A stretch of DNA of 64,000 nt from Porphyromonas cangingivalis (GTDB lineage: Bacteria; Bacteroidota; Bacteroidia; Bacteroidales; Paludibacteraceae). The notes under the pieces are model-generated. The model saw only the letters and a program-made list of their open reading frames with translations, did not search any database and had not been told where the DNA came from. This document shows, piece by piece, positions 1 through 64,000 of this stretch. The number at the start of each line of letters is the position of its first letter. Within the stretch, counting starts at the first letter, position 1. The position numbers and the translations under genes are program-made. The stretch is from assembly GCA_945902955.1 (NCBI GenBank), contig CAMDNO010000001.1:38724-102723 (forward strand), in the 5' to 3' direction.

Positions 1-1126
1 CATGTAAAAATCCAGCTGCACCAACTCCCTTGATAAAGCGCTCTCCAATTGTATCATGCTTTAACGGCGATTTTGCCCACCAGCCATTCCAGTTCCATTC
101 AGTTGCAGCTATCGGATAACCCGATTTAATCGCGTTATCCAATATTTTCTCGTTGAACTCCGAGTATCCATTTTTGTTGATGTTTGGAACTGAAATCCAG
201 CATTTCCATATTTCTTCCTGCGTAAGAGAGTCCATAGGATATATTTGTTCACCTTTCCTGACTTCTTTGATACTCCAGGGTTTGTAACTGTGAAAAGCAA
301 TGTAATCAATTTTATTCCCAAATTTTACTCTCAGCGGGTTTGTTAAATCTAAGCAATTCCCATCGACAATAATTTTGACATTTGGCGCAATTTTTTCAAA
401 CAAGTCAATATAGATCTTCAAGCATTTCATATAGTGCTTAACCGACTCCTTTTCAATGGGATTTGTTTGATGCAAAGTTTTGTCGAAAAACCAGGGTTCG
501 TTGCCTATTTGCACATACTTTACAGGGTAAGGTTTTAAATGACCGTTCAGGGCACGTAACTTAGCCCACCTTGTAAGGTCGTATGGTAAATTTTTCGAAG
601 TGTCGGCAAGGCAATAGGCCAATAAAGCTGCCTGTTCAAGGGCTGCCTGTCGTATCGGCTTTTTTTTAAGATAAGCATCGCCTAAGTTTACTACTAACAC
701 CATGTCAGCTCCTAATCGTTCACATAGTTCCCCTGCATCGTCGTACCCAAAGCCTGTAGTTACCGAATCTTTTTTTATCCTTATTTTTGACGGACGCTTT
801 ACTTCCCGGCCGGGAATATTATCCACCAGAGTCGTCCAATCAAGATAATCCACATCCGTACCTCCCGGAAATCGCAATACAGGTATTTGCATTTGGCTCA
901 GCTGCGGAAAAATACCCGCCTGAAGCGTATCGCTGTTTTGTAAATAGGCAGCTTCGGCGCCTATTTCACCACCCCAACTCGGACGTTCAAGAAAATGACC
1001 AAACAAATTACGATCAATTTTGCCTACAACAGTTGGTGTTATTCTAAATTCAGGAATTAACTCCTGACTTAAAATCGTCAGAGAAGAGCTAAGAAGCAGT
1101 AAAATAAATACAAGTGTTTTTTTCAT
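1..1126 (-). CDS. Clan GH-A glycosidase, GH51-like alpha-L-arabinofuranosidase (partial, 3' end outside window)
   Basis: Absent from the ORF track because it runs off the left edge; I read about 375 codons. The start at 1126 gives a clean signal peptide (MKKTLVFILLLLSSSLTILS). The mature protein opens with VGKIDRNLFGHFLERPSWGG and continues with RFPGGTDVDYLDW, as in GH51 arabinofuranosidases and related clan GH-A enzymes. The likely acid/base is E210 in QIGNEPWF and the likely nucleophile E343 in AATEWNWNGWW. Such enzymes remove alpha-L-arabinofuranosyl side chains in the periplasm or outside the cell. The clan assignment is firm; the family could also be GH39-like. The leader carries a hairpin and an ATGAAACG-type box shared with other genes here. 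Confidence 0.75.
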   Translation of the reverse strand, partial: MKKTLVFILLLLSSSLTILSQELIPEFRITPTVVGKIDRNLFGHFLERPSWGGEIGAEAAYLQNSDTLQAGIFPQLSQMQIPVLRFPGGTDVDYLDWTTLVDNIPGREVKRPSKIRIKKDSVTTGFGYDDAGELCERLGADMVLVVNLGDAYLKKKPIRQAALEQAALLAYCLADTSKNLPYDLTRWAKLRALNGHLKPYPVKYVQIGNEPWFFDKTLHQTNPIEKESVKHYMKCLKIYIDLFEKIAPNVKIIVDGNCLDLTNPLRVKFGNKIDYIAFHSYKPWSIKEVRKGEQIYPMDSLTQEEIWKCWISVPNINKNGYSEFNEKILDNAIKSGYPIAATEWNWNGWWAKSPLKHDTIGERFIKGVGAAGFLH

Positions 1127-1167
1127 TTTAAAAATCAAATTTTATTGAGCAATTTAATCAGAGTTTT

Positions 1168-1224
1168 ACTTCACAGCTGAATTACCATGGCCATGGATGT
1201 GAAGTAGTTACATGTTCGTTTCAT
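1168..1224 (-). promoter_or_regulatory. Structured 5' leader A (hairpin plus ATGAAACGAACATG box)
   Basis: On the minus strand the box ATGAAACGAACATG (1224-1211) is followed by a stem ACTTCACA/TGTGAAGT (1205-1198 with 1175-1168). The loop contains the palindrome CCATGGCCATGG. The start codon of the GH51-like gene lies 41 nt further on. The 14-nt box is identical to that in leader B and similar to that in leader C near 23 kb. The role is inferred: a leader RNA structure or a regulator site. Confidence 0.5.
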
Positions 1225-1252
1225 ACGGGAGTTTTTATTACTGAATAATTTT

Positions 1253-3520
1253 TTAATTTGATTGAAGAATAATGGGGTTTTGCCCGTCGAATTTGAATCG
1301 TACAAGTTCGTTTCCTTTAAAAATACGCGGACCTTCGGCCTGTCCCTTTGCCGATATTTTAAATTTTTCGAGTGAAACTTGCAAGTCAATATATGCTGAT
1401 TTTCCGGGTTTTATTACAATCTTAAATTTATTATTTTTCCAATCCCCGCTAATTTGAGCACCTCCTAAAGTTGTTATATCGTTAAAGGCAAAAGATTTTT
1501 TATACCAATCTGAGTGAATGCAACCCAATACATCAACATATCCTTGCCAATCCTGCACTAACATATCGGTAATACCTTGCTGATAAAGTCCCATCATTGG
1601 AAAATAGTATGATTTAGACACATGCCAACGCTCCCAGAAACTCGACTCGTAAAACTGAATCCACATTGGGTCGGCACCATGACAAGGTTGAATATTGTTA
1701 AGGTCCTTGAGTGCATTTTCGGGCGACTTCATACGACAAGACGCCAGAAAAAATTCACCTAAACTCCAACCATAGGTAAGCGGCTTTTTAGCATCGCCTG
1801 TGAGTAAATAGCGATTTTCGTATGCTTTTTGTGTTGCCGACTGCTTAGTAACCATATAAGGCATTGGCAGATAAGCAATAGGATTGAGTTGTACCGGATG
1901 TTTTTGTTTTCCCATGGGTCTGTTGTCGCCTTCGTAGGTCGTGTAAATACCGTTTTCACGCTTGATATTCGCCCGATTCATTCCCTTCGTTTTCATATCG
2001 TTAGCCAAACTAAGCCACAAAGTATCACCCGTAATCGCAGCAGCCTGAACAACCAGTCCGGCAACATACTCCGCACTAAAGCTTGCACACAGTAAGTTCC
2101 GAAGATTTCCGTCGGTCGAAGAATGTTCATCCTGTCCACGAGCTTTTTCGTGATAAATATCGTACGAACCCACGCTGTTTTTTGTCGAAATATTTTTATA
2201 ATACTCAAACACATCCCGTATTATCGGGTAATACTTTTTTAGAAATGCAGTATCGCCACTGTATTTGTAATAATGCCAAACAATAGCTGCCACATAAGCC
2301 GGATTGTGTAATTCGTAGGAATCGGGCGAAACTACTTTTTCTTTCTCAAAGTTATCCCAATCGGTATATGGTGGTGTCCATGGATAAAATGCGCCTTCAA
2401 CCCCCACTATTCGTTTACAGTATTTTCGTACATCTGGCAGTACATCCAACCAATATTGGATAGCCTTTTCGGCTCGTTCAAAATTACCCATACGTGGAAG
2501 ATTTTCGGCCACAAAATATACGTCCTGTGGAAAAGTAAAACCCCAGATATTACTATTTAATCCACTAGGAATCATGGGCTTTTCTGTTATCAATGGAAAG
2601 TTACAAAGGGTGTAATACTTCATTCGCGTCCATATTTTCTGCAACCTTTCGTCGGGTACATTTATCCACGATTGTTTCCACTCCTGTTCCCATAATGCCG
2701 CATGTGACTGTTTTAAATTTTCAAAACTCTCTGTAAGTGAGTTCTTTACATCCATATCAGGGCGTTGAACCAAAATTCGAAGGTCATTTGTACCATTTTG
2801 AAGTTTAACAATCAATTTCGTTCCTATATTTTGAAACTCAGCTCCGGGACATGAAATTGTCCATGAAGTTTGGCTTAAATCAGTTGATGAAATAACATGA
2901 GCCTCGTGTTTTTTTACATCAAATCTAAGTTTAACTGGCAACACTTTGCTTGTTTTCGTATCATTGTTCTGCGCTTTCGATGTTTCACATTCAATTTCCA
3001 GTACAATTTCTTTATCCGGATTGGTTGTGTTTCGGTAAATATTATACAAAAACAAATTCGGAATAGTTTGGTGTGCAAATGCCTGAATTTTAGTCTCACC
3101 ATACAGATTATACGAAGTAGTAAGCACGCCCGTAAACAAATCTAACTCCTGTCGGTAATTTTTAGCGTCCACTAGATTATACACACTTGTATTATCAGCA
3201 AAGCGTGCATTGATGAAGAATAATGGAAACTGAATATGATTTCCCCGGGGCGAAGTTCCGTAATTCCCAATGTATCCAATGTGCGTACGACCTTCGGGTG
3301 CGCCGGTGTAAGGTCTGCTCTGAAACCCCATGTGGTCAAAACAACCACCCAAAATTCCATTCGCCACATAAAGCGGTACGTGCGAATATCCTGTCTGGAA
3401 AAATACTGAATCGTAAACTATATTCGATGCTCGAACAATACTTGCAACAGTATTTGTTTTCGCATTTAAATATAGATTAGATGTAATAATTAATGAAATC
3501 AAAATAGTTATATTTCTCAT
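1253..3520 (-). CDS. Six-hairpin (alpha/alpha)6-barrel glycosidase, GH95/GH65-like
   Basis: A 755-residue exported protein with signal peptide MRNITILISLIITSNLYLNA. The N-terminal beta-sandwich begins with LYVANGILGGCFDHMGFQSR, and the rest resembles the helical barrel of GH95/GH65-type enzymes: IWGFTFPQDVYFVAENLPRM near residue 320, GVEGAFYPWTPPYTDW near 375, and GQDEHSSTDGNLRN near 460. The C-terminal part (GYVDVLGCIHSDWYKKSFAF) looks like the small beta-sheet domain of such proteins. GH95 members remove alpha-L-fucose or alpha-L-galactose, while GH65 acts on alpha-glucosides; I cannot choose between them from motifs. It lies 78 nt downstream of the GH92 gene, in the same direction. Confidence 0.65.
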   Translation of the reverse strand: MRNITILISLIITSNLYLNAKTNTVASIVRASNIVYDSVFFQTGYSHVPLYVANGILGGCFDHMGFQSRPYTGAPEGRTHIGYIGNYGTSPRGNHIQFPLFFINARFADNTSVYNLVDAKNYRQELDLFTGVLTTSYNLYGETKIQAFAHQTIPNLFLYNIYRNTTNPDKEIVLEIECETSKAQNNDTKTSKVLPVKLRFDVKKHEAHVISSTDLSQTSWTISCPGAEFQNIGTKLIVKLQNGTNDLRILVQRPDMDVKNSLTESFENLKQSHAALWEQEWKQSWINVPDERLQKIWTRMKYYTLCNFPLITEKPMIPSGLNSNIWGFTFPQDVYFVAENLPRMGNFERAEKAIQYWLDVLPDVRKYCKRIVGVEGAFYPWTPPYTDWDNFEKEKVVSPDSYELHNPAYVAAIVWHYYKYSGDTAFLKKYYPIIRDVFEYYKNISTKNSVGSYDIYHEKARGQDEHSSTDGNLRNLLCASFSAEYVAGLVVQAAAITGDTLWLSLANDMKTKGMNRANIKRENGIYTTYEGDNRPMGKQKHPVQLNPIAYLPMPYMVTKQSATQKAYENRYLLTGDAKKPLTYGWSLGEFFLASCRMKSPENALKDLNNIQPCHGADPMWIQFYESSFWERWHVSKSYYFPMMGLYQQGITDMLVQDWQGYVDVLGCIHSDWYKKSFAFNDITTLGGAQISGDWKNNKFKIVIKPGKSAYIDLQVSLEKFKISAKGQAEGPRIFKGNELVRFKFDGQNPIILQSN

Positions 3521-3598
3521 TTTTTAATTATAAATTGTGTTTTATATTTTTCTATAGTATTGTGGTTCTATTTTTAAAATGACAAAGTATAATAACCA

Positions 3599-5863
3599 CT
3601 ATCTCCAATTGATATTTGGTTTTGCACCCATTTCGAAAACTAATTTGGTACCATCAAGTATATCACTATGACTAATAAATGGTTTAGAAATAAGCCTTCC
3701 ATCTAATGTGACTTTTTGAACATATTTATTCGCTTCTGATAGATTATTGGCAATAATCTCTAATTTTAAAGGTTTCCCATTAGCAGTATAATTCATGATT
3801 ATTTTTGGAAATTGTGGCGCTCCAATTGCGTAAATTCCCGAAGCGGGCGTAACAGGGTAAAATCCCATAACACTAAAAAGATACCAAGCCGACATTTGTC
3901 CACAATCATCATTACCATTCAGACCATCAGGTGCATTTTTATAATTGATAGCTGTATGTGTTCTGGCAAGTTCCTGCGTTTTCCATGGCTGTCCGCAATA
4001 ATTGTAAAGATAAATATAATGATGACCAGGTTCATTGTCGTGTTTGTAATGCTTTTCAGAAAAATTTTGGTCCAATTTTGCCGCAAATTTTTCGTTACCA
4101 CCCATCAACTCAATTGTACCAGGTATATCATGCATGGCACCAAAAAGATAGGTCCATGGACTTCCTTCGGTAAAGCCATGTTGAGGAAACAAACTCCAAT
4201 CACCTTTGAAATGGCGAGGTGAAAAGAAACCAGTTTCGTGATTATAAAGATTTTTATAATTTTTAGACCATTGCATCAGCTTATTATAGTCTTCTGTTTT
4301 ACCTAAATCTTTAGCAACCTGTGCCACGCAGTAGTCGTCAATTCCATATTCGATGGTTCTCGAAACGGATTCGGCCTTGTAATCATGTGCAACGTAGCCT
4401 ATTGAATGATAAAACTGCAATCCCGCTCGTCCCTCGTAACACGACCATGGCTGCCTATCGAGCATCTTATTTGTTGAGCCATCGCATTCAGTAGCCATCA
4501 TGGCATCTTTACGCATTGCTTCATACGCAAGATTAATATCATAATTTCGAATTCCCTTTACATAAGCATCGGCTATCACAGCATCTGCATGCGTACCAAT
4601 CATAATATTTGTTTCGGCTGGATTAGGCCACATGGGCAACCAGCCACCCTGCTGATACATTTGAAGCATTGATGTTATCATATCGGCAGTTCGTTCGGGT
4701 TGCATAAAAATAAGAAATGGATGCAATGCCCGAAAAGTATCCCAAAGTGAAAAATCAGTATATGAAACACCATTATGAACACTATCATCAAAGGCACTGT
4801 AGTATTTACCATATTCCGAAAATTGGCGGGGAAATAACAAACTGTGATAATAGGCTGTATAAAAAATAGTTTTTTGATTGTCGTCTACACCTTCAATTTT
4901 TATTTTCTCAAGCTCTTTTTGCCAAGTTATTCTTGTTTGGTTTTTAATTCTATCAAAATCCCAGTCAGGGATTTCTTTCGTTAGATTTTCTCTTGCTTGC
5001 TCAACACTAATAAATGAAGTAGCTATTTTTACTTTTACAATTTCGTTGTTTTTTGTTGAAAAACTAATATATGCACCTAATCGTTTTTTTGCAGATAGCT
5101 CTTTTACTAAAGGCAAAATAGAATCGTTGTTCCAGGTGCCATAGGTGGAGAATGGTTTATCGCATTTAATTACAAAATATCCTTTGAAGTTTTTAAGTTC
5201 GGGCATAAGATTGAGACTATGACGATCAGGATTGTAACCCGTAATTTCATTTCTCTCATTGTTAATTGAAATATAAGCCTCGATGTTTCTTAGTCTATTT
5301 TCTTTTGAATTTAAAGTCGGTTTCCTTGAATCATCATCTATATTTAATGCTTGAAATACCAAATGCGATTCGTTTGATTTTGGGAAAGTAAATTTAAAAA
5401 TGCCACAACGCTCTGTTGCAGCAATTTCAGCATTTATTGAATTGGTATTATTCGCCTTCATTTTTACCGAATAATAATATGGACTCACCACTTCATCGCT
5501 ATGCTTAAACCCTAGTTTTCGCTTTTCTGGGTGTGTTTTTAATACACCTATTTCGGGCATTACAGATACGTAGCCATAATCTCCCATCCAAACGGTAGGT
5601 TGATGCGAAGCAGTGAATCCTAATATAGTAGTATCTTCATAAACGTAATACATTCTACTAATTCTATTTTCGCAAGTTTGTGCTGAAAAATTTGTCATAG
5701 TAAATGGAGGCCCTACACTTAAAGCCAATCCGCCTTCTCCCTTTTCGGCAGTACCGATATAGCAGTTAACAAAATCAACTTCTTGTTTTTTATTGTTCGA
5801 TTTTTGTGCCGAACAACAAATGTAACCTATTAAAAAAAAAATGATTAAAAGAAATAGTCTCAT
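3599..5863 (-). CDS. GH92 alpha-mannosidase
   Basis: A 754-residue secreted protein. The signal peptide MRLFLLIIFFLIGYICC could also be a lipoprotein signal, with a cysteine at residue 16 or 17. GH92 hallmarks include VNCYIGTAEKGEGG at the N-terminus, FSLWDTFRALHPFLIFMQPE, GGWLPMWPNPAETNIMIGTHAD, and the C-terminal block GNDDCGQMSAWYLFSVMGFYPV, with acidic pair D652/D653. GH92 enzymes are calcium-dependent inverting exo-alpha-mannosidases acting on mannan or N-glycan branches. The usual glycine- and histidine-rich N-terminal motif is replaced by GEGGLALSVGPPFTM, so substrate handling may differ. It sits between GH78 upstream and the six-hairpin glycosidase downstream. Confidence 0.94.
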   Translation of the reverse strand: MRLFLLIIFFLIGYICCSAQKSNNKKQEVDFVNCYIGTAEKGEGGLALSVGPPFTMTNFSAQTCENRISRMYYVYEDTTILGFTASHQPTVWMGDYGYVSVMPEIGVLKTHPEKRKLGFKHSDEVVSPYYYSVKMKANNTNSINAEIAATERCGIFKFTFPKSNESHLVFQALNIDDDSRKPTLNSKENRLRNIEAYISINNERNEITGYNPDRHSLNLMPELKNFKGYFVIKCDKPFSTYGTWNNDSILPLVKELSAKKRLGAYISFSTKNNEIVKVKIATSFISVEQARENLTKEIPDWDFDRIKNQTRITWQKELEKIKIEGVDDNQKTIFYTAYYHSLLFPRQFSEYGKYYSAFDDSVHNGVSYTDFSLWDTFRALHPFLIFMQPERTADMITSMLQMYQQGGWLPMWPNPAETNIMIGTHADAVIADAYVKGIRNYDINLAYEAMRKDAMMATECDGSTNKMLDRQPWSCYEGRAGLQFYHSIGYVAHDYKAESVSRTIEYGIDDYCVAQVAKDLGKTEDYNKLMQWSKNYKNLYNHETGFFSPRHFKGDWSLFPQHGFTEGSPWTYLFGAMHDIPGTIELMGGNEKFAAKLDQNFSEKHYKHDNEPGHHYIYLYNYCGQPWKTQELARTHTAINYKNAPDGLNGNDDCGQMSAWYLFSVMGFYPVTPASGIYAIGAPQFPKIIMNYTANGKPLKLEIIANNLSEANKYVQKVTLDGRLISKPFISHSDILDGTKLVFEMGAKPNINWR

Positions 5864-5967
5864 TTAATTATTATTAAAGATGGATAATTTGTTTAAATAA
5901 TTGAATCGAAATAATGCCATATCTTATTGTTTAACAAATACACATAAATAGAATGTAGATTTCTATA

Positions 5968-8379
5968 CTATTCCAATTGCTTAATTCTATTTTCTCCTGT
6001 AACCAATTTAACTTTTTGACCTTCCCAACTAAATGAAGCATCCATGCCTTCTGGAATATTAATTGTGCCGGACACATCCGATTTGCTCTTATTCAGAAGG
6101 ATTTTTACATCGCCCAGCGCGCTCGGATATACTGCATTTATGGAGTTAAGTTCGCCAAAAGCAGGACTAATCTGCACTTTCCTGTGACCAGGAGAAAGCG
6201 GTCGGATACCGCACACAGTACTAAAGAAGAAATGATTAGGCGCCGAACTCCAGGGGTGACATTCCGAACGCACGTCGCCTCTGCGTACCCGCTCGAGCGG
6301 CTCTTCCACAAAAGTTGTGAGATTGAGTTTTTTCATATAGGCCCATTCCGATAATTCGGGCATAAACTTTTCGCGTTGGTTTGTTTTGTTCATAGCCTCA
6401 AAGAGGTAAACGTGCAAATACAAATCAACCTGACCAAACCACTCTTTTGGCTCCAACAATTTATTTAGTAGCACTTTAGCCTCTTTACCGGTAGAAGCTT
6501 CGGCAACAATGGCCAGCAAATTAGTGATTTGGCTCACTTGTTGGTTGGTGGGCGATTCGGTGTAAAAACCATCGGCATTTTTGCATAGTTTATTCACCGC
6601 TTTACAAATGGTATCGGCACGCTTTTGGTACAAGTCTGCCATTTGTTTATTGCCTGTAAATTTAAAAATATCGGCTGCATGGCGCAACGAATAAGCATAT
6701 TGCAGGCTATAAAGTGTGCTTCCTGCTCCTTCAACGGAACCGGGCGAAACGCCGTTTTTATAACCTTGAGGCCATGCAAAGGCAGGCCACCATTCAATTT
6801 TCCCCAACAAACCATTTTTATCCATTCTTCTTTCGAACCAATGCAAAACACTTTCAATTCCTAATTCGAAATTAGCAATAAAAGCTTTATCATCTTTCCA
6901 CATCATGTAATCGTGAATTTGGTCAATCCACATAAGCGAATACGATGGAATAATAAGGTGGAACATAGCCGGATAGGCGGCATAAGTCAGCCCCTCAGGA
7001 ATGCGTGACTGGTCTACTTGTGTTAAGAAATTTCGTGTGAGGCGGTCGTCGCCCGAAAGAGTCAGGAGCGACAAGTTGTGTACGCGCGAGTCGCCCACAT
7101 ATTGCAATTGCTCGTAATAGGCATCCGACATTAATAAATCCTGAGCGCAAATACTGACCGTACGCCACCCTGCCTCCATTATCCAATCGGTCAACGCATT
7201 GGAAGCATCGAATTTTGCCCGTAAATCGATGGGAGCCGAACTGCTTACATGCTGATAATCGGCAATAGTCAGAGCATCGTTTTTTGTTTCAATATCCAAC
7301 TGAATATAGCGGAATGTACGAATGGAACTCGGTTTAAACAGCCGGTTTTCGCCACCATCGGGAAGAAAAATATCTTTAATGCCAATCATTCGTTTCCCTT
7401 CAATATCGTTTCGGTCGCCGCGGGGCGAATTGTTGTTGACAAACATATTTTCGGAATAACTTACCTGTACACGACTTCCTTTTCCACCACTTACCAGCAT
7501 TTCGGGGTATCCGGCAGAGTGTTGATTTTGATCAATTAAAATGCTTACTTTCCTATTGGCAGGTATTGTGAGGGCTCCTTTTTGATGAATGAAATTCTCA
7601 TTTTTTTCTATACCATCTGTTCTACGAATGGTATAGAAAGGCATTTTTATTTCGCGAAGCATGCCTACCGTGCGCGGAACAAGTAATTTTGCTCCGGCAT
7701 ACACAATTCCTATCGACCCCGTCACATTGCGGGTGGCTGCTTTGTCCATCCATTGTGCAGCCGACCAGTTCGAATCATCAAATTCGGGTTTCTCCCATCC
7801 CCACGGATACAATTCACCGTTGATATTTTCGGGCTGAAAAGCAACGTACAGACCAAAATCGACACTCGTTCTGTCCATCATCCAGTTCACAATATTCGGC
7901 GAATAAGCCCGATTGTGATAACATTTCCAATCGCGGTCATTTGTGTTTACTATACTTTCAACATCCGTTTCGCCCTGCATAATAAATGAAGTCATTTGCG
8001 AAAATACGCTGAAAGAACGCTTTGCGCCCCAGTTGACAACCTCTACTGCAATGGTATTTTTGCCCGCTTTCAGCTGGGGAGCAATATCAATAGTTTCGTA
8101 AAACCAATGTTGTATATCGCCACGAGCCGGACCGCGCGTAATGTAGTTGCCGTTTACAAACAATCGGTAATGATTATCGGCCGAAAGGTGAATTACGAAA
8201 CGTTCTGGCTTGGTTGCTAATTCAAAATTTCGTCGAAATAAAATCATTGCTGCCGATTCAGGCTCTACAGTTGGGTGCCCAATCCAAGGAGCTGACCATT
8301 TAACAGGCTCAGATGCAAATAGCTGCATACAAGTAAAGACGAGTATCACGAAAGTTGAAATACTTTTTATCATTTTCAT
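5968..8379 (-). CDS. GH78-type alpha-L-rhamnosidase (divergent catalytic motif)
   Basis: An 803-residue exported protein (signal peptide MKMIKSISTFVILVFTCMQLFAS; a start two codons later is also possible). Beta-sandwich carbohydrate-binding modules (LSADNHYRLFVNGNYITRGP, GKNTIAVEVVNWG) precede an (alpha/alpha)6 barrel and a C-terminal beta domain (ECHPWSSAPNHFFFSTVCGI), the layout of GH78. The usual catalytic block is changed to DAYYEQLQYVGD at residues 419-430: spaced acidic residues remain but the arginines are gone. It should release alpha-L-rhamnose from oligosaccharides. The start lies 10 nt after the stop of the GDSL gene, implying cotranscription. Confidence 0.88.
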   Translation of the reverse strand: MKMIKSISTFVILVFTCMQLFASEPVKWSAPWIGHPTVEPESAAMILFRRNFELATKPERFVIHLSADNHYRLFVNGNYITRGPARGDIQHWFYETIDIAPQLKAGKNTIAVEVVNWGAKRSFSVFSQMTSFIMQGETDVESIVNTNDRDWKCYHNRAYSPNIVNWMMDRTSVDFGLYVAFQPENINGELYPWGWEKPEFDDSNWSAAQWMDKAATRNVTGSIGIVYAGAKLLVPRTVGMLREIKMPFYTIRRTDGIEKNENFIHQKGALTIPANRKVSILIDQNQHSAGYPEMLVSGGKGSRVQVSYSENMFVNNNSPRGDRNDIEGKRMIGIKDIFLPDGGENRLFKPSSIRTFRYIQLDIETKNDALTIADYQHVSSSAPIDLRAKFDASNALTDWIMEAGWRTVSICAQDLLMSDAYYEQLQYVGDSRVHNLSLLTLSGDDRLTRNFLTQVDQSRIPEGLTYAAYPAMFHLIIPSYSLMWIDQIHDYMMWKDDKAFIANFELGIESVLHWFERRMDKNGLLGKIEWWPAFAWPQGYKNGVSPGSVEGAGSTLYSLQYAYSLRHAADIFKFTGNKQMADLYQKRADTICKAVNKLCKNADGFYTESPTNQQVSQITNLLAIVAEASTGKEAKVLLNKLLEPKEWFGQVDLYLHVYLFEAMNKTNQREKFMPELSEWAYMKKLNLTTFVEEPLERVRRGDVRSECHPWSSAPNHFFFSTVCGIRPLSPGHRKVQISPAFGELNSINAVYPSALGDVKILLNKSKSDVSGTINIPEGMDASFSWEGQKVKLVTGENRIKQLE

Positions 8380-8389
8380 TAAAATTGAT

Positions 8390-9970
8390 TTATTTAGTTT
8401 TGAAATTTACTAGTATCGGTTTCAAAATTGCTTTCCATATTTTGTAACCATCCGCATTCAAATGTGTTTTGTCATTCAAAAATAGTTCCGGCTTGGGTTG
8501 TCCGTTTTCGTCCAAAATGCCCTTCGACACATCTACGTAAACAGCATTGTCGTATTTCCGAATCATTATCTGCAACAGCTCGTTTGCTTTAGCAAACTGC
8601 AATGGAAGATGCTTACGCGAAACAGCCATTACATTACTCAATACAATTACTTTTGTGCCCGGAAGTTCTTGCTTTACTTTTTTTATAAAAAGTTCTGTGT
8701 TTTTCACTATTGAGTCTTCATCTATCCCTGCTCCTAAATCGTTAGTGCCTGAATAATACACAATGGCTTTGGGACGGTATGGCAACACAATACGATTGAA
8801 AAAGTGCAGTGCATCGGCTGTTTGCGAACCACCAAAACCCCGATTAATGACTTTGATTTCGGGAAAATCTTCGGGTAAAGTACGCCACATCCTGATGCTC
8901 GAACTACCAATAAACAAAACCGCATTGGCAGGAGGAAAACTTTTTAGGTCATTTTTTTCGAATATCCGTATTTCGTTTTCGAACCTATTAGGTTTGGCTA
9001 CTTGGATATATAAATTTGGAACATCGGCAGGGAAAATGGTAGACACTTGGTTTTTACCATAGTAAATGCTGATAGGTTGAAAACTGTTAGCAATAAGTGA
9101 TTTGCTAAAATTAATACTTACTTCGGATGCATTACTTTTTTTGTAAAAAACAGATTCCTCAATCAACTCGTTGTTATACAACACCTTTAGCTCTTTGTGC
9201 TTTGGCAATTTTTCGGCAAATAATTTTACAACATACTGAGTAGTATCTTGCAACCAGGCACGAGTTGTAACTCTTTGCGAAACTTTTTTCGACGAATTAC
9301 TCAAAACAAATTCGTACATCGCATCACGATTAAGATAGGTGTCGTCGTTGTAATGCCAACTGTATTTTGTAGGTTTGCTTTTGCCATCCACATCGTTCAG
9401 ATAGAAATTAACAGCAATAGTATCACCTGCATTAGGCTGATAGTTTAATTCGCTGAAAGGCACAGTTATACGAACAAAATAACTATCTGTAGACTTTAGC
9501 TTTTCCACCCGCACTCCGGCCGGATTTATTGAAGAGCTTCCTGTGCGGTAATCCATTTTCGATAAAGCACCTTTGCTTTCGGAATTTGAAGGGTCGAGCG
9601 CAAGGAGGTATTGCACCATCTCGTTAGTACCTTTTCGTTTAGATAAAAACAATTCAATACCATCATTTTTTCCAAAAGGAGCTTTGTTATCAAAACAAAT
9701 ACTATCGTCATTAATGGTTGCCACGAAATAGAAATTGCTTTTATCCCAACTCATTGACACATCAGCCGAGAAACTCGCTCTATTACTTACACCAAAGGTA
9801 GAAGCTGACAAATGGGTAGAAAACCCACACTTTGCAAACTGCTCAAAACTTTTTGAATTTGATTTTTGCGAAAAGAGAGGCAATTTATATGGTTCTGAAA
9901 AGCCGTGATTAGCATTTGCAAAAAAGCATTGAATAAATAGAAGAGCTATAGTAACTAATTTTAGTTTCAT
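8390..9970 (-). CDS. Sugar-binding domain plus GDSL/SGNH esterase
   Basis: A 526-residue secreted protein with signal peptide MKLKLVTIALLFIQCFFANA. Residues 30-215 look like a CBM9-type carbohydrate-binding domain (VSMSWDKSNFYFVATINDDS, GKNDGIELFLSKRKG). Residues about 335-525 form an SGNH hydrolase: block I VLFIGSSSIRMW, block II NRGFGGSQTADAL, block III YYSGTNDLG, and block V FLNDKTHLNADGY with the Asp-His pair. Such fusions remove acetyl or other acyl groups from polysaccharides, exposing them to the neighbouring glycosidases. A TACTTTTG promoter-like box lies just upstream, so this may be the first gene of the esterase-GH78-GH92 run. Confidence 0.9.
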   Translation of the reverse strand: MKLKLVTIALLFIQCFFANANHGFSEPYKLPLFSQKSNSKSFEQFAKCGFSTHLSASTFGVSNRASFSADVSMSWDKSNFYFVATINDDSICFDNKAPFGKNDGIELFLSKRKGTNEMVQYLLALDPSNSESKGALSKMDYRTGSSSINPAGVRVEKLKSTDSYFVRITVPFSELNYQPNAGDTIAVNFYLNDVDGKSKPTKYSWHYNDDTYLNRDAMYEFVLSNSSKKVSQRVTTRAWLQDTTQYVVKLFAEKLPKHKELKVLYNNELIEESVFYKKSNASEVSINFSKSLIANSFQPISIYYGKNQVSTIFPADVPNLYIQVAKPNRFENEIRIFEKNDLKSFPPANAVLFIGSSSIRMWRTLPEDFPEIKVINRGFGGSQTADALHFFNRIVLPYRPKAIVYYSGTNDLGAGIDEDSIVKNTELFIKKVKQELPGTKVIVLSNVMAVSRKHLPLQFAKANELLQIMIRKYDNAVYVDVSKGILDENGQPKPELFLNDKTHLNADGYKIWKAILKPILVNFKTK

Positions 9971-9995
9971 AAGTATTAGTATTTATGAGTTTTTG

Positions 9996-10003
9996 CAAAA
10001 GTA
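9996..10003 (-). promoter_or_regulatory. Bacteroidota -7 promoter box candidate
   Basis: The minus strand reads TACTTTTG, matching the Bacteroides -7 consensus TAnnTTTG. It lies 26 nt upstream of the GDSL esterase start codon, in the short gap after the 2351-residue gene. No convincing -33 TTTG was matched. Confidence 0.45.
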
Positions 10004-10021
10004 CGTATATTATTCAGCTTT

Positions 10022-13000
10022 TCACTTTCGAATAAACATTCGTTGCATACTTTGTCCGGTTATTGATTTTACTGATACGAAATAAATTCCAAGAGCTAAT
10101 GAACTCACATTCAGACTCACATTATTCGAGGCCACTTTTTGTTCCAAAAGTTTCTGTCCTGTTAAACTGACTATTGATACACTCTCCAATAAGAATCCGG
10201 CATTCACATTCAAAAAGTTTGAAGTTGGATTTGGGTATACACTAACTGTATTTTCTGTTTTAATAAGATTAGTTGTCATCGAATTAAACTCAAACGCACC
10301 TATTGTTGGTACAGATGTTCTGACAGTACCCTCAAAATCCTTATCCACTGATAGGTTGTCGGCACCTGCATTCAGTGCCACCACCGATGGTTTATAATCG
10401 GCTGGAACAGTAGGTGAAGAAATTGAAAACATTGGATTCACGCTCATACCCGCTCCCTCGCTGGCAGTGGTATTTTGCCATTCAGAAAATAATAATTTAT
10501 CGCTACCATATCTGCCAATATACGAACCAGAGTTAATGTAATAGTTGTTTTTATTTAATGTAAACGTACCTCCTGTGGCATTAAAATACACACCATAATT
10601 TTTAGCTGAGCCGCTCGTATTGGTACGTTGATTTATAAAAATATTGTTGCGAATATCTCTTGTGTTGGTGTTGGCATTCACCCAAAGTGCATACGAATTT
10701 CCGGTAGTACTAGAGCCTCCAACATAAATTGTATTGTGATACAGATTGTGGTTGTGAGAAGCTGCACCTGTTTCGTAAATACCATTCACTACCGATGCTG
10801 AAGCAGGACTGAGCGAAATGATATTATTGTAAAAAGTTCCAAAGCCCGAATTAATTTTTATACCATTTATAGTTGTGCCGGCAGTGGCCTCCAAGCTATG
10901 AATGAAGTTATTAAACACCGATTTGGCATTTGTAATATCACCTTTCACATCAATTCCGGTAACGGCATCACCTGTTCCTGTTTTCGCACTCGACAAATTA
11001 CTTATCGTATTGCCTGATAGCTGGAGGAATTGTGCTTTGTTCAATCTTATTCCAGACACTAATTGTGTATTACCGGTAGAAGTACCTGAAGCATATAAAT
11101 CACTAATAGTATTGCTGGTTATTTTCAAATTGATAGCATCATCATTATAAATACCATCTATTGCCAAAGAATTAGTTCCCGAAGTATTATTAGCATACAA
11201 ATGGCTAATGGTATTGCCTGTAACTGTGATAGTATCGGCCCCATCACCGCTATTCAGATTAATACCTCTGAATATTGGGGTGTTTGTAACACTTGTGCTA
11301 TAGCTGATTTTTTTAGCTTCACTACCACCTATGGTATTGTTGCTGATAAGCAAAGGCTGCGTTAATGCGCCATTAAAAATCATACTAATAGATGTGTTGG
11401 TTGGGTTCGACCATTCTATATTCTGAATAGTATTGTTTGAGATTACACCTGACGGGTTTGTTATGATTTCAATACCTACCAATCCGGTTCCATTGGCACT
11501 AACCGCATCTTTGGTTAGAGGTGAGCCTCCACACAGAGGTGCACTACCACCTATGTAATTGCCTGTAACGTTTATGCCAGACGAACTTGTACCACCTACA
11601 CGAATGTAAGTAGCAACCATGCCATTAGCATTTGATGTCAGCGTTTGTGTTTCGTAAAAACTATTGCCTGAAATAGTCCAGTCTTTATTATAATTTTCAA
11701 CATTTACGACAGTGCTTCCTCTCAAAGTATTGGTTGCATTATAAAAATTATTGTTGCTGATTACATTTTCTTTGTTTACAATTGTGGCATCTTTACCTCG
11801 TGAAGCAACACAAAATGAAGCCGGGCCTGTAGCTGACGAAGTAAAGTCGTTGTTTGTTATAGTGTTGTAACTAATACCATTTCCCGTGTTGTCACTAGCT
11901 CTAAAAGTCAGAATACCTGTTACCGCAGTTTTGGCGAAACTGCCCTTCAGTACACAATTTTTGATAGTATTGTAAGTTGCATCCTTATTAAACTGAATTG
12001 TTCCGTAGGCATAAACAACGTCATCCGACATATACAGATTCTCTATGGTTAAATTTTTGTCCGTTCCGATTCCATCAATGGAGCCATCAAATGTTACGTT
12101 GTGGGCACCAATAAGATTAATTGTTACAGCAGTCATATTACTTGATATAAGCCTGTTAGCTCCATTAGGGTAAATTTTGACAGATGTATAATTAGATGTC
12201 TTACCTAAAGTTACAGAACCGCTTGCATATAGAACTGCTGTGGCAGTTTCGGTGGTGTTTCCATGTATTGCCAGCTTCACTTCACCTGTAAGCTGACCTG
12301 CATTGACAGCGTCGAAAGCAGCTTTAAGTGTTGGATAATCAGCACCTATTCCTCCTACCAACATTTCTACACCTGATGTCGGTGGGACCTCGGTAGTCAC
12401 ATTAATTGGAGTTGAAGGTACAGAAGAATTGCCTGCTGCGTCTTTTGCAATCACTAAAACAGAGTATGTAACACCTAAAAATCTTCCTGTTACATTTATT
12501 GTAGTAGCAGATGTAGTAGCATAATTAGCTCCATTAAGCTTAATTTGATATTCAGTTACTCCCACATCATCTGTAGCAGCTGTCCAGTTTAATGTAAAGG
12601 TAGTTTCAGCAACATTAGAAGCAGTTACCCCAGTGGGTGAATTTGGAGCTACATTATCTTTTGTAGTAACTGCGAATGCCGCACTTAATTCAGACCAATT
12701 GTTCGAAATATCGCCTGCCCGCACGCTAAAACTATAGGCGGTATTGCCTGTTAATCCACTTATCACAACAATAGTATCGGTTGTAGTTGTGTAATAAATA
12801 TTGTTTTTATACACTTCATAAGCTGTAACTTCAAAATTATCGGTGCTGGCGTTCCATTTTAAAATCAAACTATCACCCGTGTTTTTGATAAGAGTAAAGC
12901 CCGAAGGAATTGAAGGAGCTACGTTGTCGCTAAGTGTGTTTACAGTTGCTGGTGATGATTGTGCTGAGATATTGCCAGCCAAATCGCGTGCTAATACAGT

Positions 13001-16000
13001 GAAACTATATGCAGACAGCGGACTTAGTCCATTTACTTTCAAAGAATTAGCAGTAGTCGTAGCGTGATACGCTCCATTTTTAAACACATCATAATCTACA
13101 ACTCCTATATTATCAGAAGAAGCAGTCCAGTTAAGTGTTACCTCACTTTCGGTAACGCCGGATGCTGCTAAATTAGTTGGAGTAGTTGGCGCTTGCTGAT
13201 CGTTGAAATTATACTGATTTTGCTTGATGAAAATTGAATCAATCACCACTCCATCGTCTTTCATCCAAAGATTTATAGTATGCAATCCAATAGAACTTAT
13301 TTTGAAGGATGCCAGCGTACCGGCTTCGGTTGTATTTGTCCAAACGAAAGAATTTGAGGCATTTAAGGTTATGTCGGTACAATTTGGTTCAATCACATTG
13401 TCTATTCCCAAATGAATGGCATCATCGTTAGCACTTCCATTGGCATGTCCTTTTATCCATACATAATGAATACCTGTTTTTGTGAAATTCACTTTGTATT
13501 CAAGGGCAGAGGCTTTCATTATACTATCCTTACCTACTGTTTCATTCAGATTCTCGAATGCTTGCATGGCAGTACCATTGCTTGCACCGGCAATATTTAC
13601 CGACTTCCATTTAGGGCCATCAATACCTTTAACAAGCGCACCTCCGGGGAAACTATTGAGATATTGGTTGGCATCAATTTTCAAAATACCATCATAGTCC
13701 TGTTGAATATTTGGCAACGAGGCATTTAACAATACATTGTCAATAGTAACAGCTCTTCCATCAGTTTTTATATAGTCCAACATACCTTTAAACACAACTT
13801 TCTTTAAACTGACCCAATCAAGTGCCACTTTTATAAGGCTTTTATTGGCATTTATCAAATAAGGCATCGTAATTTTTTTTGTGAGCGTTGCCCCTCCATC
13901 AGTAGTGGCAGTTACAACAAGATAATTTCCGTAATTATCGGCACTTGGAGTCACATCGAAACTGGTTAGGTCAAAATTTGCACCATCTTTTCGTTCCATC
14001 GTTATTGTCTGTCCCCAAGTTCTTAACGACAAAACACTCGAAGGCCAAGTTGTAGAAGTCGTCGTATTATACACATTCAAACCCAAATTCGCAGTAAATT
14101 TATAATCACCAACTTCGAGTAGATTATTGTAATTTGCTGGAGCAACAGCCTCAAAATCAATAATTACCTGCGGGTTTGACGAGCGCGCTACACATCTGAA
14201 AGTATATTTTTGATAAGCAGGGTCTTTGTCTGCATCCAACAATCGAAACATCAGGTAAAATGAGCCAAATCCTATTTCGGCAGGCGTACCTTCAATCACA
14301 ATCTGATTCGCTTCGATGCGCATTTGTACACCATTTGGCAGATTATTTGAACTTATCAATTCACAATTCACTGTGCCATCGCCACCACCAAATTCAATTA
14401 CCGCCTTGTAGGGTTCGCCCACTATAGCCATTGCTAACTCAGGGTTAGTAAAAAACTCGGGCGAATTATTTTGCGGTGCATCTAATTCTCTTATTTGAGT
14501 TTCATCCAATGCCCATTGTTGTATAAAGTTGCGTTTGGGAGTTTGAGTGCTTGGTTGATTCAGATATTCAGCATACCCCCAGCTACCATATTTCGTGAAT
14601 TTACCATAATCGCCAAATTGTGAGTGCATATATACACCACTGGATTTTACCAATGCCATTTGTGTTTTGTACAACTGCGCCATCATTGGTTTTTGAGGCA
14701 AAGTAAGCATAAACTCAATATATGGATTATTATTTATATCTCCTTCGCCTGTAGCCACAGCTCCTAAACCAGCTAATTCAGAACGAACAGGACCGGGGTG
14801 GCCATACCCAACAATGGTTTGATTGGTTGTACTTGAGCTTTTTACCCAAGCAGTAATGGTTCGTGCGTTTGAGCCCAAAACTCCCTTGTAGTCATACACT
14901 TCAGCATAATTATCACCACTCGCATTCAGCGATTTTGTTCCTTCGTATTTGGTGGTGCTGTAATTTGCTCCGTTTCGTAAAGTTGCAGTACGTCCGTTGC
15001 CCGATATATCATCGCCTGTATCATTAAACTGCCATCTACCTTCCAGATTTCCGGTTACAGCAGAGCCCGCATATACACTTGCAATTTCAGCAGCATTGAG
15101 CTCTCTGCTGTACATTAACACATCGTCGAGTTGTCCTGTTAAATTTGCACTGTGTTCGGCGCGATTTCCTATTTTGACATTAGCATACGCTTGGGTATTG
15201 AGCGGAAATCCACTCACGAAACTTGGTGTTTCCAATACGCCATCCACATACAGAAGTGCCTGATTTAAATTAGTTGCTCCTGTAGGAATTACAACCGCTA
15301 CATGATGCCATGCGCCATCATTCACTTTTGTTGAGCCTACAATTTCGGCATTCGCCTTACTGTATACACCACCACTATCAACTGTAAGCGCTATTGCGCC
15401 GGCTATTCTGCCATTGAGAGTACTCGTTTGAATATTAAAATTAAAATCCTCGCCGCCTACTGATTCAACACTGCTATCCACTAATTTAGCATCGTATGAA
15501 ATTTTCCGGTCGATTAACGATAAGCCTGTACCCCCTTCGTAAGCCACGAGAGGCCATCCAAATTGTTTGGAGTATTGCATGTGTTTCGCTGGTATTGCTC
15601 CGGTTACGTCGCGACCTGTGGTGTTCGATGCGCTGGTTAAAATGAGCTGTTCCCACATCCTGAATGTTTTATCAAAATCGGCTTCACTTGCTCGATTGTA
15701 ATCAATATTGTCATACACATATTCCTGAATTTTATTTCCAAAATAAGTAGTAATGGCTATTACATCTGCAGTAGTAGCAGGTGTCAATGTTGGCCCATAA
15801 TTATTTATTTCGGTAAGAAAAGGTAGCGTATAACCACCTCCATCACCTGTCCATACTGCTGCAACACGCACCATACGGTTTAGTGGCAAATGATTTTGGA
15901 AAATACTCCACATTTGACAAAATCTGCGGGCATTCCATCTATTATACGTAATGCCCTCTAAAGCAGCTTGTTGTGCTGCATAACTCCCCTGACGAAAAGC

Positions 16001-17077
16001 TTCATCGCCAGCCCAAATCTCATTCGAAAATTCCACCCATACGCGTAAATTTGGTTTTAAGCCCACGGCACCATCACCATCAGGGTCTTTTCCTGCAATT
16101 AGCATAGCTAAACTATCCACAAATCCATTGGTGGCAGCATGTGGTATGTTTATCCACAAATCTTTATCTAAGATATTACAAAGTTCAATCATACGCTGGT
16201 AAGCAACCGGAGTGGGAGGACCATTTTCGCAATCAATATCTCCCTCTGAATAGCTTCCGTTGGTATCGCCATCTCCATTGCCATCGTAGCAACTACCCGG
16301 CACAGGGCGGCTCTCTAAATTTCCTTTTTGAAAAGCATAATTACTTCCACGTAAATCTTTCCAATACATTATATTTGAATGGTTTGTTTCTGCCCAATCC
16401 ATAAAACGAAGCACTTTCTCGCCGGGGTGGCTGTGTGCTTCAAGAAATAAGGGATTCCAAACGGGTTCAGGTTGACCGGGAGCGGGCTCAAGACTTTTGT
16501 TAATAGGGTCAGAGGGGTCGGGCATCCAACAACGGATATTTCGCACAGGATTTGTAGCATAATTCGTTCCGGCGGTAATTCTGATTTCTAAACTGTTTGG
16601 ACTGTAATTCGTAGTATTATAATCAAAATCATATACTTTTCGCTTCAAAGCATCAGAACCCGACACCAAAATTACGCTCCCCTGAAAATCCACAACAGCA
16701 TCGCCCTCCCAGGTAAGCACCCAACGACCACGTAAAAATGAAGTAGCATTCCAATCAGGAATATCTTCCGTTTTATCTGTATAAGCCATTTGTCCGGGAG
16801 CAAGAATAGGATAACCGGCAGCATCCAGTTCCGAACGCCCAAATTTCGGGGAATCCCATGAGTCGGCTTTACTCCAGCCTGCACTCCACTCCAAAAGGTT
16901 TGCAAATGGCCAAGCTTCTCTTGATGGACTCATACCAACCTGTAACTCAGGCAATGTGGACTTGTCGAATGCAAAACCTGAATTCGACAGCAATAGAAAC
17001 GAAAAAACAAATACAGATTGAAGAGATTTTAGAAAAGAAATTATACTCAAGCGTGGGTTTAAACAACTCATATTCAT
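10022..17077 (-). CDS. Giant T9SS-secreted mosaic enzyme: clan GH-A-like domain with inserted LamG, FN3 repeats and beta-helix
   Basis: A 2351-residue protein. A signal peptide ends near residue 37 (LLLSNSGFAFD). Residues 40-900 resemble a TIM-barrel hydrolase, with DLWINIPHAATNGF, VWVEFSNEIW (putative acid/base E353) and LVAYEGG (putative nucleophile E514). A LamG/concanavalin-like module follows E514 directly (residues about 520-790), after which barrel sequence resumes (MMAQLYKTQMALVKSSGVYM). Next come a cadherin-like segment, a carbohydrate-binding-like region, three fibronectin type III repeats (each with NLAASGVTESEVTLNWTASS-like strands), a right-handed beta-helix from about residue 1600, and a T9SS sorting domain (VSVYPNPTSNFLNV to the end). 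The 36780-39116 product is a paralog of the catalytic part. The substrate is unknown; I find no exact CAZy family. Confidence 0.8.
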   Translation of the reverse strand: MNMSCLNPRLSIISFLKSLQSVFVFSFLLLSNSGFAFDKSTLPELQVGMSPSREAWPFANLLEWSAGWSKADSWDSPKFGRSELDAAGYPILAPGQMAYTDKTEDIPDWNATSFLRGRWVLTWEGDAVVDFQGSVILVSGSDALKRKVYDFDYNTTNYSPNSLEIRITAGTNYATNPVRNIRCWMPDPSDPINKSLEPAPGQPEPVWNPLFLEAHSHPGEKVLRFMDWAETNHSNIMYWKDLRGSNYAFQKGNLESRPVPGSCYDGNGDGDTNGSYSEGDIDCENGPPTPVAYQRMIELCNILDKDLWINIPHAATNGFVDSLAMLIAGKDPDGDGAVGLKPNLRVWVEFSNEIWAGDEAFRQGSYAAQQAALEGITYNRWNARRFCQMWSIFQNHLPLNRMVRVAAVWTGDGGGYTLPFLTEINNYGPTLTPATTADVIAITTYFGNKIQEYVYDNIDYNRASEADFDKTFRMWEQLILTSASNTTGRDVTGAIPAKHMQYSKQFGWPLVAYEGGTGLSLIDRKISYDAKLVDSSVESVGGEDFNFNIQTSTLNGRIAGAIALTVDSGGVYSKANAEIVGSTKVNDGAWHHVAVVIPTGATNLNQALLYVDGVLETPSFVSGFPLNTQAYANVKIGNRAEHSANLTGQLDDVLMYSRELNAAEIASVYAGSAVTGNLEGRWQFNDTGDDISGNGRTATLRNGANYSTTKYEGTKSLNASGDNYAEVYDYKGVLGSNARTITAWVKSSSTTNQTIVGYGHPGPVRSELAGLGAVATGEGDINNNPYIEFMLTLPQKPMMAQLYKTQMALVKSSGVYMHSQFGDYGKFTKYGSWGYAEYLNQPSTQTPKRNFIQQWALDETQIRELDAPQNNSPEFFTNPELAMAIVGEPYKAVIEFGGGDGTVNCELISSNNLPNGVQMRIEANQIVIEGTPAEIGFGSFYLMFRLLDADKDPAYQKYTFRCVARSSNPQVIIDFEAVAPANYNNLLEVGDYKFTANLGLNVYNTTTSTTWPSSVLSLRTWGQTITMERKDGANFDLTSFDVTPSADNYGNYLVVTATTDGGATLTKKITMPYLINANKSLIKVALDWVSLKKVVFKGMLDYIKTDGRAVTIDNVLLNASLPNIQQDYDGILKIDANQYLNSFPGGALVKGIDGPKWKSVNIAGASNGTAMQAFENLNETVGKDSIMKASALEYKVNFTKTGIHYVWIKGHANGSANDDAIHLGIDNVIEPNCTDITLNASNSFVWTNTTEAGTLASFKISSIGLHTINLWMKDDGVVIDSIFIKQNQYNFNDQQAPTTPTNLAASGVTESEVTLNWTASSDNIGVVDYDVFKNGAYHATTTANSLKVNGLSPLSAYSFTVLARDLAGNISAQSSPATVNTLSDNVAPSIPSGFTLIKNTGDSLILKWNASTDNFEVTAYEVYKNNIYYTTTTDTIVVISGLTGNTAYSFSVRAGDISNNWSELSAAFAVTTKDNVAPNSPTGVTASNVAETTFTLNWTAATDDVGVTEYQIKLNGANYATTSATTINVTGRFLGVTYSVLVIAKDAAGNSSVPSTPINVTTEVPPTSGVEMLVGGIGADYPTLKAAFDAVNAGQLTGEVKLAIHGNTTETATAVLYASGSVTLGKTSNYTSVKIYPNGANRLISSNMTAVTINLIGAHNVTFDGSIDGIGTDKNLTIENLYMSDDVVYAYGTIQFNKDATYNTIKNCVLKGSFAKTAVTGILTFRASDNTGNGISYNTITNNDFTSSATGPASFCVASRGKDATIVNKENVISNNNFYNATNTLRGSTVVNVENYNKDWTISGNSFYETQTLTSNANGMVATYIRVGGTSSSGINVTGNYIGGSAPLCGGSPLTKDAVSANGTGLVGIEIITNPSGVISNNTIQNIEWSNPTNTSISMIFNGALTQPLLISNNTIGGSEAKKISYSTSVTNTPIFRGINLNSGDGADTITVTGNTISHLYANNTSGTNSLAIDGIYNDDAINLKITSNTISDLYASGTSTGNTQLVSGIRLNKAQFLQLSGNTISNLSSAKTGTGDAVTGIDVKGDITNAKSVFNNFIHSLEATAGTTINGIKINSGFGTFYNNIISLSPASASVVNGIYETGAASHNHNLYHNTIYVGGSSTTGNSYALWVNANTNTRDIRNNIFINQRTNTSGSAKNYGVYFNATGGTFTLNKNNYYINSGSYIGRYGSDKLLFSEWQNTTASEGAGMSVNPMFSISSPTVPADYKPSVVALNAGADNLSVDKDFEGTVRTSVPTIGAFEFNSMTTNLIKTENTVSVYPNPTSNFLNVNAGFLLESVSIVSLTGQKLLEQKVASNNVSLNVSSLALGIYFVSVKSITGQSMQRMFIRK

Positions 17078-17109
17078 ACTATTAGCTTTTTTATTGTGAT
17101 TAGATTTTC

Positions 17110-17146
17110 ACTAAAAAACTTACATATTTTTATGTAAGTTTTTAGT
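17110..17146 (-). promoter_or_regulatory. Leader hairpin upstream of the 2351-residue gene
   Basis: A nearly perfect inverted repeat (ACTAAAAACTTACATA paired with TATGTAAGTTTTTTAGT, one bulge, 4-nt loop). It ends 32 nt before the start codon of the giant gene. It lies between that gene and the promoter-like box at 17162, so it would be in the 5' leader. It has no U-run after it on the minus strand, arguing against a simple terminator. Confidence 0.55.
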
Positions 17147-17161
17147 AAAAGTATTAGTTCA

Positions 17162-17169
17162 CAAAGCTA
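17162..17169 (-). promoter_or_regulatory. Bacteroidota -7 promoter box candidate
   Basis: The minus strand reads TAGCTTTG (consensus TAnnTTTG), 85 nt upstream of the 2351-residue gene. Transcription from here would place the 17110-17146 hairpin near the mRNA 5' end. Confidence 0.4.
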
Positions 17170-17226
17170 ATAACACTGTTTGTATTAAACTGATATTTTT
17201 TCGTCAAAGAATGATACTAAAAATTA

Positions 17227-17660
17227 TCATTTCACACATCTAAACCTAATAGTTGAGGTGCGGTCGTAACCTGAGTACATTAAAAAGAATTTAACATGCG
17301 AGGATGGTTTTTGTGGTCCGCCTACATCGTTACCTTTTTCGGCTCCCGGAATATACCACAACGAGCTTGGTCTACCCGGGTCTCCCAGTTTCCTGGCACC
17401 CAATTCTTAGTTCGTACCCAACTATAGTATTCGTTGCTTTCGGGGAATTGAATGGTAGTTTCAGCATCTTTCACAGGTATTCCCGTTCCGTGAGCTAAAA
17501 GATAGGGAGAACCCATTTGATGCACAGACTGTTAGTCAACAACCCTGCCACCTTTATTGGAAAAACTTTCGGTTTCGACTAATAGTTCCGATGCCGAAAT
17601 GTGCCGAAAAAAGATGCTTAAACCAACTAAGAAAATAAGAAAGAATCTATATTTTTTTAT
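17227..17660 (-). pseudogene. Fused relic: FAD-oxidoreductase-associated domain joined to FGE-sulfatase C-terminus
   Basis: Read leftwards, codons ATA AAA AAA TAT start a typical signal peptide (KKYRFFLIFLVGLSIFF) whose ATG seems mutated to ATA. Then come ETESFSNKGGRVVD, a TAA stop, and [20 protein letters not shown] with [16 protein letters not shown]. This is the xanthan-lyase/golvesin-like domain seen in some Bacteroidota FAD-dependent oxidoreductases. After WET the reading frame shifts and the sequence becomes [17 protein letters not shown] through GYDRTSTIRFRCVK and a stop, which closely matches the last 55 residues of the 23526-26129 product. It is a deletion fusion of two genes, with a lost start, a nonsense codon and a frame change. 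The 17322-17525 ORF is only a piece of it. Confidence 0.8.
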
Positions 17661-17685
17661 CAGACTATCTTTATTTGATTATTTG

Positions 17686-18696
17686 TTAGTTTCCGCCAGA
17701 GTAAATAATAAAGCTCAAACCTACAATAAAAAGAATAAACATGAGCGCCAACAATCTATTCACTATTTTTGACGCACCTTTAAACTCTTTCCAAATAAAA
17801 ACGCCCCAGATAGCCGCAATGAGTGGAGCGCCTTGTCCCAATCCGTACGAGATAGCTGCACCTGCTTTTCCGGCTGCTATATAGCTCAATGAAGTACCTA
17901 AAGCCCATATACTACCACCTAATATGCCAATAAAGTGTGTTTTCACATCTCCTTTAAAATACTGGGAGTAGCTAACAGGCGCACCTTCAAAAGGTTTTTT
18001 CATCAATAAGGTATTGAATAAGAAGTTACTAACAAAAACGCCCACTGAAAAAACAAAGAAAGCAGAATAAGGAGTCATTAGTCCCTGAGCTGGATACTCA
18101 AAATTGTTTATATCCATCGAAGCAACCACAAATCGGTAGAAAAACGCCATTAATATACCTGCTATTCCGGCTAAAAGAATTCCTTTTTTGTTCGACTTGG
18201 ATGATTTTTCATCCTTTTTCAATTTGCCAGCTGCAATACCGTTAAAAATGACTGCCAACATAATTAATCCTACACCAATAAACAGCGTAAGTGGGTCGCC
18301 TTTTGGCTCAGAAAAATAATTAACAAAAACGCCCAACACCAAAGCAATTCCAACTCCAAGTGGGAATGCCACTGCCAAACCGGCAATGGAAATGGAAGCT
18401 GATAACAAAATATTGGCTGCATTAAAAATAATTCCACCTATTAATGCGCTACCTATATTATTTCTGCCTGCTTGTGCTAAATCGGGTACAAATGACCTGC
18501 CTAATTCGCCTGTGCTACCAAGTGTGAAACCAAGTAATACACTGAATAGAAGTATGCCCAACACATAATCCCAGTAAAAAAGTTCGAAGCGCCAGTTTTT
18601 GGCTGCTAATTTTTGGGTATTGCCCCACGAACCCCAACAAAGCATTGTAACAATGCAAAATACAACAGCTAACGAATAATTTTCTACAATATACAT
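17686..18696 (-). CDS. GRP/DMT-superfamily sugar permease, probable ribose transporter
   Basis: The start is placed at MYIVENYSLAVVF (18696), 16 codons inside the listed ORF, because the longer form adds a lysine-rich non-membrane extension. About 336 residues with ten hydrophobic segments, including WGSWGNTQKLAAKNWRFELF, ALIGGIIFNAANILLSASIS and GLGQGAPLIAAIWGVFIWKE, typical of the glucose/ribose porter family. Bacteroides ribose permeases of this type sit beside ribokinases, and rbsK is immediately upstream here (gap about 100 nt). It probably imports ribose or another pentose across the inner membrane; the exact sugar is inferred from context. It does not resemble the major facilitator superfamily. 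Confidence 0.82.
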   Translation of the reverse strand: MYIVENYSLAVVFCIVTMLCWGSWGNTQKLAAKNWRFELFYWDYVLGILLFSVLLGFTLGSTGELGRSFVPDLAQAGRNNIGSALIGGIIFNAANILLSASISIAGLAVAFPLGVGIALVLGVFVNYFSEPKGDPLTLFIGVGLIMLAVIFNGIAAGKLKKDEKSSKSNKKGILLAGIAGILMAFFYRFVVASMDINNFEYPAQGLMTPYSAFFVFSVGVFVSNFLFNTLLMKKPFEGAPVSYSQYFKGDVKTHFIGILGGSIWALGTSLSYIAAGKAGAAISYGLGQGAPLIAAIWGVFIWKEFKGASKIVNRLLALMFILFIVGLSFIIYSGGN

Positions 18697-18799
18697 AATA
18701 TGTTTTTTAAAGTTGTTTTTACGCGTATTTATTTTTTTATACACATATCAATCATCCTGATTTAAAGACGATTATATTAATTATTGAGTAGGTTCAGAA

Positions 18800-19708
18800 T
18801 TAAGATTGAATTTCATTTCTATAAGGAATTGAAGCCTGTGCACCTTCGCGAGTTACACTTATTCGAGCTGCTTTATTTCCAAATTTTACAGCATCTACTA
18901 CACTTAAACCTTCCGACAGCGCTACACACAAAGCACCGCAAAATGTATCTCCGGCAGCTGTTGTGTCAATTGCTTTTGTTTTTTCAACCGGAACGTGAGC
19001 ATAAGTCTTTCCATCTTTAATAAATGAACCCTCCGAGCCGAGCGTAATAATCACCACATTCACTCCTTTTGCACCGATAATGTCAGCGGCCTTTTGAGCT
19101 GAATCTAAATCGTCGATATGTATGCCCGACAATATTTCTGCCTCTGTTTCGTTTGGAATGATGGCGTATAGGCATTTCATTAATTCATCCGAAATAGCAG
19201 CCGCTGGAGCTGGATTAAGTATCACTTTTCGCCCATTGTTGTAAGCAATTTTAGCTGAATATTCTACTGTTTCCATTGGTATCTCAAGTTGTAGTAATAC
19301 TATATCAGCTTCTTCCACAACATGTTTCGCTTTCTCGATATCAGCTGGTTTTAAATTTCCATTTGCCCCCGATGCCACAACAATGCAATTTTCGCCATTC
19401 CCATCAACCATAATCAATGCTACGCCCGATGGTAATTCAGTATCTGTAGTTATAAACTCAGTATGTATGTTTTCCTTGTCATAAATCTCTTTCGATTGCT
19501 TTCCAAACAAATCATTTCCTGTGCGGGTGATAAAAGTAACATTACCGCCCATTCGTGCTGCTGCAACTGCTTGATTAGCACCTTTACCTCCCGGATTCAT
19601 CATAAAAGTACCGCCCAAAACAGTTTCACCCGGTACAGGTATTCTTGTAGATTTGGCAACCATATCGGTATTCGAACTTCCAATAACAACTATGCTTTTC
19701 AATTTCAT
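18800..19708 (-). CDS. rbsK: Ribokinase (PfkB family)
   Basis: A 302-residue cytoplasmic sugar kinase that phosphorylates D-ribose at O5 with ATP. The N-terminal sugar-binding signature is GSSNTDMVAKSTRIPVPGET followed by NPGGKGANQAVAAARMG; the C-terminal PfkB signature is DTTAAGDTFCGAL, whose second aspartate (in GD) is the catalytic base. Length and motif spacing match ribokinases rather than fructokinases. It lies upstream of the GRP permease and so forms a two-gene ribose-use unit inside a glycan-degradation cluster. This may serve pentose salvage, or the related locus may have been inserted here. Confidence 0.95.
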   Translation of the reverse strand: MKLKSIVVIGSSNTDMVAKSTRIPVPGETVLGGTFMMNPGGKGANQAVAAARMGGNVTFITRTGNDLFGKQSKEIYDKENIHTEFITTDTELPSGVALIMVDGNGENCIVVASGANGNLKPADIEKAKHVVEEADIVLLQLEIPMETVEYSAKIAYNNGRKVILNPAPAAAISDELMKCLYAIIPNETEAEILSGIHIDDLDSAQKAADIIGAKGVNVVIITLGSEGSFIKDGKTYAHVPVEKTKAIDTTAAGDTFCGALCVALSEGLSVVDAVKFGNKAARISVTREGAQASIPYRNEIQS

Positions 19709-19910
19709 TTTTAAGTATGTTTTATACGTAATATTTCTTTAAAATTTTAATATATAACTCTAAGTACATGATAAGTTGAAAATATCTATATCTGATTGAA
19801 ATTCAGCATTTAAACAGTTGTAATATAAGTCAGAGCATATTTGAAAAAGCTTTTCCTTCTTTTTCGATTGTTTAGTATCTTGATTGGCATTATATGTTCA
19901 TAATTAATTG

Positions 19911-21341
19911 TTAATCATTATAGCTGTGTACTATTTTTGTAAATGGCAGACCGGTTAGCCTGTCACTTTTATCCGTCCGTTTCCGTTGATAAGATGGAAT
20001 GTCTTTGGTTTCGTTTTTCCATTTATCCAACAGAGGCAGAAGGAGTTTGCTTATTCTGAAACTTTCCCAACTACCATCCTCGGCCAGATTATGGAGTTCG
20101 TTGGGGTCATTTTCCAAATCGTATATTTCTACCTGTGTACGCGGAAACTTAAAGTTTTGCCAATAGTTTTGTTTGAGTTTTGAGTTTCGATATGCTTTCA
20201 ACAAACTAAACCAAGCTCCACTTTCGGCTAAGTCGCTTATGTTTCCTACTGGCAAATATGGATACTCGTTTACAATCATTTTATATTTTTCGGTTCTCAC
20301 ACTTTGAATATGTTCGTCGGTTCCATGCCAGTTACGTTCCGAAAACACATATTCGTAGCCTGGTGTATTCAAGTCGTTAAATGCTGGCTTCATGCTTTTG
20401 CCATACATGTGAGCAGGAATTGAAAGCCCCGCCACATCTAAAATGGTGGGCGCTATGTCAATAGTACTGCTCAGATTCTCGTAACGCACATTTTGCAGTG
20501 TTTTATTTTTCCAATACGCAATGAAAGGCGAACGAATACCCGAATCGTAAAGAAAACCTTTCGAACGCGGCATTGGAGAACCATTGTCGCTTAAAAACAG
20601 AATGAGTGTATTTTCTAATAAACCTCTGCTCTCAAGCGTATCCATTATCCTGCCGACATGTGCATCGAGTCTTACAATCTCGTCGTAATAGTGCGCCAGG
20701 TCTTTACGGGTTTGTTTGTCATTTATCATAAATGGCGGCACTTTAATGTCGTTCGGATTAGTTACTTCAGGAGCAATATTCCTTTTAATCTCGTCGTTGG
20801 TATAAGGCCTGTGCGGATCGATAAATCCACACCAGAGGAAAAAGGGCTTTTCTTTCTTTTGATTGAGAAAGTTGTCAATATTACCGAGCATTTTCTCTAT
20901 GGAATAATTGCCTGTAAAATAATCAAACGCGCCATTATCATAATAATCGTATTGCGCACTGCCTTTCTCGCCGATATGCGTTTTGAGCAAAATACCGGTA
21001 TGATAACCCGCTTGTTTGAGATAATAAGGCAGCAGTTTTGTAGTGTCGTTAATTCCTACATGTAAATCCTCGGTGCCTATGGTGTGTGCAAACTGTCCAC
21101 TCATCATGCAGGTACGCGATGGGCTCGATTGAGGTGCTGTATGAAACATGTTTGTGAACATTACACCCTCATGAGCCAGTTTATCAATATTAGGAGTTTT
21201 GATTCCCTTAGTGCCGTAACAACTTAAATCCATGCCTAGATCGTCGGCAATAAATACAACAATATTAGGCTTGTTGTTTTGCTTTTGGGCAAGCAAAAAC
21301 GCACTCAACAAACATAAGCCAATGCTAATTTGTGTTTTCAT
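19911..21341 (-). CDS. Sulfatase, S1 family (Ser-type), sulfamidase-like
   Basis: The start is set at the internal ATG (21341) giving signal peptide MKTQISIGLCLLSAFLLA; the ORF-track start lies inside the preceding sulfatase gene. 477 residues. NIVVFIADDLGMDLSCYG carries the metal-binding aspartates. The maturation signature is S72-S-P-S-R, so formylglycine would come from serine. IFLSDNGSPMPRSKGFLYDSG and the C-terminal DLENDPNELHNLA complete the family pattern. Overall similarity suggests the N-sulfoglucosamine sulfohydrolase group, but the substrate is not certain. The start lies 5 nt after the stop of the upstream sulfatase, implying one transcript. Confidence 0.9.
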   Translation of the reverse strand: MKTQISIGLCLLSAFLLAQKQNNKPNIVVFIADDLGMDLSCYGTKGIKTPNIDKLAHEGVMFTNMFHTAPQSSPSRTCMMSGQFAHTIGTEDLHVGINDTTKLLPYYLKQAGYHTGILLKTHIGEKGSAQYDYYDNGAFDYFTGNYSIEKMLGNIDNFLNQKKEKPFFLWCGFIDPHRPYTNDEIKRNIAPEVTNPNDIKVPPFMINDKQTRKDLAHYYDEIVRLDAHVGRIMDTLESRGLLENTLILFLSDNGSPMPRSKGFLYDSGIRSPFIAYWKNKTLQNVRYENLSSTIDIAPTILDVAGLSIPAHMYGKSMKPAFNDLNTPGYEYVFSERNWHGTDEHIQSVRTEKYKMIVNEYPYLPVGNISDLAESGAWFSLLKAYRNSKLKQNYWQNFKFPRTQVEIYDLENDPNELHNLAEDGSWESFRISKLLLPLLDKWKNETKDIPSYQRKRTDKSDRLTGLPFTKIVHSYND

Positions 21342-21346
21342 ATTTA

Positions 21347-23005
21347 TTACTTTTGTTGTTTTGCGTCTCTTCTTTTTCGCAATTCCGAATACGGTACAAC
21401 CTGGTTTTTCGACGACCATTTGTTGTACATTTTTGTCATTTTTCGAGCAATGCCAGGGTGTTTTTCAATCAAATTATTTAATTCTGATCGATCATTTTCA
21501 ATATCATACAATTCCCATGGATAAGTTGTATCTGTTTTATCTTCATATTGTGATACTAATTTCCATTTACCCATTCTTACAGCGCGATTGCCCTCGTGTT
21601 CCCAATACAACACTTTTCTTGTTTTGGATTTTTTACCTTCAAAAATAGGCAACAGACTTTGCCCTTCGAGTGGTAAAATTGTATTTTCCTTATATTGTTT
21701 TGGATATGAGGTGTTTGCTACATCAACCAATGTAGGCATTATATCAGTAATGTGAGCCATTTGTCTGCTTATGACACCTGATTTAAACTTTTCGGGATAC
21801 CAGGCAATAAAAGGAGAAGAAATACCACCTTCGTGTGCCCAATGTTTGAATTGCCTGAAAGGAGTATTGCTGGCATTAGCCCAATGATAATCGTATCCTT
21901 CGAATGAATGAGGAGAGCCGGGAACTGCATTGGGGTCGCCTTTGCGGGCAGGTTCATGACAGCCACCATTGTCCGATAAAAATAATATCTTGGTATTTTT
22001 GTCGTAGCCATTCTGACGGAGATTTTCGAGTAAACGCCCGATATTTTGATCCATTCGGTCAATCATAGCAGCATACACAGCCATCCAATGATCCCAGCGA
22101 ATTTTTTCTTTTTCAGAAAGGGTATTCCATGCAGGTACAATGTTGTGTCGTTCACTCAATGGCCAGTTTTTATCAACAATGCCCATTTCAATCATTCTAT
22201 TGTATCGGTTTATCCTCAGGCTATCCCAACCACCATTCATATATTTTCCTTTGTATTTTTCAATATCACTTTCGAAAGCATGCAAAGGCCAGTGTGGAGC
22301 AGTATAAGCCAGATACAGGAAAAAAGGTTTGTCCGCTAAGGTTGCCTTTTGTTCGTTGATGTATTTTATAGCTCTGTCGGTGTAGGCATCGGTGGCGTAC
22401 CATTGCGAGCCATCTTCATTTTTCATTAGTTTATAGGCGGTGGTGTTTGTAGTAATCCATTCGCCCGGAGGAACTGAGTCCTTGCCTTCAACAGTAAACC
22501 GACGTCCTTTCTGAATGCCAAAATAATGACCGGTTGTATTGTCTGAACTTCCATATTGTTTTTCGAAACCTCTGTCCATTGGCGAACTTCCTTCGGTCCA
22601 CCCCACATGCCATTTACCCGAAATAAAAGTAGAGTAACCAGCTGATTTAAGGACTTCGGCCAATGTGACGCTGTTGAGGTCGATTTGTGTTTGATAAGCC
22701 GGCAAATCGTCGCCTGGCTGCAACATGTCGCCCACACCTACCTGATGTGGATACAGTCCTGTTAGCAATGCAGCACGAGATGGACAGCTGCGGGCTGCAT
22801 TGTAAAATTGCGTCATCCGAACTCCCTCTGATGACAGTCTATCGAGATTAGGAGTTTTGATTTCGGAACCAAAACAACCAATATCGCTATAGCCCATATC
22901 GTCGGCAAGAATTACAATAATATTAGGTCTTTCGGTAGCTTGTGCTTGTAGCTGACATACACTTAAAGTAGCAGCCGGTAAAAATGATAATACTTTTAGT
23001 TTCAT
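21347..23005 (-). CDS. Arylsulfatase-type sulfatase, S1 family (Ser-type)
   Basis: The start is set at the internal ATG (23005), which yields signal peptide MKLKVLSFLPAATLSVCQLQA; the ORF-track start at 23077 lies within leader B. 553 residues. PNIIVILADDMGYSDIGCFG binds the metal. The signature is S73-C-P-S-R: the residue two before proline is serine, and the cysteine sits at the variable position. GKWHVGW, FLSDNGGCHEPARKG and LYDIENDRSELNNL follow. It would remove sulfate esters from a polysaccharide in the periplasm. It is the first gene of a two-sulfatase unit preceded by a structured leader, and a broken copy of its 5' end lies 0.4 kb upstream. Confidence 0.92.
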   Translation of the reverse strand: MKLKVLSFLPAATLSVCQLQAQATERPNIIVILADDMGYSDIGCFGSEIKTPNLDRLSSEGVRMTQFYNAARSCPSRAALLTGLYPHQVGVGDMLQPGDDLPAYQTQIDLNSVTLAEVLKSAGYSTFISGKWHVGWTEGSSPMDRGFEKQYGSSDNTTGHYFGIQKGRRFTVEGKDSVPPGEWITTNTTAYKLMKNEDGSQWYATDAYTDRAIKYINEQKATLADKPFFLYLAYTAPHWPLHAFESDIEKYKGKYMNGGWDSLRINRYNRMIEMGIVDKNWPLSERHNIVPAWNTLSEKEKIRWDHWMAVYAAMIDRMDQNIGRLLENLRQNGYDKNTKILFLSDNGGCHEPARKGDPNAVPGSPHSFEGYDYHWANASNTPFRQFKHWAHEGGISSPFIAWYPEKFKSGVISRQMAHITDIMPTLVDVANTSYPKQYKENTILPLEGQSLLPIFEGKKSKTRKVLYWEHEGNRAVRMGKWKLVSQYEDKTDTTYPWELYDIENDRSELNNLIEKHPGIARKMTKMYNKWSSKNQVVPYSELRKRRDAKQQK

Positions 23006-23033
23006 GTGTTTATAATTATTTTTTAATTGCCAC

Positions 23034-23108
23034 ATGGAACTCACATAACAAAATTTAATCATGCCCCTGTGGGTCAAAATAGATTAAATTTTGTCATGTT
23101 CGTTTCAT
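23034..23108 (-). promoter_or_regulatory. Structured 5' leader B (75-nt imperfect palindrome)
   Basis: On the minus strand ATGAAACGAACATG opens the element and GTTCCAT closes it, the two ends being complementary. Inside is a perfect 13-bp stem ACAAAATTTAATC/GATTAAATTTTGT (23048-23060 with 23082-23094) and a loop containing CCCCTGTGGG. It ends 28 nt before the sulfatase start codon. Leader C has the same architecture and a similar spacer. Confidence 0.65.
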
Positions 23109-23116
23109 AAATTTAT

Positions 23117-23273
23117 TTAGTTTGCGGGCGAAAGTATAAGCAAAGCACCTCCACCTTGCTTTAGACTAAGAGTTATACTCCGACGGAGATTTAATCTCAT
23201 ATAAAGCTGCATTTAATGTTACATTAAATACAAGCAATGAAGAGATAATTATTAATTTAATTTGAGTTTTCAT
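23117..23273 (-). pseudogene. Gene relic: signal peptide joined to a C-terminal tail
   Basis: Leftwards from an ATG at 23273 the sequence encodes MKTQIKLIIISSLLVFNVTL followed by NAALYEIKSPSEYNS and a stop. In another frame the same stretch ends with SITLSLKQGGGALLILSPAN and a TAA at 23117-23119, a typical C-terminal beta-strand tail of an exported glycan enzyme. The body of the gene has been deleted, leaving both ends. The start lies 29 nt after leader C, so the leader outlived its gene. The parent family cannot be named. Confidence 0.6.
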
Positions 23274-23302
23274 CTGTTTATATTTTATTTTTTTATTGTC
23301 AG

Positions 23303-23371
23303 ATGGAACTTACCATGTTAAAATAATCATTGCCTTGTGTGTTAATAATTATTTTAACATGGACGTTTCAT
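23303..23371 (-). promoter_or_regulatory. Structured 5' leader C (69-nt near-perfect palindrome)
   Basis: The arm ATGGAACTTACCATG continuing into TTAAAATAAT pairs almost perfectly with the other side, ATTATTTTAACATGGACG followed by TTTCAT. The loop contains GCCTTGTGTGTT, resembling the loop of leader B. On the minus strand it begins ATGAAACGTCCATG and ends 29 nt before the start of the relic at 23273. It directly adjoins the sulfatase relic on its other side. Confidence 0.65.
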
Positions 23372-23387
23372 TTGTTACTATCATTAC

Positions 23388-23490
23388 AGCCCATATCATC
23401 GACAAGAATAACTAAAACATTTAGGACTTTCGGTGTTATGTTTTTGTGCTTGTAGCTAACATATTCATAAGTTAGCAGCTGGTAAAACAC
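23388..23490 (-). pseudogene. Relic of a sulfatase N-terminus
   Basis: Closely similar by eye to 22890-22985, the 5' part of the intact sulfatase. In one frame it reads PKVLNVLVILVDDMGC, matching the RPNIIVILADDMGY metal-binding start of S1 sulfatases, while the signal-peptide part is frame-shifted and interrupted by stops. Homology ends where leader C begins. It is a duplicated and decayed copy. Nothing else coding was seen between it and 23525. Confidence 0.7.
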
Positions 23491-23525
23491 AAAGAGATGA
23501 TTTATTTATTACAAAAACTTATAAA

Positions 23526-26129
23526 TTATCGCTTCACACATCTAAACCCAATAGTAGAAGTGCGGTCGTAGCCCGGATACATTAAAAAGAATTTAACATG
23601 CGAAGTTGGCTTTTGCGCACCACCTACTTCATTGCCTTTTTCGGCTCCCGGAATATACCACAACGAGCTTGGGGTAGTCCAGCGACTGCAACCGCCACGC
23701 AGACTTATCGAATAATTAAAACCGTCGAAGCGCAGACTCTCGTTGAGTTCATATACCTCGTTGAATTTAAAACCGCCTTTTTGTTTTTCGGTAGCTAATT
23801 GCCATTCCCATTCGGTAGGGAGTTGCATGCCTGCCCAGTTGGCAAAAGCACGGGCATCGTCAAGGCAAACATACACCACAGGGTCGTTTTTGATTGCTAC
23901 AGGGCATTTGTTTCCATTCCAATGTTTCAGAAAATTTTCTTTATATCGGGGCGTGTATCCTGTTTCGTTCATAAATTGTTCAAACTGAGCATTAGTCACC
24001 ACGCGTGGCATAATACCAAAAGCATCGATTTGCGCTTTGTAGCTATGACTCACAAATGGTCGTCCGTTTTTGTAGCTGAGTTTCAGGTCGTGATTGTCTT
24101 TGGCATCCTCGTCTGGGTAACATTTGCCTTCGCGCCAGATATGTTCGGCTGTAAGTGTACTATCTACAGCATATAATTGAAGTAATGGTGTTTCGAAAGT
24201 GGTATTTCTAGTTGTTTTATACTTGTACGCAAGCGGTTTTTTCAACGATAATTCCACTTCGTATGTATCGTTTGCAGGTAGTTTCCGCGCAGTTTCTCTT
24301 TTTTGAGTTTTCATTAGCTTTTTCAACTCACTACTCAACTCATTCTCTGTTTGGAGCAAGCAGCCAAAATCATTGACTGCAATTTTTACAAAATACTTTC
24401 CTTTTTCAGCATAAGGCTTAAGTTCCGTTCCATTCCAAATGTCGTAATAATGCGCATTAAGATTTTGTATCGGATAATTAAGTTGATTTGTGGTATTGGC
24501 TGTATCCACAAAATTTGTAATCACAAAATCGTTGTGTGTCCATTCGCTGGCAATAATGTGTTTGTTGGCAGTAGGCATAAGCGGCCTCCAATTGTCGGTA
24601 ATATACAAATTACCAACCGATTGCCACACAGCATTCATTTTACGAAGTATTTTGCGATGGTCGGCACTCCATAGGTTCATAGCACCAAATATATTTTCCC
24701 ACAATTGCAAGCCCTGTCCGTTTATCCACGCATGTGCCATAATGGGTTTCCGTTCTTTCAACATCCTTTTGATGTAATACTGTTTGTGGTCGGGCATTAA
24801 CCATTTAAAATGCGACAAATCGGTATAATTGTACGGGTGAATTTCTTGCCCCCACGACGATGTAAGTGCATCGCGTCCTATCAAATCTTTGGCTTCGGGC
24901 AAAGTTTCGGTGGTAAATGCCACTGTTTTGCCGCGTTTACGCACTTCGTCGCGAATAGAATTCTCAACTTCAAATAATGAAATTACACCTTTTGAGCAAC
25001 GCCATGTATCAAGGTAAACGCCATCGGCATTACTTTCGTCGAGCACTTTGGCCAATTCTACATAGTCGTGATTTTTAGGACGGTTGGTATCCAAATCCCA
25101 AGGATTGTAAGTAATAAAAACTTTCACTCCATTTTTGTGAAAATCGGATACTATTTGTTGTATACCTTTCATGCCTTCGGGCATTGAGCGCAGCATTTCA
25201 AACTGATTTCGCTCATCGATGCCAATATTCGGATACGAATGCCAAAGCACCACCGAATGAATTCCACCAAATTCCTTACGCATGGTTTTGCAGTATTCGT
25301 TAACGAGGTAATTCCCCTTTTTATTATCCCAGAATTTGGCATCCCACACAAACACAAATCCCATCACGTAATTTTGATGCGTCCATGCCAGCTCGTCGGA
25401 TATTTTTAAAGTTGAATGCTGAGCCTGAGATTTTTGATAATCTTCAATGCTGGTTTTCACAAGGTTTCGTTCCGGATTTTGTGAAACGTCAAAAGTGATA
25501 TCGTTCAAAAACAATTTAAACTTCTCTGAAACAGGATTTAATGCGATTTCGGGAGCAATACTGTAGGTGTTTGCATCAAAGTCAGGCACAGTGAGTGTTT
25601 TCGAAAACGTTGTCCATTGTTGCGAACCTTCGATAATTATACTATCAGTTTTCTCCAATCGCTTACGCACATCGTAGCTCAATTCTTTTCCTTTGAATTT
25701 CAGACTGTAATTCACATAAAAAACAATCCTTTTTCCGGAATTTCTCACTTTTCCCTGAATAGTAATTTTTTCGCCCGGAGTTAATTTTAATTGATACACG
25801 AACTTATCAAAATGAAATACAGTATTCCTTTTTGCCGGAAATTCACAGTACAAATAGGGTTCAATTTTCCCGATTTGTTGGCGCACTTTTGTTCTGTAGT
25901 CCACAATTTGTTTGTACCACTCGTTCCATTTTCCGGCCTCAGGAGCTCTGATGAACGAATCGTTGTATTCCAATCCTTCAACAAAATGCCACGACACTTG
26001 ATCGTTGTCGTTGCCAATAGTCCATTGCGAATAAGGGATAGTAGTTGTTTGCGAATTTACAGAGAATCCCAAAGCAAGAAAAAAAATCACCGAAATTAAA
26101 ATCCTGTTTATCATACTGTTATTTTTCAT
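23526..26129 (-). CDS. Secreted TIM-barrel hydrolase fused to an FGE-sulfatase (SUMF1-like) domain
   Basis: 867 residues; signal peptide ILISVIFFLALGFSVNS, starting at 26129 or at the in-frame ATG of MINRIL (26114). Residues 40-230 look like a beta-sandwich. Residues 260-600 form a barrel with VVLWHSYPNIGID, NGVKVFITYNPWDLDTNR, DGVYLDTWRCSKG and VAFTTETLPEA, resembling uncharacterised glycosidases. Residues 690-867 are an FGE-sulfatase fold: VTNAQFEQFMNETGY, DDARAFANWAGMQLPTEWEW, SISLRGGCSRW and STIGFRCVK. The paired catalytic cysteines of true formylglycine-generating enzymes are not evident, so the C-terminal domain is more likely structural or sugar-binding. It overlaps the GH78 gene by 11 nt, suggesting translational coupling. 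Confidence 0.75.
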   Translation of the reverse strand: MKNNSMINRILISVIFFLALGFSVNSQTTTIPYSQWTIGNDNDQVSWHFVEGLEYNDSFIRAPEAGKWNEWYKQIVDYRTKVRQQIGKIEPYLYCEFPAKRNTVFHFDKFVYQLKLTPGEKITIQGKVRNSGKRIVFYVNYSLKFKGKELSYDVRKRLEKTDSIIIEGSQQWTTFSKTLTVPDFDANTYSIAPEIALNPVSEKFKLFLNDITFDVSQNPERNLVKTSIEDYQKSQAQHSTLKISDELAWTHQNYVMGFVFVWDAKFWDNKKGNYLVNEYCKTMRKEFGGIHSVVLWHSYPNIGIDERNQFEMLRSMPEGMKGIQQIVSDFHKNGVKVFITYNPWDLDTNRPKNHDYVELAKVLDESNADGVYLDTWRCSKGVISLFEVENSIRDEVRKRGKTVAFTTETLPEAKDLIGRDALTSSWGQEIHPYNYTDLSHFKWLMPDHKQYYIKRMLKERKPIMAHAWINGQGLQLWENIFGAMNLWSADHRKILRKMNAVWQSVGNLYITDNWRPLMPTANKHIIASEWTHNDFVITNFVDTANTTNQLNYPIQNLNAHYYDIWNGTELKPYAEKGKYFVKIAVNDFGCLLQTENELSSELKKLMKTQKRETARKLPANDTYEVELSLKKPLAYKYKTTRNTTFETPLLQLYAVDSTLTAEHIWREGKCYPDEDAKDNHDLKLSYKNGRPFVSHSYKAQIDAFGIMPRVVTNAQFEQFMNETGYTPRYKENFLKHWNGNKCPVAIKNDPVVYVCLDDARAFANWAGMQLPTEWEWQLATEKQKGGFKFNEVYELNESLRFDGFNYSISLRGGCSRWTTPSSLWYIPGAEKGNEVGGAQKPTSHVKFFLMYPGYDRTSTIGFRCVKR

Positions 26130-28923
26130 TTTTTATCAATTTATATTCTGCCAGTCGCCCACGTGGTTCCACTACCACGGGCACTCCAGCAGGAGTTTTA
26201 TAATTCACGAACAATACATTTCCCTGTATTTTCCAATCCACCGTAACTAGTCCTTTGGGGTGCGGCACTGTACCTTTTGCCCACGATACAGAACCTGATT
26301 GTGGGCGAATATAGATGGTGTCGGGCGATGCATAACCCGGAAAACCTAAATCGACTCCCAAGATCTGCGAACTCATATAATAGGTGGGTGAACTTGCCCA
26401 CGCATGACTGAGGGTAGATTTTCCATCGCGGTTAAAATCCTCCCAAGTCAGGTCGTTCACTTCATAAACCATTTTACCCCAATGTGTGCGTATAAAGTTT
26501 TCGGCAGTTTCCACATTTCCTGCCTGATAAAGCGAAGCCAATGCATAAAAACCACCATAAGGAGTAGTGAGTTGTTTGCGATTAATGGGTGCGCCAATAT
26601 TGATTAAAGCATCGTTAAACCAATGCTGAATGCGTTTATCCTGTACGGCAGCAGGTATTTTCCAGACCGATGCCAGCGAACTCGAAATCACATGGCGGGT
26701 AGGAAGCACCTTTCCATTTTTAAAACCATCCACAAAATTGCCAGCTGTTTCGTCCCAGCATTTTGCAAGCATAAATTGCTTTATTTCGTTTGCCATTGCA
26801 TTATAATCAGCTGCGTCCTGTGGCTTATCCACTATTTTTGCCAACACAGCCATATTGCTGAATGATGCATATATATAAGATTGCAGCGCGGTTAAATCTG
26901 CTGTTTTTTCTAAATTTATCCATTCGACAAACACACGACTAATACGGTATAACTCGTTGGGCTGACGGCTTTTGTGCAACATTCGAAGATAATTAGCATA
27001 CAGCGGATATACTTCTTGCGCAAAGGCTTTGTCGTTGAACTGACGAATATACCACGAAGCCACCAACAAATTTATAAGTGGGAAATCGGCATGAATGGTA
27101 GGAGCAAAATCGGTATAAGTTTTACTGTATTGCTGATTAAACAAACGAATGGTGTGCTTCGCGAGTCGCGGGTCGCCGCTTGTAGCCAGCGTAGTGGCAA
27201 ACTCTGGAAACATATCGCCCGCATAATGTCCGCGTTCACGAAAAGGCGTATCGGTGTACGAATCCTCAGAACAAACCTGCAAAGTGCGCCACCCCATTTC
27301 CCAAATATTATTGAACAAAGGATCGGAACAACTAAAGCTACCTGTTTTCTCAAAATCATAAACTTGCCTATTGATACCCACTTTGTTGATTGTTACAGGC
27401 GTGTTATTATTTCGAACATTAACTTGCAAATACCGCAAACCGTACGGACGGAATGTTTCGAAATAACCGCTGCCGTCGGACACAAAGCGGGCAATGGCAT
27501 TGATTTCGAATCGTCGGAACAAGGTAACCAGTGAATCCTTCAAATCTTCGCTCCACACAAGGTCGAATGTCGTACCTACAGGTGCATCAACTTTCAAAAA
27601 CACGCGTCCTAAATGTATCGTTCCAAAATCGTACACAACTGCCTGATTGGCATTAGCAGGTACTACAATACTCTCCGTTTTTAAAGGATTAACCGTTATT
27701 TTTTTCTTTTCGAGCCAGGCAATTTCCTTGGCCGGATTGTACAAAGGTTCAGTGCCTGAAACTTTCAACCACTTGAATTTTAATTTTTCGGGTTCTGATG
27801 GGCAAATATTGTCTGTTACCATAGCCTTCAATTTTTCAACTTCTATGGGTTCGGTCTGTGCAAAACGAAGCGTATCGTTTAGTTTTTTACGAACAGAGAA
27901 CTGCAAATTATGCGTGGCAGGCAAAGCCAACATGCCATCCAAATTGCTCCATATTATTTCCTGTACCGAGAAGTAGGAATTCCAACCTTTGTTCAGACGA
28001 ACGGTTGCATTGCTTCGAAACACTTTATCGGGTTGCCCAGTTATTTTGATTAATTGTCCATTTATCCAGTATTTTCCCCAGCTGAAACCCATTTCAATAT
28101 CCTGCTCTACGGGTGAATAAATAAAACTGTAGCTCAGAATACCACGTTGGTCGCGGGGATTTTCTACATTTTCGTAATACGACGACCATTTGTAAACCAT
28201 TTCGCCTGCCGATAAATCGAGTTTATTTACTGCAAATTTTGGTGAAAATGCAGTGTTAGTAAGCAAGGGAATAGTCCGGGGAGCCAATTTGCCAAAATAT
28301 TGCTGATTTTTTAGCAAAGTTGTTTTTTTCCACAATTTTGGTTGGATAGTAGCCGATTTCCAGTCGTCGGGTTCCATGCGTGCATCCAGGATCTCGACAG
28401 GCCCCTGTGCAAACGAGAAACGGGGTGATAGCGGGTTGTAACCCATTGCTTTGCGGCATATCCAGCTGCCGGGAGTGGCCAGCGAAATGTTATCAACAGT
28501 AGATTTAATATTCCCCCAGGCAATAAAGCCTGCCGTTCCCATAGGTATTTGATAGGTATGAATTCCGTTGGTTTGAACCTTTACAGCTACTATATTCCTA
28601 CCCGATTTTAAATAAGGAGCAATGTTTATACTATCGTAGTAAGGATTTGTTTCGTAACTTCGAATAGGTCCGAAATTGACAAATTCGCCATTTACATAAA
28701 GATTGTAAAGTGATTTTGCATACAGTTTTATCGTTGCGTTATCAGGAACAGTTTTCAACTCAAATTCGTTTCTGAAATAAGCATACACATTGCGTCCTTC
28801 GCCTTTTTCGTCAATCCATACGTACGAAGGTTCTTTTACGATTACAGATTTAGTGGAAAAGGCTAAAACCTGCTGAAAAACAAGAAAAAACAAAGTTACA
28901 TTTCTTAAACTCAGGAGTCTCAT
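26119..28923 (-). CDS. GH78 alpha-L-rhamnosidase
   Basis: A 934-residue exported enzyme (signal peptide to about residue 22, VFQQVLAFS). N-terminal beta-sandwich modules contain LYAKSLYNLYVNGEFVNFGP and GRNIVAVKVQTNG. The barrel carries the catalytic block DTPFRERGHYAGD at residues 558-570, with the spaced Asp, Glu and Asp of GH78. The C-terminal domain includes TLSHAWASSPTYYMSSQILG. It hydrolyses terminal alpha-L-rhamnosides with inversion. Unlike the other GH78 here it keeps the canonical motif, so the two probably attack different linkages. Its stop overlaps the start of the FGE-fusion gene. Confidence 0.92.
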   Translation of the reverse strand: MRLLSLRNVTLFFLVFQQVLAFSTKSVIVKEPSYVWIDEKGEGRNVYAYFRNEFELKTVPDNATIKLYAKSLYNLYVNGEFVNFGPIRSYETNPYYDSINIAPYLKSGRNIVAVKVQTNGIHTYQIPMGTAGFIAWGNIKSTVDNISLATPGSWICRKAMGYNPLSPRFSFAQGPVEILDARMEPDDWKSATIQPKLWKKTTLLKNQQYFGKLAPRTIPLLTNTAFSPKFAVNKLDLSAGEMVYKWSSYYENVENPRDQRGILSYSFIYSPVEQDIEMGFSWGKYWINGQLIKITGQPDKVFRSNATVRLNKGWNSYFSVQEIIWSNLDGMLALPATHNLQFSVRKKLNDTLRFAQTEPIEVEKLKAMVTDNICPSEPEKLKFKWLKVSGTEPLYNPAKEIAWLEKKKITVNPLKTESIVVPANANQAVVYDFGTIHLGRVFLKVDAPVGTTFDLVWSEDLKDSLVTLFRRFEINAIARFVSDGSGYFETFRPYGLRYLQVNVRNNNTPVTINKVGINRQVYDFEKTGSFSCSDPLFNNIWEMGWRTLQVCSEDSYTDTPFRERGHYAGDMFPEFATTLATSGDPRLAKHTIRLFNQQYSKTYTDFAPTIHADFPLINLLVASWYIRQFNDKAFAQEVYPLYANYLRMLHKSRQPNELYRISRVFVEWINLEKTADLTALQSYIYASFSNMAVLAKIVDKPQDAADYNAMANEIKQFMLAKCWDETAGNFVDGFKNGKVLPTRHVISSSLASVWKIPAAVQDKRIQHWFNDALINIGAPINRKQLTTPYGGFYALASLYQAGNVETAENFIRTHWGKMVYEVNDLTWEDFNRDGKSTLSHAWASSPTYYMSSQILGVDLGFPGYASPDTIYIRPQSGSVSWAKGTVPHPKGLVTVDWKIQGNVLFVNYKTPAGVPVVVEPRGRLAEYKLIKNEK

Positions 28924-29068
28924 GGTTGTGTTAATTTTTTGATAAATGATTACTGAACTGTATGATAATTATACAACACATCTAAAAATAGTTATATAAA
29001 GTTGGATATTTTTTACATAAATGACTATTTTGTAGTACTTAATCAGACACTAGTTGTTTTGTTTTAAA

Positions 29069-30826
29069 TTAATAAAATAAAATTTGCTTCTTGTAGGTAT
29101 CGCCTTTTATAACATTTTTATCCATTAAATGATAAACCGGACTTAACTCAATGTCTGTATCCTTTACTTTATATATCAATGGCGCTATTTTGTTCAACTC
29201 AATTTTTGAAGGTAAACTTATGTTTGGCGTACCACTATAGCCAAGCAGTAAAGGGCCAATAAGTACTTTACGTAAATTATCACTGTATTTTTCTTTGTTT
29301 TGGGGCGAAACAACTTGCGTTTTCAGATTAAATGTAAACTTAATTTTATCACCTTTCTTCCAAACACGGTGCAATTTGTAAAGTCCATTTTCGATATAAA
29401 CTTTTTCATTTTTTCCATTTACAGATATGGAAACATTTTCTGAAAAAACTTGTAAAGCGTTTAAATATATCGTAAAGGATTTTGGGCGAGTAATATCGGC
29501 AATCTGCATTTCTACCTCACCGGCAAATGGATATTTCGATTTTTGATTAATGCTAACAGAAGTATTTTTATCTACTTTTAGTTTTGCATTGTTATCGGAA
29601 TAATGTACAATATACAAACTGTTTTTCTCTGTAAAATAGCTATTTTCGGCAACTTTACTTAAACCATCAGCCCCTCTCATGGTACAACACCAATGAGCTT
29701 CGGGAATTCGAACTACTAAATTATTAGTGTCGGGGCGCTGAAAAATATCGCATCCAAAACCTCCGTTTTCTCTTTGAGCATGAGCCAACGCATTATAATA
29801 AATTAAATCCAAATCGGCCAGATAACATTCTTTTTTAGTAATTTCCCATAATTGGGATGCTACAAAATATGCATCCACTATGGCACAAGGTTCCGTCCAA
29901 GCATCGTACCGTTTAAACCAATTGTAGTTAGCATAATTTTCGGTCATACCATATTCTTTGTAAAGTTCCCAGCGCTTCTCTACTTCAGTTATAAGTTGTT
30001 TGTTTCCGGTAAGTTCAGAATAAGTCATTAATCCCCTCATAGCAGTAAGCGTAGCATGCGTTTGTGCTTGTATGGCAATTATATCAGTTTTAAGGAATCG
30101 TTCAACCATCTCGTCAATAATTTCTTTCAAAGGCTGTTCACGCAGCAATTCGTAAGCGTGTATTGCACCATCCATACCGATAAACAAACACCCGATATCT
30201 GTTGAAAGCATCCAGTTGTTTACAGTAGAATAGATAGAACCACTCGCTTTACCATGCCTGTTTGACCTTAATTTAGGGTCGATGGGGTAATTTGCATATA
30301 ATCCTTTACCCGGAATAAAAAGGCTATCAATATTTGATTTAATATACTGCAATACCTTTTCATCTTTTTTCCATTTGTAGTATTCAATTAAACCTCTAAT
30401 AAACCAGCCATTCCCGGCCAATTGCTGTTCGTCCATAATTCCTTTTGCATGCATTTTGCCCATATATCCCTTTGCATTCAAGTAGTTTGGAATTAAATCT
30501 ATTGTTTCTTTGAGGTATTTTGGTTCCCGTCCGGTAGCCTGAGCGTCACGTACCAGACCTAAGATTGTTCTGCCTTCGTGGTCTCCCGGCCAGTTCTTCG
30601 ATTTAGCATCATCCCAAAACACATTCGATGGATGATATTTTTCTTCCTCTAATCTGTCGAAATTTTTGTGTAACCGTATTTTTAATTCGCCCCCAACCTG
30701 CGTTTGTAACAAAGAAACCGTTGATAAATTATTATGCTTACATTTATTGCTTGCACTACTTTCTGTACCTAAAAGTAGAATAAGCACTAGTAAACAAGAA
30801 ACTATTTCTTTTGTATGATTATTCAT
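29069..30826 (-). CDS. GH127-like beta-L-arabinofuranosidase (DUF1680 superfamily)
   Basis: 585 residues with signal peptide to about residue 26 (VLILLLGTESSAS). An (alpha/alpha)6 barrel contains WPGDHEGRTILGLVRDA and GNGWFIRGLIEYYKW, then FGCDIFQRPDTNN and EAHWCCTMRGADGLSKVAEN, the double-cysteine signature of GH127/GH146-type enzymes in which one cysteine is the nucleophile and both help bind zinc. C-terminal beta domains follow. It would release beta-L-arabinofuranose. The protein is somewhat shorter than classical GH127, so a sister family (GH142-like or unclassified) is possible. The AT-rich inverted repeat just upstream of its start is weak. Confidence 0.78.
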   Translation of the reverse strand: MNNHTKEIVSCLLVLILLLGTESSASNKCKHNNLSTVSLLQTQVGGELKIRLHKNFDRLEEEKYHPSNVFWDDAKSKNWPGDHEGRTILGLVRDAQATGREPKYLKETIDLIPNYLNAKGYMGKMHAKGIMDEQQLAGNGWFIRGLIEYYKWKKDEKVLQYIKSNIDSLFIPGKGLYANYPIDPKLRSNRHGKASGSIYSTVNNWMLSTDIGCLFIGMDGAIHAYELLREQPLKEIIDEMVERFLKTDIIAIQAQTHATLTAMRGLMTYSELTGNKQLITEVEKRWELYKEYGMTENYANYNWFKRYDAWTEPCAIVDAYFVASQLWEITKKECYLADLDLIYYNALAHAQRENGGFGCDIFQRPDTNNLVVRIPEAHWCCTMRGADGLSKVAENSYFTEKNSLYIVHYSDNNAKLKVDKNTSVSINQKSKYPFAGEVEMQIADITRPKSFTIYLNALQVFSENVSISVNGKNEKVYIENGLYKLHRVWKKGDKIKFTFNLKTQVVSPQNKEKYSDNLRKVLIGPLLLGYSGTPNISLPSKIELNKIAPLIYKVKDTDIELSPVYHLMDKNVIKGDTYKKQILFY

Positions 30827-30925
30827 AATGTTATATTTAAATTTATTGTTTAATAAATTTTTTGATTAGTACTAAAATAACAAACCAAAAGGATAATTCT
30901 AAATCTCAACATAATTCTGTTCTTT

Positions 30926-31564
30926 TTAGTCATTATTTATAAAGGCATTCGCCAATTCCTGAAATGTATTGAATTTACAACAATAATTCTCTGTTGTACC
31001 AAAACCATAACTTACAAAAGCAAAAGGAATGTGTATCAACTCGCATTGTTTTCTGTCCGAATCGGTATCGCCTATATATACGGGCGAGATTAAATTGTGT
31101 TTTTCAATCAGATACTTGATGTTTTGATGTTTGGGCTTATAGTTCATGCCATAGCATATTGTATCAGTAATGACTTTTTCAATCCCCGCCCATTTCATAA
31201 AATGCTGTATTGTCAATTCGGGGCAATTACTGACTATAAACAGCTTGTATTTTAGCGATAATTCGAGCAGCCCTTTTTTTACACCCTCATATAAAATTCC
31301 ACCGTCGGATTTTATTCTTTCGTATTGGTATTCAACAATTTCACTGTAAACAATTTTTCGTTTATCGGGTATTAGTTCTGGGAAAATTTTTTGAAGATAC
31401 TCCTCCTCCTGCAACCCCATGTACATAAACAAATCATTTCTATCTATCAATCTATCAATGTTATTTGCTTTGAAATAGTCATTAAATCCCATAGCGTAAG
31501 CATCGACTCCATCCCACAATGTGCCATCCATATCAAAAATCAATGCATCTACTTTTGAAATCAT
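30926..31564 (-). CDS. HAD-superfamily hydrolase (phosphoglycolate phosphatase-like)
   Basis: A 212-residue cytoplasmic protein with all four HAD motifs: I DALIFDMDGTLWDG, II FIVSNCPEL, III around YKPKHQNIKYL, and IV VYIGDTDSDRKQCE. The cap is alpha-helical (YAMGFNDYFKANNIDRLI), as in subfamily IA beta-phosphoglucomutase/phosphoglycolate phosphatase relatives. It probably dephosphorylates a small sugar phosphate or phosphorylated by-product. It is the only clearly cytoplasmic enzyme between the sulfatases and the GH127-like gene, so a role in handling the imported sugar is possible but unproven. Confidence 0.88.
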   Translation of the reverse strand: MISKVDALIFDMDGTLWDGVDAYAMGFNDYFKANNIDRLIDRNDLFMYMGLQEEEYLQKIFPELIPDKRKIVYSEIVEYQYERIKSDGGILYEGVKKGLLELSLKYKLFIVSNCPELTIQHFMKWAGIEKVITDTICYGMNYKPKHQNIKYLIEKHNLISPVYIGDTDSDRKQCELIHIPFAFVSYGFGTTENYCCKFNTFQELANAFINND

Positions 31565-31704
31565 GTTTTACAAATTTAGAAAACCTGAATTAATTTTTTA
31601 CCTGAACAAATTAAAATACTTATTCTCAGCATGATTTTTAGATATTTATAACAATTAATTTAAAAGATTGATTATCAAGCTTTCTGTTTTTGCTTCGGAA
31701 ATTA

Positions 31705-33090
31705 CTAATTGCTTTTCCTGACAGGCAATTGAACGTTATTAACTTGTTTCCAATCCGAAAGAAGCTGATACATTTCATTGGTTTTTTTTCGATTTTTCCG
31801 GGCTAAATTTTTGGTTTCCGACTTGTCGTTTATTAAATTGAAAAGTTCTAATTTTCCTGTTTCGTAGTTTTCAACTAATTTATAATCGCCCATTCGTACA
31901 GCACTTTGTGGACGGCCTCCCTGATTTGAAAAATGTGGGTAATGCCAAAACATTGGTTCATTATTCACTTTATTTTCAGGGCTAATCAATACATTATACA
32001 TGTTTTTACCGGCAAGTGAATCGGCAGAATAATCGATACCTGCACATTTTAATAATGTAGGGAAATAGTTCAGATTTGTAAAAGCATAATCCGATACTTT
32101 GCCTGCAGGAATTTCTTTTTTCCAACTTACAATGGCTGGTACGCGAATGCCGCCTTCGTAACAATGTCCTTTGCCATCGCGCCAAGGTAGCATAGAGGTG
32201 GGTATAAATCCTAACTCATCAACCACAACGCCACCGTTGTCAGATGTAAAAACGATAATTGTATTTTCGAGATCGCCTGTTTTGCGAAGTGTTTCAATAA
32301 CTTTACCCACACCTTCGTCGAGCGTAGTTACCATAGCTGCATAGTAAGGATTGCGGTAGCTTTTTAGGTCTTTGTTATTATAGTTAAACATATAGTTTCG
32401 TTCGGTACCTGCTTTGGGCACAATAAGCACATGCGGTGCTGTATAAGTGAGGTACAAATAAAACGGTTGCTTTTCGGGTGTACTTTCAATAAATTCCATT
32501 GCATATTCGGTAAGTTTATCTGTCAGGTAATCAGTTCCATGATCCTCGAATACCGTAGAATAATCCTCTTTCTGTATTGAATAATTATAATAATCAAGTC
32601 CGTTTTTACCCATTTTACGTGTAAAGTCGAATCCCTGCTCCCAAGGTCTTTGCCCTTCACCTTCACCCACATGCCATTTGCCAACTATCCCCGTACGATA
32701 CCCGTTTTCTTTCAGAATTTCGGCAATGGTACGTTCGCTACCACTAAGATAGGGTTTCCATGGAGCAGGGTCGATAGGCGATTTCGGGTCGGTACGATTG
32801 CCTACCAAAAAGTTGGTAATTTGCAACTGTGCCGGATGTTTTCCGGTAAGTAGGGCAGCGCGCGAGGGTGAACTTACCGGGCTGGACGAATAAGATTGTG
32901 TAAACTGAATGCCACCTTTAGCCAATGCATCAATATTAGGCGTTTTGATATAATCGTTTCCGTAACAACCCAAATCGTTGATTCCCATGTCGTCGGTTAG
33001 AATAAAAACAATATTGGGTTTATTGTTTTGAGCTATTGTTGAAACACCGGTTATTGCAGAAAATAGATATATTAAGTTTCTAGTATTCAT
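31705..33090 (-). CDS. Sulfatase, S1 family (Ser-type)
   Basis: 461 residues with signal peptide MNTRNLIYLFSAITGVSTIA. NIVFILTDDMGINDLGCYGN binds calcium. The signature S73-S-P-S-R followed by AALLTGKHPAQ is serine type. GKWHVGEGEGQRPWEQGFDF, FTSDNGGVVVDELGF and a short C-terminal tail (LFNLINDKSETKNLA) complete an arylsulfatase A-like protein. It probably removes an exposed sulfate from a hexose or hexosamine; subfamily not assigned. It follows the S86 sulfatase gene in the same direction with a gap of about 80 nt. Confidence 0.92.
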   Translation of the reverse strand: MNTRNLIYLFSAITGVSTIAQNNKPNIVFILTDDMGINDLGCYGNDYIKTPNIDALAKGGIQFTQSYSSSPVSSPSRAALLTGKHPAQLQITNFLVGNRTDPKSPIDPAPWKPYLSGSERTIAEILKENGYRTGIVGKWHVGEGEGQRPWEQGFDFTRKMGKNGLDYYNYSIQKEDYSTVFEDHGTDYLTDKLTEYAMEFIESTPEKQPFYLYLTYTAPHVLIVPKAGTERNYMFNYNNKDLKSYRNPYYAAMVTTLDEGVGKVIETLRKTGDLENTIIVFTSDNGGVVVDELGFIPTSMLPWRDGKGHCYEGGIRVPAIVSWKKEIPAGKVSDYAFTNLNYFPTLLKCAGIDYSADSLAGKNMYNVLISPENKVNNEPMFWHYPHFSNQGGRPQSAVRMGDYKLVENYETGKLELFNLINDKSETKNLARKNRKKTNEMYQLLSDWKQVNNVQLPVRKSN

Positions 33091-33171
33091 TTTTTATGAT
33101 TCTAATTATATTTCTTAATTTTCAAAAAAGGAAAAAACGAAATGGAATAAATAGTGAACTATAAGTTTTTG

Positions 33172-34758
33172 TTATTTTTTTGGTAAAAACTTTTTTGTTT
33201 CATTGTCACCATCTTTATAGAGCGAACGCAAAGCATCTAATTGCTTGTGCATATTCTTTTTAATCTCTTTAAATTCTGGATTACCGTAAAGGTTTTTCGT
33301 TTCCGACGGATCGGTTTTCAAATCGTACAATTCCCATTCGTCAATATCATAATAATAATGAATTAGTTTGTACCTGTCGGTACTTATGCCGTAATGACGT
33401 TTTACTGAATGAACTCCCGGATATTCGTAATAATGATAATAATGAGCTTTACGCCAATCCGAAGGGGTTTTTCCTTTCAAAACAGGTTTCAAACTACTTC
33501 CTTGCATATCTTTGGGCACAACAACTCCTGCAGCTTCTAAAAATGTTTCGGCAAAGTCAATATTCGAAACCATATCGTTGCTCACAGCACCTGCTTTTGT
33601 TACGCCCGGCCAATACCATAATAGCGGTGTACGATACGATTCTTCGTACATAAATCGTTTGTCGAACCAGCCATGCTCACCCAAATAAAATCCTTGATCC
33701 GATGTATAAACAATTATTGTGTTTTTATCGAGCCCTGTCTCTTTTAAATAATCGAGTACACGCCCCACGCTTTCGTCAACAGAGCGAATGCAGGCTAAGT
33801 AATCGTTCATATAGCGTTGGTACTTCCACAAAGTAAGCTCCTTTCCGCTACGTTTTTTTGCTGAAAAATCGGCAATTATGGGGTTGTAATAAGCATCCCA
33901 TGCTTTACGTTGTTCGCTCTTTAACCGACCATAACCAGCTTGATATGCCCAAAAAGCAGTATCGGGATTTATAAGCATTTTCAAGTCCCAATCCGGAGTC
34001 ATGGTTTTTTCAATAGTCATATCTTGTTGCTGCACTGCCAATCCACGCTTGCTATAATCTTCGAAAAAAGAGGCAGGAACAGGAAACTCTACATCCTTAT
34101 AAGCATTTAAATATTTTGAATTTGGTTCCCACGAACGATGCGGTGCTTTATGGTGCATCATCACCATAAAAGGTTTATCCGACGAAGCGTTCGATTTCAG
34201 AAATTCGAGTGTTTTATCTGTTATTATGTCTGTTACATATCCGTTTTCAATTTTCTGACCTTCCGAATTAACAAAAACAGGATTATAATATTGCCCCTGA
34301 CCGTTTAAAATATTCCAATAATCGAAACCTGTTGGCGTACTTCCCAAATGCCACTTCCCAATCATAGCTGTTTGATAGCCAGCTTGCTGCAAAAGTTTTG
34401 GGAAAGTCTGCTGTACACCATCAAATTCTGTTTGCTCGTTGGATATAAAACCATTCAGGTGACTGTATTTACCAGTCATTATACACGCTCTCGAAGGCCC
34501 TGAAATAGAATTGGTAACCAAACAGCGATTGAAACGCATGCCTTCCGCGGCAATTCGGTCGATGTTGGGTGTAGGAGCTAATTTGCCAATAGCATGATTA
34601 TAAGCGCTAATGGCCTGATATGCATGATCGTCGGACATTATAAAGAGAATGTTCGGACGTTTCGGAGTACTTTTTTCTTCCTTTTTCAATTTAGCAAAAC
34701 AAGAGCTTGAGCTTCCTGTTATTGCCGACATTAAAATAATACTTAACTTATAATTCAT
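33172..34758 (-). CDS. Sulfatase, S1 family (Ser-type), GlcNAc-6-sulfatase-like
   Basis: 528 residues, signal peptide MNYKLSIILMSAITGSSSSCFA; a cysteine near the cleavage point makes a lipoprotein conceivable. NILFIMSDDHAYQAISAYNH, signature S86-G-P-S-R, then ACIMTGKYSHLNGF, and C-terminal WELYDLKTDPSETKNLYG. The DDHAYQ form of the metal site and the extra C-terminal domain resemble the N-acetylglucosamine-6-sulfatase/choline-sulfatase branch. Its start lies just 3 nt after the GH97 stop, so the two are certainly cotranscribed; desulfation may feed the GH97 enzyme or the reverse. Confidence 0.92.
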   Translation of the reverse strand: MNYKLSIILMSAITGSSSSCFAKLKKEEKSTPKRPNILFIMSDDHAYQAISAYNHAIGKLAPTPNIDRIAAEGMRFNRCLVTNSISGPSRACIMTGKYSHLNGFISNEQTEFDGVQQTFPKLLQQAGYQTAMIGKWHLGSTPTGFDYWNILNGQGQYYNPVFVNSEGQKIENGYVTDIITDKTLEFLKSNASSDKPFMVMMHHKAPHRSWEPNSKYLNAYKDVEFPVPASFFEDYSKRGLAVQQQDMTIEKTMTPDWDLKMLINPDTAFWAYQAGYGRLKSEQRKAWDAYYNPIIADFSAKKRSGKELTLWKYQRYMNDYLACIRSVDESVGRVLDYLKETGLDKNTIIVYTSDQGFYLGEHGWFDKRFMYEESYRTPLLWYWPGVTKAGAVSNDMVSNIDFAETFLEAAGVVVPKDMQGSSLKPVLKGKTPSDWRKAHYYHYYEYPGVHSVKRHYGISTDRYKLIHYYYDIDEWELYDLKTDPSETKNLYGNPEFKEIKKNMHKQLDALRSLYKDGDNETKKFLPKK

Positions 34759-34761
34759 TTC

Positions 34762-36732
34762 TTATCTATTTTTTGAGAGTACGATTACAAAACCACCATT
34801 TGACTGCATATTGACTGGAAGTACTTCTCCCGAATTATATTTTCCGGTTGTATTTACAAAACTGCGCCCATCGGCACCATCGCTTATCTTGTTTAAAGTA
34901 TATTTTCCTTTAATAAATGGTAATTTCAGTTCAGTGTTTTTCGATTTATCTTCGCCATTTATGCCTGCAATAAACCATTTATCACCTTTGCGCGAAGCAA
35001 CAATAACATCTTTTCCGGGATAACCCGATACATAATGCGATTCGTCGAAAGTAACAGGTACAGATTTCAGATAATCAAGCACAAATGCCGGTAAAGTCCG
35101 AATATAATCGGCATTTTCCGCTAAATGGAGAATTCCGGTTTGAAAAACAAGTGTCAAAGCCAATTCGTGTGAATAGGTAGTGGAGTGCGGATATTTGAAC
35201 CCTTTCAACACCAACGGCGTGTAATCCATTGGGCCAATCACGTTGCGTGAAAAGGGCAAAATCGTATTTTGCGAAGGAGCATAAGCGGTATAAGTAGAGT
35301 CGAACAAATAGCACTCAGAACCTCGCACCGACTCCATAGACATTAAATTGGGATAAGTACGCGACCATCCACGCGGAATAGTACATCCATGAAAATTAAC
35401 CAAAATGCCAAAATCGGCAGCATCATTTAGCAAATCAATATATTGCTGTATCATATCTTGTTTGTCGCTGTGCCAAAAATCCACTTTTATGCCTTTTACA
35501 CCCCATTTTTGCAGTTTGGTAAATTCTGCTCGACGCACATTGCGGTCGGTCATCAGGTCTCGGGGACCTTCGGTTACAGGGTTATTCGGACCACCTGAAT
35601 TGTACCACACCAATATACCTACCCCTTTTGTGTCAGCATACTTCACCAATTGTTCGAGATTTCCATTTTTCATCGTTTCCCAATTTGCATCCACCAACGA
35701 ATATTCCCAATTCATTTCTGCCGACAAATCCACAAAGTTTTTCAGGGCGTTGTAATCACGTGGACTATCAACTTCTGAAATCCAGCTCCACGACGAGCGA
35801 CCCGTTTTTACCCACGAAAAATCTTTATCAACTGTTTTATTGCTGAGGTTATTAACAAGTTGCGATTCGTAAATTGATTCCAACGAATTGCCTATGGTTA
35901 TAAATCGCCAGGGCATATCCCAAGGCAGCGTCGAAACAGGGTGCACCGCTCCTACACCTTCGCCATCGCGCACTTCGGGGAAACGCACTTTATACAAACC
36001 GTTTACGGCCTTTTGCTCCAAACGAATGCCGGCAAAGTTTTTAGTCAGGTTGGCTTCGGAGATAAGCAGCCAATTGTTGTTTGCCTGAAATAATGCAGGG
36101 AAAGCCCAACCTTCAGCATTGGGCGAAGCAGCACCTACCGGCACATCCGTTTTGTAATACAACTCATAGCTGGGTGTCCACATGGAGGATTTATCGTAAG
36201 GCTGCATCCAACACTTCCCGTTCAGTGGCACTTTAAAACCTGTAAGTTCATTGATTACAGTATAGTTTTTATCCGATTTTTCGGGAAAAACGTATTTGAA
36301 AGCTACGCCATCGTTGTAAGCCCGAAAAACAAGCTGAAGCAACGAACCATTCTCATTTTTAAAAGTCAATTGTTTTTCGTTTGCAAAATTGTGGATTTTC
36401 AGTTGACGACCGATTTTCATTTCGTACTTTTCGCTGATTTTCAACACTTTCGATTGGTTTACTAATGACAAGCCTTCGGCAAACGATTGGTCGGTACGAA
36501 CGATACCAAGAGGCGAATTCTCAAGCACCTGTATTGTTTTTCCATTTTCGTAACGAACAACCGAATACTCCAAAACTTGTTTATTGTTCGCATTGTTGCT
36601 CAACGATAAATCAATTCTGATTTTTTTGTCGGGCGAAAGCAACTGCATAAGGGATGTTGCACTCCGGACAGTCTGAATTGAAAAGAAAAATGTGAAAAGC
36701 AGAATTGAGTTTGTTAATTTCGTGATTTTCAT
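34762..36732 (-). CDS. GH97 glycosidase, probably retaining (alpha-galactosidase type)
   Basis: 656 residues, signal peptide to about residue 25. An N-terminal beta-super-sandwich (LSPDKKIRIDLSLSNN) precedes the barrel (WSWISEVDSPRDYNALKNFV, YSLVDANWE) and a C-terminal sandwich (FIAGINGEDKSKNTELKLPF). In GIKVDFWHSDKQ the aspartate D418 occupies the place of the nucleophile of retaining GH97 alpha-galactosidases; inverting SusB-type enzymes use glutamates instead. I therefore predict a retaining enzyme acting on alpha-galactosides or a similar alpha-linked sugar. It is followed by the S86 sulfatase (3-nt gap) and preceded by the clan GH-A-like T9SS gene. Confidence 0.93.
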   Translation of the reverse strand: MKITKLTNSILLFTFFFSIQTVRSATSLMQLLSPDKKIRIDLSLSNNANNKQVLEYSVVRYENGKTIQVLENSPLGIVRTDQSFAEGLSLVNQSKVLKISEKYEMKIGRQLKIHNFANEKQLTFKNENGSLLQLVFRAYNDGVAFKYVFPEKSDKNYTVINELTGFKVPLNGKCWMQPYDKSSMWTPSYELYYKTDVPVGAASPNAEGWAFPALFQANNNWLLISEANLTKNFAGIRLEQKAVNGLYKVRFPEVRDGEGVGAVHPVSTLPWDMPWRFITIGNSLESIYESQLVNNLSNKTVDKDFSWVKTGRSSWSWISEVDSPRDYNALKNFVDLSAEMNWEYSLVDANWETMKNGNLEQLVKYADTKGVGILVWYNSGGPNNPVTEGPRDLMTDRNVRRAEFTKLQKWGVKGIKVDFWHSDKQDMIQQYIDLLNDAADFGILVNFHGCTIPRGWSRTYPNLMSMESVRGSECYLFDSTYTAYAPSQNTILPFSRNVIGPMDYTPLVLKGFKYPHSTTYSHELALTLVFQTGILHLAENADYIRTLPAFVLDYLKSVPVTFDESHYVSGYPGKDVIVASRKGDKWFIAGINGEDKSKNTELKLPFIKGKYTLNKISDGADGRSFVNTTGKYNSGEVLPVNMQSNGGFVIVLSKNR

Positions 36733-36756
36733 TGACGTATAAATTTATTGATTGAA

Positions 36757-36791
36757 GAAAACAGAACAATTTGGTGATATTATAGAACAAC
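36757..36791. repeat. 35-bp perfect direct repeat, copy 1
   Basis: Identical over 35 nt to 39191-39225 in the same orientation. This copy covers the last codons and stop of the 36780-39116 gene and the gap before GH97. It begins GAAAACAGAACAATTTGG. The two copies bracket the whole gene. Confidence 0.95.
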
Positions 36792-39116
36792 TTTTCGAGT
36801 GATGGACTCTTCCCCTTTATTTATTTTCACTACATATACACCAGATTGTATACTAGAAGTAGGAAATTCCGTGAAATAGCTTTGTGCATTCTTTTGATAA
36901 ACTATTTTTCCGTACATATCATATACTGATATAGTGAAATTATCAAAGTTAGTTCTAATTTGAGCAGATTGATTTTCTTTGTTATTATAAAAACTAAGGT
37001 CATTAGTACTTCTATTTTCCAAGCTAGTAGAGATACTATTAATAGCAAAGTTGACTTTTTTCACTTGTACCCCACCCGATTTGACTGCTATACGGAATGA
37101 ATACAATTTATTAGGAACACAGTCAAAATTATAATAGGCAGTGGCAGAAGAACCTTTTGCCAAACTTAATTGTGGCACTACTGGAACACCATTCACTTCT
37201 AATAGCATCACAGCGGCTGATGTACAGTTGTATTCAACATTCGCTTTGTAACTTCCCGTAGCTGCTACTCTAAAATTATAGGAAACTGAATAATAAGTAT
37301 CATTTCCGGTAAGAGTTTGAGGTACTGTATTAGAATATGTTGTAGTAGTCCATTTGTTATTATTATTATTATCATTTGCAGATCCTGCTGTAGAAAAAGG
37401 TATTAGCCTTCCTAAAGTTACTTCACTATGTGCAGGCATTAATGACCAATTCTTAATAGCTTTGTATTGTGGCTGAGTGTAGTCATTTATGGTTTTTGTA
37501 ATTGCCCAGTCGCATTCTAAAGGTTTATTTGTGGAAAGTGATAAGAAATTCATTAGTTCTAATTCAACTTCACTTAACTTTTCTAAATGCTGTGTAGTAC
37601 TCAACTCATGCCGAGCATCCCAGTGGGTAGCTTGCAATAATACTTGATTGTTAGGATTATAATGCATATCGCCTTCATAATTAAGGTATTTAATACCATA
37701 CGAGGATGTAACAGCTGCATCATTTCTGACTAAATTATAATAAGTTGTAGGATCAAAAGTATCTGAAGTCCACATAGTTGCTTCGGTAATGGTAAGCAAA
37801 TTTTCTGCGGACCAATAGCCAGTACCACCGCCACCATAAATATAATAGCTTACTGGGTGAGGAGCACCTGTATAAGGTGACCTGGTATCTAACTTGTTAA
37901 ATATTCTATCTATAAAAGAAATGGTACGAGCTGAATAATACAAGTAACCTTGTTGCCAACAAAGTACAGGACGTATACGGGTCATCATTTCGGCATCGCC
38001 AAAAACTGTGCGAGCCATAACACTAAACTCTACTGTGCGTTGAGCTTTATATCTGTAACCTACTGTCACTTGGCTCTGTACAGAAGTCATATCAGGATTG
38101 TCAAACAAACAGTAGGGAGACAAAGCGCCTTGCGCTTTGGCGTAGTTTGTTTGTGGAGCGTAAGGTGCTGCAGTGTTCCATATTTCATTGGAGTATTCCA
38201 AATACAATTTTAATGTTGGTTTCAATGGAGCAACTACTGGATTGGCTTGTATGCTGGAGTATGGATTACCATTACCATCACTTCCATACTTGAATAGTTT
38301 CAGTAGATTCATTATATAAGCATCAGTTGCCATGTGTGGAATATTAATCCACAAATCTTTGTTGGCAGCATTGGCCAGCTGCAATACTCCTTCCCATGGA
38401 GTTTTCCCTTTTTTGGTTAGTGATCCAGACGGATTTTGTGTAGCATAACTCCATGGACGTACTGTGGCAGCATCCCAATCAGTATCTGTTTGTCCGCCAT
38501 TGGTCAATGTAGTACCCAAGGTACGAAGAGTAGTAAATGGAGCTATGGCGGCCAAAAATTGTGGATTCCAAACCACAGTGGTATCATACGCAGTAGCACT
38601 TCCTGGCGCATCAGGACGCATCAATTTGATATTAGTGACACCTGTGCCTACAGCACTGGTGCTTAGCTTCTTAGTGCTCGTGAAATTTATATTAATAAAA
38701 TCAACTGTACCAAGTACCGCTTGTACATTTGCAGTAGTCAAATTTTTTGCAGCGTCCCATGTCTTACCAGTAATGGTAACTCCAGTTCCAGAAAGGGTAG
38801 CCTGTCCGTTAAAATACAATTTATAAGTACCGTGAGTCTCTCCTGTTTTCAAACCAGAAAATACAGCACATTTAAAGTCTTCAGTTGGCCATCCATTTGC
38901 ATCCTTGTTGGCATCGTCCGCATTTAAATCTACTGTTGTAGTCTTGTAAAATGTCCTAGAAGATTTAATAGCATCTGCAAAAAACACATCAGGATTGTAA
39001 TCGCTAAACGAGCCTAAATTCATACCGACTTCAAGTTTTCTGGCAGAAATAGATACGCTAATACTCAACAAATAAGGAACAAAAAACGCTAAAAATAAAA
39101 AACATGGTTTTTTCAT
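36780..39116 (-). CDS. T9SS-secreted clan GH-A-like enzyme with C-terminal carbohydrate-binding-like domain
   Basis: 778 residues; signal peptide to about residue 25 (SISVSISARK). It is homologous to the front part of the 2351-residue protein: both start with a VGMxxG... segment and carry DLWINIPHMATDAY, an EYSNEIW strand (putative acid/base E311) and a YEG strand (putative nucleophile E481). Residues about 565-680 look like a beta-sandwich binding module (YYSVSYNFRVAATGSYKANV). The last 70 residues are a T9SS sorting domain (ISVYDMYGKIVYQKN, ending TRKVVL). No exact CAZy family is recognised. It is bracketed by 35-bp direct repeats, suggesting acquisition or loss by recombination. Confidence 0.75.
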   Translation of the reverse strand: MKKPCFLFLAFFVPYLLSISVSISARKLEVGMNLGSFSDYNPDVFFADAIKSSRTFYKTTTVDLNADDANKDANGWPTEDFKCAVFSGLKTGETHGTYKLYFNGQATLSGTGVTITGKTWDAAKNLTTANVQAVLGTVDFININFTSTKKLSTSAVGTGVTNIKLMRPDAPGSATAYDTTVVWNPQFLAAIAPFTTLRTLGTTLTNGGQTDTDWDAATVRPWSYATQNPSGSLTKKGKTPWEGVLQLANAANKDLWINIPHMATDAYIMNLLKLFKYGSDGNGNPYSSIQANPVVAPLKPTLKLYLEYSNEIWNTAAPYAPQTNYAKAQGALSPYCLFDNPDMTSVQSQVTVGYRYKAQRTVEFSVMARTVFGDAEMMTRIRPVLCWQQGYLYYSARTISFIDRIFNKLDTRSPYTGAPHPVSYYIYGGGGTGYWSAENLLTITEATMWTSDTFDPTTYYNLVRNDAAVTSSYGIKYLNYEGDMHYNPNNQVLLQATHWDARHELSTTQHLEKLSEVELELMNFLSLSTNKPLECDWAITKTINDYTQPQYKAIKNWSLMPAHSEVTLGRLIPFSTAGSANDNNNNNKWTTTTYSNTVPQTLTGNDTYYSVSYNFRVAATGSYKANVEYNCTSAAVMLLEVNGVPVVPQLSLAKGSSATAYYNFDCVPNKLYSFRIAVKSGGVQVKKVNFAINSISTSLENRSTNDLSFYNNKENQSAQIRTNFDNFTISVYDMYGKIVYQKNAQSYFTEFPTSSIQSGVYVVKINKGEESITRKVVL

Positions 39117-39190
39117 AAAAAATCAGTTTTTAAAGATAGTCTAAGAACTTTGGCTTTGCAAACAAAAACTAAGTCTATCCCAATAACACT

Positions 39191-39225
39191 GAAAACAGAA
39201 CAATTTGGTGATATTATAGAACAAC
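39191..39225. repeat. 35-bp perfect direct repeat, copy 2
   Basis: Second copy of the 35-nt repeat at 36757-36791, in the gap upstream of the 36780-39116 gene. The unit distance is 2434 bp. Nothing else was recognised in 39117-39308. Confidence 0.95.
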
Positions 39226-39308
39226 AAAAATACACAAAAGATATAGTTTTCTTTGATACTTAACTGACTAATTGTAGTACATATCCGACACAACAAGTAA
39301 GTCTGAAT

Positions 39309-42002
39309 TTATTTTACAATCTTATGTACTGTCTCAAAACCATCAGCATCAAGCATTTTGAGTAAATACAAGCCCGAAGGGTAGCTGTACATCGAATAAG
39401 CAAAACGCAATGCGTTAGGCTGTATACAATCCCATATTTTTCCGTTGACAGATACGATAGTTATCTGTTTTATAAGGCTTTGGCTTTCGACATTCAAGGT
39501 TTGAATTACCGGATTTGGATAAATAATGTAAGGCCATTTATTCGCATTCGTAACCGCATCGATGCTGGTAGTCTCGTTGTCGAACCACAAATTCGGCTCA
39601 TAAGGCAAACGCATTAAAACTCGGGACGAATAAGGGGCTAAATGCATCGTGTCCGAATACAATTTGTTATCTAAATCGTACCAATCCCTGCCATCCAAAT
39701 TTACAACTGTTTTCGCATCGGAATAGTTATAGTGAATTTGAGTCAGTTCGTTTGCATTAGGCTTTCGTGCAGTTACTTTTCGGAATGTAATGTTATCTAC
39801 ATTCAGTGTTGCTGGAGCTGTTGCATTTATTTCGAACGCAAGGGTTGCAATATTGATGTTTTGAGGCATTTTTATCACAAACCAGACTTCCCTTTTAAAG
39901 TTTGAAACCGGAAAAGCATAACTTAATAGCGTCCTTTTGGCAGGAATGTCGCGAAGTTGTAAATTAATGGATTGTCGAACGACATTGTTTAGTAAATCAT
40001 TTTCGTTTAGTGCATAACTGAATTTTACTTCGTAGAGCGAATCTTTGACTAACGGAAACGAAGCGTTATAAATGCATTGAATACGGCTGTTGTTGGAATA
40101 AATTTGCAAACACCGGCTGTTGAAAAGCGGGTTATTTTGAATTGTAATTCCATCCTGTGTACCGGCAAGGGTATTCCATGTTAAATTATTTTGTTCTAAA
40201 TCGGCGTTTTCTATTCTGTTTTTAGAGATGCCACGAATAATATATTCAGGTATACGGAACAAATTTTCGTTTGGAGTTTTTTCTGCCCACGAATAGACGT
40301 TAGCCCATTCGTTGAAACTAATGGAGGAGGTGCCATTAACCATAAAATCGCTGAACTGATTGGCATATATATTATTCGTAAAACTTCCGTAATCGTAACC
40401 CGTATCAAATTTTATTGTCGGCTGTGAGGCCGAACCCGCAAAAAAGATATTTTTGCTGAAATTATTTTGTTGAATAGTAGATGTACCTCTGCCCTTTAAG
40501 GTTACAGAAGCTGTTCCGTTATTGTAAAGCGTATTATCCGTAACGATACCCTTAAAAAGATTGTCGTGATAAATCCCATTTCCACCCGAATTAGCAACCA
40601 CATTGTTCTGAATAATATTGTCGTGAAACTGCGATAAAAATTCCGGCCAAATACCATGACCCAAATTAGCCCAGCCTGTCGACGACTCCAGATTTCCCCG
40701 CGTATTGGTGATTATATTGTAACGAATAGTGCTGTACGAACAATTGGTATAAATGGCGCCTCCATCGTTGAGCGTGTACATAGCTGCATTTATGCGGTTG
40801 TATTCTGCAAAATTTTTGTCCGACCCCAACAAAATAGCCGCATAACCGATAGTATCAAATTCGTTGTGCTGTACCCGCACATTATTTCCATTGCTGATAA
40901 TAATGCCACAAGCATGCCACGAGCCATTACCTCCGTAGCCCGGAATGCTTCCGATACGCAGGAATGTATTTTTTTCGATATACGAATTTGGTTGCACAAC
41001 CGAGCGGTTTTGATTCCAGGTAATGGCCGTATTCAGCAAGTCGACAAAACTATTATTTCTGATAATTAAAGCATTAGCTTCCCAGCCAACTTTAATGGCA
41101 ACGCCACCCGAATTGTTGCCAATGTTTTCGAATGTGCAATTTTCAATCAAACTACGCCCGTTAGCAGAAAGTCCAACATCCGTTTGATGTCGGAACGCAA
41201 CATTACGAATAGTAGATGAGCTAATATTCAGTCCATTTGTGCGAGCAGCACCTTCAATGAGCAGATTGTTTGTAGTTGCCGTACCGGTAATAACATAAGC
41301 TTTACCCGAATAATAAACCCATTCGCCAATGGAATCCAACTCTTCAAATTTATTGTCGATGTAGAATTTCCAACCCTCTTCGAAATTGGCATTCGAAACT
41401 GGTGTTACCGTTATTTTATCGGGAGCAGTGGATTGTGAAATTGTGGGCGAATCGAACCACCAACTCCAACGCCGCCATCGCATGGTTGCATTTTTCCAAT
41501 AATCGTTGGGTACCGGACTGTGTGCTGCCAGTTGAGAGCAGTTTAAGGTAAGTCCGCCCGTTGTTAAATCAGTGGAAGTATCAATATTAATCCAACCCTT
41601 GTTTGGCCAGCGTGCAAAAAGCATCAATTTGTTATTCACAAAAAGATTTGATGGCTTCGTAATATTGCTCGAAACAAAAATATTGTTTTTGTAAGTACCC
41701 CAACCCGTAATAATATTGCTCCCACTTATCACCGGTATGGGCAAATTGCTATCGCCAAAAGCATCGATGACAATCCCCGTTTTAGAACTCAAATCAACCG
41801 TTTCGCGAAACACATCGCCCCTGCGTAGCAACATAATATCGCCACTCACTATGTTTTGAGCCGCTTTGGTAATAGTGGTGTAAGCATTTTCGGCGCTTGT
41901 GCCATTACTATTGTTACCTGATAATGATACGTAAACCGTTTTTGAAAATATAAATGAGGAGTTTAACAATAGAAATGCTATCAGAGTCAGAAATTTATAC
42001 AT
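39309..42002 (-). CDS. T9SS-secreted right-handed beta-helix protein
   Basis: 897 residues; signal peptide to about residue 20. The mature start TVYVSLSGNNSNGTSAENAY with ITKAAQNIVSGDIMLLRRGD is typical of pectate-lyase-like beta-helix enzymes. Residues 250-560 hold PbH1-type turns (NVRVQHNEFDTIGYAAILLG, YSTIRYNIITNTRG, NIIQNNVVANSGGNGIYHDN). A beta-sandwich (residues about 600-740) and a T9SS sorting domain (IIYPNPVIQTLNVESQSLIK) follow. It could be a polysaccharide lyase, an alpha-galactosidase-like beta-helix hydrolase or a binding protein; no catalytic set can be fixed by eye. The next gene (isomerase) lies upstream with an 8-nt gap. Confidence 0.82.
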   Translation of the reverse strand: MYKFLTLIAFLLLNSSFIFSKTVYVSLSGNNSNGTSAENAYTTITKAAQNIVSGDIMLLRRGDVFRETVDLSSKTGIVIDAFGDSNLPIPVISGSNIITGWGTYKNNIFVSSNITKPSNLFVNNKLMLFARWPNKGWINIDTSTDLTTGGLTLNCSQLAAHSPVPNDYWKNATMRWRRWSWWFDSPTISQSTAPDKITVTPVSNANFEEGWKFYIDNKFEELDSIGEWVYYSGKAYVITGTATTNNLLIEGAARTNGLNISSSTIRNVAFRHQTDVGLSANGRSLIENCTFENIGNNSGGVAIKVGWEANALIIRNNSFVDLLNTAITWNQNRSVVQPNSYIEKNTFLRIGSIPGYGGNGSWHACGIIISNGNNVRVQHNEFDTIGYAAILLGSDKNFAEYNRINAAMYTLNDGGAIYTNCSYSTIRYNIITNTRGNLESSTGWANLGHGIWPEFLSQFHDNIIQNNVVANSGGNGIYHDNLFKGIVTDNTLYNNGTASVTLKGRGTSTIQQNNFSKNIFFAGSASQPTIKFDTGYDYGSFTNNIYANQFSDFMVNGTSSISFNEWANVYSWAEKTPNENLFRIPEYIIRGISKNRIENADLEQNNLTWNTLAGTQDGITIQNNPLFNSRCLQIYSNNSRIQCIYNASFPLVKDSLYEVKFSYALNENDLLNNVVRQSINLQLRDIPAKRTLLSYAFPVSNFKREVWFVIKMPQNINIATLAFEINATAPATLNVDNITFRKVTARKPNANELTQIHYNYSDAKTVVNLDGRDWYDLDNKLYSDTMHLAPYSSRVLMRLPYEPNLWFDNETTSIDAVTNANKWPYIIYPNPVIQTLNVESQSLIKQITIVSVNGKIWDCIQPNALRFAYSMYSYPSGLYLLKMLDADGFETVHKIVK

Positions 42003-42010
42003 GTATAGTA

Positions 42011-42862
42011 TTAGTGCTTTGGATATGAGTTGCTAAGTAAATAAAGTAAGCTTTTTTTCACGCTTTCTATGGGCGAAAAATTATATCTCTCTACTTCCAC
42101 AACATAACATTTAGCCCCAGCCACTTTTGAATTTCTGAAAATAGCATCGAAACCCACCATGCCACTTTCGCCAAGTTCTTTGTTGTCCTTGATGTGAAGA
42201 ATTTCGAATCGTCCGGGGTACTTTTTGAAATAATCCACAGGGCCAAATCCTCCGCGAACTACCCAGTACACATCCATCTGAAAGAAAACTTTTGCAGGGT
42301 CGGTGTTTTTCAACAGATAGTCGTACATAATCTCGTCTTCAATTTTTGTAAACTCAAAACTATGATTGTGGTAACCAAAACGAATGCCTGCTGCGTTGCA
42401 CTTTTCGCCAATGCGGTTGTAATAATCGCAATATGCTTTTAAGTCCGACAATGTTTTAACGGTTGGCATCCAGGGTGCTACCATATAACGCATGCCTGCA
42501 GCTTTGTGCGCCGTAATAGCATTATCCCACCAAGTCCAGATATTATTCCAATTGGCTTTTGAAACATCCTCGGGCAGCGATTCGCCCGTATGCGACGAAA
42601 GTACTTTCAAACCACGTTTTTCTATTTCAGCTCTAAATACTTCAGGTGCTAATCCATAAAATTTACCATCTTTGTAACCTGCCGCTTCAATGCCTGTGTA
42701 GCCCATAGCTGCTACTTTGTCGAGCGTACCACTAAAGTCAGCTTTTATATCGTCGCGTAAAGAGTAGAGTTGCAAGTAGATTGCCTTTTTAGGTGCATTT
42801 TTTGACTCAGAATTGAGGATGACGCTCATAATAATCAGGATTATTAATGCAGTTTTCTTCAT
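42011..42862 (-). CDS. Exported xylose-isomerase-like TIM-barrel protein (sugar isomerase/epimerase or 3-keto-glycoside lyase)
   Basis: 283 residues; signal peptide to about residue 20. The AP-endonuclease-2-type barrel shows YLQLYSLRDDIKADFSGTLD, GYTGIEAAGYKDGKFYG, FGYHNHSFEFTK, FFQMDVYWVVRGGF and ILHIKDNKELGESGMVGFD, with metal-binding Glu, His and Asp residues on strand ends. Homologs next to DUF1080 and Gfo/Idh/MocA genes in gut Bacteroides take part in 3-keto-glycoside cleavage. Here it directly follows the DUF1080 gene (14 nt), so it likely catalyses an elimination or isomerisation step on a 3-keto sugar in the periplasm. Confidence 0.82.
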   Translation of the reverse strand: MKKTALIILIIMSVILNSESKNAPKKAIYLQLYSLRDDIKADFSGTLDKVAAMGYTGIEAAGYKDGKFYGLAPEVFRAEIEKRGLKVLSSHTGESLPEDVSKANWNNIWTWWDNAITAHKAAGMRYMVAPWMPTVKTLSDLKAYCDYYNRIGEKCNAAGIRFGYHNHSFEFTKIEDEIMYDYLLKNTDPAKVFFQMDVYWVVRGGFGPVDYFKKYPGRFEILHIKDNKELGESGMVGFDAIFRNSKVAGAKCYVVEVERYNFSPIESVKKSLLYLLSNSYPKH

Positions 42863-42876
42863 TTTTATTGGATTAA

Positions 42877-43632
42877 TTAATCTAAAATTTTGATTTTAAT
42901 ATTCCGATACCAAACATCATCACCATGATCCTGCAAACCAATAAATCCTTCGTGGTTTACGCCACCCGCATTTAAAAAGTTTTCCCATCCTTTGAACTTA
43001 CTGTTGTCAATCATTTTTTTCCAATCGTCGGTCCATAAATGATATTCGAGTACATTTTCGCCATTCTGTGTATGCAACACTGTACCTTTGAAAACAATAA
43101 TACTTCCTTTGTTCCATTCGCCATAAGGTTTTGAATTTTGTGGATCAGCCGGAATCAGGTCGTAAAGCGAAGCCGACTGACGGTTTCCTTTTTTACCCAA
43201 TCTGGCATCTACGTGATTTTCGTTGTCAAGTATTTGATACTCGGGAGACGATTTCCAGATTGGATCGCCCTGAATTTCCTGAGCCAAGTAAAAAATACCG
43301 CTGTTTCCGCCTTTCGATACTTTCCACTCAAAAGTTAATTCGAAGTTTTTAAATTTACGGTCGAATATAATATCGCCACCATCTTTTGCTCCGGCTTCGC
43401 CCTTTCCCGAACCATTAATTTTGATGGCGCCTTTTTCAATTGTCCATGCTGTAGGCACATCAGTTCGGCCATAACCACGCCAACCTGTAAAATCTTTCCC
43501 ATCGAAGAGGGTAATCCATTCGCTTTTAGCTGCTTTTTTTTGTTTTGCAGGCTTCTTTTTTGCAGCATTTACACTTATTGAGTTACTCATAATTGCTAAA
43601 ATTAGTATGATTGAATAAATTGTTTTTTTCAT
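42877..43632 (-). CDS. DUF1080 (3-keto-disaccharide hydrolase) family protein
   Basis: 251 residues with signal peptide MKKTIYSIILILAIMSNSISVNA followed by a lysine-rich linker (KKKPAKQKKAAK). A concanavalin-like jelly roll: EWITLFDGKDFTGWRGYG, FKNFELTFEWKVSKGGNSGI, SSPEYQILDNENHVDARLG, ending DDVWYRNIKIKIL. This Pfam family (PF06439) was reassigned to hydration or hydrolysis of 3-keto-glycosides. The neighbours on both sides are the expected partners: isomerase-like lyase downstream and two oxidoreductases upstream. The linker may hold it near the membrane or cell wall; that is inference. Confidence 0.88.
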   Translation of the reverse strand: MKKTIYSIILILAIMSNSISVNAAKKKPAKQKKAAKSEWITLFDGKDFTGWRGYGRTDVPTAWTIEKGAIKINGSGKGEAGAKDGGDIIFDRKFKNFELTFEWKVSKGGNSGIFYLAQEIQGDPIWKSSPEYQILDNENHVDARLGKKGNRQSASLYDLIPADPQNSKPYGEWNKGSIIVFKGTVLHTQNGENVLEYHLWTDDWKKMIDNSKFKGWENFLNAGGVNHEGFIGLQDHGDDVWYRNIKIKILD

Positions 43633-43695
43633 TTTGAAGATATTTTAAATTGTTGAATTTTTATTATTAGAGTTTATATAAGTTAGAATTTTTTC

Positions 43696-43718
43696 GACCC
43701 CCAACCCCCTACTGGGGG
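43696..43718. repeat. GC-rich REP-like palindrome
   Basis: In an AT-rich spacer, CCCCC TACT GGGGG (43705-43718) follows a second run GACCCCC. This C-run/G-run form is a widespread intergenic palindrome of Bacteroidota. It separates the DUF1080 gene from the oxidoreductase genes and might act as an mRNA end or stability element. Confidence 0.6.
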
Positions 43719-43749
43719 CTAAAGGGTGCGATTATAATTTGTAATACCA

Positions 43750-45219
43750 TTAGGGCATTGGAGGTAATTTCCAACCTTCACGGTAGTTGTGTTTAATCAA
43801 CTGTTCGGCAAATGCTTTTGCATTTACAGGTGTCGACATGGTTTTATTGAAAGTTGGATGTCCGTCGGTAATTTTAAATCCGTCCTTTTCCATAAAACTA
43901 ACAGTGGCATCATCGGGAATATTGGTAAATTTCATATTTTGTCCATCCCAATGCAACTCCTGATTTAGGGACTGTAAACGAACACCTAACACACCCATAA
44001 CCACCATTTCGTTGAATGGTCCGGCTTCGGAAAATGGCGAAGCTGTTTCTACACGCAAATCAGCATCTTCCTTGCAGGCACGTACCCAATCCATTTCGTG
44101 ACTTTCGGTAACTACACGTAGTTTGTTGGCTACTTCCGGTTTGCGACCCGAAACCAACCACGGACGCATACCATAACAACCACAAATCAGCGTATCTTTG
44201 GTACCATGAAAAATAACTCCGCCACCGCCATCGTTCAAATTTTTACCAGCAGGAACGCCTGCCGGACGAGTAGGTTGCAAACCACCATCGTACCAATAAA
44301 CTTCCACTTCGGGCATGGCAACCTTGGGCATATTATCGCGAGCAGGGAAAGTGTATTTTACCATTTCGGCATTGGGAGCACACTCGGCCAAAAGTACCGT
44401 AGAGCTTCCTTGAACTTTGGTCGGATAACCCAATTGTAAACCTTTAAAAACAGGATGAAGAATGTGGCAGGCCATATCGCCTAATGCACCTGTACCAAAA
44501 TCCCACCAGCCACGGAAATTCCAGGGCGTGTAAATATGATTGAACGGGCGCATAGGAGCTGGTCCGATAAATAAATCCCAATTCATGGTTGAAGGAATTT
44601 CGTCAACACCGAAAGGTCGTGGCAATCCCTGCGGCCATATCGGACGGTCGGTAAATGCTTCTACTTTGGTAATTTCGCCAATTTCGCCGTTCCAAATCCA
44701 ATTGCAAATAGTACGTACACCTTCGCCGGATGCACCCTGATTTCCCATTTGCGTAGCCAATTTGTGTTTTTTAGCCAGATTCGTCAGCAGGCGCGATTCG
44801 TACACCGTGTGCGTCAAGGGTTTTTCGACATACACATGTTTTCCCATGGTCATGGCATCGGCAGCCACAATAGCGTGCGTATGGTCGGCAGTTGCCACCA
44901 TTACGGCATCGATGCTTTTGCCCAGCTCTTCGTACATTTTACGGTAATCAAAGTACTTTTTGGCATTTGGGAAATGATTGAACACGCGTTCGCTGTATTT
45001 CCAGTCGGTATCGCAAAGCCCGATAATATTCTGACTCTGCATGCTTTTCAGCACCGAAAATCCACGTCCACCAACGCCAACGCCCACAATGTTCAGTTTG
45101 TCGCTGGGCGCAACATGCCCAAATTTTTTACCCAGTACCGACGATGGTACCACAGTTAACCCGATGGCTGCTAATGAGCCAGTCTTTAGGAATTTTCTCC
45201 TTGACATTTCTGACGACAT
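43750..45219 (-). CDS. Gfo/Idh/MocA oxidoreductase with Tat signal (1)
   Basis: 489 residues. The N-terminus SRRKFLKTGSLAAIGLTVVP is a twin-arginine signal, so the enzyme is exported folded with its nucleotide bound. Rossmann domain: KLNIVGVGVGGRGFSVLKSM, then DAVMVATADHTHAIVAADAM and GKHVYVEKPLTHTVYESRLL with the EKP lysine of the family. The C-terminal domain includes WWDFGTGALGDMACHILHPV. It probably oxidises a sugar C3 hydroxyl or reduces the 3-keto product. A second member lies 35 nt upstream, so one may oxidise and the other reduce. It may start at the second methionine (MSRRKF). Confidence 0.9.
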   Translation of the reverse strand: MSSEMSRRKFLKTGSLAAIGLTVVPSSVLGKKFGHVAPSDKLNIVGVGVGGRGFSVLKSMQSQNIIGLCDTDWKYSERVFNHFPNAKKYFDYRKMYEELGKSIDAVMVATADHTHAIVAADAMTMGKHVYVEKPLTHTVYESRLLTNLAKKHKLATQMGNQGASGEGVRTICNWIWNGEIGEITKVEAFTDRPIWPQGLPRPFGVDEIPSTMNWDLFIGPAPMRPFNHIYTPWNFRGWWDFGTGALGDMACHILHPVFKGLQLGYPTKVQGSSTVLLAECAPNAEMVKYTFPARDNMPKVAMPEVEVYWYDGGLQPTRPAGVPAGKNLNDGGGGVIFHGTKDTLICGCYGMRPWLVSGRKPEVANKLRVVTESHEMDWVRACKEDADLRVETASPFSEAGPFNEMVVMGVLGVRLQSLNQELHWDGQNMKFTNIPDDATVSFMEKDGFKITDGHPTFNKTMSTPVNAKAFAEQLIKHNYREGWKLPPMP

Positions 45220-45254
45220 ATAGAATTATTTTTTAAGGTAAATATATACTGATT

Positions 45255-46892
45255 TTATCCTTTTGTTATCACTCTTTTATCTTTATCCCAATACATAGTT
45301 CGTCCTTCGAGGTAGGCGCGGGTGCCCATGTGGGCAGTTATTGCCTCTTCGAAAGCGGCTTTTATGTCGCACGAAGGTTGTATACCTTGTCGGATACATT
45401 CAATCCATTCACGCAAGTGCAAAAAAGTGGTATTAAACCGTTTTCCACCAACATACGAAAACAACAAGCCACGCTCGGCAAAATATTTTTCGGTTGGCGA
45501 CGACAGCGCATCGATGCTTTTTCCGGAGGCATATCGATAAAAAACTTCACCGGGCTTTATTATTCCCTTCTCAATTTTGTCCTTGTATTTTTTTGATGAT
45601 GGATCCACTTTTACATTCAGCGTGCCACCAAGTTCAATAGTGGCATCCGTTCCCATAATTATCCGTGGGCGTTCGTTCTGACTGGCTAAAGTAGCCGAAT
45701 AATTCAGGCAGATATCACGGTCGGGAAATTGAAACGAAGATTGTAGCACATCGGGCACGTTACGACCATCTTTAAAAAAATAAACACCACCCGACGAAGT
45801 TGCCGACGCAGGAATACCCAAATTCAGAATATGATTCATGGCATCATACTCATGAGTAAACAAATCGCCACTTAACCCAGTGCCATAATCCCACCAGCAA
45901 CGCCAGCGGAAAAATCGTTCGGCAACATATTTATCACGTGCATCGGGTCCTACGTATATGGCCAATCCAGCCGAAGTCATATACTCTAAATATTCTTTTA
46001 TACGTTGCGGGTCACCTTCGTATTGCTTCCAATCTATGGTATTTTTACTTGCTTCGGGATGCAGTGGATAAACCCATGCACCGTTGGGGTCGTTACGATT
46101 GGTGCTCACTTCCAACAGTGTAACTTTGCCAATCATCCCCTTTTCTATCATTTGTTTGGCGCGGTGATTAATCTCAATTTGTCGTCCCTGATGCCCGAGT
46201 TGAAAAATAACATTGCTGCGTTTTACAGCCTCTTCCACCAAATACGTTTCGGGAACCGTCCATGTTAATGGTTTTTCAACATAAATATGCTTTCCGGCTC
46301 GGGCAGCTTCTATAGTCATAGTGCCATGCCAATGGTCGGGAGTGGCAATAATCACAGCATCGATATCGGGAGCAGCCAACAACTCTTTGTAGGTGTTGTA
46401 CACTTTAGGCATTTTATCAAATTTAGCTCCTAAACCCTGTCTGTCAATATTAGCGCCTGCCCGAACAGCAGCTTTTGCGTTTACACTAAAAATATCGCAA
46501 ACACCGGTTACCTCAACATTTAAAATATCCTGTTCCAAAAAATCGTTGTAACGTGTATTTTCGGGGTCTTTTTCGGCCTGTATTTTTAATTCATTTATAT
46601 GTTCGGGTGTTGCAAAGCCCATTGCCTGCAACAAATACGCACCCCGACCACCAAAGCCAATGACTCCTATACGTACTTTTTCGCCACCATGCCTCACGGG
46701 CTGAACGGCAGGAGCTGCATCAGTATTGAAAATATTACCCGCTATCTGATTTCTGTGTTCAATTGATTTCTTTTTATAAACGCCATAAGCCATTGCTCCC
46801 AGTACAGGTATAGTAGCAAGTGTTTTAAGTGCGTTGCGGCGACCTTCGGAAGGCGATTTATCGGTTGATTTGTTTTCCTTATTTTTAGACAT
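45255..46892 (-). CDS. Gfo/Idh/MocA oxidoreductase with Tat-like signal (2)
   Basis: 545 residues. GRRNALKTLATIPVLGAMAY is a twin-arginine-type leader. NAD(P)-binding VRIGVIGFGGRGAYLLQAMG, then DAVIIATPDHWHGTMTIEAA and GKHIYVEKPLTWTVPETYLV (EKP motif). The C-terminal half contains WRCWWDYGTGLSGDLFTHEY. It is longer than the neighbouring member and only moderately similar, so the pair is not a recent duplication. Pairs of this type accompany DUF1080 and isomerase-like lyase genes in 3-keto-glycoside loci. The DoxX gene ends 12 nt upstream, giving a tight operon. Confidence 0.9.
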   Translation of the reverse strand: MSKNKENKSTDKSPSEGRRNALKTLATIPVLGAMAYGVYKKKSIEHRNQIAGNIFNTDAAPAVQPVRHGGEKVRIGVIGFGGRGAYLLQAMGFATPEHINELKIQAEKDPENTRYNDFLEQDILNVEVTGVCDIFSVNAKAAVRAGANIDRQGLGAKFDKMPKVYNTYKELLAAPDIDAVIIATPDHWHGTMTIEAARAGKHIYVEKPLTWTVPETYLVEEAVKRSNVIFQLGHQGRQIEINHRAKQMIEKGMIGKVTLLEVSTNRNDPNGAWVYPLHPEASKNTIDWKQYEGDPQRIKEYLEYMTSAGLAIYVGPDARDKYVAERFFRWRCWWDYGTGLSGDLFTHEYDAMNHILNLGIPASATSSGGVYFFKDGRNVPDVLQSSFQFPDRDICLNYSATLASQNERPRIIMGTDATIELGGTLNVKVDPSSKKYKDKIEKGIIKPGEVFYRYASGKSIDALSSPTEKYFAERGLLFSYVGGKRFNTTFLHLREWIECIRQGIQPSCDIKAAFEEAITAHMGTRAYLEGRTMYWDKDKRVITKG

Positions 46893-46904
46893 CGAAATCT
46901 TCTC

Positions 46905-47402
46905 CTATTTATTTTTATTGCTTTTGAAAATAATCTGGTCGAGCCCTATTTGTTTCGACGTTGGAAACAAGACCAAAACCACCACAGCCGCGAGCATAAT
47001 CAAATTGCGGTCAATCCAAAGGTACGAGCCTTCCGATGGTATAATGTAAGTAGCTTCGAGCAGGGGCGGATGCGACAAATAAAACAAGCTCAATAAGGTT
47101 ATTGCTCCAATTCCGGCAGCTTTTGCCAAAAAACCGGTAATCAGAAACAAACCAATTAGTATCAAACCATAGATATTTATCTGATTTACAGCCTGCATTA
47201 CAGAATCGTTGTTGGTAATAAATTCAAAAAACCATACAAACCAACCTTTTGAGTCTTTCAGGTAGCCATAAGCAGTCCAGTTTGGATTTAATAATTTTAC
47301 CAAACCTTCGTACAGAAAATACCAACCAATAAAGACGCGTAATGTAACTAAGGCATAAAGTTGAGGTGCGCTGTAGCTGTTTGTGGTGGTTTGCAATTGC
47401 AT
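46905..47402 (-). CDS. DoxX-family membrane protein
   Basis: 165 residues with four hydrophobic segments (YALVTLRVFIGWYFLYEGLV, INIYGLILIGLFLITGFLAK, AGIGAITLLSLFYLS, LIMLAAVVVLVLFPTS). The FLYEGLVKLLNPNW segment is typical of DoxX/DoxD-like quinol-linked proteins. It opens the oxidoreductase operon, separated by 12 nt. A natural reading is that it passes electrons between the exported sugar oxidoreductases and the quinone pool, or helps recycle their cofactor. That role is inferred from context only. Confidence 0.85.
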   Translation of the reverse strand: MQLQTTTNSYSAPQLYALVTLRVFIGWYFLYEGLVKLLNPNWTAYGYLKDSKGWFVWFFEFITNNDSVMQAVNQINIYGLILIGLFLITGFLAKAAGIGAITLLSLFYLSHPPLLEATYIIPSEGSYLWIDRNLIMLAAVVVLVLFPTSKQIGLDQIIFKSNKNK

Positions 47403-47456
47403 AGTGATTTAATTTCAGGATTCTTTTTCTTGTATTGGGAAATTTCTATTTACAAA

Positions 47457-48866
47457 CTATTTTTTTGCTTCAAATTTAAAAACATCCGAAGGGGTTCTGG
47501 CACTAAGCATTAACTTTTCCATTTTACTTACAATTTCGGGATGTTGTGATGCTAAGTTTTTAGTCTCGGCCACATCGTAGGCCAGATTATACAATGCTGT
47601 AGAAGTTCTGGTTTTATCCAAAACATTATAAACCACCAGTTTCCAGTTGTCCATCCGAAGTGCCATTCTACCTCCCAGCTCGTGGAATTCCCAGTACAAA
47701 TAGTTGTGTGTTTTTTGCTTCTTGCCTGTCAGGGAAGGTAAAAACGAAATGCCATCGATTTTATGCTTCGTTTTTACACCTGCCACTTCGCAGAGGGTTG
47801 GCATTACATCCCAAAAAGCTGAAACATGGTTCGAAACCGTGTTTTTTTGAATTTTTGCCGGCCACTTTACTAGCATCGGAACACGAATCCCACCTTCGTA
47901 CAAGTCACGTTTATAACCATTTAGTGGCCCATTGCTGTCGAAAAAATCGGGATCGGCGCCACCTTCCAAATGGGGACCGTTGTCGGAGCTGAAAATTATA
48001 ATTGTATTTTCAGTAAGCCCCAGCCGATTTAATTCGGACACAATTTCGCCCACCTGATCGTCGAGCAAAGTAATCATAGCTGCAAATGCTGTATGACATT
48101 CATCCTGACTATGGTATTTTGCATAGGGATTTTCGGCTTGATTGTATTTTACTTCCGGTGTAAATTTGCCTCTGAACTTAGCCATATACTTCTCTGGTGC
48201 TGCCAATTCGGCATGTGGAATTACGTTGGCATAATACATAAAAAATGGCTTATTTTTATTTTGCCGTATAAAATCCATTGCTTTATCCTGGATTAGTGTA
48301 GGCGCATACACCACTTTATTATCTCCCTGATTTTCGGTAATAACGATTTTATTACTATTATGCCACAAATGTTGAGGATAGTAAGAGTGAGCCAGCGCCT
48401 GACAAATATAGCCATAGAATACATCAAAGCCTTGTTTATTCGGATTGCCTTCTGAATCGATAGTACCTAACCCCCATTTACCAAAAGCACCTGTCGAATA
48501 GCCTGACTGTTTCAGTAATTCAGGAATTGTAACAGTTGCATCCGTTATGGGCCATTGTCCTTCAACAGGCATTTCTTTATTCCCTCTGATAGGAGTGTTT
48601 CCGGTATGCATCCCTGTCATTAACGACGAGCGAGAAGGTGCACTCACAGTACATCCTGAATAATGTTGCGTAAACAACATACCTTCAGAAGCCAGCTTGT
48701 CAATATTCGGAGTCGAAAACTTTTTTTGACCGTAACAACTCAGGTCGCCATATCCCAAATCGTCGGCTAAAATGTAAATTATATTCGGTTTTGCTAATTT
48801 ATTGGCTGCATTTGCCACACAAAATCCGGAAAGTAAAATCCCTGTATAGATATAAGATTTGTTCAT
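47457..48866 (-). CDS. Arylsulfatase-type sulfatase, S1 family (Ser-type)
   Basis: 469 residues; signal peptide MNKSYIYTGILLSGFCVANA. NIIYILADDLGYGDLSCYGQ; signature S75-A-P-S-R followed by SSLMTGMHTGNTPIRGN; FGKWGLGTIDSEGNPNKQGF; IIFSSDNGPHLEGGADPDFF. These features match the broad arylsulfatase A-like branch common in Bacteroidota. The C-terminal sheet (MALRMDNWKLVVYN, LYNLAYDVAETKNLA) is complete. It lies 37 nt downstream of the GH30 T9SS gene and 54 nt upstream of the DoxX operon, so all may share a transcript. Confidence 0.93.
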   Translation of the reverse strand: MNKSYIYTGILLSGFCVANAANKLAKPNIIYILADDLGYGDLSCYGQKKFSTPNIDKLASEGMLFTQHYSGCTVSAPSRSSLMTGMHTGNTPIRGNKEMPVEGQWPITDATVTIPELLKQSGYSTGAFGKWGLGTIDSEGNPNKQGFDVFYGYICQALAHSYYPQHLWHNSNKIVITENQGDNKVVYAPTLIQDKAMDFIRQNKNKPFFMYYANVIPHAELAAPEKYMAKFRGKFTPEVKYNQAENPYAKYHSQDECHTAFAAMITLLDDQVGEIVSELNRLGLTENTIIIFSSDNGPHLEGGADPDFFDSNGPLNGYKRDLYEGGIRVPMLVKWPAKIQKNTVSNHVSAFWDVMPTLCEVAGVKTKHKIDGISFLPSLTGKKQKTHNYLYWEFHELGGRMALRMDNWKLVVYNVLDKTRTSTALYNLAYDVAETKNLASQHPEIVSKMEKLMLSARTPSDVFKFEAKK

Positions 48867-48903
48867 TTTATTATATTCAATTTATACGCTTAAAGATAGC
48901 TAA

Positions 48904-51900
48904 TTACTTCACAATAAATTTATTATTCAAACATGTTTTCTCATTTTTTACAATAATATAATAAATGCCGCTTTGCAATTGACTTACATTCAGCACCTCG
49001 TTCAACGAATTAATGGATGCGTGCATTACAATTTGTCCCATCGAATTTACAACTATTGCCGACCTGTATGTATTATCCGGCAAGCTCAGGGTAAGTGTGC
49101 TACGAGTAACAGAAGGATAAACAGTGAATTTGGCTTGTTCTACTCCTTCAATGGCCGTAGTAGTCAGCACTTTGATGTTTGCAAAAACACTTGTTTTGTT
49201 ATTAACACTTCCATTGTCAGCCACTTCCACTTTTATAGCTGCATTTCCCTGCTGATTACTTATGGGTGTGTAATACAATGTGGCTGTGTTGTTTGGCGAA
49301 GAATAATCTACCCGTACATTACTGATGACTGTGGCACCCGATGCAATACTTGCTGTAATCGTGAGTGGCTGAGTTCCTTCATCACCATCGGTAATTCCGG
49401 TAAGTGTAATCATTTGCTCAGCACTGTTTTTTGGTATTACCTTGTCCTCAACAACATCAATCGTGGGTGCAGCATTGGGCAATGGAGCTACAAAAGTAGT
49501 GATGCTCTGTGCAGGAAGCAGGTAAGCCATATCCTTTTGTGCCGCTGTTTCTGATTTAAAATTATTCAAATTATAAGTTTGATAAACACTGTAACTTGTT
49601 GGGATATTGGCTCCGGTCAACTTTATACTAACAGGCGTGGTTCCCTTGTTAATTACCACAGTTGCCATTTCTTTGTTGTATTTTTTTGTATTTACAAAGG
49701 TATTTACTAATAAATTGGCATTGTCGGTTATAGATGACACACGTACCGAACCCGGTCTGGCAAATTTGGCAAATTGCGATTGTGCATAAGGCAATTGATT
49801 GTTCTGTCCTTGCAATGTGAAATGTGCCACATAACCCCATTGTGTCCATAAACTTACATCGCCACAACTGAATGCTGTACTCATTGCTCCTAAATTCGAA
49901 ATCATATCCGCCCATGTGGCCGATTTCAGTTCGGTTTCTGTTACCCAGAGCTGTTTGGGATGTGGTGCTTCTTTTACACTGTTTTTCAGCGTGTTCCATT
50001 CAGCGCAGTTTGCTGTATAGGCTGTTATGCCATCGCCCGCATAGCCATGCACTGCTTTTATGTCGCAATACTGCCACGCTTCGCTGTCCGCTTTCAATGC
50101 ATCTAAATATTCGTAGGTCGAATTAGCTTGTGCCAATACCTGCTCTGCCATAAACAACTTGCATTTCACGCCTTCCTGTTTAAAACGACGCCCTACCATG
50201 TTTATTAATTTTACAAACTGTTTAGGTGGTAAAATTGCCGAAGGATAAGGTTCGTTGAACGTTGGTTCGTTTTGCAAACCGATACCATAAAGGTCTTTTC
50301 CTGTTTTTTCTTTAAATACCAAAGCCAAAGCCAGTGCATATTCTACATATTCGTCGTAGAGTAAAGTATCTACTCTGTTATCCGTGGTTGCCCAGTTTGG
50401 TACTCCGGCCATTGCAGCACTCTCCGAAGCATTGTCTTTCATCCATGCCGGAACGCTCCATATCGTTACTATAAAATGCTCTACGCCTTTGCTTTGCATT
50501 TCGGTAATCATATTCCAGTCGAACGCATTGTAGTTGAGCGCACTACGGTTGAGTACAAACGGATTATTATTATCGTTTGTTGGCTCCAACTGATTGCCAA
50601 TAACGCCAATTCGTGCTACTGTAGCGCCAAAATCGTCGGTGTAATTTTTCAGGTATGGTTTTACCGAGTTATCTACAAAAGCACCAATTCCCATCATGGT
50701 TTGGAATTTTGTATTTATATCGATGGTGATGCTCGACGAGGTAGTCGGATTCGCAGCCACAGTGCTTATAGTAAAGGTCTTTACAATATTGCCTGCACCT
50801 GTGACAACTCCGGTTACAGTAATAGTAGCAGTGCCCACTGTACCTGTCAGGTTGTAGGTCAATGTGGCTTTTCCGGCACCATTGTTCACAATTGTCGGAT
50901 TTGCCACTACACCTGTGTTACTGCTTGTAGCAGTGGCAGTTGCTTCAGCTCCGTTACCATCGGTAAGGTTACTTAATTCTACAGTTCCCTGTCCGGCAAG
51001 AGCATATTTGGTAATATTCGGAATGTCATTCAGCGTACACACGCGGGGATTATTGAACTCTCCATCGGCCTGATCACCAATGCGTATATCTTTTACCCAT
51101 ACTTTTCCCGTCCAGCTTGTTACAGGAGCCGTAAAGGCCGGATGATAATTAAACAATACCGATTCGATAATATCGGCGGCAAGAGGTACGCCAGCACCCG
51201 TCTTCATGCGTCCATAAAAATCGTAGGTTACTTTTGTCCAAGTATTTGCCGGAATAGTTTTTTCTTCGGTGGGCGACATATTATTGCGAAGTCCCTTGTA
51301 ATCCCAGAAATAGAGGTGGAATAAAATTTCCTGATCTGATTTTACCCACATCGTAATATAGGGATGCTGCAATAAATCCAATTTCCGGTTGTTGAACAAA
51401 TACCACAATCCGGTCCAAGTTCCTTTTGATTTACAGTCAATTAAAAGCACATCTTCGGCTCCTTCTTTTATATACTCAATGGTTTGTGTTACTGAGTCTG
51501 TTTCAATGCGCCACACTTTATTTTCGCGGTCGGCAGCTAAATCCACGAAAGGAATTTTTATACCCGAGAGAGGTGCCGACTGTACATCTACTGTAAAAGT
51601 TTGCGAAACAGATCCGTTGCCATTGTTATTGGTATTTCCACCATTGTCGGTAAGTGTTATGTTTAGCGTTACAGCACCTGTTTTACCGGAAATAGGCGAA
51701 AATTTCAATGTTCCATTACCTCCCGATGTGTAGGTAATAACCGGTGTAGAAATAATATCAGTTTCCGAAACTGATACATCAAAAGTCAACTGCTGATTTC
51801 CGTTATCGCCATCTGAAATTCCTGTAAGTGCAATGGTTTGTTCGCCGGCATTGTTGTACAACATTCGCGTACTTACGGCGTTGAGTTTAGGCGTTTCGTT

Positions 51901-52998
51901 CCACTCGCTATAGGCTTGTACTGTAATTTGTTTGGTGGCAGTATTATTTGTAGCCTGACCATCATTTAGCGTAATAGTAGCGGTTGCTATACCTGCTTCG
52001 GTAGGTTTGTAGCGCAGTGAAGCAATTCGGTTTTGTTGCACATAATCGAAAGCAGCATCGGCTCCAATAACATTCGGTTTGTCCGAAACAATAGAAAAAC
52101 TTAAAGGCTGAACGATAGTTCCATTGCCATCCGAAATATTGTTAATCGGAATAAGCTGATTTGTGCCTACTTTGCACTTAAAACTGCTTGCCACATCAAA
52201 AGCCGGAGCCATATTTCCTTCTACCGTAACTTGAAATGCAAACGAATTGGCCACAAATCCACTTGCGGGATTGCTTACGAGCGTAAGTGTTTCGGTTCCC
52301 GTAATGCCTTGTTTGGCATCGTATTTAATAAATACAGCTCCTGCACTGACAGGACTAATTGAAATATTTTCGATAAGCGTTGGTGAGCTTGAAAAGCTGA
52401 GCGATTGCACATTTTCGACATTGCGCACGAAAATTGAATTCTCGACAGTGCCCTGATACGCAGTTTGGTCGGCAATGCCCGAAAAGCCGGAAAGCCGCTC
52501 AGCATCAGTGCCTACTTTCAAATCGTCGAGATAGACGGTTCCTTTATAACTTAATCCGCTACCATTTACAGCAATGTACAATTTGCTAATGGTTGTAAAG
52601 TCGATACCCGTAGTGTTTGAATAGTCGAAACACACCGAAGCAAAGTTTTCGGCTTTGGATATGCGTTTCGTAATCAACTTATTTATATTTTGAGCATCTA
52701 CAATATAGATACTCAATGCAATATCGGAACTTGCCTTTACTTTAACGTTAATAAATTTCGATGTACTTATATCAATCGCATTGGGTAAGTTAATGCCAAA
52801 ACTTTTCCATGCCTGATTTTTATTAACATCCACACGCATAGTGCCAGCCGATTCGCTCAGTGCGTATTGTGCACTACCTGCCCACCAGTTAGTCGACAAG
52901 ACTCCTGTATTAAAACTATCGGTAAAACCGGTTTGTGCCTGAGCGGCAATAGTTACCAACAAAATGGTCAGTAAACTCAATAAAGTAGATTTGTTCAT
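48904..52998 (-). CDS. T9SS-secreted GH30 glycosidase with Ig-like and binding domains
   Basis: 1364 residues; signal peptide MNKSTLLSLLTILLVTIAAQA. Residues 22-165 are a carbohydrate-binding-like sandwich (FTDSFNTGVLSTNWWAGSAQ). Several Ig/cadherin-like repeats follow (LTGISDGDNGNQQLTFDV), then a second binding sandwich. Residues about 755-1170 are GH30: FQTMMGIGAFVDNSVKPYL, VPAWMKDNASES, acid/base E911 in GLQNEPTFNEPYP, nucleophile near E1021 in WVTETELKSATW, and SLWTQWGYVAHFT. A beta-sandwich, another Ig-like repeat and a sorting domain (VYPSVTRSTLTLSLPDNTYR) close the protein. GH30 members cleave beta-glucans, xylans or beta-fucosides; the subfamily is unclear. Confidence 0.88.
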   Translation of the reverse strand: MNKSTLLSLLTILLVTIAAQAQTGFTDSFNTGVLSTNWWAGSAQYALSESAGTMRVDVNKNQAWKSFGINLPNAIDISTSKFINVKVKASSDIALSIYIVDAQNINKLITKRISKAENFASVCFDYSNTTGIDFTTISKLYIAVNGSGLSYKGTVYLDDLKVGTDAERLSGFSGIADQTAYQGTVENSIFVRNVENVQSLSFSSSPTLIENISISPVSAGAVFIKYDAKQGITGTETLTLVSNPASGFVANSFAFQVTVEGNMAPAFDVASSFKCKVGTNQLIPINNISDGNGTIVQPLSFSIVSDKPNVIGADAAFDYVQQNRIASLRYKPTEAGIATATITLNDGQATNNTATKQITVQAYSEWNETPKLNAVSTRMLYNNAGEQTIALTGISDGDNGNQQLTFDVSVSETDIISTPVITYTSGGNGTLKFSPISGKTGAVTLNITLTDNGGNTNNNGNGSVSQTFTVDVQSAPLSGIKIPFVDLAADRENKVWRIETDSVTQTIEYIKEGAEDVLLIDCKSKGTWTGLWYLFNNRKLDLLQHPYITMWVKSDQEILFHLYFWDYKGLRNNMSPTEEKTIPANTWTKVTYDFYGRMKTGAGVPLAADIIESVLFNYHPAFTAPVTSWTGKVWVKDIRIGDQADGEFNNPRVCTLNDIPNITKYALAGQGTVELSNLTDGNGAEATATATSSNTGVVANPTIVNNGAGKATLTYNLTGTVGTATITVTGVVTGAGNIVKTFTISTVAANPTTSSSITIDINTKFQTMMGIGAFVDNSVKPYLKNYTDDFGATVARIGVIGNQLEPTNDNNNPFVLNRSALNYNAFDWNMITEMQSKGVEHFIVTIWSVPAWMKDNASESAAMAGVPNWATTDNRVDTLLYDEYVEYALALALVFKEKTGKDLYGIGLQNEPTFNEPYPSAILPPKQFVKLINMVGRRFKQEGVKCKLFMAEQVLAQANSTYEYLDALKADSEAWQYCDIKAVHGYAGDGITAYTANCAEWNTLKNSVKEAPHPKQLWVTETELKSATWADMISNLGAMSTAFSCGDVSLWTQWGYVAHFTLQGQNNQLPYAQSQFAKFARPGSVRVSSITDNANLLVNTFVNTKKYNKEMATVVINKGTTPVSIKLTGANIPTSYSVYQTYNLNNFKSETAAQKDMAYLLPAQSITTFVAPLPNAAPTIDVVEDKVIPKNSAEQMITLTGITDGDEGTQPLTITASIASGATVISNVRVDYSSPNNTATLYYTPISNQQGNAAIKVEVADNGSVNNKTSVFANIKVLTTTAIEGVEQAKFTVYPSVTRSTLTLSLPDNTYRSAIVVNSMGQIVMHASINSLNEVLNVSQLQSGIYYIIVKNEKTCLNNKFIVK

Positions 52999-53026
52999 AA
53001 TAGTATTGTAAATTTAATTATTCGAT

Positions 53027-53058
53027 TTTGTTGGTTTAACAAACTCCCGACAAAGTTA
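53027..53058 (-). promoter_or_regulatory. Promoter box and short leader hairpin for the GH30 gene
   Basis: The minus strand reads TAACTTTG (53058-53051), fitting TAnnTTTG. It is followed at once by the inverted repeat TTTGTT/AACAAA (53043-53027), ending 28 nt before the start codon. The rest of the divergent 52999-53270 spacer is AT-rich with no further clear signal. Confidence 0.4.
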
Positions 53059-53270
53059 TTGTGTATCCAACCCATGTAATAATACTTTACAATCAAAAAT
53101 CAATACTTTTCCATCTATTTCCCATTTTAAAATATTTTATTGATAAAAATGTATCAGTAAATGATAGATATTCATTGCTATTTAAATGAGGAATGGGCTA
53201 CTTTTACCAATCTAAAAACGTGCCTTTTAAATCAAATATCAATAATCTCTAATAAATAAATTTAATTCGT

Positions 53271-55595
53271 ATGAAAACAAAACTTACATCTTTCAAGCTG
53301 GTAGTGTTCGGTGCCGTTTTACTTTGTTTGGTATTTCCACAACAAATCTTGGCACAAAGAGCCACTCAAAATCAAAATGATTTAGTCGTAGGGCAGACTT
53401 ATGGCCCGGGTACCATTTACCAACGATTACTTAATGTAGTAGTAACCACCACTGAGGCTAATGTTGTAATTAACGAATTACAATTTACGCTTACCAACCC
53501 CGAGCAAATTGATCGAGTATCGTTGTTTAGATCTGATAACAGCATTCCTGATTTTACAAATACGACTATACTTTTTGGCACACCGATTATTGACCCCACT
53601 GGAACAATAACCTTTACAGGAACATACACACAAGTGGCTACCTCTAATAAGCTTTCGTTCTATATGTTGGTAGACATAAAACCAACTGCTACGGTCGGTA
53701 CAACTATCGATGCGACTTGTTCCTCGGTTAACACCTCTGTAGGTACTTATATTGCAGGTACTGGTAATGGTTTTTTAAATTCGGGAATTGAGATGAGCCG
53801 CAATGCTGTTATTGCAGACAATCTTACGGGGACGAAAACTGTTAAGGAAACTGGTGGAGATTTTACCAACCTGAATGCAGCCATTATTGCTTTAAACAAC
53901 TTGGGCGTAGGCGAAGGTGGTGTTACTTTCGAACTTGCAAATGGTGAACCCTTTGCGCACACTTCCATTTCATTTACCCAAAACCTTATCCGCCAGACAG
54001 GGACTGCTACTAAACCCATTGTGATTAAACGCAGTGCTACAAATACGCATTTAGCGAAACCTATTATTAATTGTCCTGCAACTGGTTCGTCATCCGATTG
54101 TATTATTGGTGCCGTAGGGGTGGATTATCTTACTATCGATGGACTTGACCTAAGAGCCACATTAACAACAAGTAGTACACGTTTCGAACGCCCGGTTTAT
54201 TTCTTAGGCAGTAACAAAAAGGGCTGCAGCTACAACGAAATAAAAAACTGTGTGATTGATGCAGGTGAGACCTTCAACAACAATCGTATCATTGCTATTG
54301 GATTTGTAAGTAAAGCTACTCAGGCAGAAGGAGCCAATAACTTCAATAAAATTCATCACAATACCATTTCGAATGTGGATGCAGCAGTCGATTTTAACTA
54401 TGGTGTTCCAACACCACTACCCTTCCACGACGATGGCAACGAAATCTACAACAACATGATTACAGGACAATTTGCAACTGAACTGGGTGGCTTACGAGTT
54501 GCCTATTGTAAAAACACTAAAATATACAATAATACATTAGACGGTGCAGGAGTTACTACCACTTATGATGGCGACCGTCATGGTATTATCACCAGCTCAA
54601 CTACAAATTTAGGATATGTACATATTTATGGCAATGTGATAAAAAACTTGGCCATAAACAAAGCCCGTAATCTCAGAGGAATCCATGCAATAGCTCCTAC
54701 TGTGCTGATATACAACAACGTGGTATCAAATCTCACCAATAGTTTTGCACTCACTGCCGCAAAAGATATAACGGGTATTAGTATGACTACCGATGGTGCA
54801 TCAACCACAATACTACCCGATTATTATCTATATCATAACTCAGTATATTTAAACCAAACAGTTACAAATAGTTTTCAAATTACTGCTGCAGTGGCAAATG
54901 CAGGTGGATTGGGACTTACAGGTATGACCCTCATAAACAATGTGTTTGTGAATGCATCGGTTACAGGTACACCAGAAAAGAATTTTGCACTTTACATACC
55001 TAACAGAACTTTATCGTATGTAAAAGCCGAAACAAATAATAACTTATACTACGGCACCGATGTATCGGCCACCTATATTAAGCTTACTTCACCAGCCACT
55101 CCTTATGCCACTCTTGCTGCATACAAAGCTGCCAGTATAGCCGTGTCGGGAATGGCTAACAGGGAGTTAAATTCCGTATCAGCCGACCCATTGTTTGTAG
55201 ATGCAGCGGGTAACGAATTACACATCACCGATGCCCTTTCGCCTACAAGCAATACAGGTACAACTGTAGCAGCGGTTACTGTCGATATAAACGGTAATCC
55301 TCGTCATGCTACAAAACCTGACTTAGGCGCTTACGAAGATGCACACGCTCCTGTCTCTACTTTGATTGCAGACTTATTGAACAAACAACACATTATTTAC
55401 AGTGTAAACGGCGCTATCGTTGCTAAAATCAGCGAAGCAGCCACTGTATCGGTAATCGATGCAAAAGGAAGTGTGTTGTATAAAAACACAGTAAATGCAC
55501 AAACACTTTCAATTCCTGTTTCGCAAAAAGGCTTGTATATTATCCGCATTCAAAATAAAAATGAAAATACAACTAATAAAGTGTTGGTGTTGTAG
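53271..55595 (+). CDS. Beta-helix surface protein paralog 1 (T9SS)
   Basis: 774 residues; signal peptide to residue 29 (VFPQQILAQ). Residues 30-165 resemble the N-terminal domain found on BNR-repeat sialidase-like proteins of Bacteroidota (LQFTLTNPEQIDRVSLFRSD, KLSFYMLVDIKPTATVG). From residue about 180 (GTKTVKETGGDFTNLNAAII) a right-handed beta-helix runs to about 640, with turns such as YLTIDGLDLRA, CSYNEIKNCVIDAGE, KIHHNTISNVDAAVDF and VLIYNNVVSNLTNS. The C-terminus (SVIDAKGSVLYKNTVNAQTL, ending NKVLVL) is a T9SS sorting domain. No catalytic residues are evident; adhesin, glycan binding or lyase are all possible. Paralogs start at 56068 and 61772. Confidence 0.82.
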   Translation: MKTKLTSFKLVVFGAVLLCLVFPQQILAQRATQNQNDLVVGQTYGPGTIYQRLLNVVVTTTEANVVINELQFTLTNPEQIDRVSLFRSDNSIPDFTNTTILFGTPIIDPTGTITFTGTYTQVATSNKLSFYMLVDIKPTATVGTTIDATCSSVNTSVGTYIAGTGNGFLNSGIEMSRNAVIADNLTGTKTVKETGGDFTNLNAAIIALNNLGVGEGGVTFELANGEPFAHTSISFTQNLIRQTGTATKPIVIKRSATNTHLAKPIINCPATGSSSDCIIGAVGVDYLTIDGLDLRATLTTSSTRFERPVYFLGSNKKGCSYNEIKNCVIDAGETFNNNRIIAIGFVSKATQAEGANNFNKIHHNTISNVDAAVDFNYGVPTPLPFHDDGNEIYNNMITGQFATELGGLRVAYCKNTKIYNNTLDGAGVTTTYDGDRHGIITSSTTNLGYVHIYGNVIKNLAINKARNLRGIHAIAPTVLIYNNVVSNLTNSFALTAAKDITGISMTTDGASTTILPDYYLYHNSVYLNQTVTNSFQITAAVANAGGLGLTGMTLINNVFVNASVTGTPEKNFALYIPNRTLSYVKAETNNNLYYGTDVSATYIKLTSPATPYATLAAYKAASIAVSGMANRELNSVSADPLFVDAAGNELHITDALSPTSNTGTTVAAVTVDINGNPRHATKPDLGAYEDAHAPVSTLIADLLNKQHIIYSVNGAIVAKISEAATVSVIDAKGSVLYKNTVNAQTLSIPVSQKGLYIIRIQNKNENTTNKVLVL

Positions 55596-55622
55596 TTAAC
55601 AAGTATGATTATTTTTTATTTG

Positions 55623-55671
55623 ACAAGTTCCGGTTTTTGTGTAAAAGCAAGAATTGGAACTTGTTTTTTTT
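55623..55671 (+). terminator. Rho-independent-type terminator of paralog 1
   Basis: ACAAGTTCC pairs with GGAACTTGT across a 24-nt loop, followed by a run of seven or more T. It lies 28 nt after the stop codon. An almost identical sequence follows paralog 2. Confidence 0.75.
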
Positions 55672-55699
55672 GAAGAAGAACTGCTGAACAGAAGCCATT

Positions 55700-56001
55700 C
55701 GCACCCGTCGCACCAAACACTTCGCATTACGACAACATTCGGCGACGGGTAATGTACTCCAACGATTGCCTTATCATTCCGAAGCGAAGCGAGGGATATA
55801 AGCAACGGTGCAAGCCGCCCCAAAACCACTCCGGTCATATTTCCCATTACATCTATCCTGTTTTTTACAATAATTTTTGTAAGAAAAGTATCAGTATTTG
55901 CATGTTTTTTATCGGTTTTGCCGGTTTTAATGCTGTATTTTTGCAAAGTTACTATTTATCCATTTTGGGATGTCGTATTTTGTACATTTACATTATATAA
56001 A
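55700..56001 (+). repeat. About 300-bp duplicated leader/promoter repeat, copy 1
   Basis: Closely matches 61397-61702 along its whole length and, like it, sits directly upstream of a beta-helix paralog. It begins with an inverted repeat ACCCGTCGC (55703-55711) / GCGACGGGT (55742-55750), then CATTCCGAAGCGAAGCGAGG, then an AT-rich part with a TATTTTTG promoter box. This accounts for most of the 55596-56067 spacer. The 116-residue minus ORF listed here is not credible. Confidence 0.9.
55936..55943 (+). promoter_or_regulatory. Conserved -7 promoter box candidate (paralog 2)
   Basis: TATTTTTG fits TAnnTTTG and is conserved at 61635-61642 in the duplicated leader. It lies 132 nt before the ATG. 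A TTTG (55917-55920) lies 15 nt upstream, closer than the usual spacing. Confidence 0.5.
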
Positions 56002-56067
56002 ATACAGTCCGGCTGACAATTTCCGTACACCTTAAATTTTAAAATAATTAATACAAATATTGATCTT

Positions 56068-58365
56068 ATGAAAACAATCATTCACTCTTTTTTCAAAGCA
56101 GCCGCATTGACAATTATGCTGCTTTTTGCTTTTGCACCTTATGCAATGGCAGCAGTTACAGTTACTCAAAACCAAGCTTCGGTTACCGGCACAGCATTAG
56201 GTAAGGGAACAACTAATCAACGCATTTTGCAGATAAATATCACTACTGCCGCTAGCGATGCTGCTCATACTGTTTCAAATGTAAAATTAACCTTAACGGG
56301 CTATGCTCAAATGGCTAAGGTGAGTGTTTACTCAGTGGGTTCCAATGGAAATTTTCCGGACATCGGTAATAATAGCTATTTTTTTGCTAGTGTTGATAAT
56401 CCCGCTACTGACATAGTTAGCTTGGATGGAACTTACAATATAGCTGCTGGCAGTAGCACCAAATACCTTGTTGCGCTTATCGATTTAAAGCCAGAGGCTA
56501 TAGTAACCACTCCTATCAATGTAGTTTGTTCGGAGCTTACTACTACTGCAAGTGGGTCGCCAATTACAAGCATCACAATGTCGAGTGCTAAAACTATTAC
56601 CGTAGCCGAAAACTTAACCGGCATAAAAACCGTAAAAAATTCGGATGGAGACTATACAACCCTAACCGCAGCCGTTGCTGCCATTAATACACTTGGCGTG
56701 GGCACAGGTGGACTAACCATAGAAGTTGCAGATAATCAAACCATTACACAAACAACATCTACTAATATTATCCGCCAAACAGGTACAGCCACCAACCCTA
56801 TTGTGATTAAACGCAGTGGAACTGGTACTATTAAGCCAATAATTGTGGCAACAAACAACGGAAATAGCGCTTTTGATACCAATATTGGTGGAATGGGTGT
56901 TGATTATATAACTATCGATGGTTTGGATTTTAGGTCAACAGATGGAACAGGCAAAACAGAAACACCAATTAATTTTTATGGTTATTATAACAGGGGTTGC
57001 AACAATATCGAAATAAAAAACTGCGATATAAACTGTGGTACACCTGTAGGTTCGGATTTTGGAATAAAAATTGCGTCCAATGCCAGAGGTACAGTTACAG
57101 GAGTTGGTGCTGGTATATATGGCAACACTTCCAACTCAAATATTAAAATACATCACAATACCATCACAAATGCTTATGCAGCTATTGATTTCAACTATAA
57201 TTCTACTTTAGTTGCACAAGATCACGATATCGAAATTTACAACAACACCATTACTGCTGGCTCTTTTGCCACTTTCAAAGAAGGTATAAAATTGAAGTAT
57301 TGCACCGATGTAGATATCTATAACAATAGCGTTGATGGGTCAGGTGTAACTTCTACATCGTCTATGAACGGCATAGCTACTGACGGAACTACTTGTGCAG
57401 GCACCATTAACTGTTACAACAATGTGGTAAAAAACATGGCCATGAATGCAAACTCTAATAATTCCGGCATTTCACTTGTGGCAAATACTGTAAATATTTA
57501 CAACAACGTGGTTTCGAACCTAACCAATAGTCATGCTACATCATCCAAAGTTATTATTGGTATTAATATGGGTACTGACAATGCTTTAATGCCCGTATAT
57601 AATTTATATCACAACTCGGTATATTTAAATCAATCTGTCTCGAATACAAGTCAGTTAACCGCTGCCGTGGGCAATACCAGCAATAACGGTATTACAAGCA
57701 TTACCATGGCAAACAATATTTTTGTAAATAATTCGGTTACCGGTACTCCGGCAAATAATTATGTGGTTTTTATACAATACAAGGATTTAACAAAACTAAG
57801 TGCTGCAAGTAATAATAATTTGTATTATGCAAACGACCCTGCAAGCACACGATTTAAATTCAGCAATACTACCTATGCTACTTTTGACTTATACAAAGCT
57901 GCAAGTATAGCCGTATCGGGTATGGAAAACAGGGAGTTAAATTCCGTATCGGCCGACCCATTATTTGTAGATGCAGCGGGTAACGATTTAACAATTACCA
58001 ATGCGCTTTCGCTAACAAGCAATACCGGCACTGCATTAGCTGCTGTTACTACTGATATAAACGGTAATCCTCGTCATGCTACAAAACCAGACTTAGGCGC
58101 TTACGAAGATGCACACGCTCCTGTCTCTACTTTGATTGCAGACTTATTGAACAAACAACACATTATTTACAGTGCAAACGGCGCTATCGTTGCAAAAATC
58201 AACGAATCGGCCACTGTATCGGTAATCGATGCCAAAGGTAGTGTGTTGTATAAAAACACGGTAAATGCACAAACGCTCTCAATTCCGGTTTCGCAAAAAG
58301 GCTTGTATATTATCCGCATTCAAAATAAAAATGAAAATACAACTAATAAAGTGTTGGTGTTGTAG
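56068..58365 (+). CDS. Beta-helix surface protein paralog 2 (T9SS)
   Basis: 765 residues; signal peptide MKTIIHSFFKAAALTIMLLF to about residue 28. Same layout as paralog 1: N-terminal beta domain (VTQNQASVTGTALGKGTTNQ, KYLVALIDLKPEA), beta-helix from GIKTVKNSDGDYTTLTAAVA with YITIDGLDFRSTDG, IEIKNCDINCG and VNIYNNVVSNLTNSHATSSK, and a sorting domain almost identical to that of paralog 1. The N-terminal half is clearly diverged from paralog 1, while the last 200 residues and the 3' flank are nearly the same. The middle region near residues 547-627 is nearly identical to paralog 3. It is therefore a mosaic. Function unknown; presented at the cell surface by T9SS. Confidence 0.82.
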   Translation: MKTIIHSFFKAAALTIMLLFAFAPYAMAAVTVTQNQASVTGTALGKGTTNQRILQINITTAASDAAHTVSNVKLTLTGYAQMAKVSVYSVGSNGNFPDIGNNSYFFASVDNPATDIVSLDGTYNIAAGSSTKYLVALIDLKPEAIVTTPINVVCSELTTTASGSPITSITMSSAKTITVAENLTGIKTVKNSDGDYTTLTAAVAAINTLGVGTGGLTIEVADNQTITQTTSTNIIRQTGTATNPIVIKRSGTGTIKPIIVATNNGNSAFDTNIGGMGVDYITIDGLDFRSTDGTGKTETPINFYGYYNRGCNNIEIKNCDINCGTPVGSDFGIKIASNARGTVTGVGAGIYGNTSNSNIKIHHNTITNAYAAIDFNYNSTLVAQDHDIEIYNNTITAGSFATFKEGIKLKYCTDVDIYNNSVDGSGVTSTSSMNGIATDGTTCAGTINCYNNVVKNMAMNANSNNSGISLVANTVNIYNNVVSNLTNSHATSSKVIIGINMGTDNALMPVYNLYHNSVYLNQSVSNTSQLTAAVGNTSNNGITSITMANNIFVNNSVTGTPANNYVVFIQYKDLTKLSAASNNNLYYANDPASTRFKFSNTTYATFDLYKAASIAVSGMENRELNSVSADPLFVDAAGNDLTITNALSLTSNTGTALAAVTTDINGNPRHATKPDLGAYEDAHAPVSTLIADLLNKQHIIYSANGAIVAKINESATVSVIDAKGSVLYKNTVNAQTLSIPVSQKGLYIIRIQNKNENTTNKVLVL

Positions 58366-58392
58366 TTAACAAGTATGATTATTTTTTATTTG

Positions 58393-58439
58393 ACAAGTTC
58401 CGGTTTTTGTGTAGAAGCAAGAATTGGAACTTGTTTTTT
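58393..58439 (+). terminator. Rho-independent-type terminator of paralog 2
   Basis: ACAAGTTCC and GGAACTTGT with a trailing T-run, the same as after paralog 1 except for single-base changes. It separates paralog 2 from dctA. Confidence 0.75.
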
Positions 58440-58486
58440 ACCAACAAAAACAGTAGTTCACAAATAAAATACAGTAAAATATATTT

Positions 58487-59734
58487 ATGAGAAAAATAAT
58501 AAAAAGTCTTTATTTTCAAGTAATAACTGCCATTGTAATTGGAGTTGTACTTGGCGTTTTATACCCTGAATTTGCTCAAAAGCTAAAACCTCTTGGCGAT
58601 GGATTTATCCGATTAATAAAAATGATGATTGCTCCCATTATTTTCAGCACCATTGTTACAGGCATTTCGGGTATGAGCGATACAAAAAAAGTGGGTCGTG
58701 TGGGGCTTAAAGCCATTATATATTTCGAAGTGCTTTCTACCTTAGCATTGATTATTGGATTGGTGGTTGTCAATGTTTTAAAACCCGGTGTTGGCATGGA
58801 TATCGATCCCAATTCGCTCGATGCTACAGCCACTCAAAATTACATTGCCCGTTCGCACGAAAGCCACACTGCGGTGGATTTCCTTTTGAATATCATCCCC
58901 GAAAATGTGGTGGGCGCCTTTTCGGAAGGAAATTTATTACAGGTATTGCTTTTTTCGGTACTGTTGGGGTTTGCCCTGTCCAAAATTGGCACCAAAGCCG
59001 AACCTTTTATTAAAGTCCTTAAATCCTTCGAATCGGCTTTGTTCAAAGTCATACAAATGATAATGTATTTAGCGCCACTCGGAGCTTTCGGTGCTATGGG
59101 TTATACCGTAGGTAAATATGGATTCGGATCGCTGGCATCGCTGGGCGAACTCATGATTTCGTTTTATATTACCTGCATTCTCTTTGTGGTAATTATATTA
59201 GGCATTGCCATGAAAATTTTTGGCTTTAATTTATTTAAACTCATAAAATACATACGCGAAGAAATACTCATTGTGTTGGGAACGTCGTCGTCGGAATCGG
59301 CGCTACCCTCGCTAATGCAGAAACTCGAAAACGCTGGTTGTTCACGCTCGGTTGTAGGTTTGGTAGTACCCACCGGTTATTCGTTTAACTTAGATGGTAC
59401 TTCCATCTATCTTACTATGGCTGTGGTGTTTTTGGCGCAAGCCACCAATGTACCACTCGACTTTGGTCAACAACTTACCATACTGATGGTATTGCTTATA
59501 GCTTCAAAAGGAGCTGCGGGAGTTACCGGAAGCGGATTTGTAACCCTTGCTGCGGTATTACCTACGGTGGGTGCTATTCCCGTTACAGCCATTGCACTTA
59601 TTTTGGGTATCGACCGCTTTATGAGCGAAGCACGCGCTATCACTAACCTTATTGGCAATGCAGTAGCTACGGTGCTTGTTGCCAAATGGGAAAACGAAAT
59701 TGACAACCATGCTTTCGACAAAGCTATGGAATGA
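58487..59734 (+). CDS. dctA: C4-dicarboxylate:cation symporter DctA (DAACS family)
   Basis: A 415-residue inner-membrane carrier with eight membrane segments and two re-entrant loops. It carries the family signatures [20 protein letters not shown] (serine-rich hairpin), [40 protein letters not shown] and [20 protein letters not shown]. These closely follow DctA of other bacteria, which imports succinate, fumarate and malate with cations; glutamate carriers differ in the last motif. It follows the terminator of paralog 2, so it probably has its own promoter. It has no evident link to glycan breakdown. Confidence 0.93.
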
Positions 59735-59755
59735 TATTTTATCCTTCGCTTGCAA

Positions 59756-59770
59756 TTCGGAATGACAAGG
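59756..59770 (-). repeat. Inverted repeat bordering the AbiE pair, left copy
   Basis: TTCGGAATGACAAGG is the exact reverse complement of 61467-61481. The flanking sequence (CTTCGCTTGCAA) also partly matches, and GTCGCACCAAAC (about 59793) recalls the start of the 55700 repeat. Confidence 0.75.
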
Positions 59771-59815
59771 ACACCCTTTGGTTTGCAATACAGTCGCACC
59801 AAACCATTTCTCCAT

Positions 59816-60649
59816 TTATTTAAACTGAATCATTTCCACTAATTGTAAAAAATATTCGACCGACCAAATTTCCATTTCACTTTGGTTACGAATAAAGGGG
59901 CGAACATCATTTTTTACCACATCAATATTTGTTTTTGCTATTTTATCCTTTATCAACTGTTTAAACGTTTCTTTTGTGAGCTCCATGTTTTGCTGGTAGC
60001 CCGATTGATAGCAACGTTCGCGAAAATGCTCGAAATTAAGTGGCGTATTATTGCGCACATACCACTCGAAATCGTACCAGTCGCGCCCTTTCACTCTTGT
60101 TTTCCAGTTTCGAAACAGAAGTGCGTGCAATTTTCCGGCATACAAATCAGGTAAAGTATAACATCGGGTTGTAAACGAGAAAGGTAAAAGTTGTAATTTA
60201 TACTCGGTATTAAACCCAATCGGTGGATTTATATCTACTTCAATTTTAATTTTAATCTGCTTATCTGTTCTGAATTGCAAATTGTAAATAGCTGTATCAT
60301 CTTTCAAAAAAGCCGATTCAATATTGGTTTTATGTAATTTTTCCTTTTTTACAAATACAATTTCCCTGCCCAACGATTTAAATTCGGCGCTCACAGGTTC
60401 AAAGTAGTCTTCGAGCTTGAAATGTGCATTCGGTTGCAGAAGTGAGAAATCCATGTCCTCCGAAAATCGCTGCAGGTCATAAAAAATGCGCAGACAGGTG
60501 CCACCATAGAAAGCTGCTTTTTTGAAAAAACCTCCTCTGTTTAAACCGGCTAATGCTATTTGTTGCATTACTTCGTGCAAAGCATTTGTATAGTCGTCGT
60601 TGGTGCGAATATCATATCGACTCAACATTTGATCAAAGATATTTATCAT
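59816..60649 (-). CDS. abiEii: AbiEii/AbiGii-family nucleotidyltransferase toxin
   Basis: 277 residues. The nucleotidyltransferase core is FYGGTCLRIFYDLQRFSEDMDFSLL (quoted in part: FSEDMDFSLL), with GG and the D-x-D pair. KIKIEVDINPP supplies a further acidic residue, and YAGKLHALLFRNWKTRVKGR followed by DWYDF is the conserved lysine/aspartate block. AbiEii toxins transfer nucleotides, blocking growth or phage development, and are neutralised by AbiEi, a type IV toxin-antitoxin system. The start overlaps the AbiEi stop by 4 nt (ATGA). The pair is the only minus-strand unit in the last 11 kb, consistent with insertion. Confidence 0.9.
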   Translation of the reverse strand: MINIFDQMLSRYDIRTNDDYTNALHEVMQQIALAGLNRGGFFKKAAFYGGTCLRIFYDLQRFSEDMDFSLLQPNAHFKLEDYFEPVSAEFKSLGREIVFVKKEKLHKTNIESAFLKDDTAIYNLQFRTDKQIKIKIEVDINPPIGFNTEYKLQLLPFSFTTRCYTLPDLYAGKLHALLFRNWKTRVKGRDWYDFEWYVRNNTPLNFEHFRERCYQSGYQQNMELTKETFKQLIKDKIAKTNIDVVKNDVRPFIRNQSEMEIWSVEYFLQLVEMIQFK

Positions 60650-61272
60650 TGTTCCAATAGTTTTAAAAGGAATGAAAGTTCCATTTTTTTTAGTCCTGCT
60701 TCCATACAGTTTCTGATAATTTCGGAATTGTACGTTTTAATAACCGACAAATCAATTCTTAAATCATCTTCTAAAAAAGCTTTCATCGCTTTTACAGATT
60801 GAATTCGAAAGTTACGCGTTGTCAATATCATATCTGCTATTGCCTTTTCGGGTGTAGCTATTAAAAAAGCATATTCGTTATTCACTATTTCCTGACGAAC
60901 ACCAATTGCATAATACGCTTCAGGAATGGTGAGGTATTCAAAATTACCAAGTACTGTAGCAAATTGCTTCGCGCGTTTGGTAGTTACCGAACGAACCGAA
61001 TATACTTTTTCGGGAATAAGCCCATAAAAAGATAAAGCACTTTCGAGCGATACGTACGATGGACTGCATAAATGGTTAGCCACCAATTCGCGCGATAGTT
61101 TCTGTTGGCTTAGTTCCGACGAAACAACGTAAAGTCCTTTCTTCAAACGAATAAGACTTCCACTTTTCTCCAACAGTGAAATTTTGTCTTTGGGTGAATG
61201 ATAATTGCTTAACATGGCAACCAACACATCGAACTCAATGGGCACGATACCGAAACGTAATAACTCCTTCAT
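60646..61272 (-). CDS. abiEi: AbiEi-family antitoxin/transcriptional regulator
   Basis: The start is set at MKELLRFGIVP (61272) rather than the longer ORF start, since the extra 40 residues are hydrophobic and out of character for the family; 208 residues. An N-terminal winged-helix region (VAMLSNYHSPKDKISLLEKS, LIRLKKGLYVV) is followed by the AbiEi body (YVSLESALSFYGLIPEKVYS, IATPEKAIADMI). Such proteins repress their own promoter and counter the AbiEii toxin. The four-base overlap with abiEii fits translational coupling. The promoter would lie in the 61273-61400 gap, next to the duplicated repeat. Confidence 0.88.
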   Translation of the reverse strand: MKELLRFGIVPIEFDVLVAMLSNYHSPKDKISLLEKSGSLIRLKKGLYVVSSELSQQKLSRELVANHLCSPSYVSLESALSFYGLIPEKVYSVRSVTTKRAKQFATVLGNFEYLTIPEAYYAIGVRQEIVNNEYAFLIATPEKAIADMILTTRNFRIQSVKAMKAFLEDDLRIDLSVIKTYNSEIIRNCMEAGLKKMELSFLLKLLEQ

Positions 61273-61466
61273 TTTGTACTGATATAAATATGCAAGTGGT
61301 TTAATTGCTGCAAATATAGTGTGTTTTGCATAAATAATCGACTTTATTCCGATTATTTGTGCAATATTTACTAATATCTGCAATATTAACACCTACCGCA
61401 CCCGTCGCACCTCACACTTCACATTACCGGCAACCTTCGGCGACGGGTATTGTACTCCAACGATTG

Positions 61467-61481
61467 CCTTGTCATTCCGAA
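61467..61481 (+). repeat. Inverted repeat bordering the AbiE pair, right copy
   Basis: CCTTGTCATTCCGAA, exact reverse complement of 59756-59770; part of the larger leader repeat. The two copies enclose abiEi and abiEii. Confidence 0.75.
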
Positions 61482-61634
61482 GCGAAGCGAGGAATATAAG
61501 CAACGGTACAAGCCGCCCCAAAACCACTCCCGTCATATTTTCCACTACATCTATCCTGTTTTTTTACAATAATTTTTGAAAGAAAAGTATCAGTATTTGC
61601 ATGTTTTTTATCGGTTTTGCCGGTTTTAATGCTG

Positions 61635-61642
61635 TATTTTTG
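61635..61642 (+). promoter_or_regulatory. Conserved -7 promoter box candidate (paralog 3)
   Basis: TATTTTTG at the same place in the repeat as 55936-55943, 137 nt before the ATG of paralog 3. Confidence 0.5.
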
Positions 61643-61771
61643 CCAAGTTACTATTTGTCAATTTTGGGGCTGTCGTATTTTGTACATATCAATTATATAA
61701 ATACCCACTACCAATCCGTTTTTTCGTAACAAGCTGTATTTTAAAAAATTAATAACAATAATATAATTCGT

Positions 61772-64000
61772 ATGAAAACAATCATTCACTCCTTTTTGCG
61801 AAAAGCAACACTTTTGCTTTTGGTATGTTTCGCGGGCTTCAGCTTGCAGCTTACGGCACAAAACGGCAAACAACATCAAACAGATTTATCCGTAGGACAG
61901 CCTTATGGTCCGGGTACTGTTTACCAACGATTGGTAAATGCAATGGTTACAACCGTTGTTGCAAATTCTGTAATTAGCGAATTGAAATTTACGCTTACCA
62001 ACCCCGAACAAATTGCTCGTGTTTCGTTGTTTAGATCTGATAACAGCTTACCTGATTTTACAAATGCAGCTATTCTTTTTGGCGCACCGATTGTTGACCC
62101 CACTGGTACAATAACCTTTACTGGGTCGTATACACAAGCTTCTGCCACTACAAAACTTTCGTTTTACCTCTTGGTTGATATTAAACCAACTGCTACAGTA
62201 GGTACAACTATCGATGCAGTGTTTACGTCGGTTACTATTGCAGGAACAGCCTATACACCTTCAGCAATGACCAACGACAAAACTCCAGTGATAGCAGCCA
62301 ACCTTACGGGTACGAAAACCGTTAAAGCAACCGGTGGCGATTATGCTAACCTAAATGACGTAATAAAGGCAATAAACGACTTGGGCGTAGGCGATGGTGG
62401 TGTTACTTTTGAAGTTGAAAATGGTAAAACTTTCAACCACACTTCCATTTCTTATAATCTTTCTCTTATCCGCCAGACAGGGACTGCTACTAAACCCATA
62501 GTGATTAAACGCAGTGCTACTAACACAAGCGCTGCAAAACCGATTATTAATTGTCCAGCTACAGGATCGGCTGGGGACTGTATGATTGGAGTTGTGGGTG
62601 TTGACTACCTAACAATTGATGGACTGGATTTTAGAGCTACAGGAACTTCAGCAACAGTAATGTTCGAAAAACCTATTTATTTCAATGGAATGACCGACAA
62701 TGGCTGTAGCTACAACGAAGTAAAAAACTGTGTGATAAATGCAGGCGAAACTTTTAATAAAGAACGTATCTATGCTATAAGTTTTAATAGTAAAGCTACG
62801 CAAGCCGAAGGCACCAACAACTTTAACAAAATTCATCACAATGAAATTTCGAATGTCGATGCTGCTGTGGATTTCAATAATAGGCTTACACTCTCATTCT
62901 ACGACGATGGTAACGAAATTTACAACAATACGATAACCGGACAATTTGGAACCGAGGCAGCTGGTATTAAAGTAAGTTATTGCAAAAATACCAAAATATA
63001 CAATAATGTGTTGGATGGTGCAGGAGTAACTGTAGCTTATGGCGACCGTCATGGAATAGCAACAGGTGGAGCAACGAATACAGGTTACCTACACATATAT
63101 GGTAATGTGGTAAAAAACATGAGCATCAACAAACAAAGTTCACTTTTCGGAATAACCGCTAATGCACCAACCGTGCTTATCTACAACAACGTAGTTTCGA
63201 ACCTCACCAATACTTTCCCACTTACTGCAGGTAAAAACATAATTGGTATTAATCTGGGCACTGACAATACCTTAATGCCCGCTCATGAGTTGTATCACAA
63301 CTCGGTCTATCTAAATCAAACACTCACGAATAGTTTACAAATAACTGCCGCTGTGGGTTGTATTACTACTAACGCATTGACAATTACTATGGCAAATAAT
63401 ATTTTTGTAAATAATTCGGTTACCGGTACTGCGGCAAATAATTATGTGGTTTTTATACAATACAAGGATTTAACAAAACTAAGTGCTGCAAGTAATAATA
63501 ATTTGTATTATGCAAACGACCCTGCAAGCACACGATTTAAATTCAGCAATTCTACCTATGCTACTTTTGACTTATACAAAGCTGCAAGTATAGCCGTATC
63601 GGGTATGGAAAACAGGGAGTTAAATTCCGTTTCGGGTAGCCCAATATTTGTAAATGCAGCAAACAACGATTTATCCATCACCAATGTAGCTTCACCCGCC
63701 AACAATGCTGGTAAAACTGTGGCTTCGGTAACTACCGATATACTCGGGAATGCGCGCCATGCCACTACGCCCGATATGGGAGCGTATGAGTTTGGAGCAG
63801 TTGCTGCCACTCCAACTATTTCCACCACTGGTACACTCTCCGCAGTAAATACAACTTATGGTACTCCTTCTGCATCGCCTACAAGTTTCAATGTTTCGGG
63901 AGCTAATATGTTAGCAGGTATTTTGGTAACACCACCAGCCGGCTACGAAGTTTCATTGGCTTCGGGTTCGGGTTATGGGGCTACGGTTACCGTTGGTGCT
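61772..64000 (+). CDS. Beta-helix surface protein paralog 3 (partial, runs off the right edge)
   Basis: Not in the ORF track because no stop lies inside the window; 743 codons are open. It starts MKTIIHSFLRKATLLLLVCF, the same first seven residues as paralog 2, with cleavage near LQLTAQ. Residues 30-550 follow paralog 1 (TNPEQIARVSLFRSDNSLPD, VDYLTIDGLDFRATG, CSYNEVKNCVINAGE). The stretch 63389-63630 is nearly identical to paralog 2 (three mismatches in 242 nt by eye). In place of the sorting domain it continues after GAYEFGA with ISTTGTLSAVNTTYGTPSAS and MLAGILVTPPAGYEVSLASG, a beta-sandwich repeat common in very long Bacteroidota surface proteins. It is therefore longer than its paralogs. 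Likely T9SS cargo, function unknown. Confidence 0.85.
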   Translation, partial: MKTIIHSFLRKATLLLLVCFAGFSLQLTAQNGKQHQTDLSVGQPYGPGTVYQRLVNAMVTTVVANSVISELKFTLTNPEQIARVSLFRSDNSLPDFTNAAILFGAPIVDPTGTITFTGSYTQASATTKLSFYLLVDIKPTATVGTTIDAVFTSVTIAGTAYTPSAMTNDKTPVIAANLTGTKTVKATGGDYANLNDVIKAINDLGVGDGGVTFEVENGKTFNHTSISYNLSLIRQTGTATKPIVIKRSATNTSAAKPIINCPATGSAGDCMIGVVGVDYLTIDGLDFRATGTSATVMFEKPIYFNGMTDNGCSYNEVKNCVINAGETFNKERIYAISFNSKATQAEGTNNFNKIHHNEISNVDAAVDFNNRLTLSFYDDGNEIYNNTITGQFGTEAAGIKVSYCKNTKIYNNVLDGAGVTVAYGDRHGIATGGATNTGYLHIYGNVVKNMSINKQSSLFGITANAPTVLIYNNVVSNLTNTFPLTAGKNIIGINLGTDNTLMPAHELYHNSVYLNQTLTNSLQITAAVGCITTNALTITMANNIFVNNSVTGTAANNYVVFIQYKDLTKLSAASNNNLYYANDPASTRFKFSNSTYATFDLYKAASIAVSGMENRELNSVSGSPIFVNAANNDLSITNVASPANNAGKTVASVTTDILGNARHATTPDMGAYEFGAVAATPTISTTGTLSAVNTTYGTPSASPTSFNVSGANMLAGILVTPPAGYEVSLASGSGYGATVTVGA

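Follow-up and report, generated by a model that had tools for sequence, protein, structure and literature searches.

Genomic context of the repeat-bracketed gene

The window, that is, the entire 64,000-nucleotide stretch of Porphyromonas cangingivalis DNA analysed here, carries on its minus strand a run of genes (1253-52998), among them genes for sulfatases, GH97, GH127-like, rhamnosidase-like and beta-helix proteins. Embedded in this run is a gene for a protein of 778 amino acids (aa) that is bracketed by a pair of 35-bp direct repeats (Table 1). Read along the minus strand, the beta-helix gene, with its stop at 39309, is followed by 83 nt, the upstream repeat copy, 74 nt of leader (the ATG lies about 74-75 nt from the repeat), the 778-aa gene together with the second repeat copy, 24 nt, and the ATG of the GH97 gene. 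Another protein of the same cluster, of 2351 aa (10022-17077), contains a segment related to the 778-aa protein. No recombinase or transposase domain was found among the window proteins scanned, the neighbours included.

In a separate part of the window (53271-63630), related T9SS genes are arranged in tandem (53271-55595, 56068-58365, and a third from approximately 61771). They have identical blocks, up to 126 bp long, in common but are diverged between these blocks, a pattern that suggests recent gene conversion. Located between the second and the third of these genes are an AbiEii gene (59816-60649) and its partner (60646-61392).

Table 1. Features of the repeat-bracketed gene and its immediate surroundings
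Feature	Position	Strand	Basis
GH97 glycoside hydrolase, downstream neighbour	34762..36732	-	Pfam
Direct repeat, downstream copy, 35 bp	36757..36791	-	exact sequence
778-aa protein with a signal-peptide-like N-terminus and a T9SS type A C-terminal sorting domain	36780..39116	-	PF18962, TIGR04183; alignment with relatives
2434-bp unit: gene, leader and one repeat	36792..39225	-	coordinates; GC3 and tetranucleotide contrast
Leader, 74 nt, from the upstream repeat to the start codon	39117..39190	-	sequence
Direct repeat, upstream copy, intergenic, 35 bp	39191..39225	-	exact sequence
TATTTTTG, fits the Bacteroidota -7 consensus TAnnTTTG; abuts the upstream repeat	39225..39232	-	pattern search
Right-handed beta-helix protein with a T9SS sorting domain, upstream neighbour	39309..42002	-	Pfam

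A unique, sharply bounded repeat

The two copies are identical at all 35 positions, have the same orientation and are spaced by 2434 bp, start to start. They lie exactly where an earlier note on this DNA had placed them, one across the stop codon of the 778-aa gene and the other upstream of its start. The homology stops at both edges of the repeat, the flanks showing at most 40% identity on the same diagonal. A scan of the window that tolerated up to three mismatches found no further copy (none is expected, judging from 100 shuffles), and the 26-nt core of the repeat occurs at two sites only in the source assembly, a draft of 4.52 Mb (292 contigs, 87% complete) in which strain variation is not visible. 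The 22-nt core has no match in the genome_contigs and viral_contigs collections, from which the genome of the window itself is possibly excluded. For comparison, no pair longer than 18 bp arose by chance at a spacing of 0.7-12 kb in order-3 Markov sequence modeled on 2.29 Mb of the genome. Because the 35-bp pair is unique in the genome, exceeds the chance length and lacks homology in the flanks, it is a real, sharply bounded repeat. The possibility, raised in the earlier note, that it is a common dispersed element is ruled out by the presence of only two copies in the genome, as well as by the absence of the 22-nt core from the genome and viral collections. No stable fold, Rfam match or terminator was found at the repeat, and no terminal inverted repeats were found at the bracketed unit.

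The product of the bracketed gene and the identity of the repeat

The C-terminal sorting domain of the 778-aa protein scores above the curated cut-offs of both PF18962 (35.1 bits, cut-off 27) and TIGR04183 (39.6 bits, cut-off 23). The PF18962 match spans residues 722-777, which correspond to profile positions 17-74 of 75, so that the terminal V-V-L residues fall inside it. The downstream repeat copy comprises the last 12 nt of the coding sequence (GTT GTT CTA TAA, that is, V-V-L-stop) and 23 nt past the stop codon; in the upstream copy, the same V-V-L-stop is present without any preceding sorting-domain sequence. Given that V-V-L-stop belongs to the sorting-domain match and directly follows Lys775, a residue invariant in the alignment with the relatives, the downstream copy most likely represents the native terminus of the gene, with the upstream copy as an orphan tail. 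An automatic tally of sorting-domain endings in the genome returned 11 genes only and was set aside.

The protein also contains an uncharacterised, catalytic-looking region that includes KLYLEYSNEIWN and NYEGDMHY. The motifs around E307-x-S-N-E311-x-W and Y480-E-G are common to the relatives in two other genomes (two proteins in G023 and one in G043), and we take these regions to resemble those that hold the acid/base and the nucleophile in glycosidases of clan GH-A. The catalytic-looking region is thus suggestive of a clan GH-A-like glycosidase, and the product is probably a carbohydrate-active enzyme. No match to a catalytic family was obtained in Pfam or NCBIfam, and the PDB profile matches of the family alignment fall on the fn3, CBM-like and sorting domains only rather than on a solved enzyme. 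The predicted structure, for which a single paralogue from the window served as the only relative, had a pLDDT of 36.7 and was too poor for use. Thus, of the earlier description of the product as a secreted enzyme, secretion is borne out by the T9SS sorting domain, whereas the enzymatic part follows from the motifs, with no catalytic family match behind it.

Composition and phyletic distribution

The 778-aa gene differs from its neighbours in base composition: its GC3 is 0.272, compared with 0.412 and 0.399 for the two flanking genes, the largest such departure among 127 co-oriented triples of long genes. In tetranucleotide distance, the bracketed segment ranks at the 96th percentile; for fixed tiles that straddle the segment, the corresponding values are 53-56%, near the median. 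Taken alone, the gene is within the genome range (86th percentile for the codon-usage chi-square per codon, 14th for GC3), so codon usage by itself does not mark it as foreign; what stands out is the contrast with the neighbours.

The gene family is rare and patchily distributed. At E<=1e-30, it is represented in 3 of the 358 genomes of the taxonomic family, the source genome included; in a sample of 395 genomes from the class, no genome other than the source contains it at E<=1e-40, and there is no match in genome_contigs. The relatives in G023 and G043 show about 30% identity to the 778-aa protein. The two G023 genes are 2.3 kb apart (locus L086), and just downstream of one of them, at 8967-9152 of that locus (minus strand), there is a T9SS sorting-domain tail that is decayed and interrupted by a stop codon, seemingly what remains of a gene that was lost or replaced.

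No syntenic region, whether occupied by the gene or empty, was found in the genomes searched. The best relatives of the GH97 protein (54-62%; G018, G030 and G046) have other neighbours, and both the relatives of the 778-aa gene and the nearest relatives of the beta-helix protein are found in other contexts, so that no empty site can be read from these genomes.

The bracketed unit and its possible loss

According to the coordinates, the two neighbours would remain intact and be separated by 142 nt of spacer if the gene and one repeat were deleted. The claim that a crossover at the repeats would take out exactly this gene, along with one repeat, and leave the neighbours untouched is therefore right by inspection. 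The minimum length for RecA/RecBC recombination has been cited as 23-27 bp (PMC12074656). Since the 35-bp repeat exceeds this minimum, loss of the whole gene by recombination between the repeats, at a low frequency, is plausible. In the gene-free state, the candidate TAnnTTTG promoter next to the upstream repeat, for which no -33 box was seen, might conceivably drive the GH97 gene.

Similar modules elsewhere in the genome

Isolated repeat pairs of at least 25 bp at a spacing of 0.7-12 kb number only 11 in the half of the genome that was sampled. Several isolated pairs, some of them shorter than 25 bp, bracket cargo modules; others are dispersed repeats. A hipBA-like toxin-antitoxin pair (HipA_C, HTH_3) is flanked by perfect 64-bp direct repeats (G000, C16:1300-1363 and 3259-3322; L105) that occur nowhere else in the sample. 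Two DUF3800 genes, adjoining a type IIG-like restriction-modification gene, lie between 35-bp repeats (C9:3365 and 5885; L091). A 20-bp repeat (C13:35598 and 38145; L100 15598 and 18145) encloses an AbiLi/AbiLii (AAA/RloB) pair and seems to duplicate the 3' end of the gene that precedes this pair, a principle shared with the 35-bp pair described here. Finally, a 6.8-kb element (C2:15811-22628; L150 and L151) carries tyrosine-recombinase-like, excisionase-like and primase/helicase-like genes and has the 21-bp repeats AGTACACCTTTAGTACACCCC, likely att sites, at its ends.

The hipBA, DUF3800 and AbiLi/AbiLii modules share with the 778-aa unit isolated perfect repeats, one or two cargo genes and the lack of a recombinase of their own; the AbiLi/AbiLii repeat, too, apparently coincides with a gene's 3' end. 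In contrast to the toxin-antitoxin or defence-type cargo of these three modules, that of the 778-aa unit is a polysaccharide-degradation gene.

Evolutionary scenarios

From these observations, we infer, with moderate confidence, that the 778-aa gene was inserted as a single-gene module into an existing cluster, from which it could later be lost via the repeats. Under this scenario, a module consisting of the leader, the T9SS-secreted gene and its own 3' end would have entered the co-oriented sulfatase/glycosidase cluster between the beta-helix and GH97 genes. A one-copy circle, with the tail joined to the leader, could have crossed over with a resident tail, yielding the tail-leader-gene-tail arrangement; this route requires an assumed tail-like target already resident at the site. 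The same arrangement could have resulted from a tandem duplication in which one of the copies was afterwards mostly deleted. Once formed, the repeats would allow the whole gene to be lost on rare occasions, through homologous recombination or slippage during replication, with one repeat staying behind between intact neighbours. As both routes leave the same product, insertion is favoured only tentatively, because of the compositional contrast with the neighbours. The proposal of the earlier note that the gene was gained as a unit accordingly draws on this contrast, on the rarity of the gene family and on the similar modules in the genome, but no empty-site relative to go with it was found in the genomes searched.

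A tenable, if rather unlikely, alternative, also raised in the earlier note, is that the gene once existed as a head-to-tail tandem copy, one copy having been deleted but for its last 35 bp, in which case the gene need not be newly acquired. Given that the repeat holds the gene's own 3' end, such tandem duplication with partial deletion is, like insertion of a circle, favoured over simple target-site duplication. The two relatives located 2.3 kb apart in G023 are compatible with a tandem origin, and the decayed sorting-domain tail at the same locus indicates that remnants of this kind do occur. However, two events are needed, the body of the deleted copy has left no trace, and the deletion would have to end 12 nt short of the end of the coding sequence, in a remnant that is still identical at 35 of 35 positions; nor does a tandem origin alone explain the compositional contrast.

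It appears improbable that the gene never moved as a unit and that 35 bp of its 3' end were simply copied, by template switching, into the upstream intergenic DNA. Such templated copying would take a single event, would account for the identity of the repeat with the gene's end and would fit the otherwise unremarkable intergenic location of the upstream copy. Its landing between the start of the gene and the neighbour, so as to bracket exactly one whole gene, would nevertheless be a coincidence, and both the compositional contrast and the similar module-bracketing repeats elsewhere in the genome would be left unexplained.

We consider it very unlikely that the 35 bp represent a target-site duplication or an att-like site used by a recombinase acting in trans. 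Although the unit has a perfect repeat on either side, and an integrase element bracketed by 21-bp repeats exists elsewhere in the genome, the target would have had to supply, by luck, an in-frame V-V-L-stop that fits the sorting-domain profile. Furthermore, the unit has no terminal inverted repeats, the repeat has no stable fold and is found at no other place, and neither the unit nor the neighbours scanned encode a recombinase.

Least probable of all is a functional duplicate, that is, a regulator site or RNA element ahead of both the 778-aa gene and the GH97 gene: both copies do lie upstream of a start codon and contain an internal direct repeat at a two-helical-turn spacing (TTGTTCT-N14-TTGTTCT, 21-bp period), but the identity covers all 35 nt, spacer included, the half-site pattern is not clearly enriched (19 genome matches versus 13 for the reversed control) and is found at no other gene of the window, and neither a stable fold nor an Rfam match is seen.

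Returning to the insertion scenario, one could go much further and place the unit in a family of small cargo modules of this lineage that lack recombinases and travel as circles, each crossing over at a copy of its gene's 3' end. T9SS enzyme genes would then be swapped reversibly, one at a time, between polysaccharide-degradation clusters; we regard this extension as highly doubtful.

Precedents and implications

Removal of a single gene at direct repeats is not without precedent. In Salmonella Typhimurium DT8/DT30, excision at perfect 113-bp repeats removes wzy in a unit of 2558 bp, and the resulting circle can be detected (PMC12074656). The wzy locus and the 778-aa unit have in common a single gene, perfect direct repeats, a similar unit size (2558 versus 2434 bp) and the lack of a known dedicated recombinase, and in both, excision would leave one repeat and intact neighbours (PMC12074656). 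The differences are that the wzy repeats, of 113 bp, are in intergenic DNA, whereas those of the 778-aa unit, of 35 bp, are partly inside the gene, and that for wzy, gene-free strains and circles have been observed and phage selection explains the polymorphism (PMC12074656), whereas no polymorphism was seen for the 778-aa unit, which is known from one draft assembly. Strains of Haloquadratum walsbyi differ by segments bounded by direct repeats of 4-20 bp (PMC3119063). As in the gene-free state proposed here, these indels involve short direct repeats, one copy of which is kept in the other strain; however, the Haloquadratum repeats, of 4-20 bp, were found by comparison of two strains, whereas the 35-bp pair comes from a single draft assembly (PMC3119063).

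The 778-aa unit thus probably represents a known kind in an ordinary, well-formed version: a module of one gene that joined a polysaccharide-degradation cluster and could potentially be lost from it by recombination. The mechanism would be ordinary recombination, already documented elsewhere. If confirmed, the finding would mean that single genes can be gained and lost in a polysaccharide-degradation cluster via short repeats rather than mobile elements, and the repeat pair would provide a simple PCR- or read-based marker for strain variation in enzyme content.
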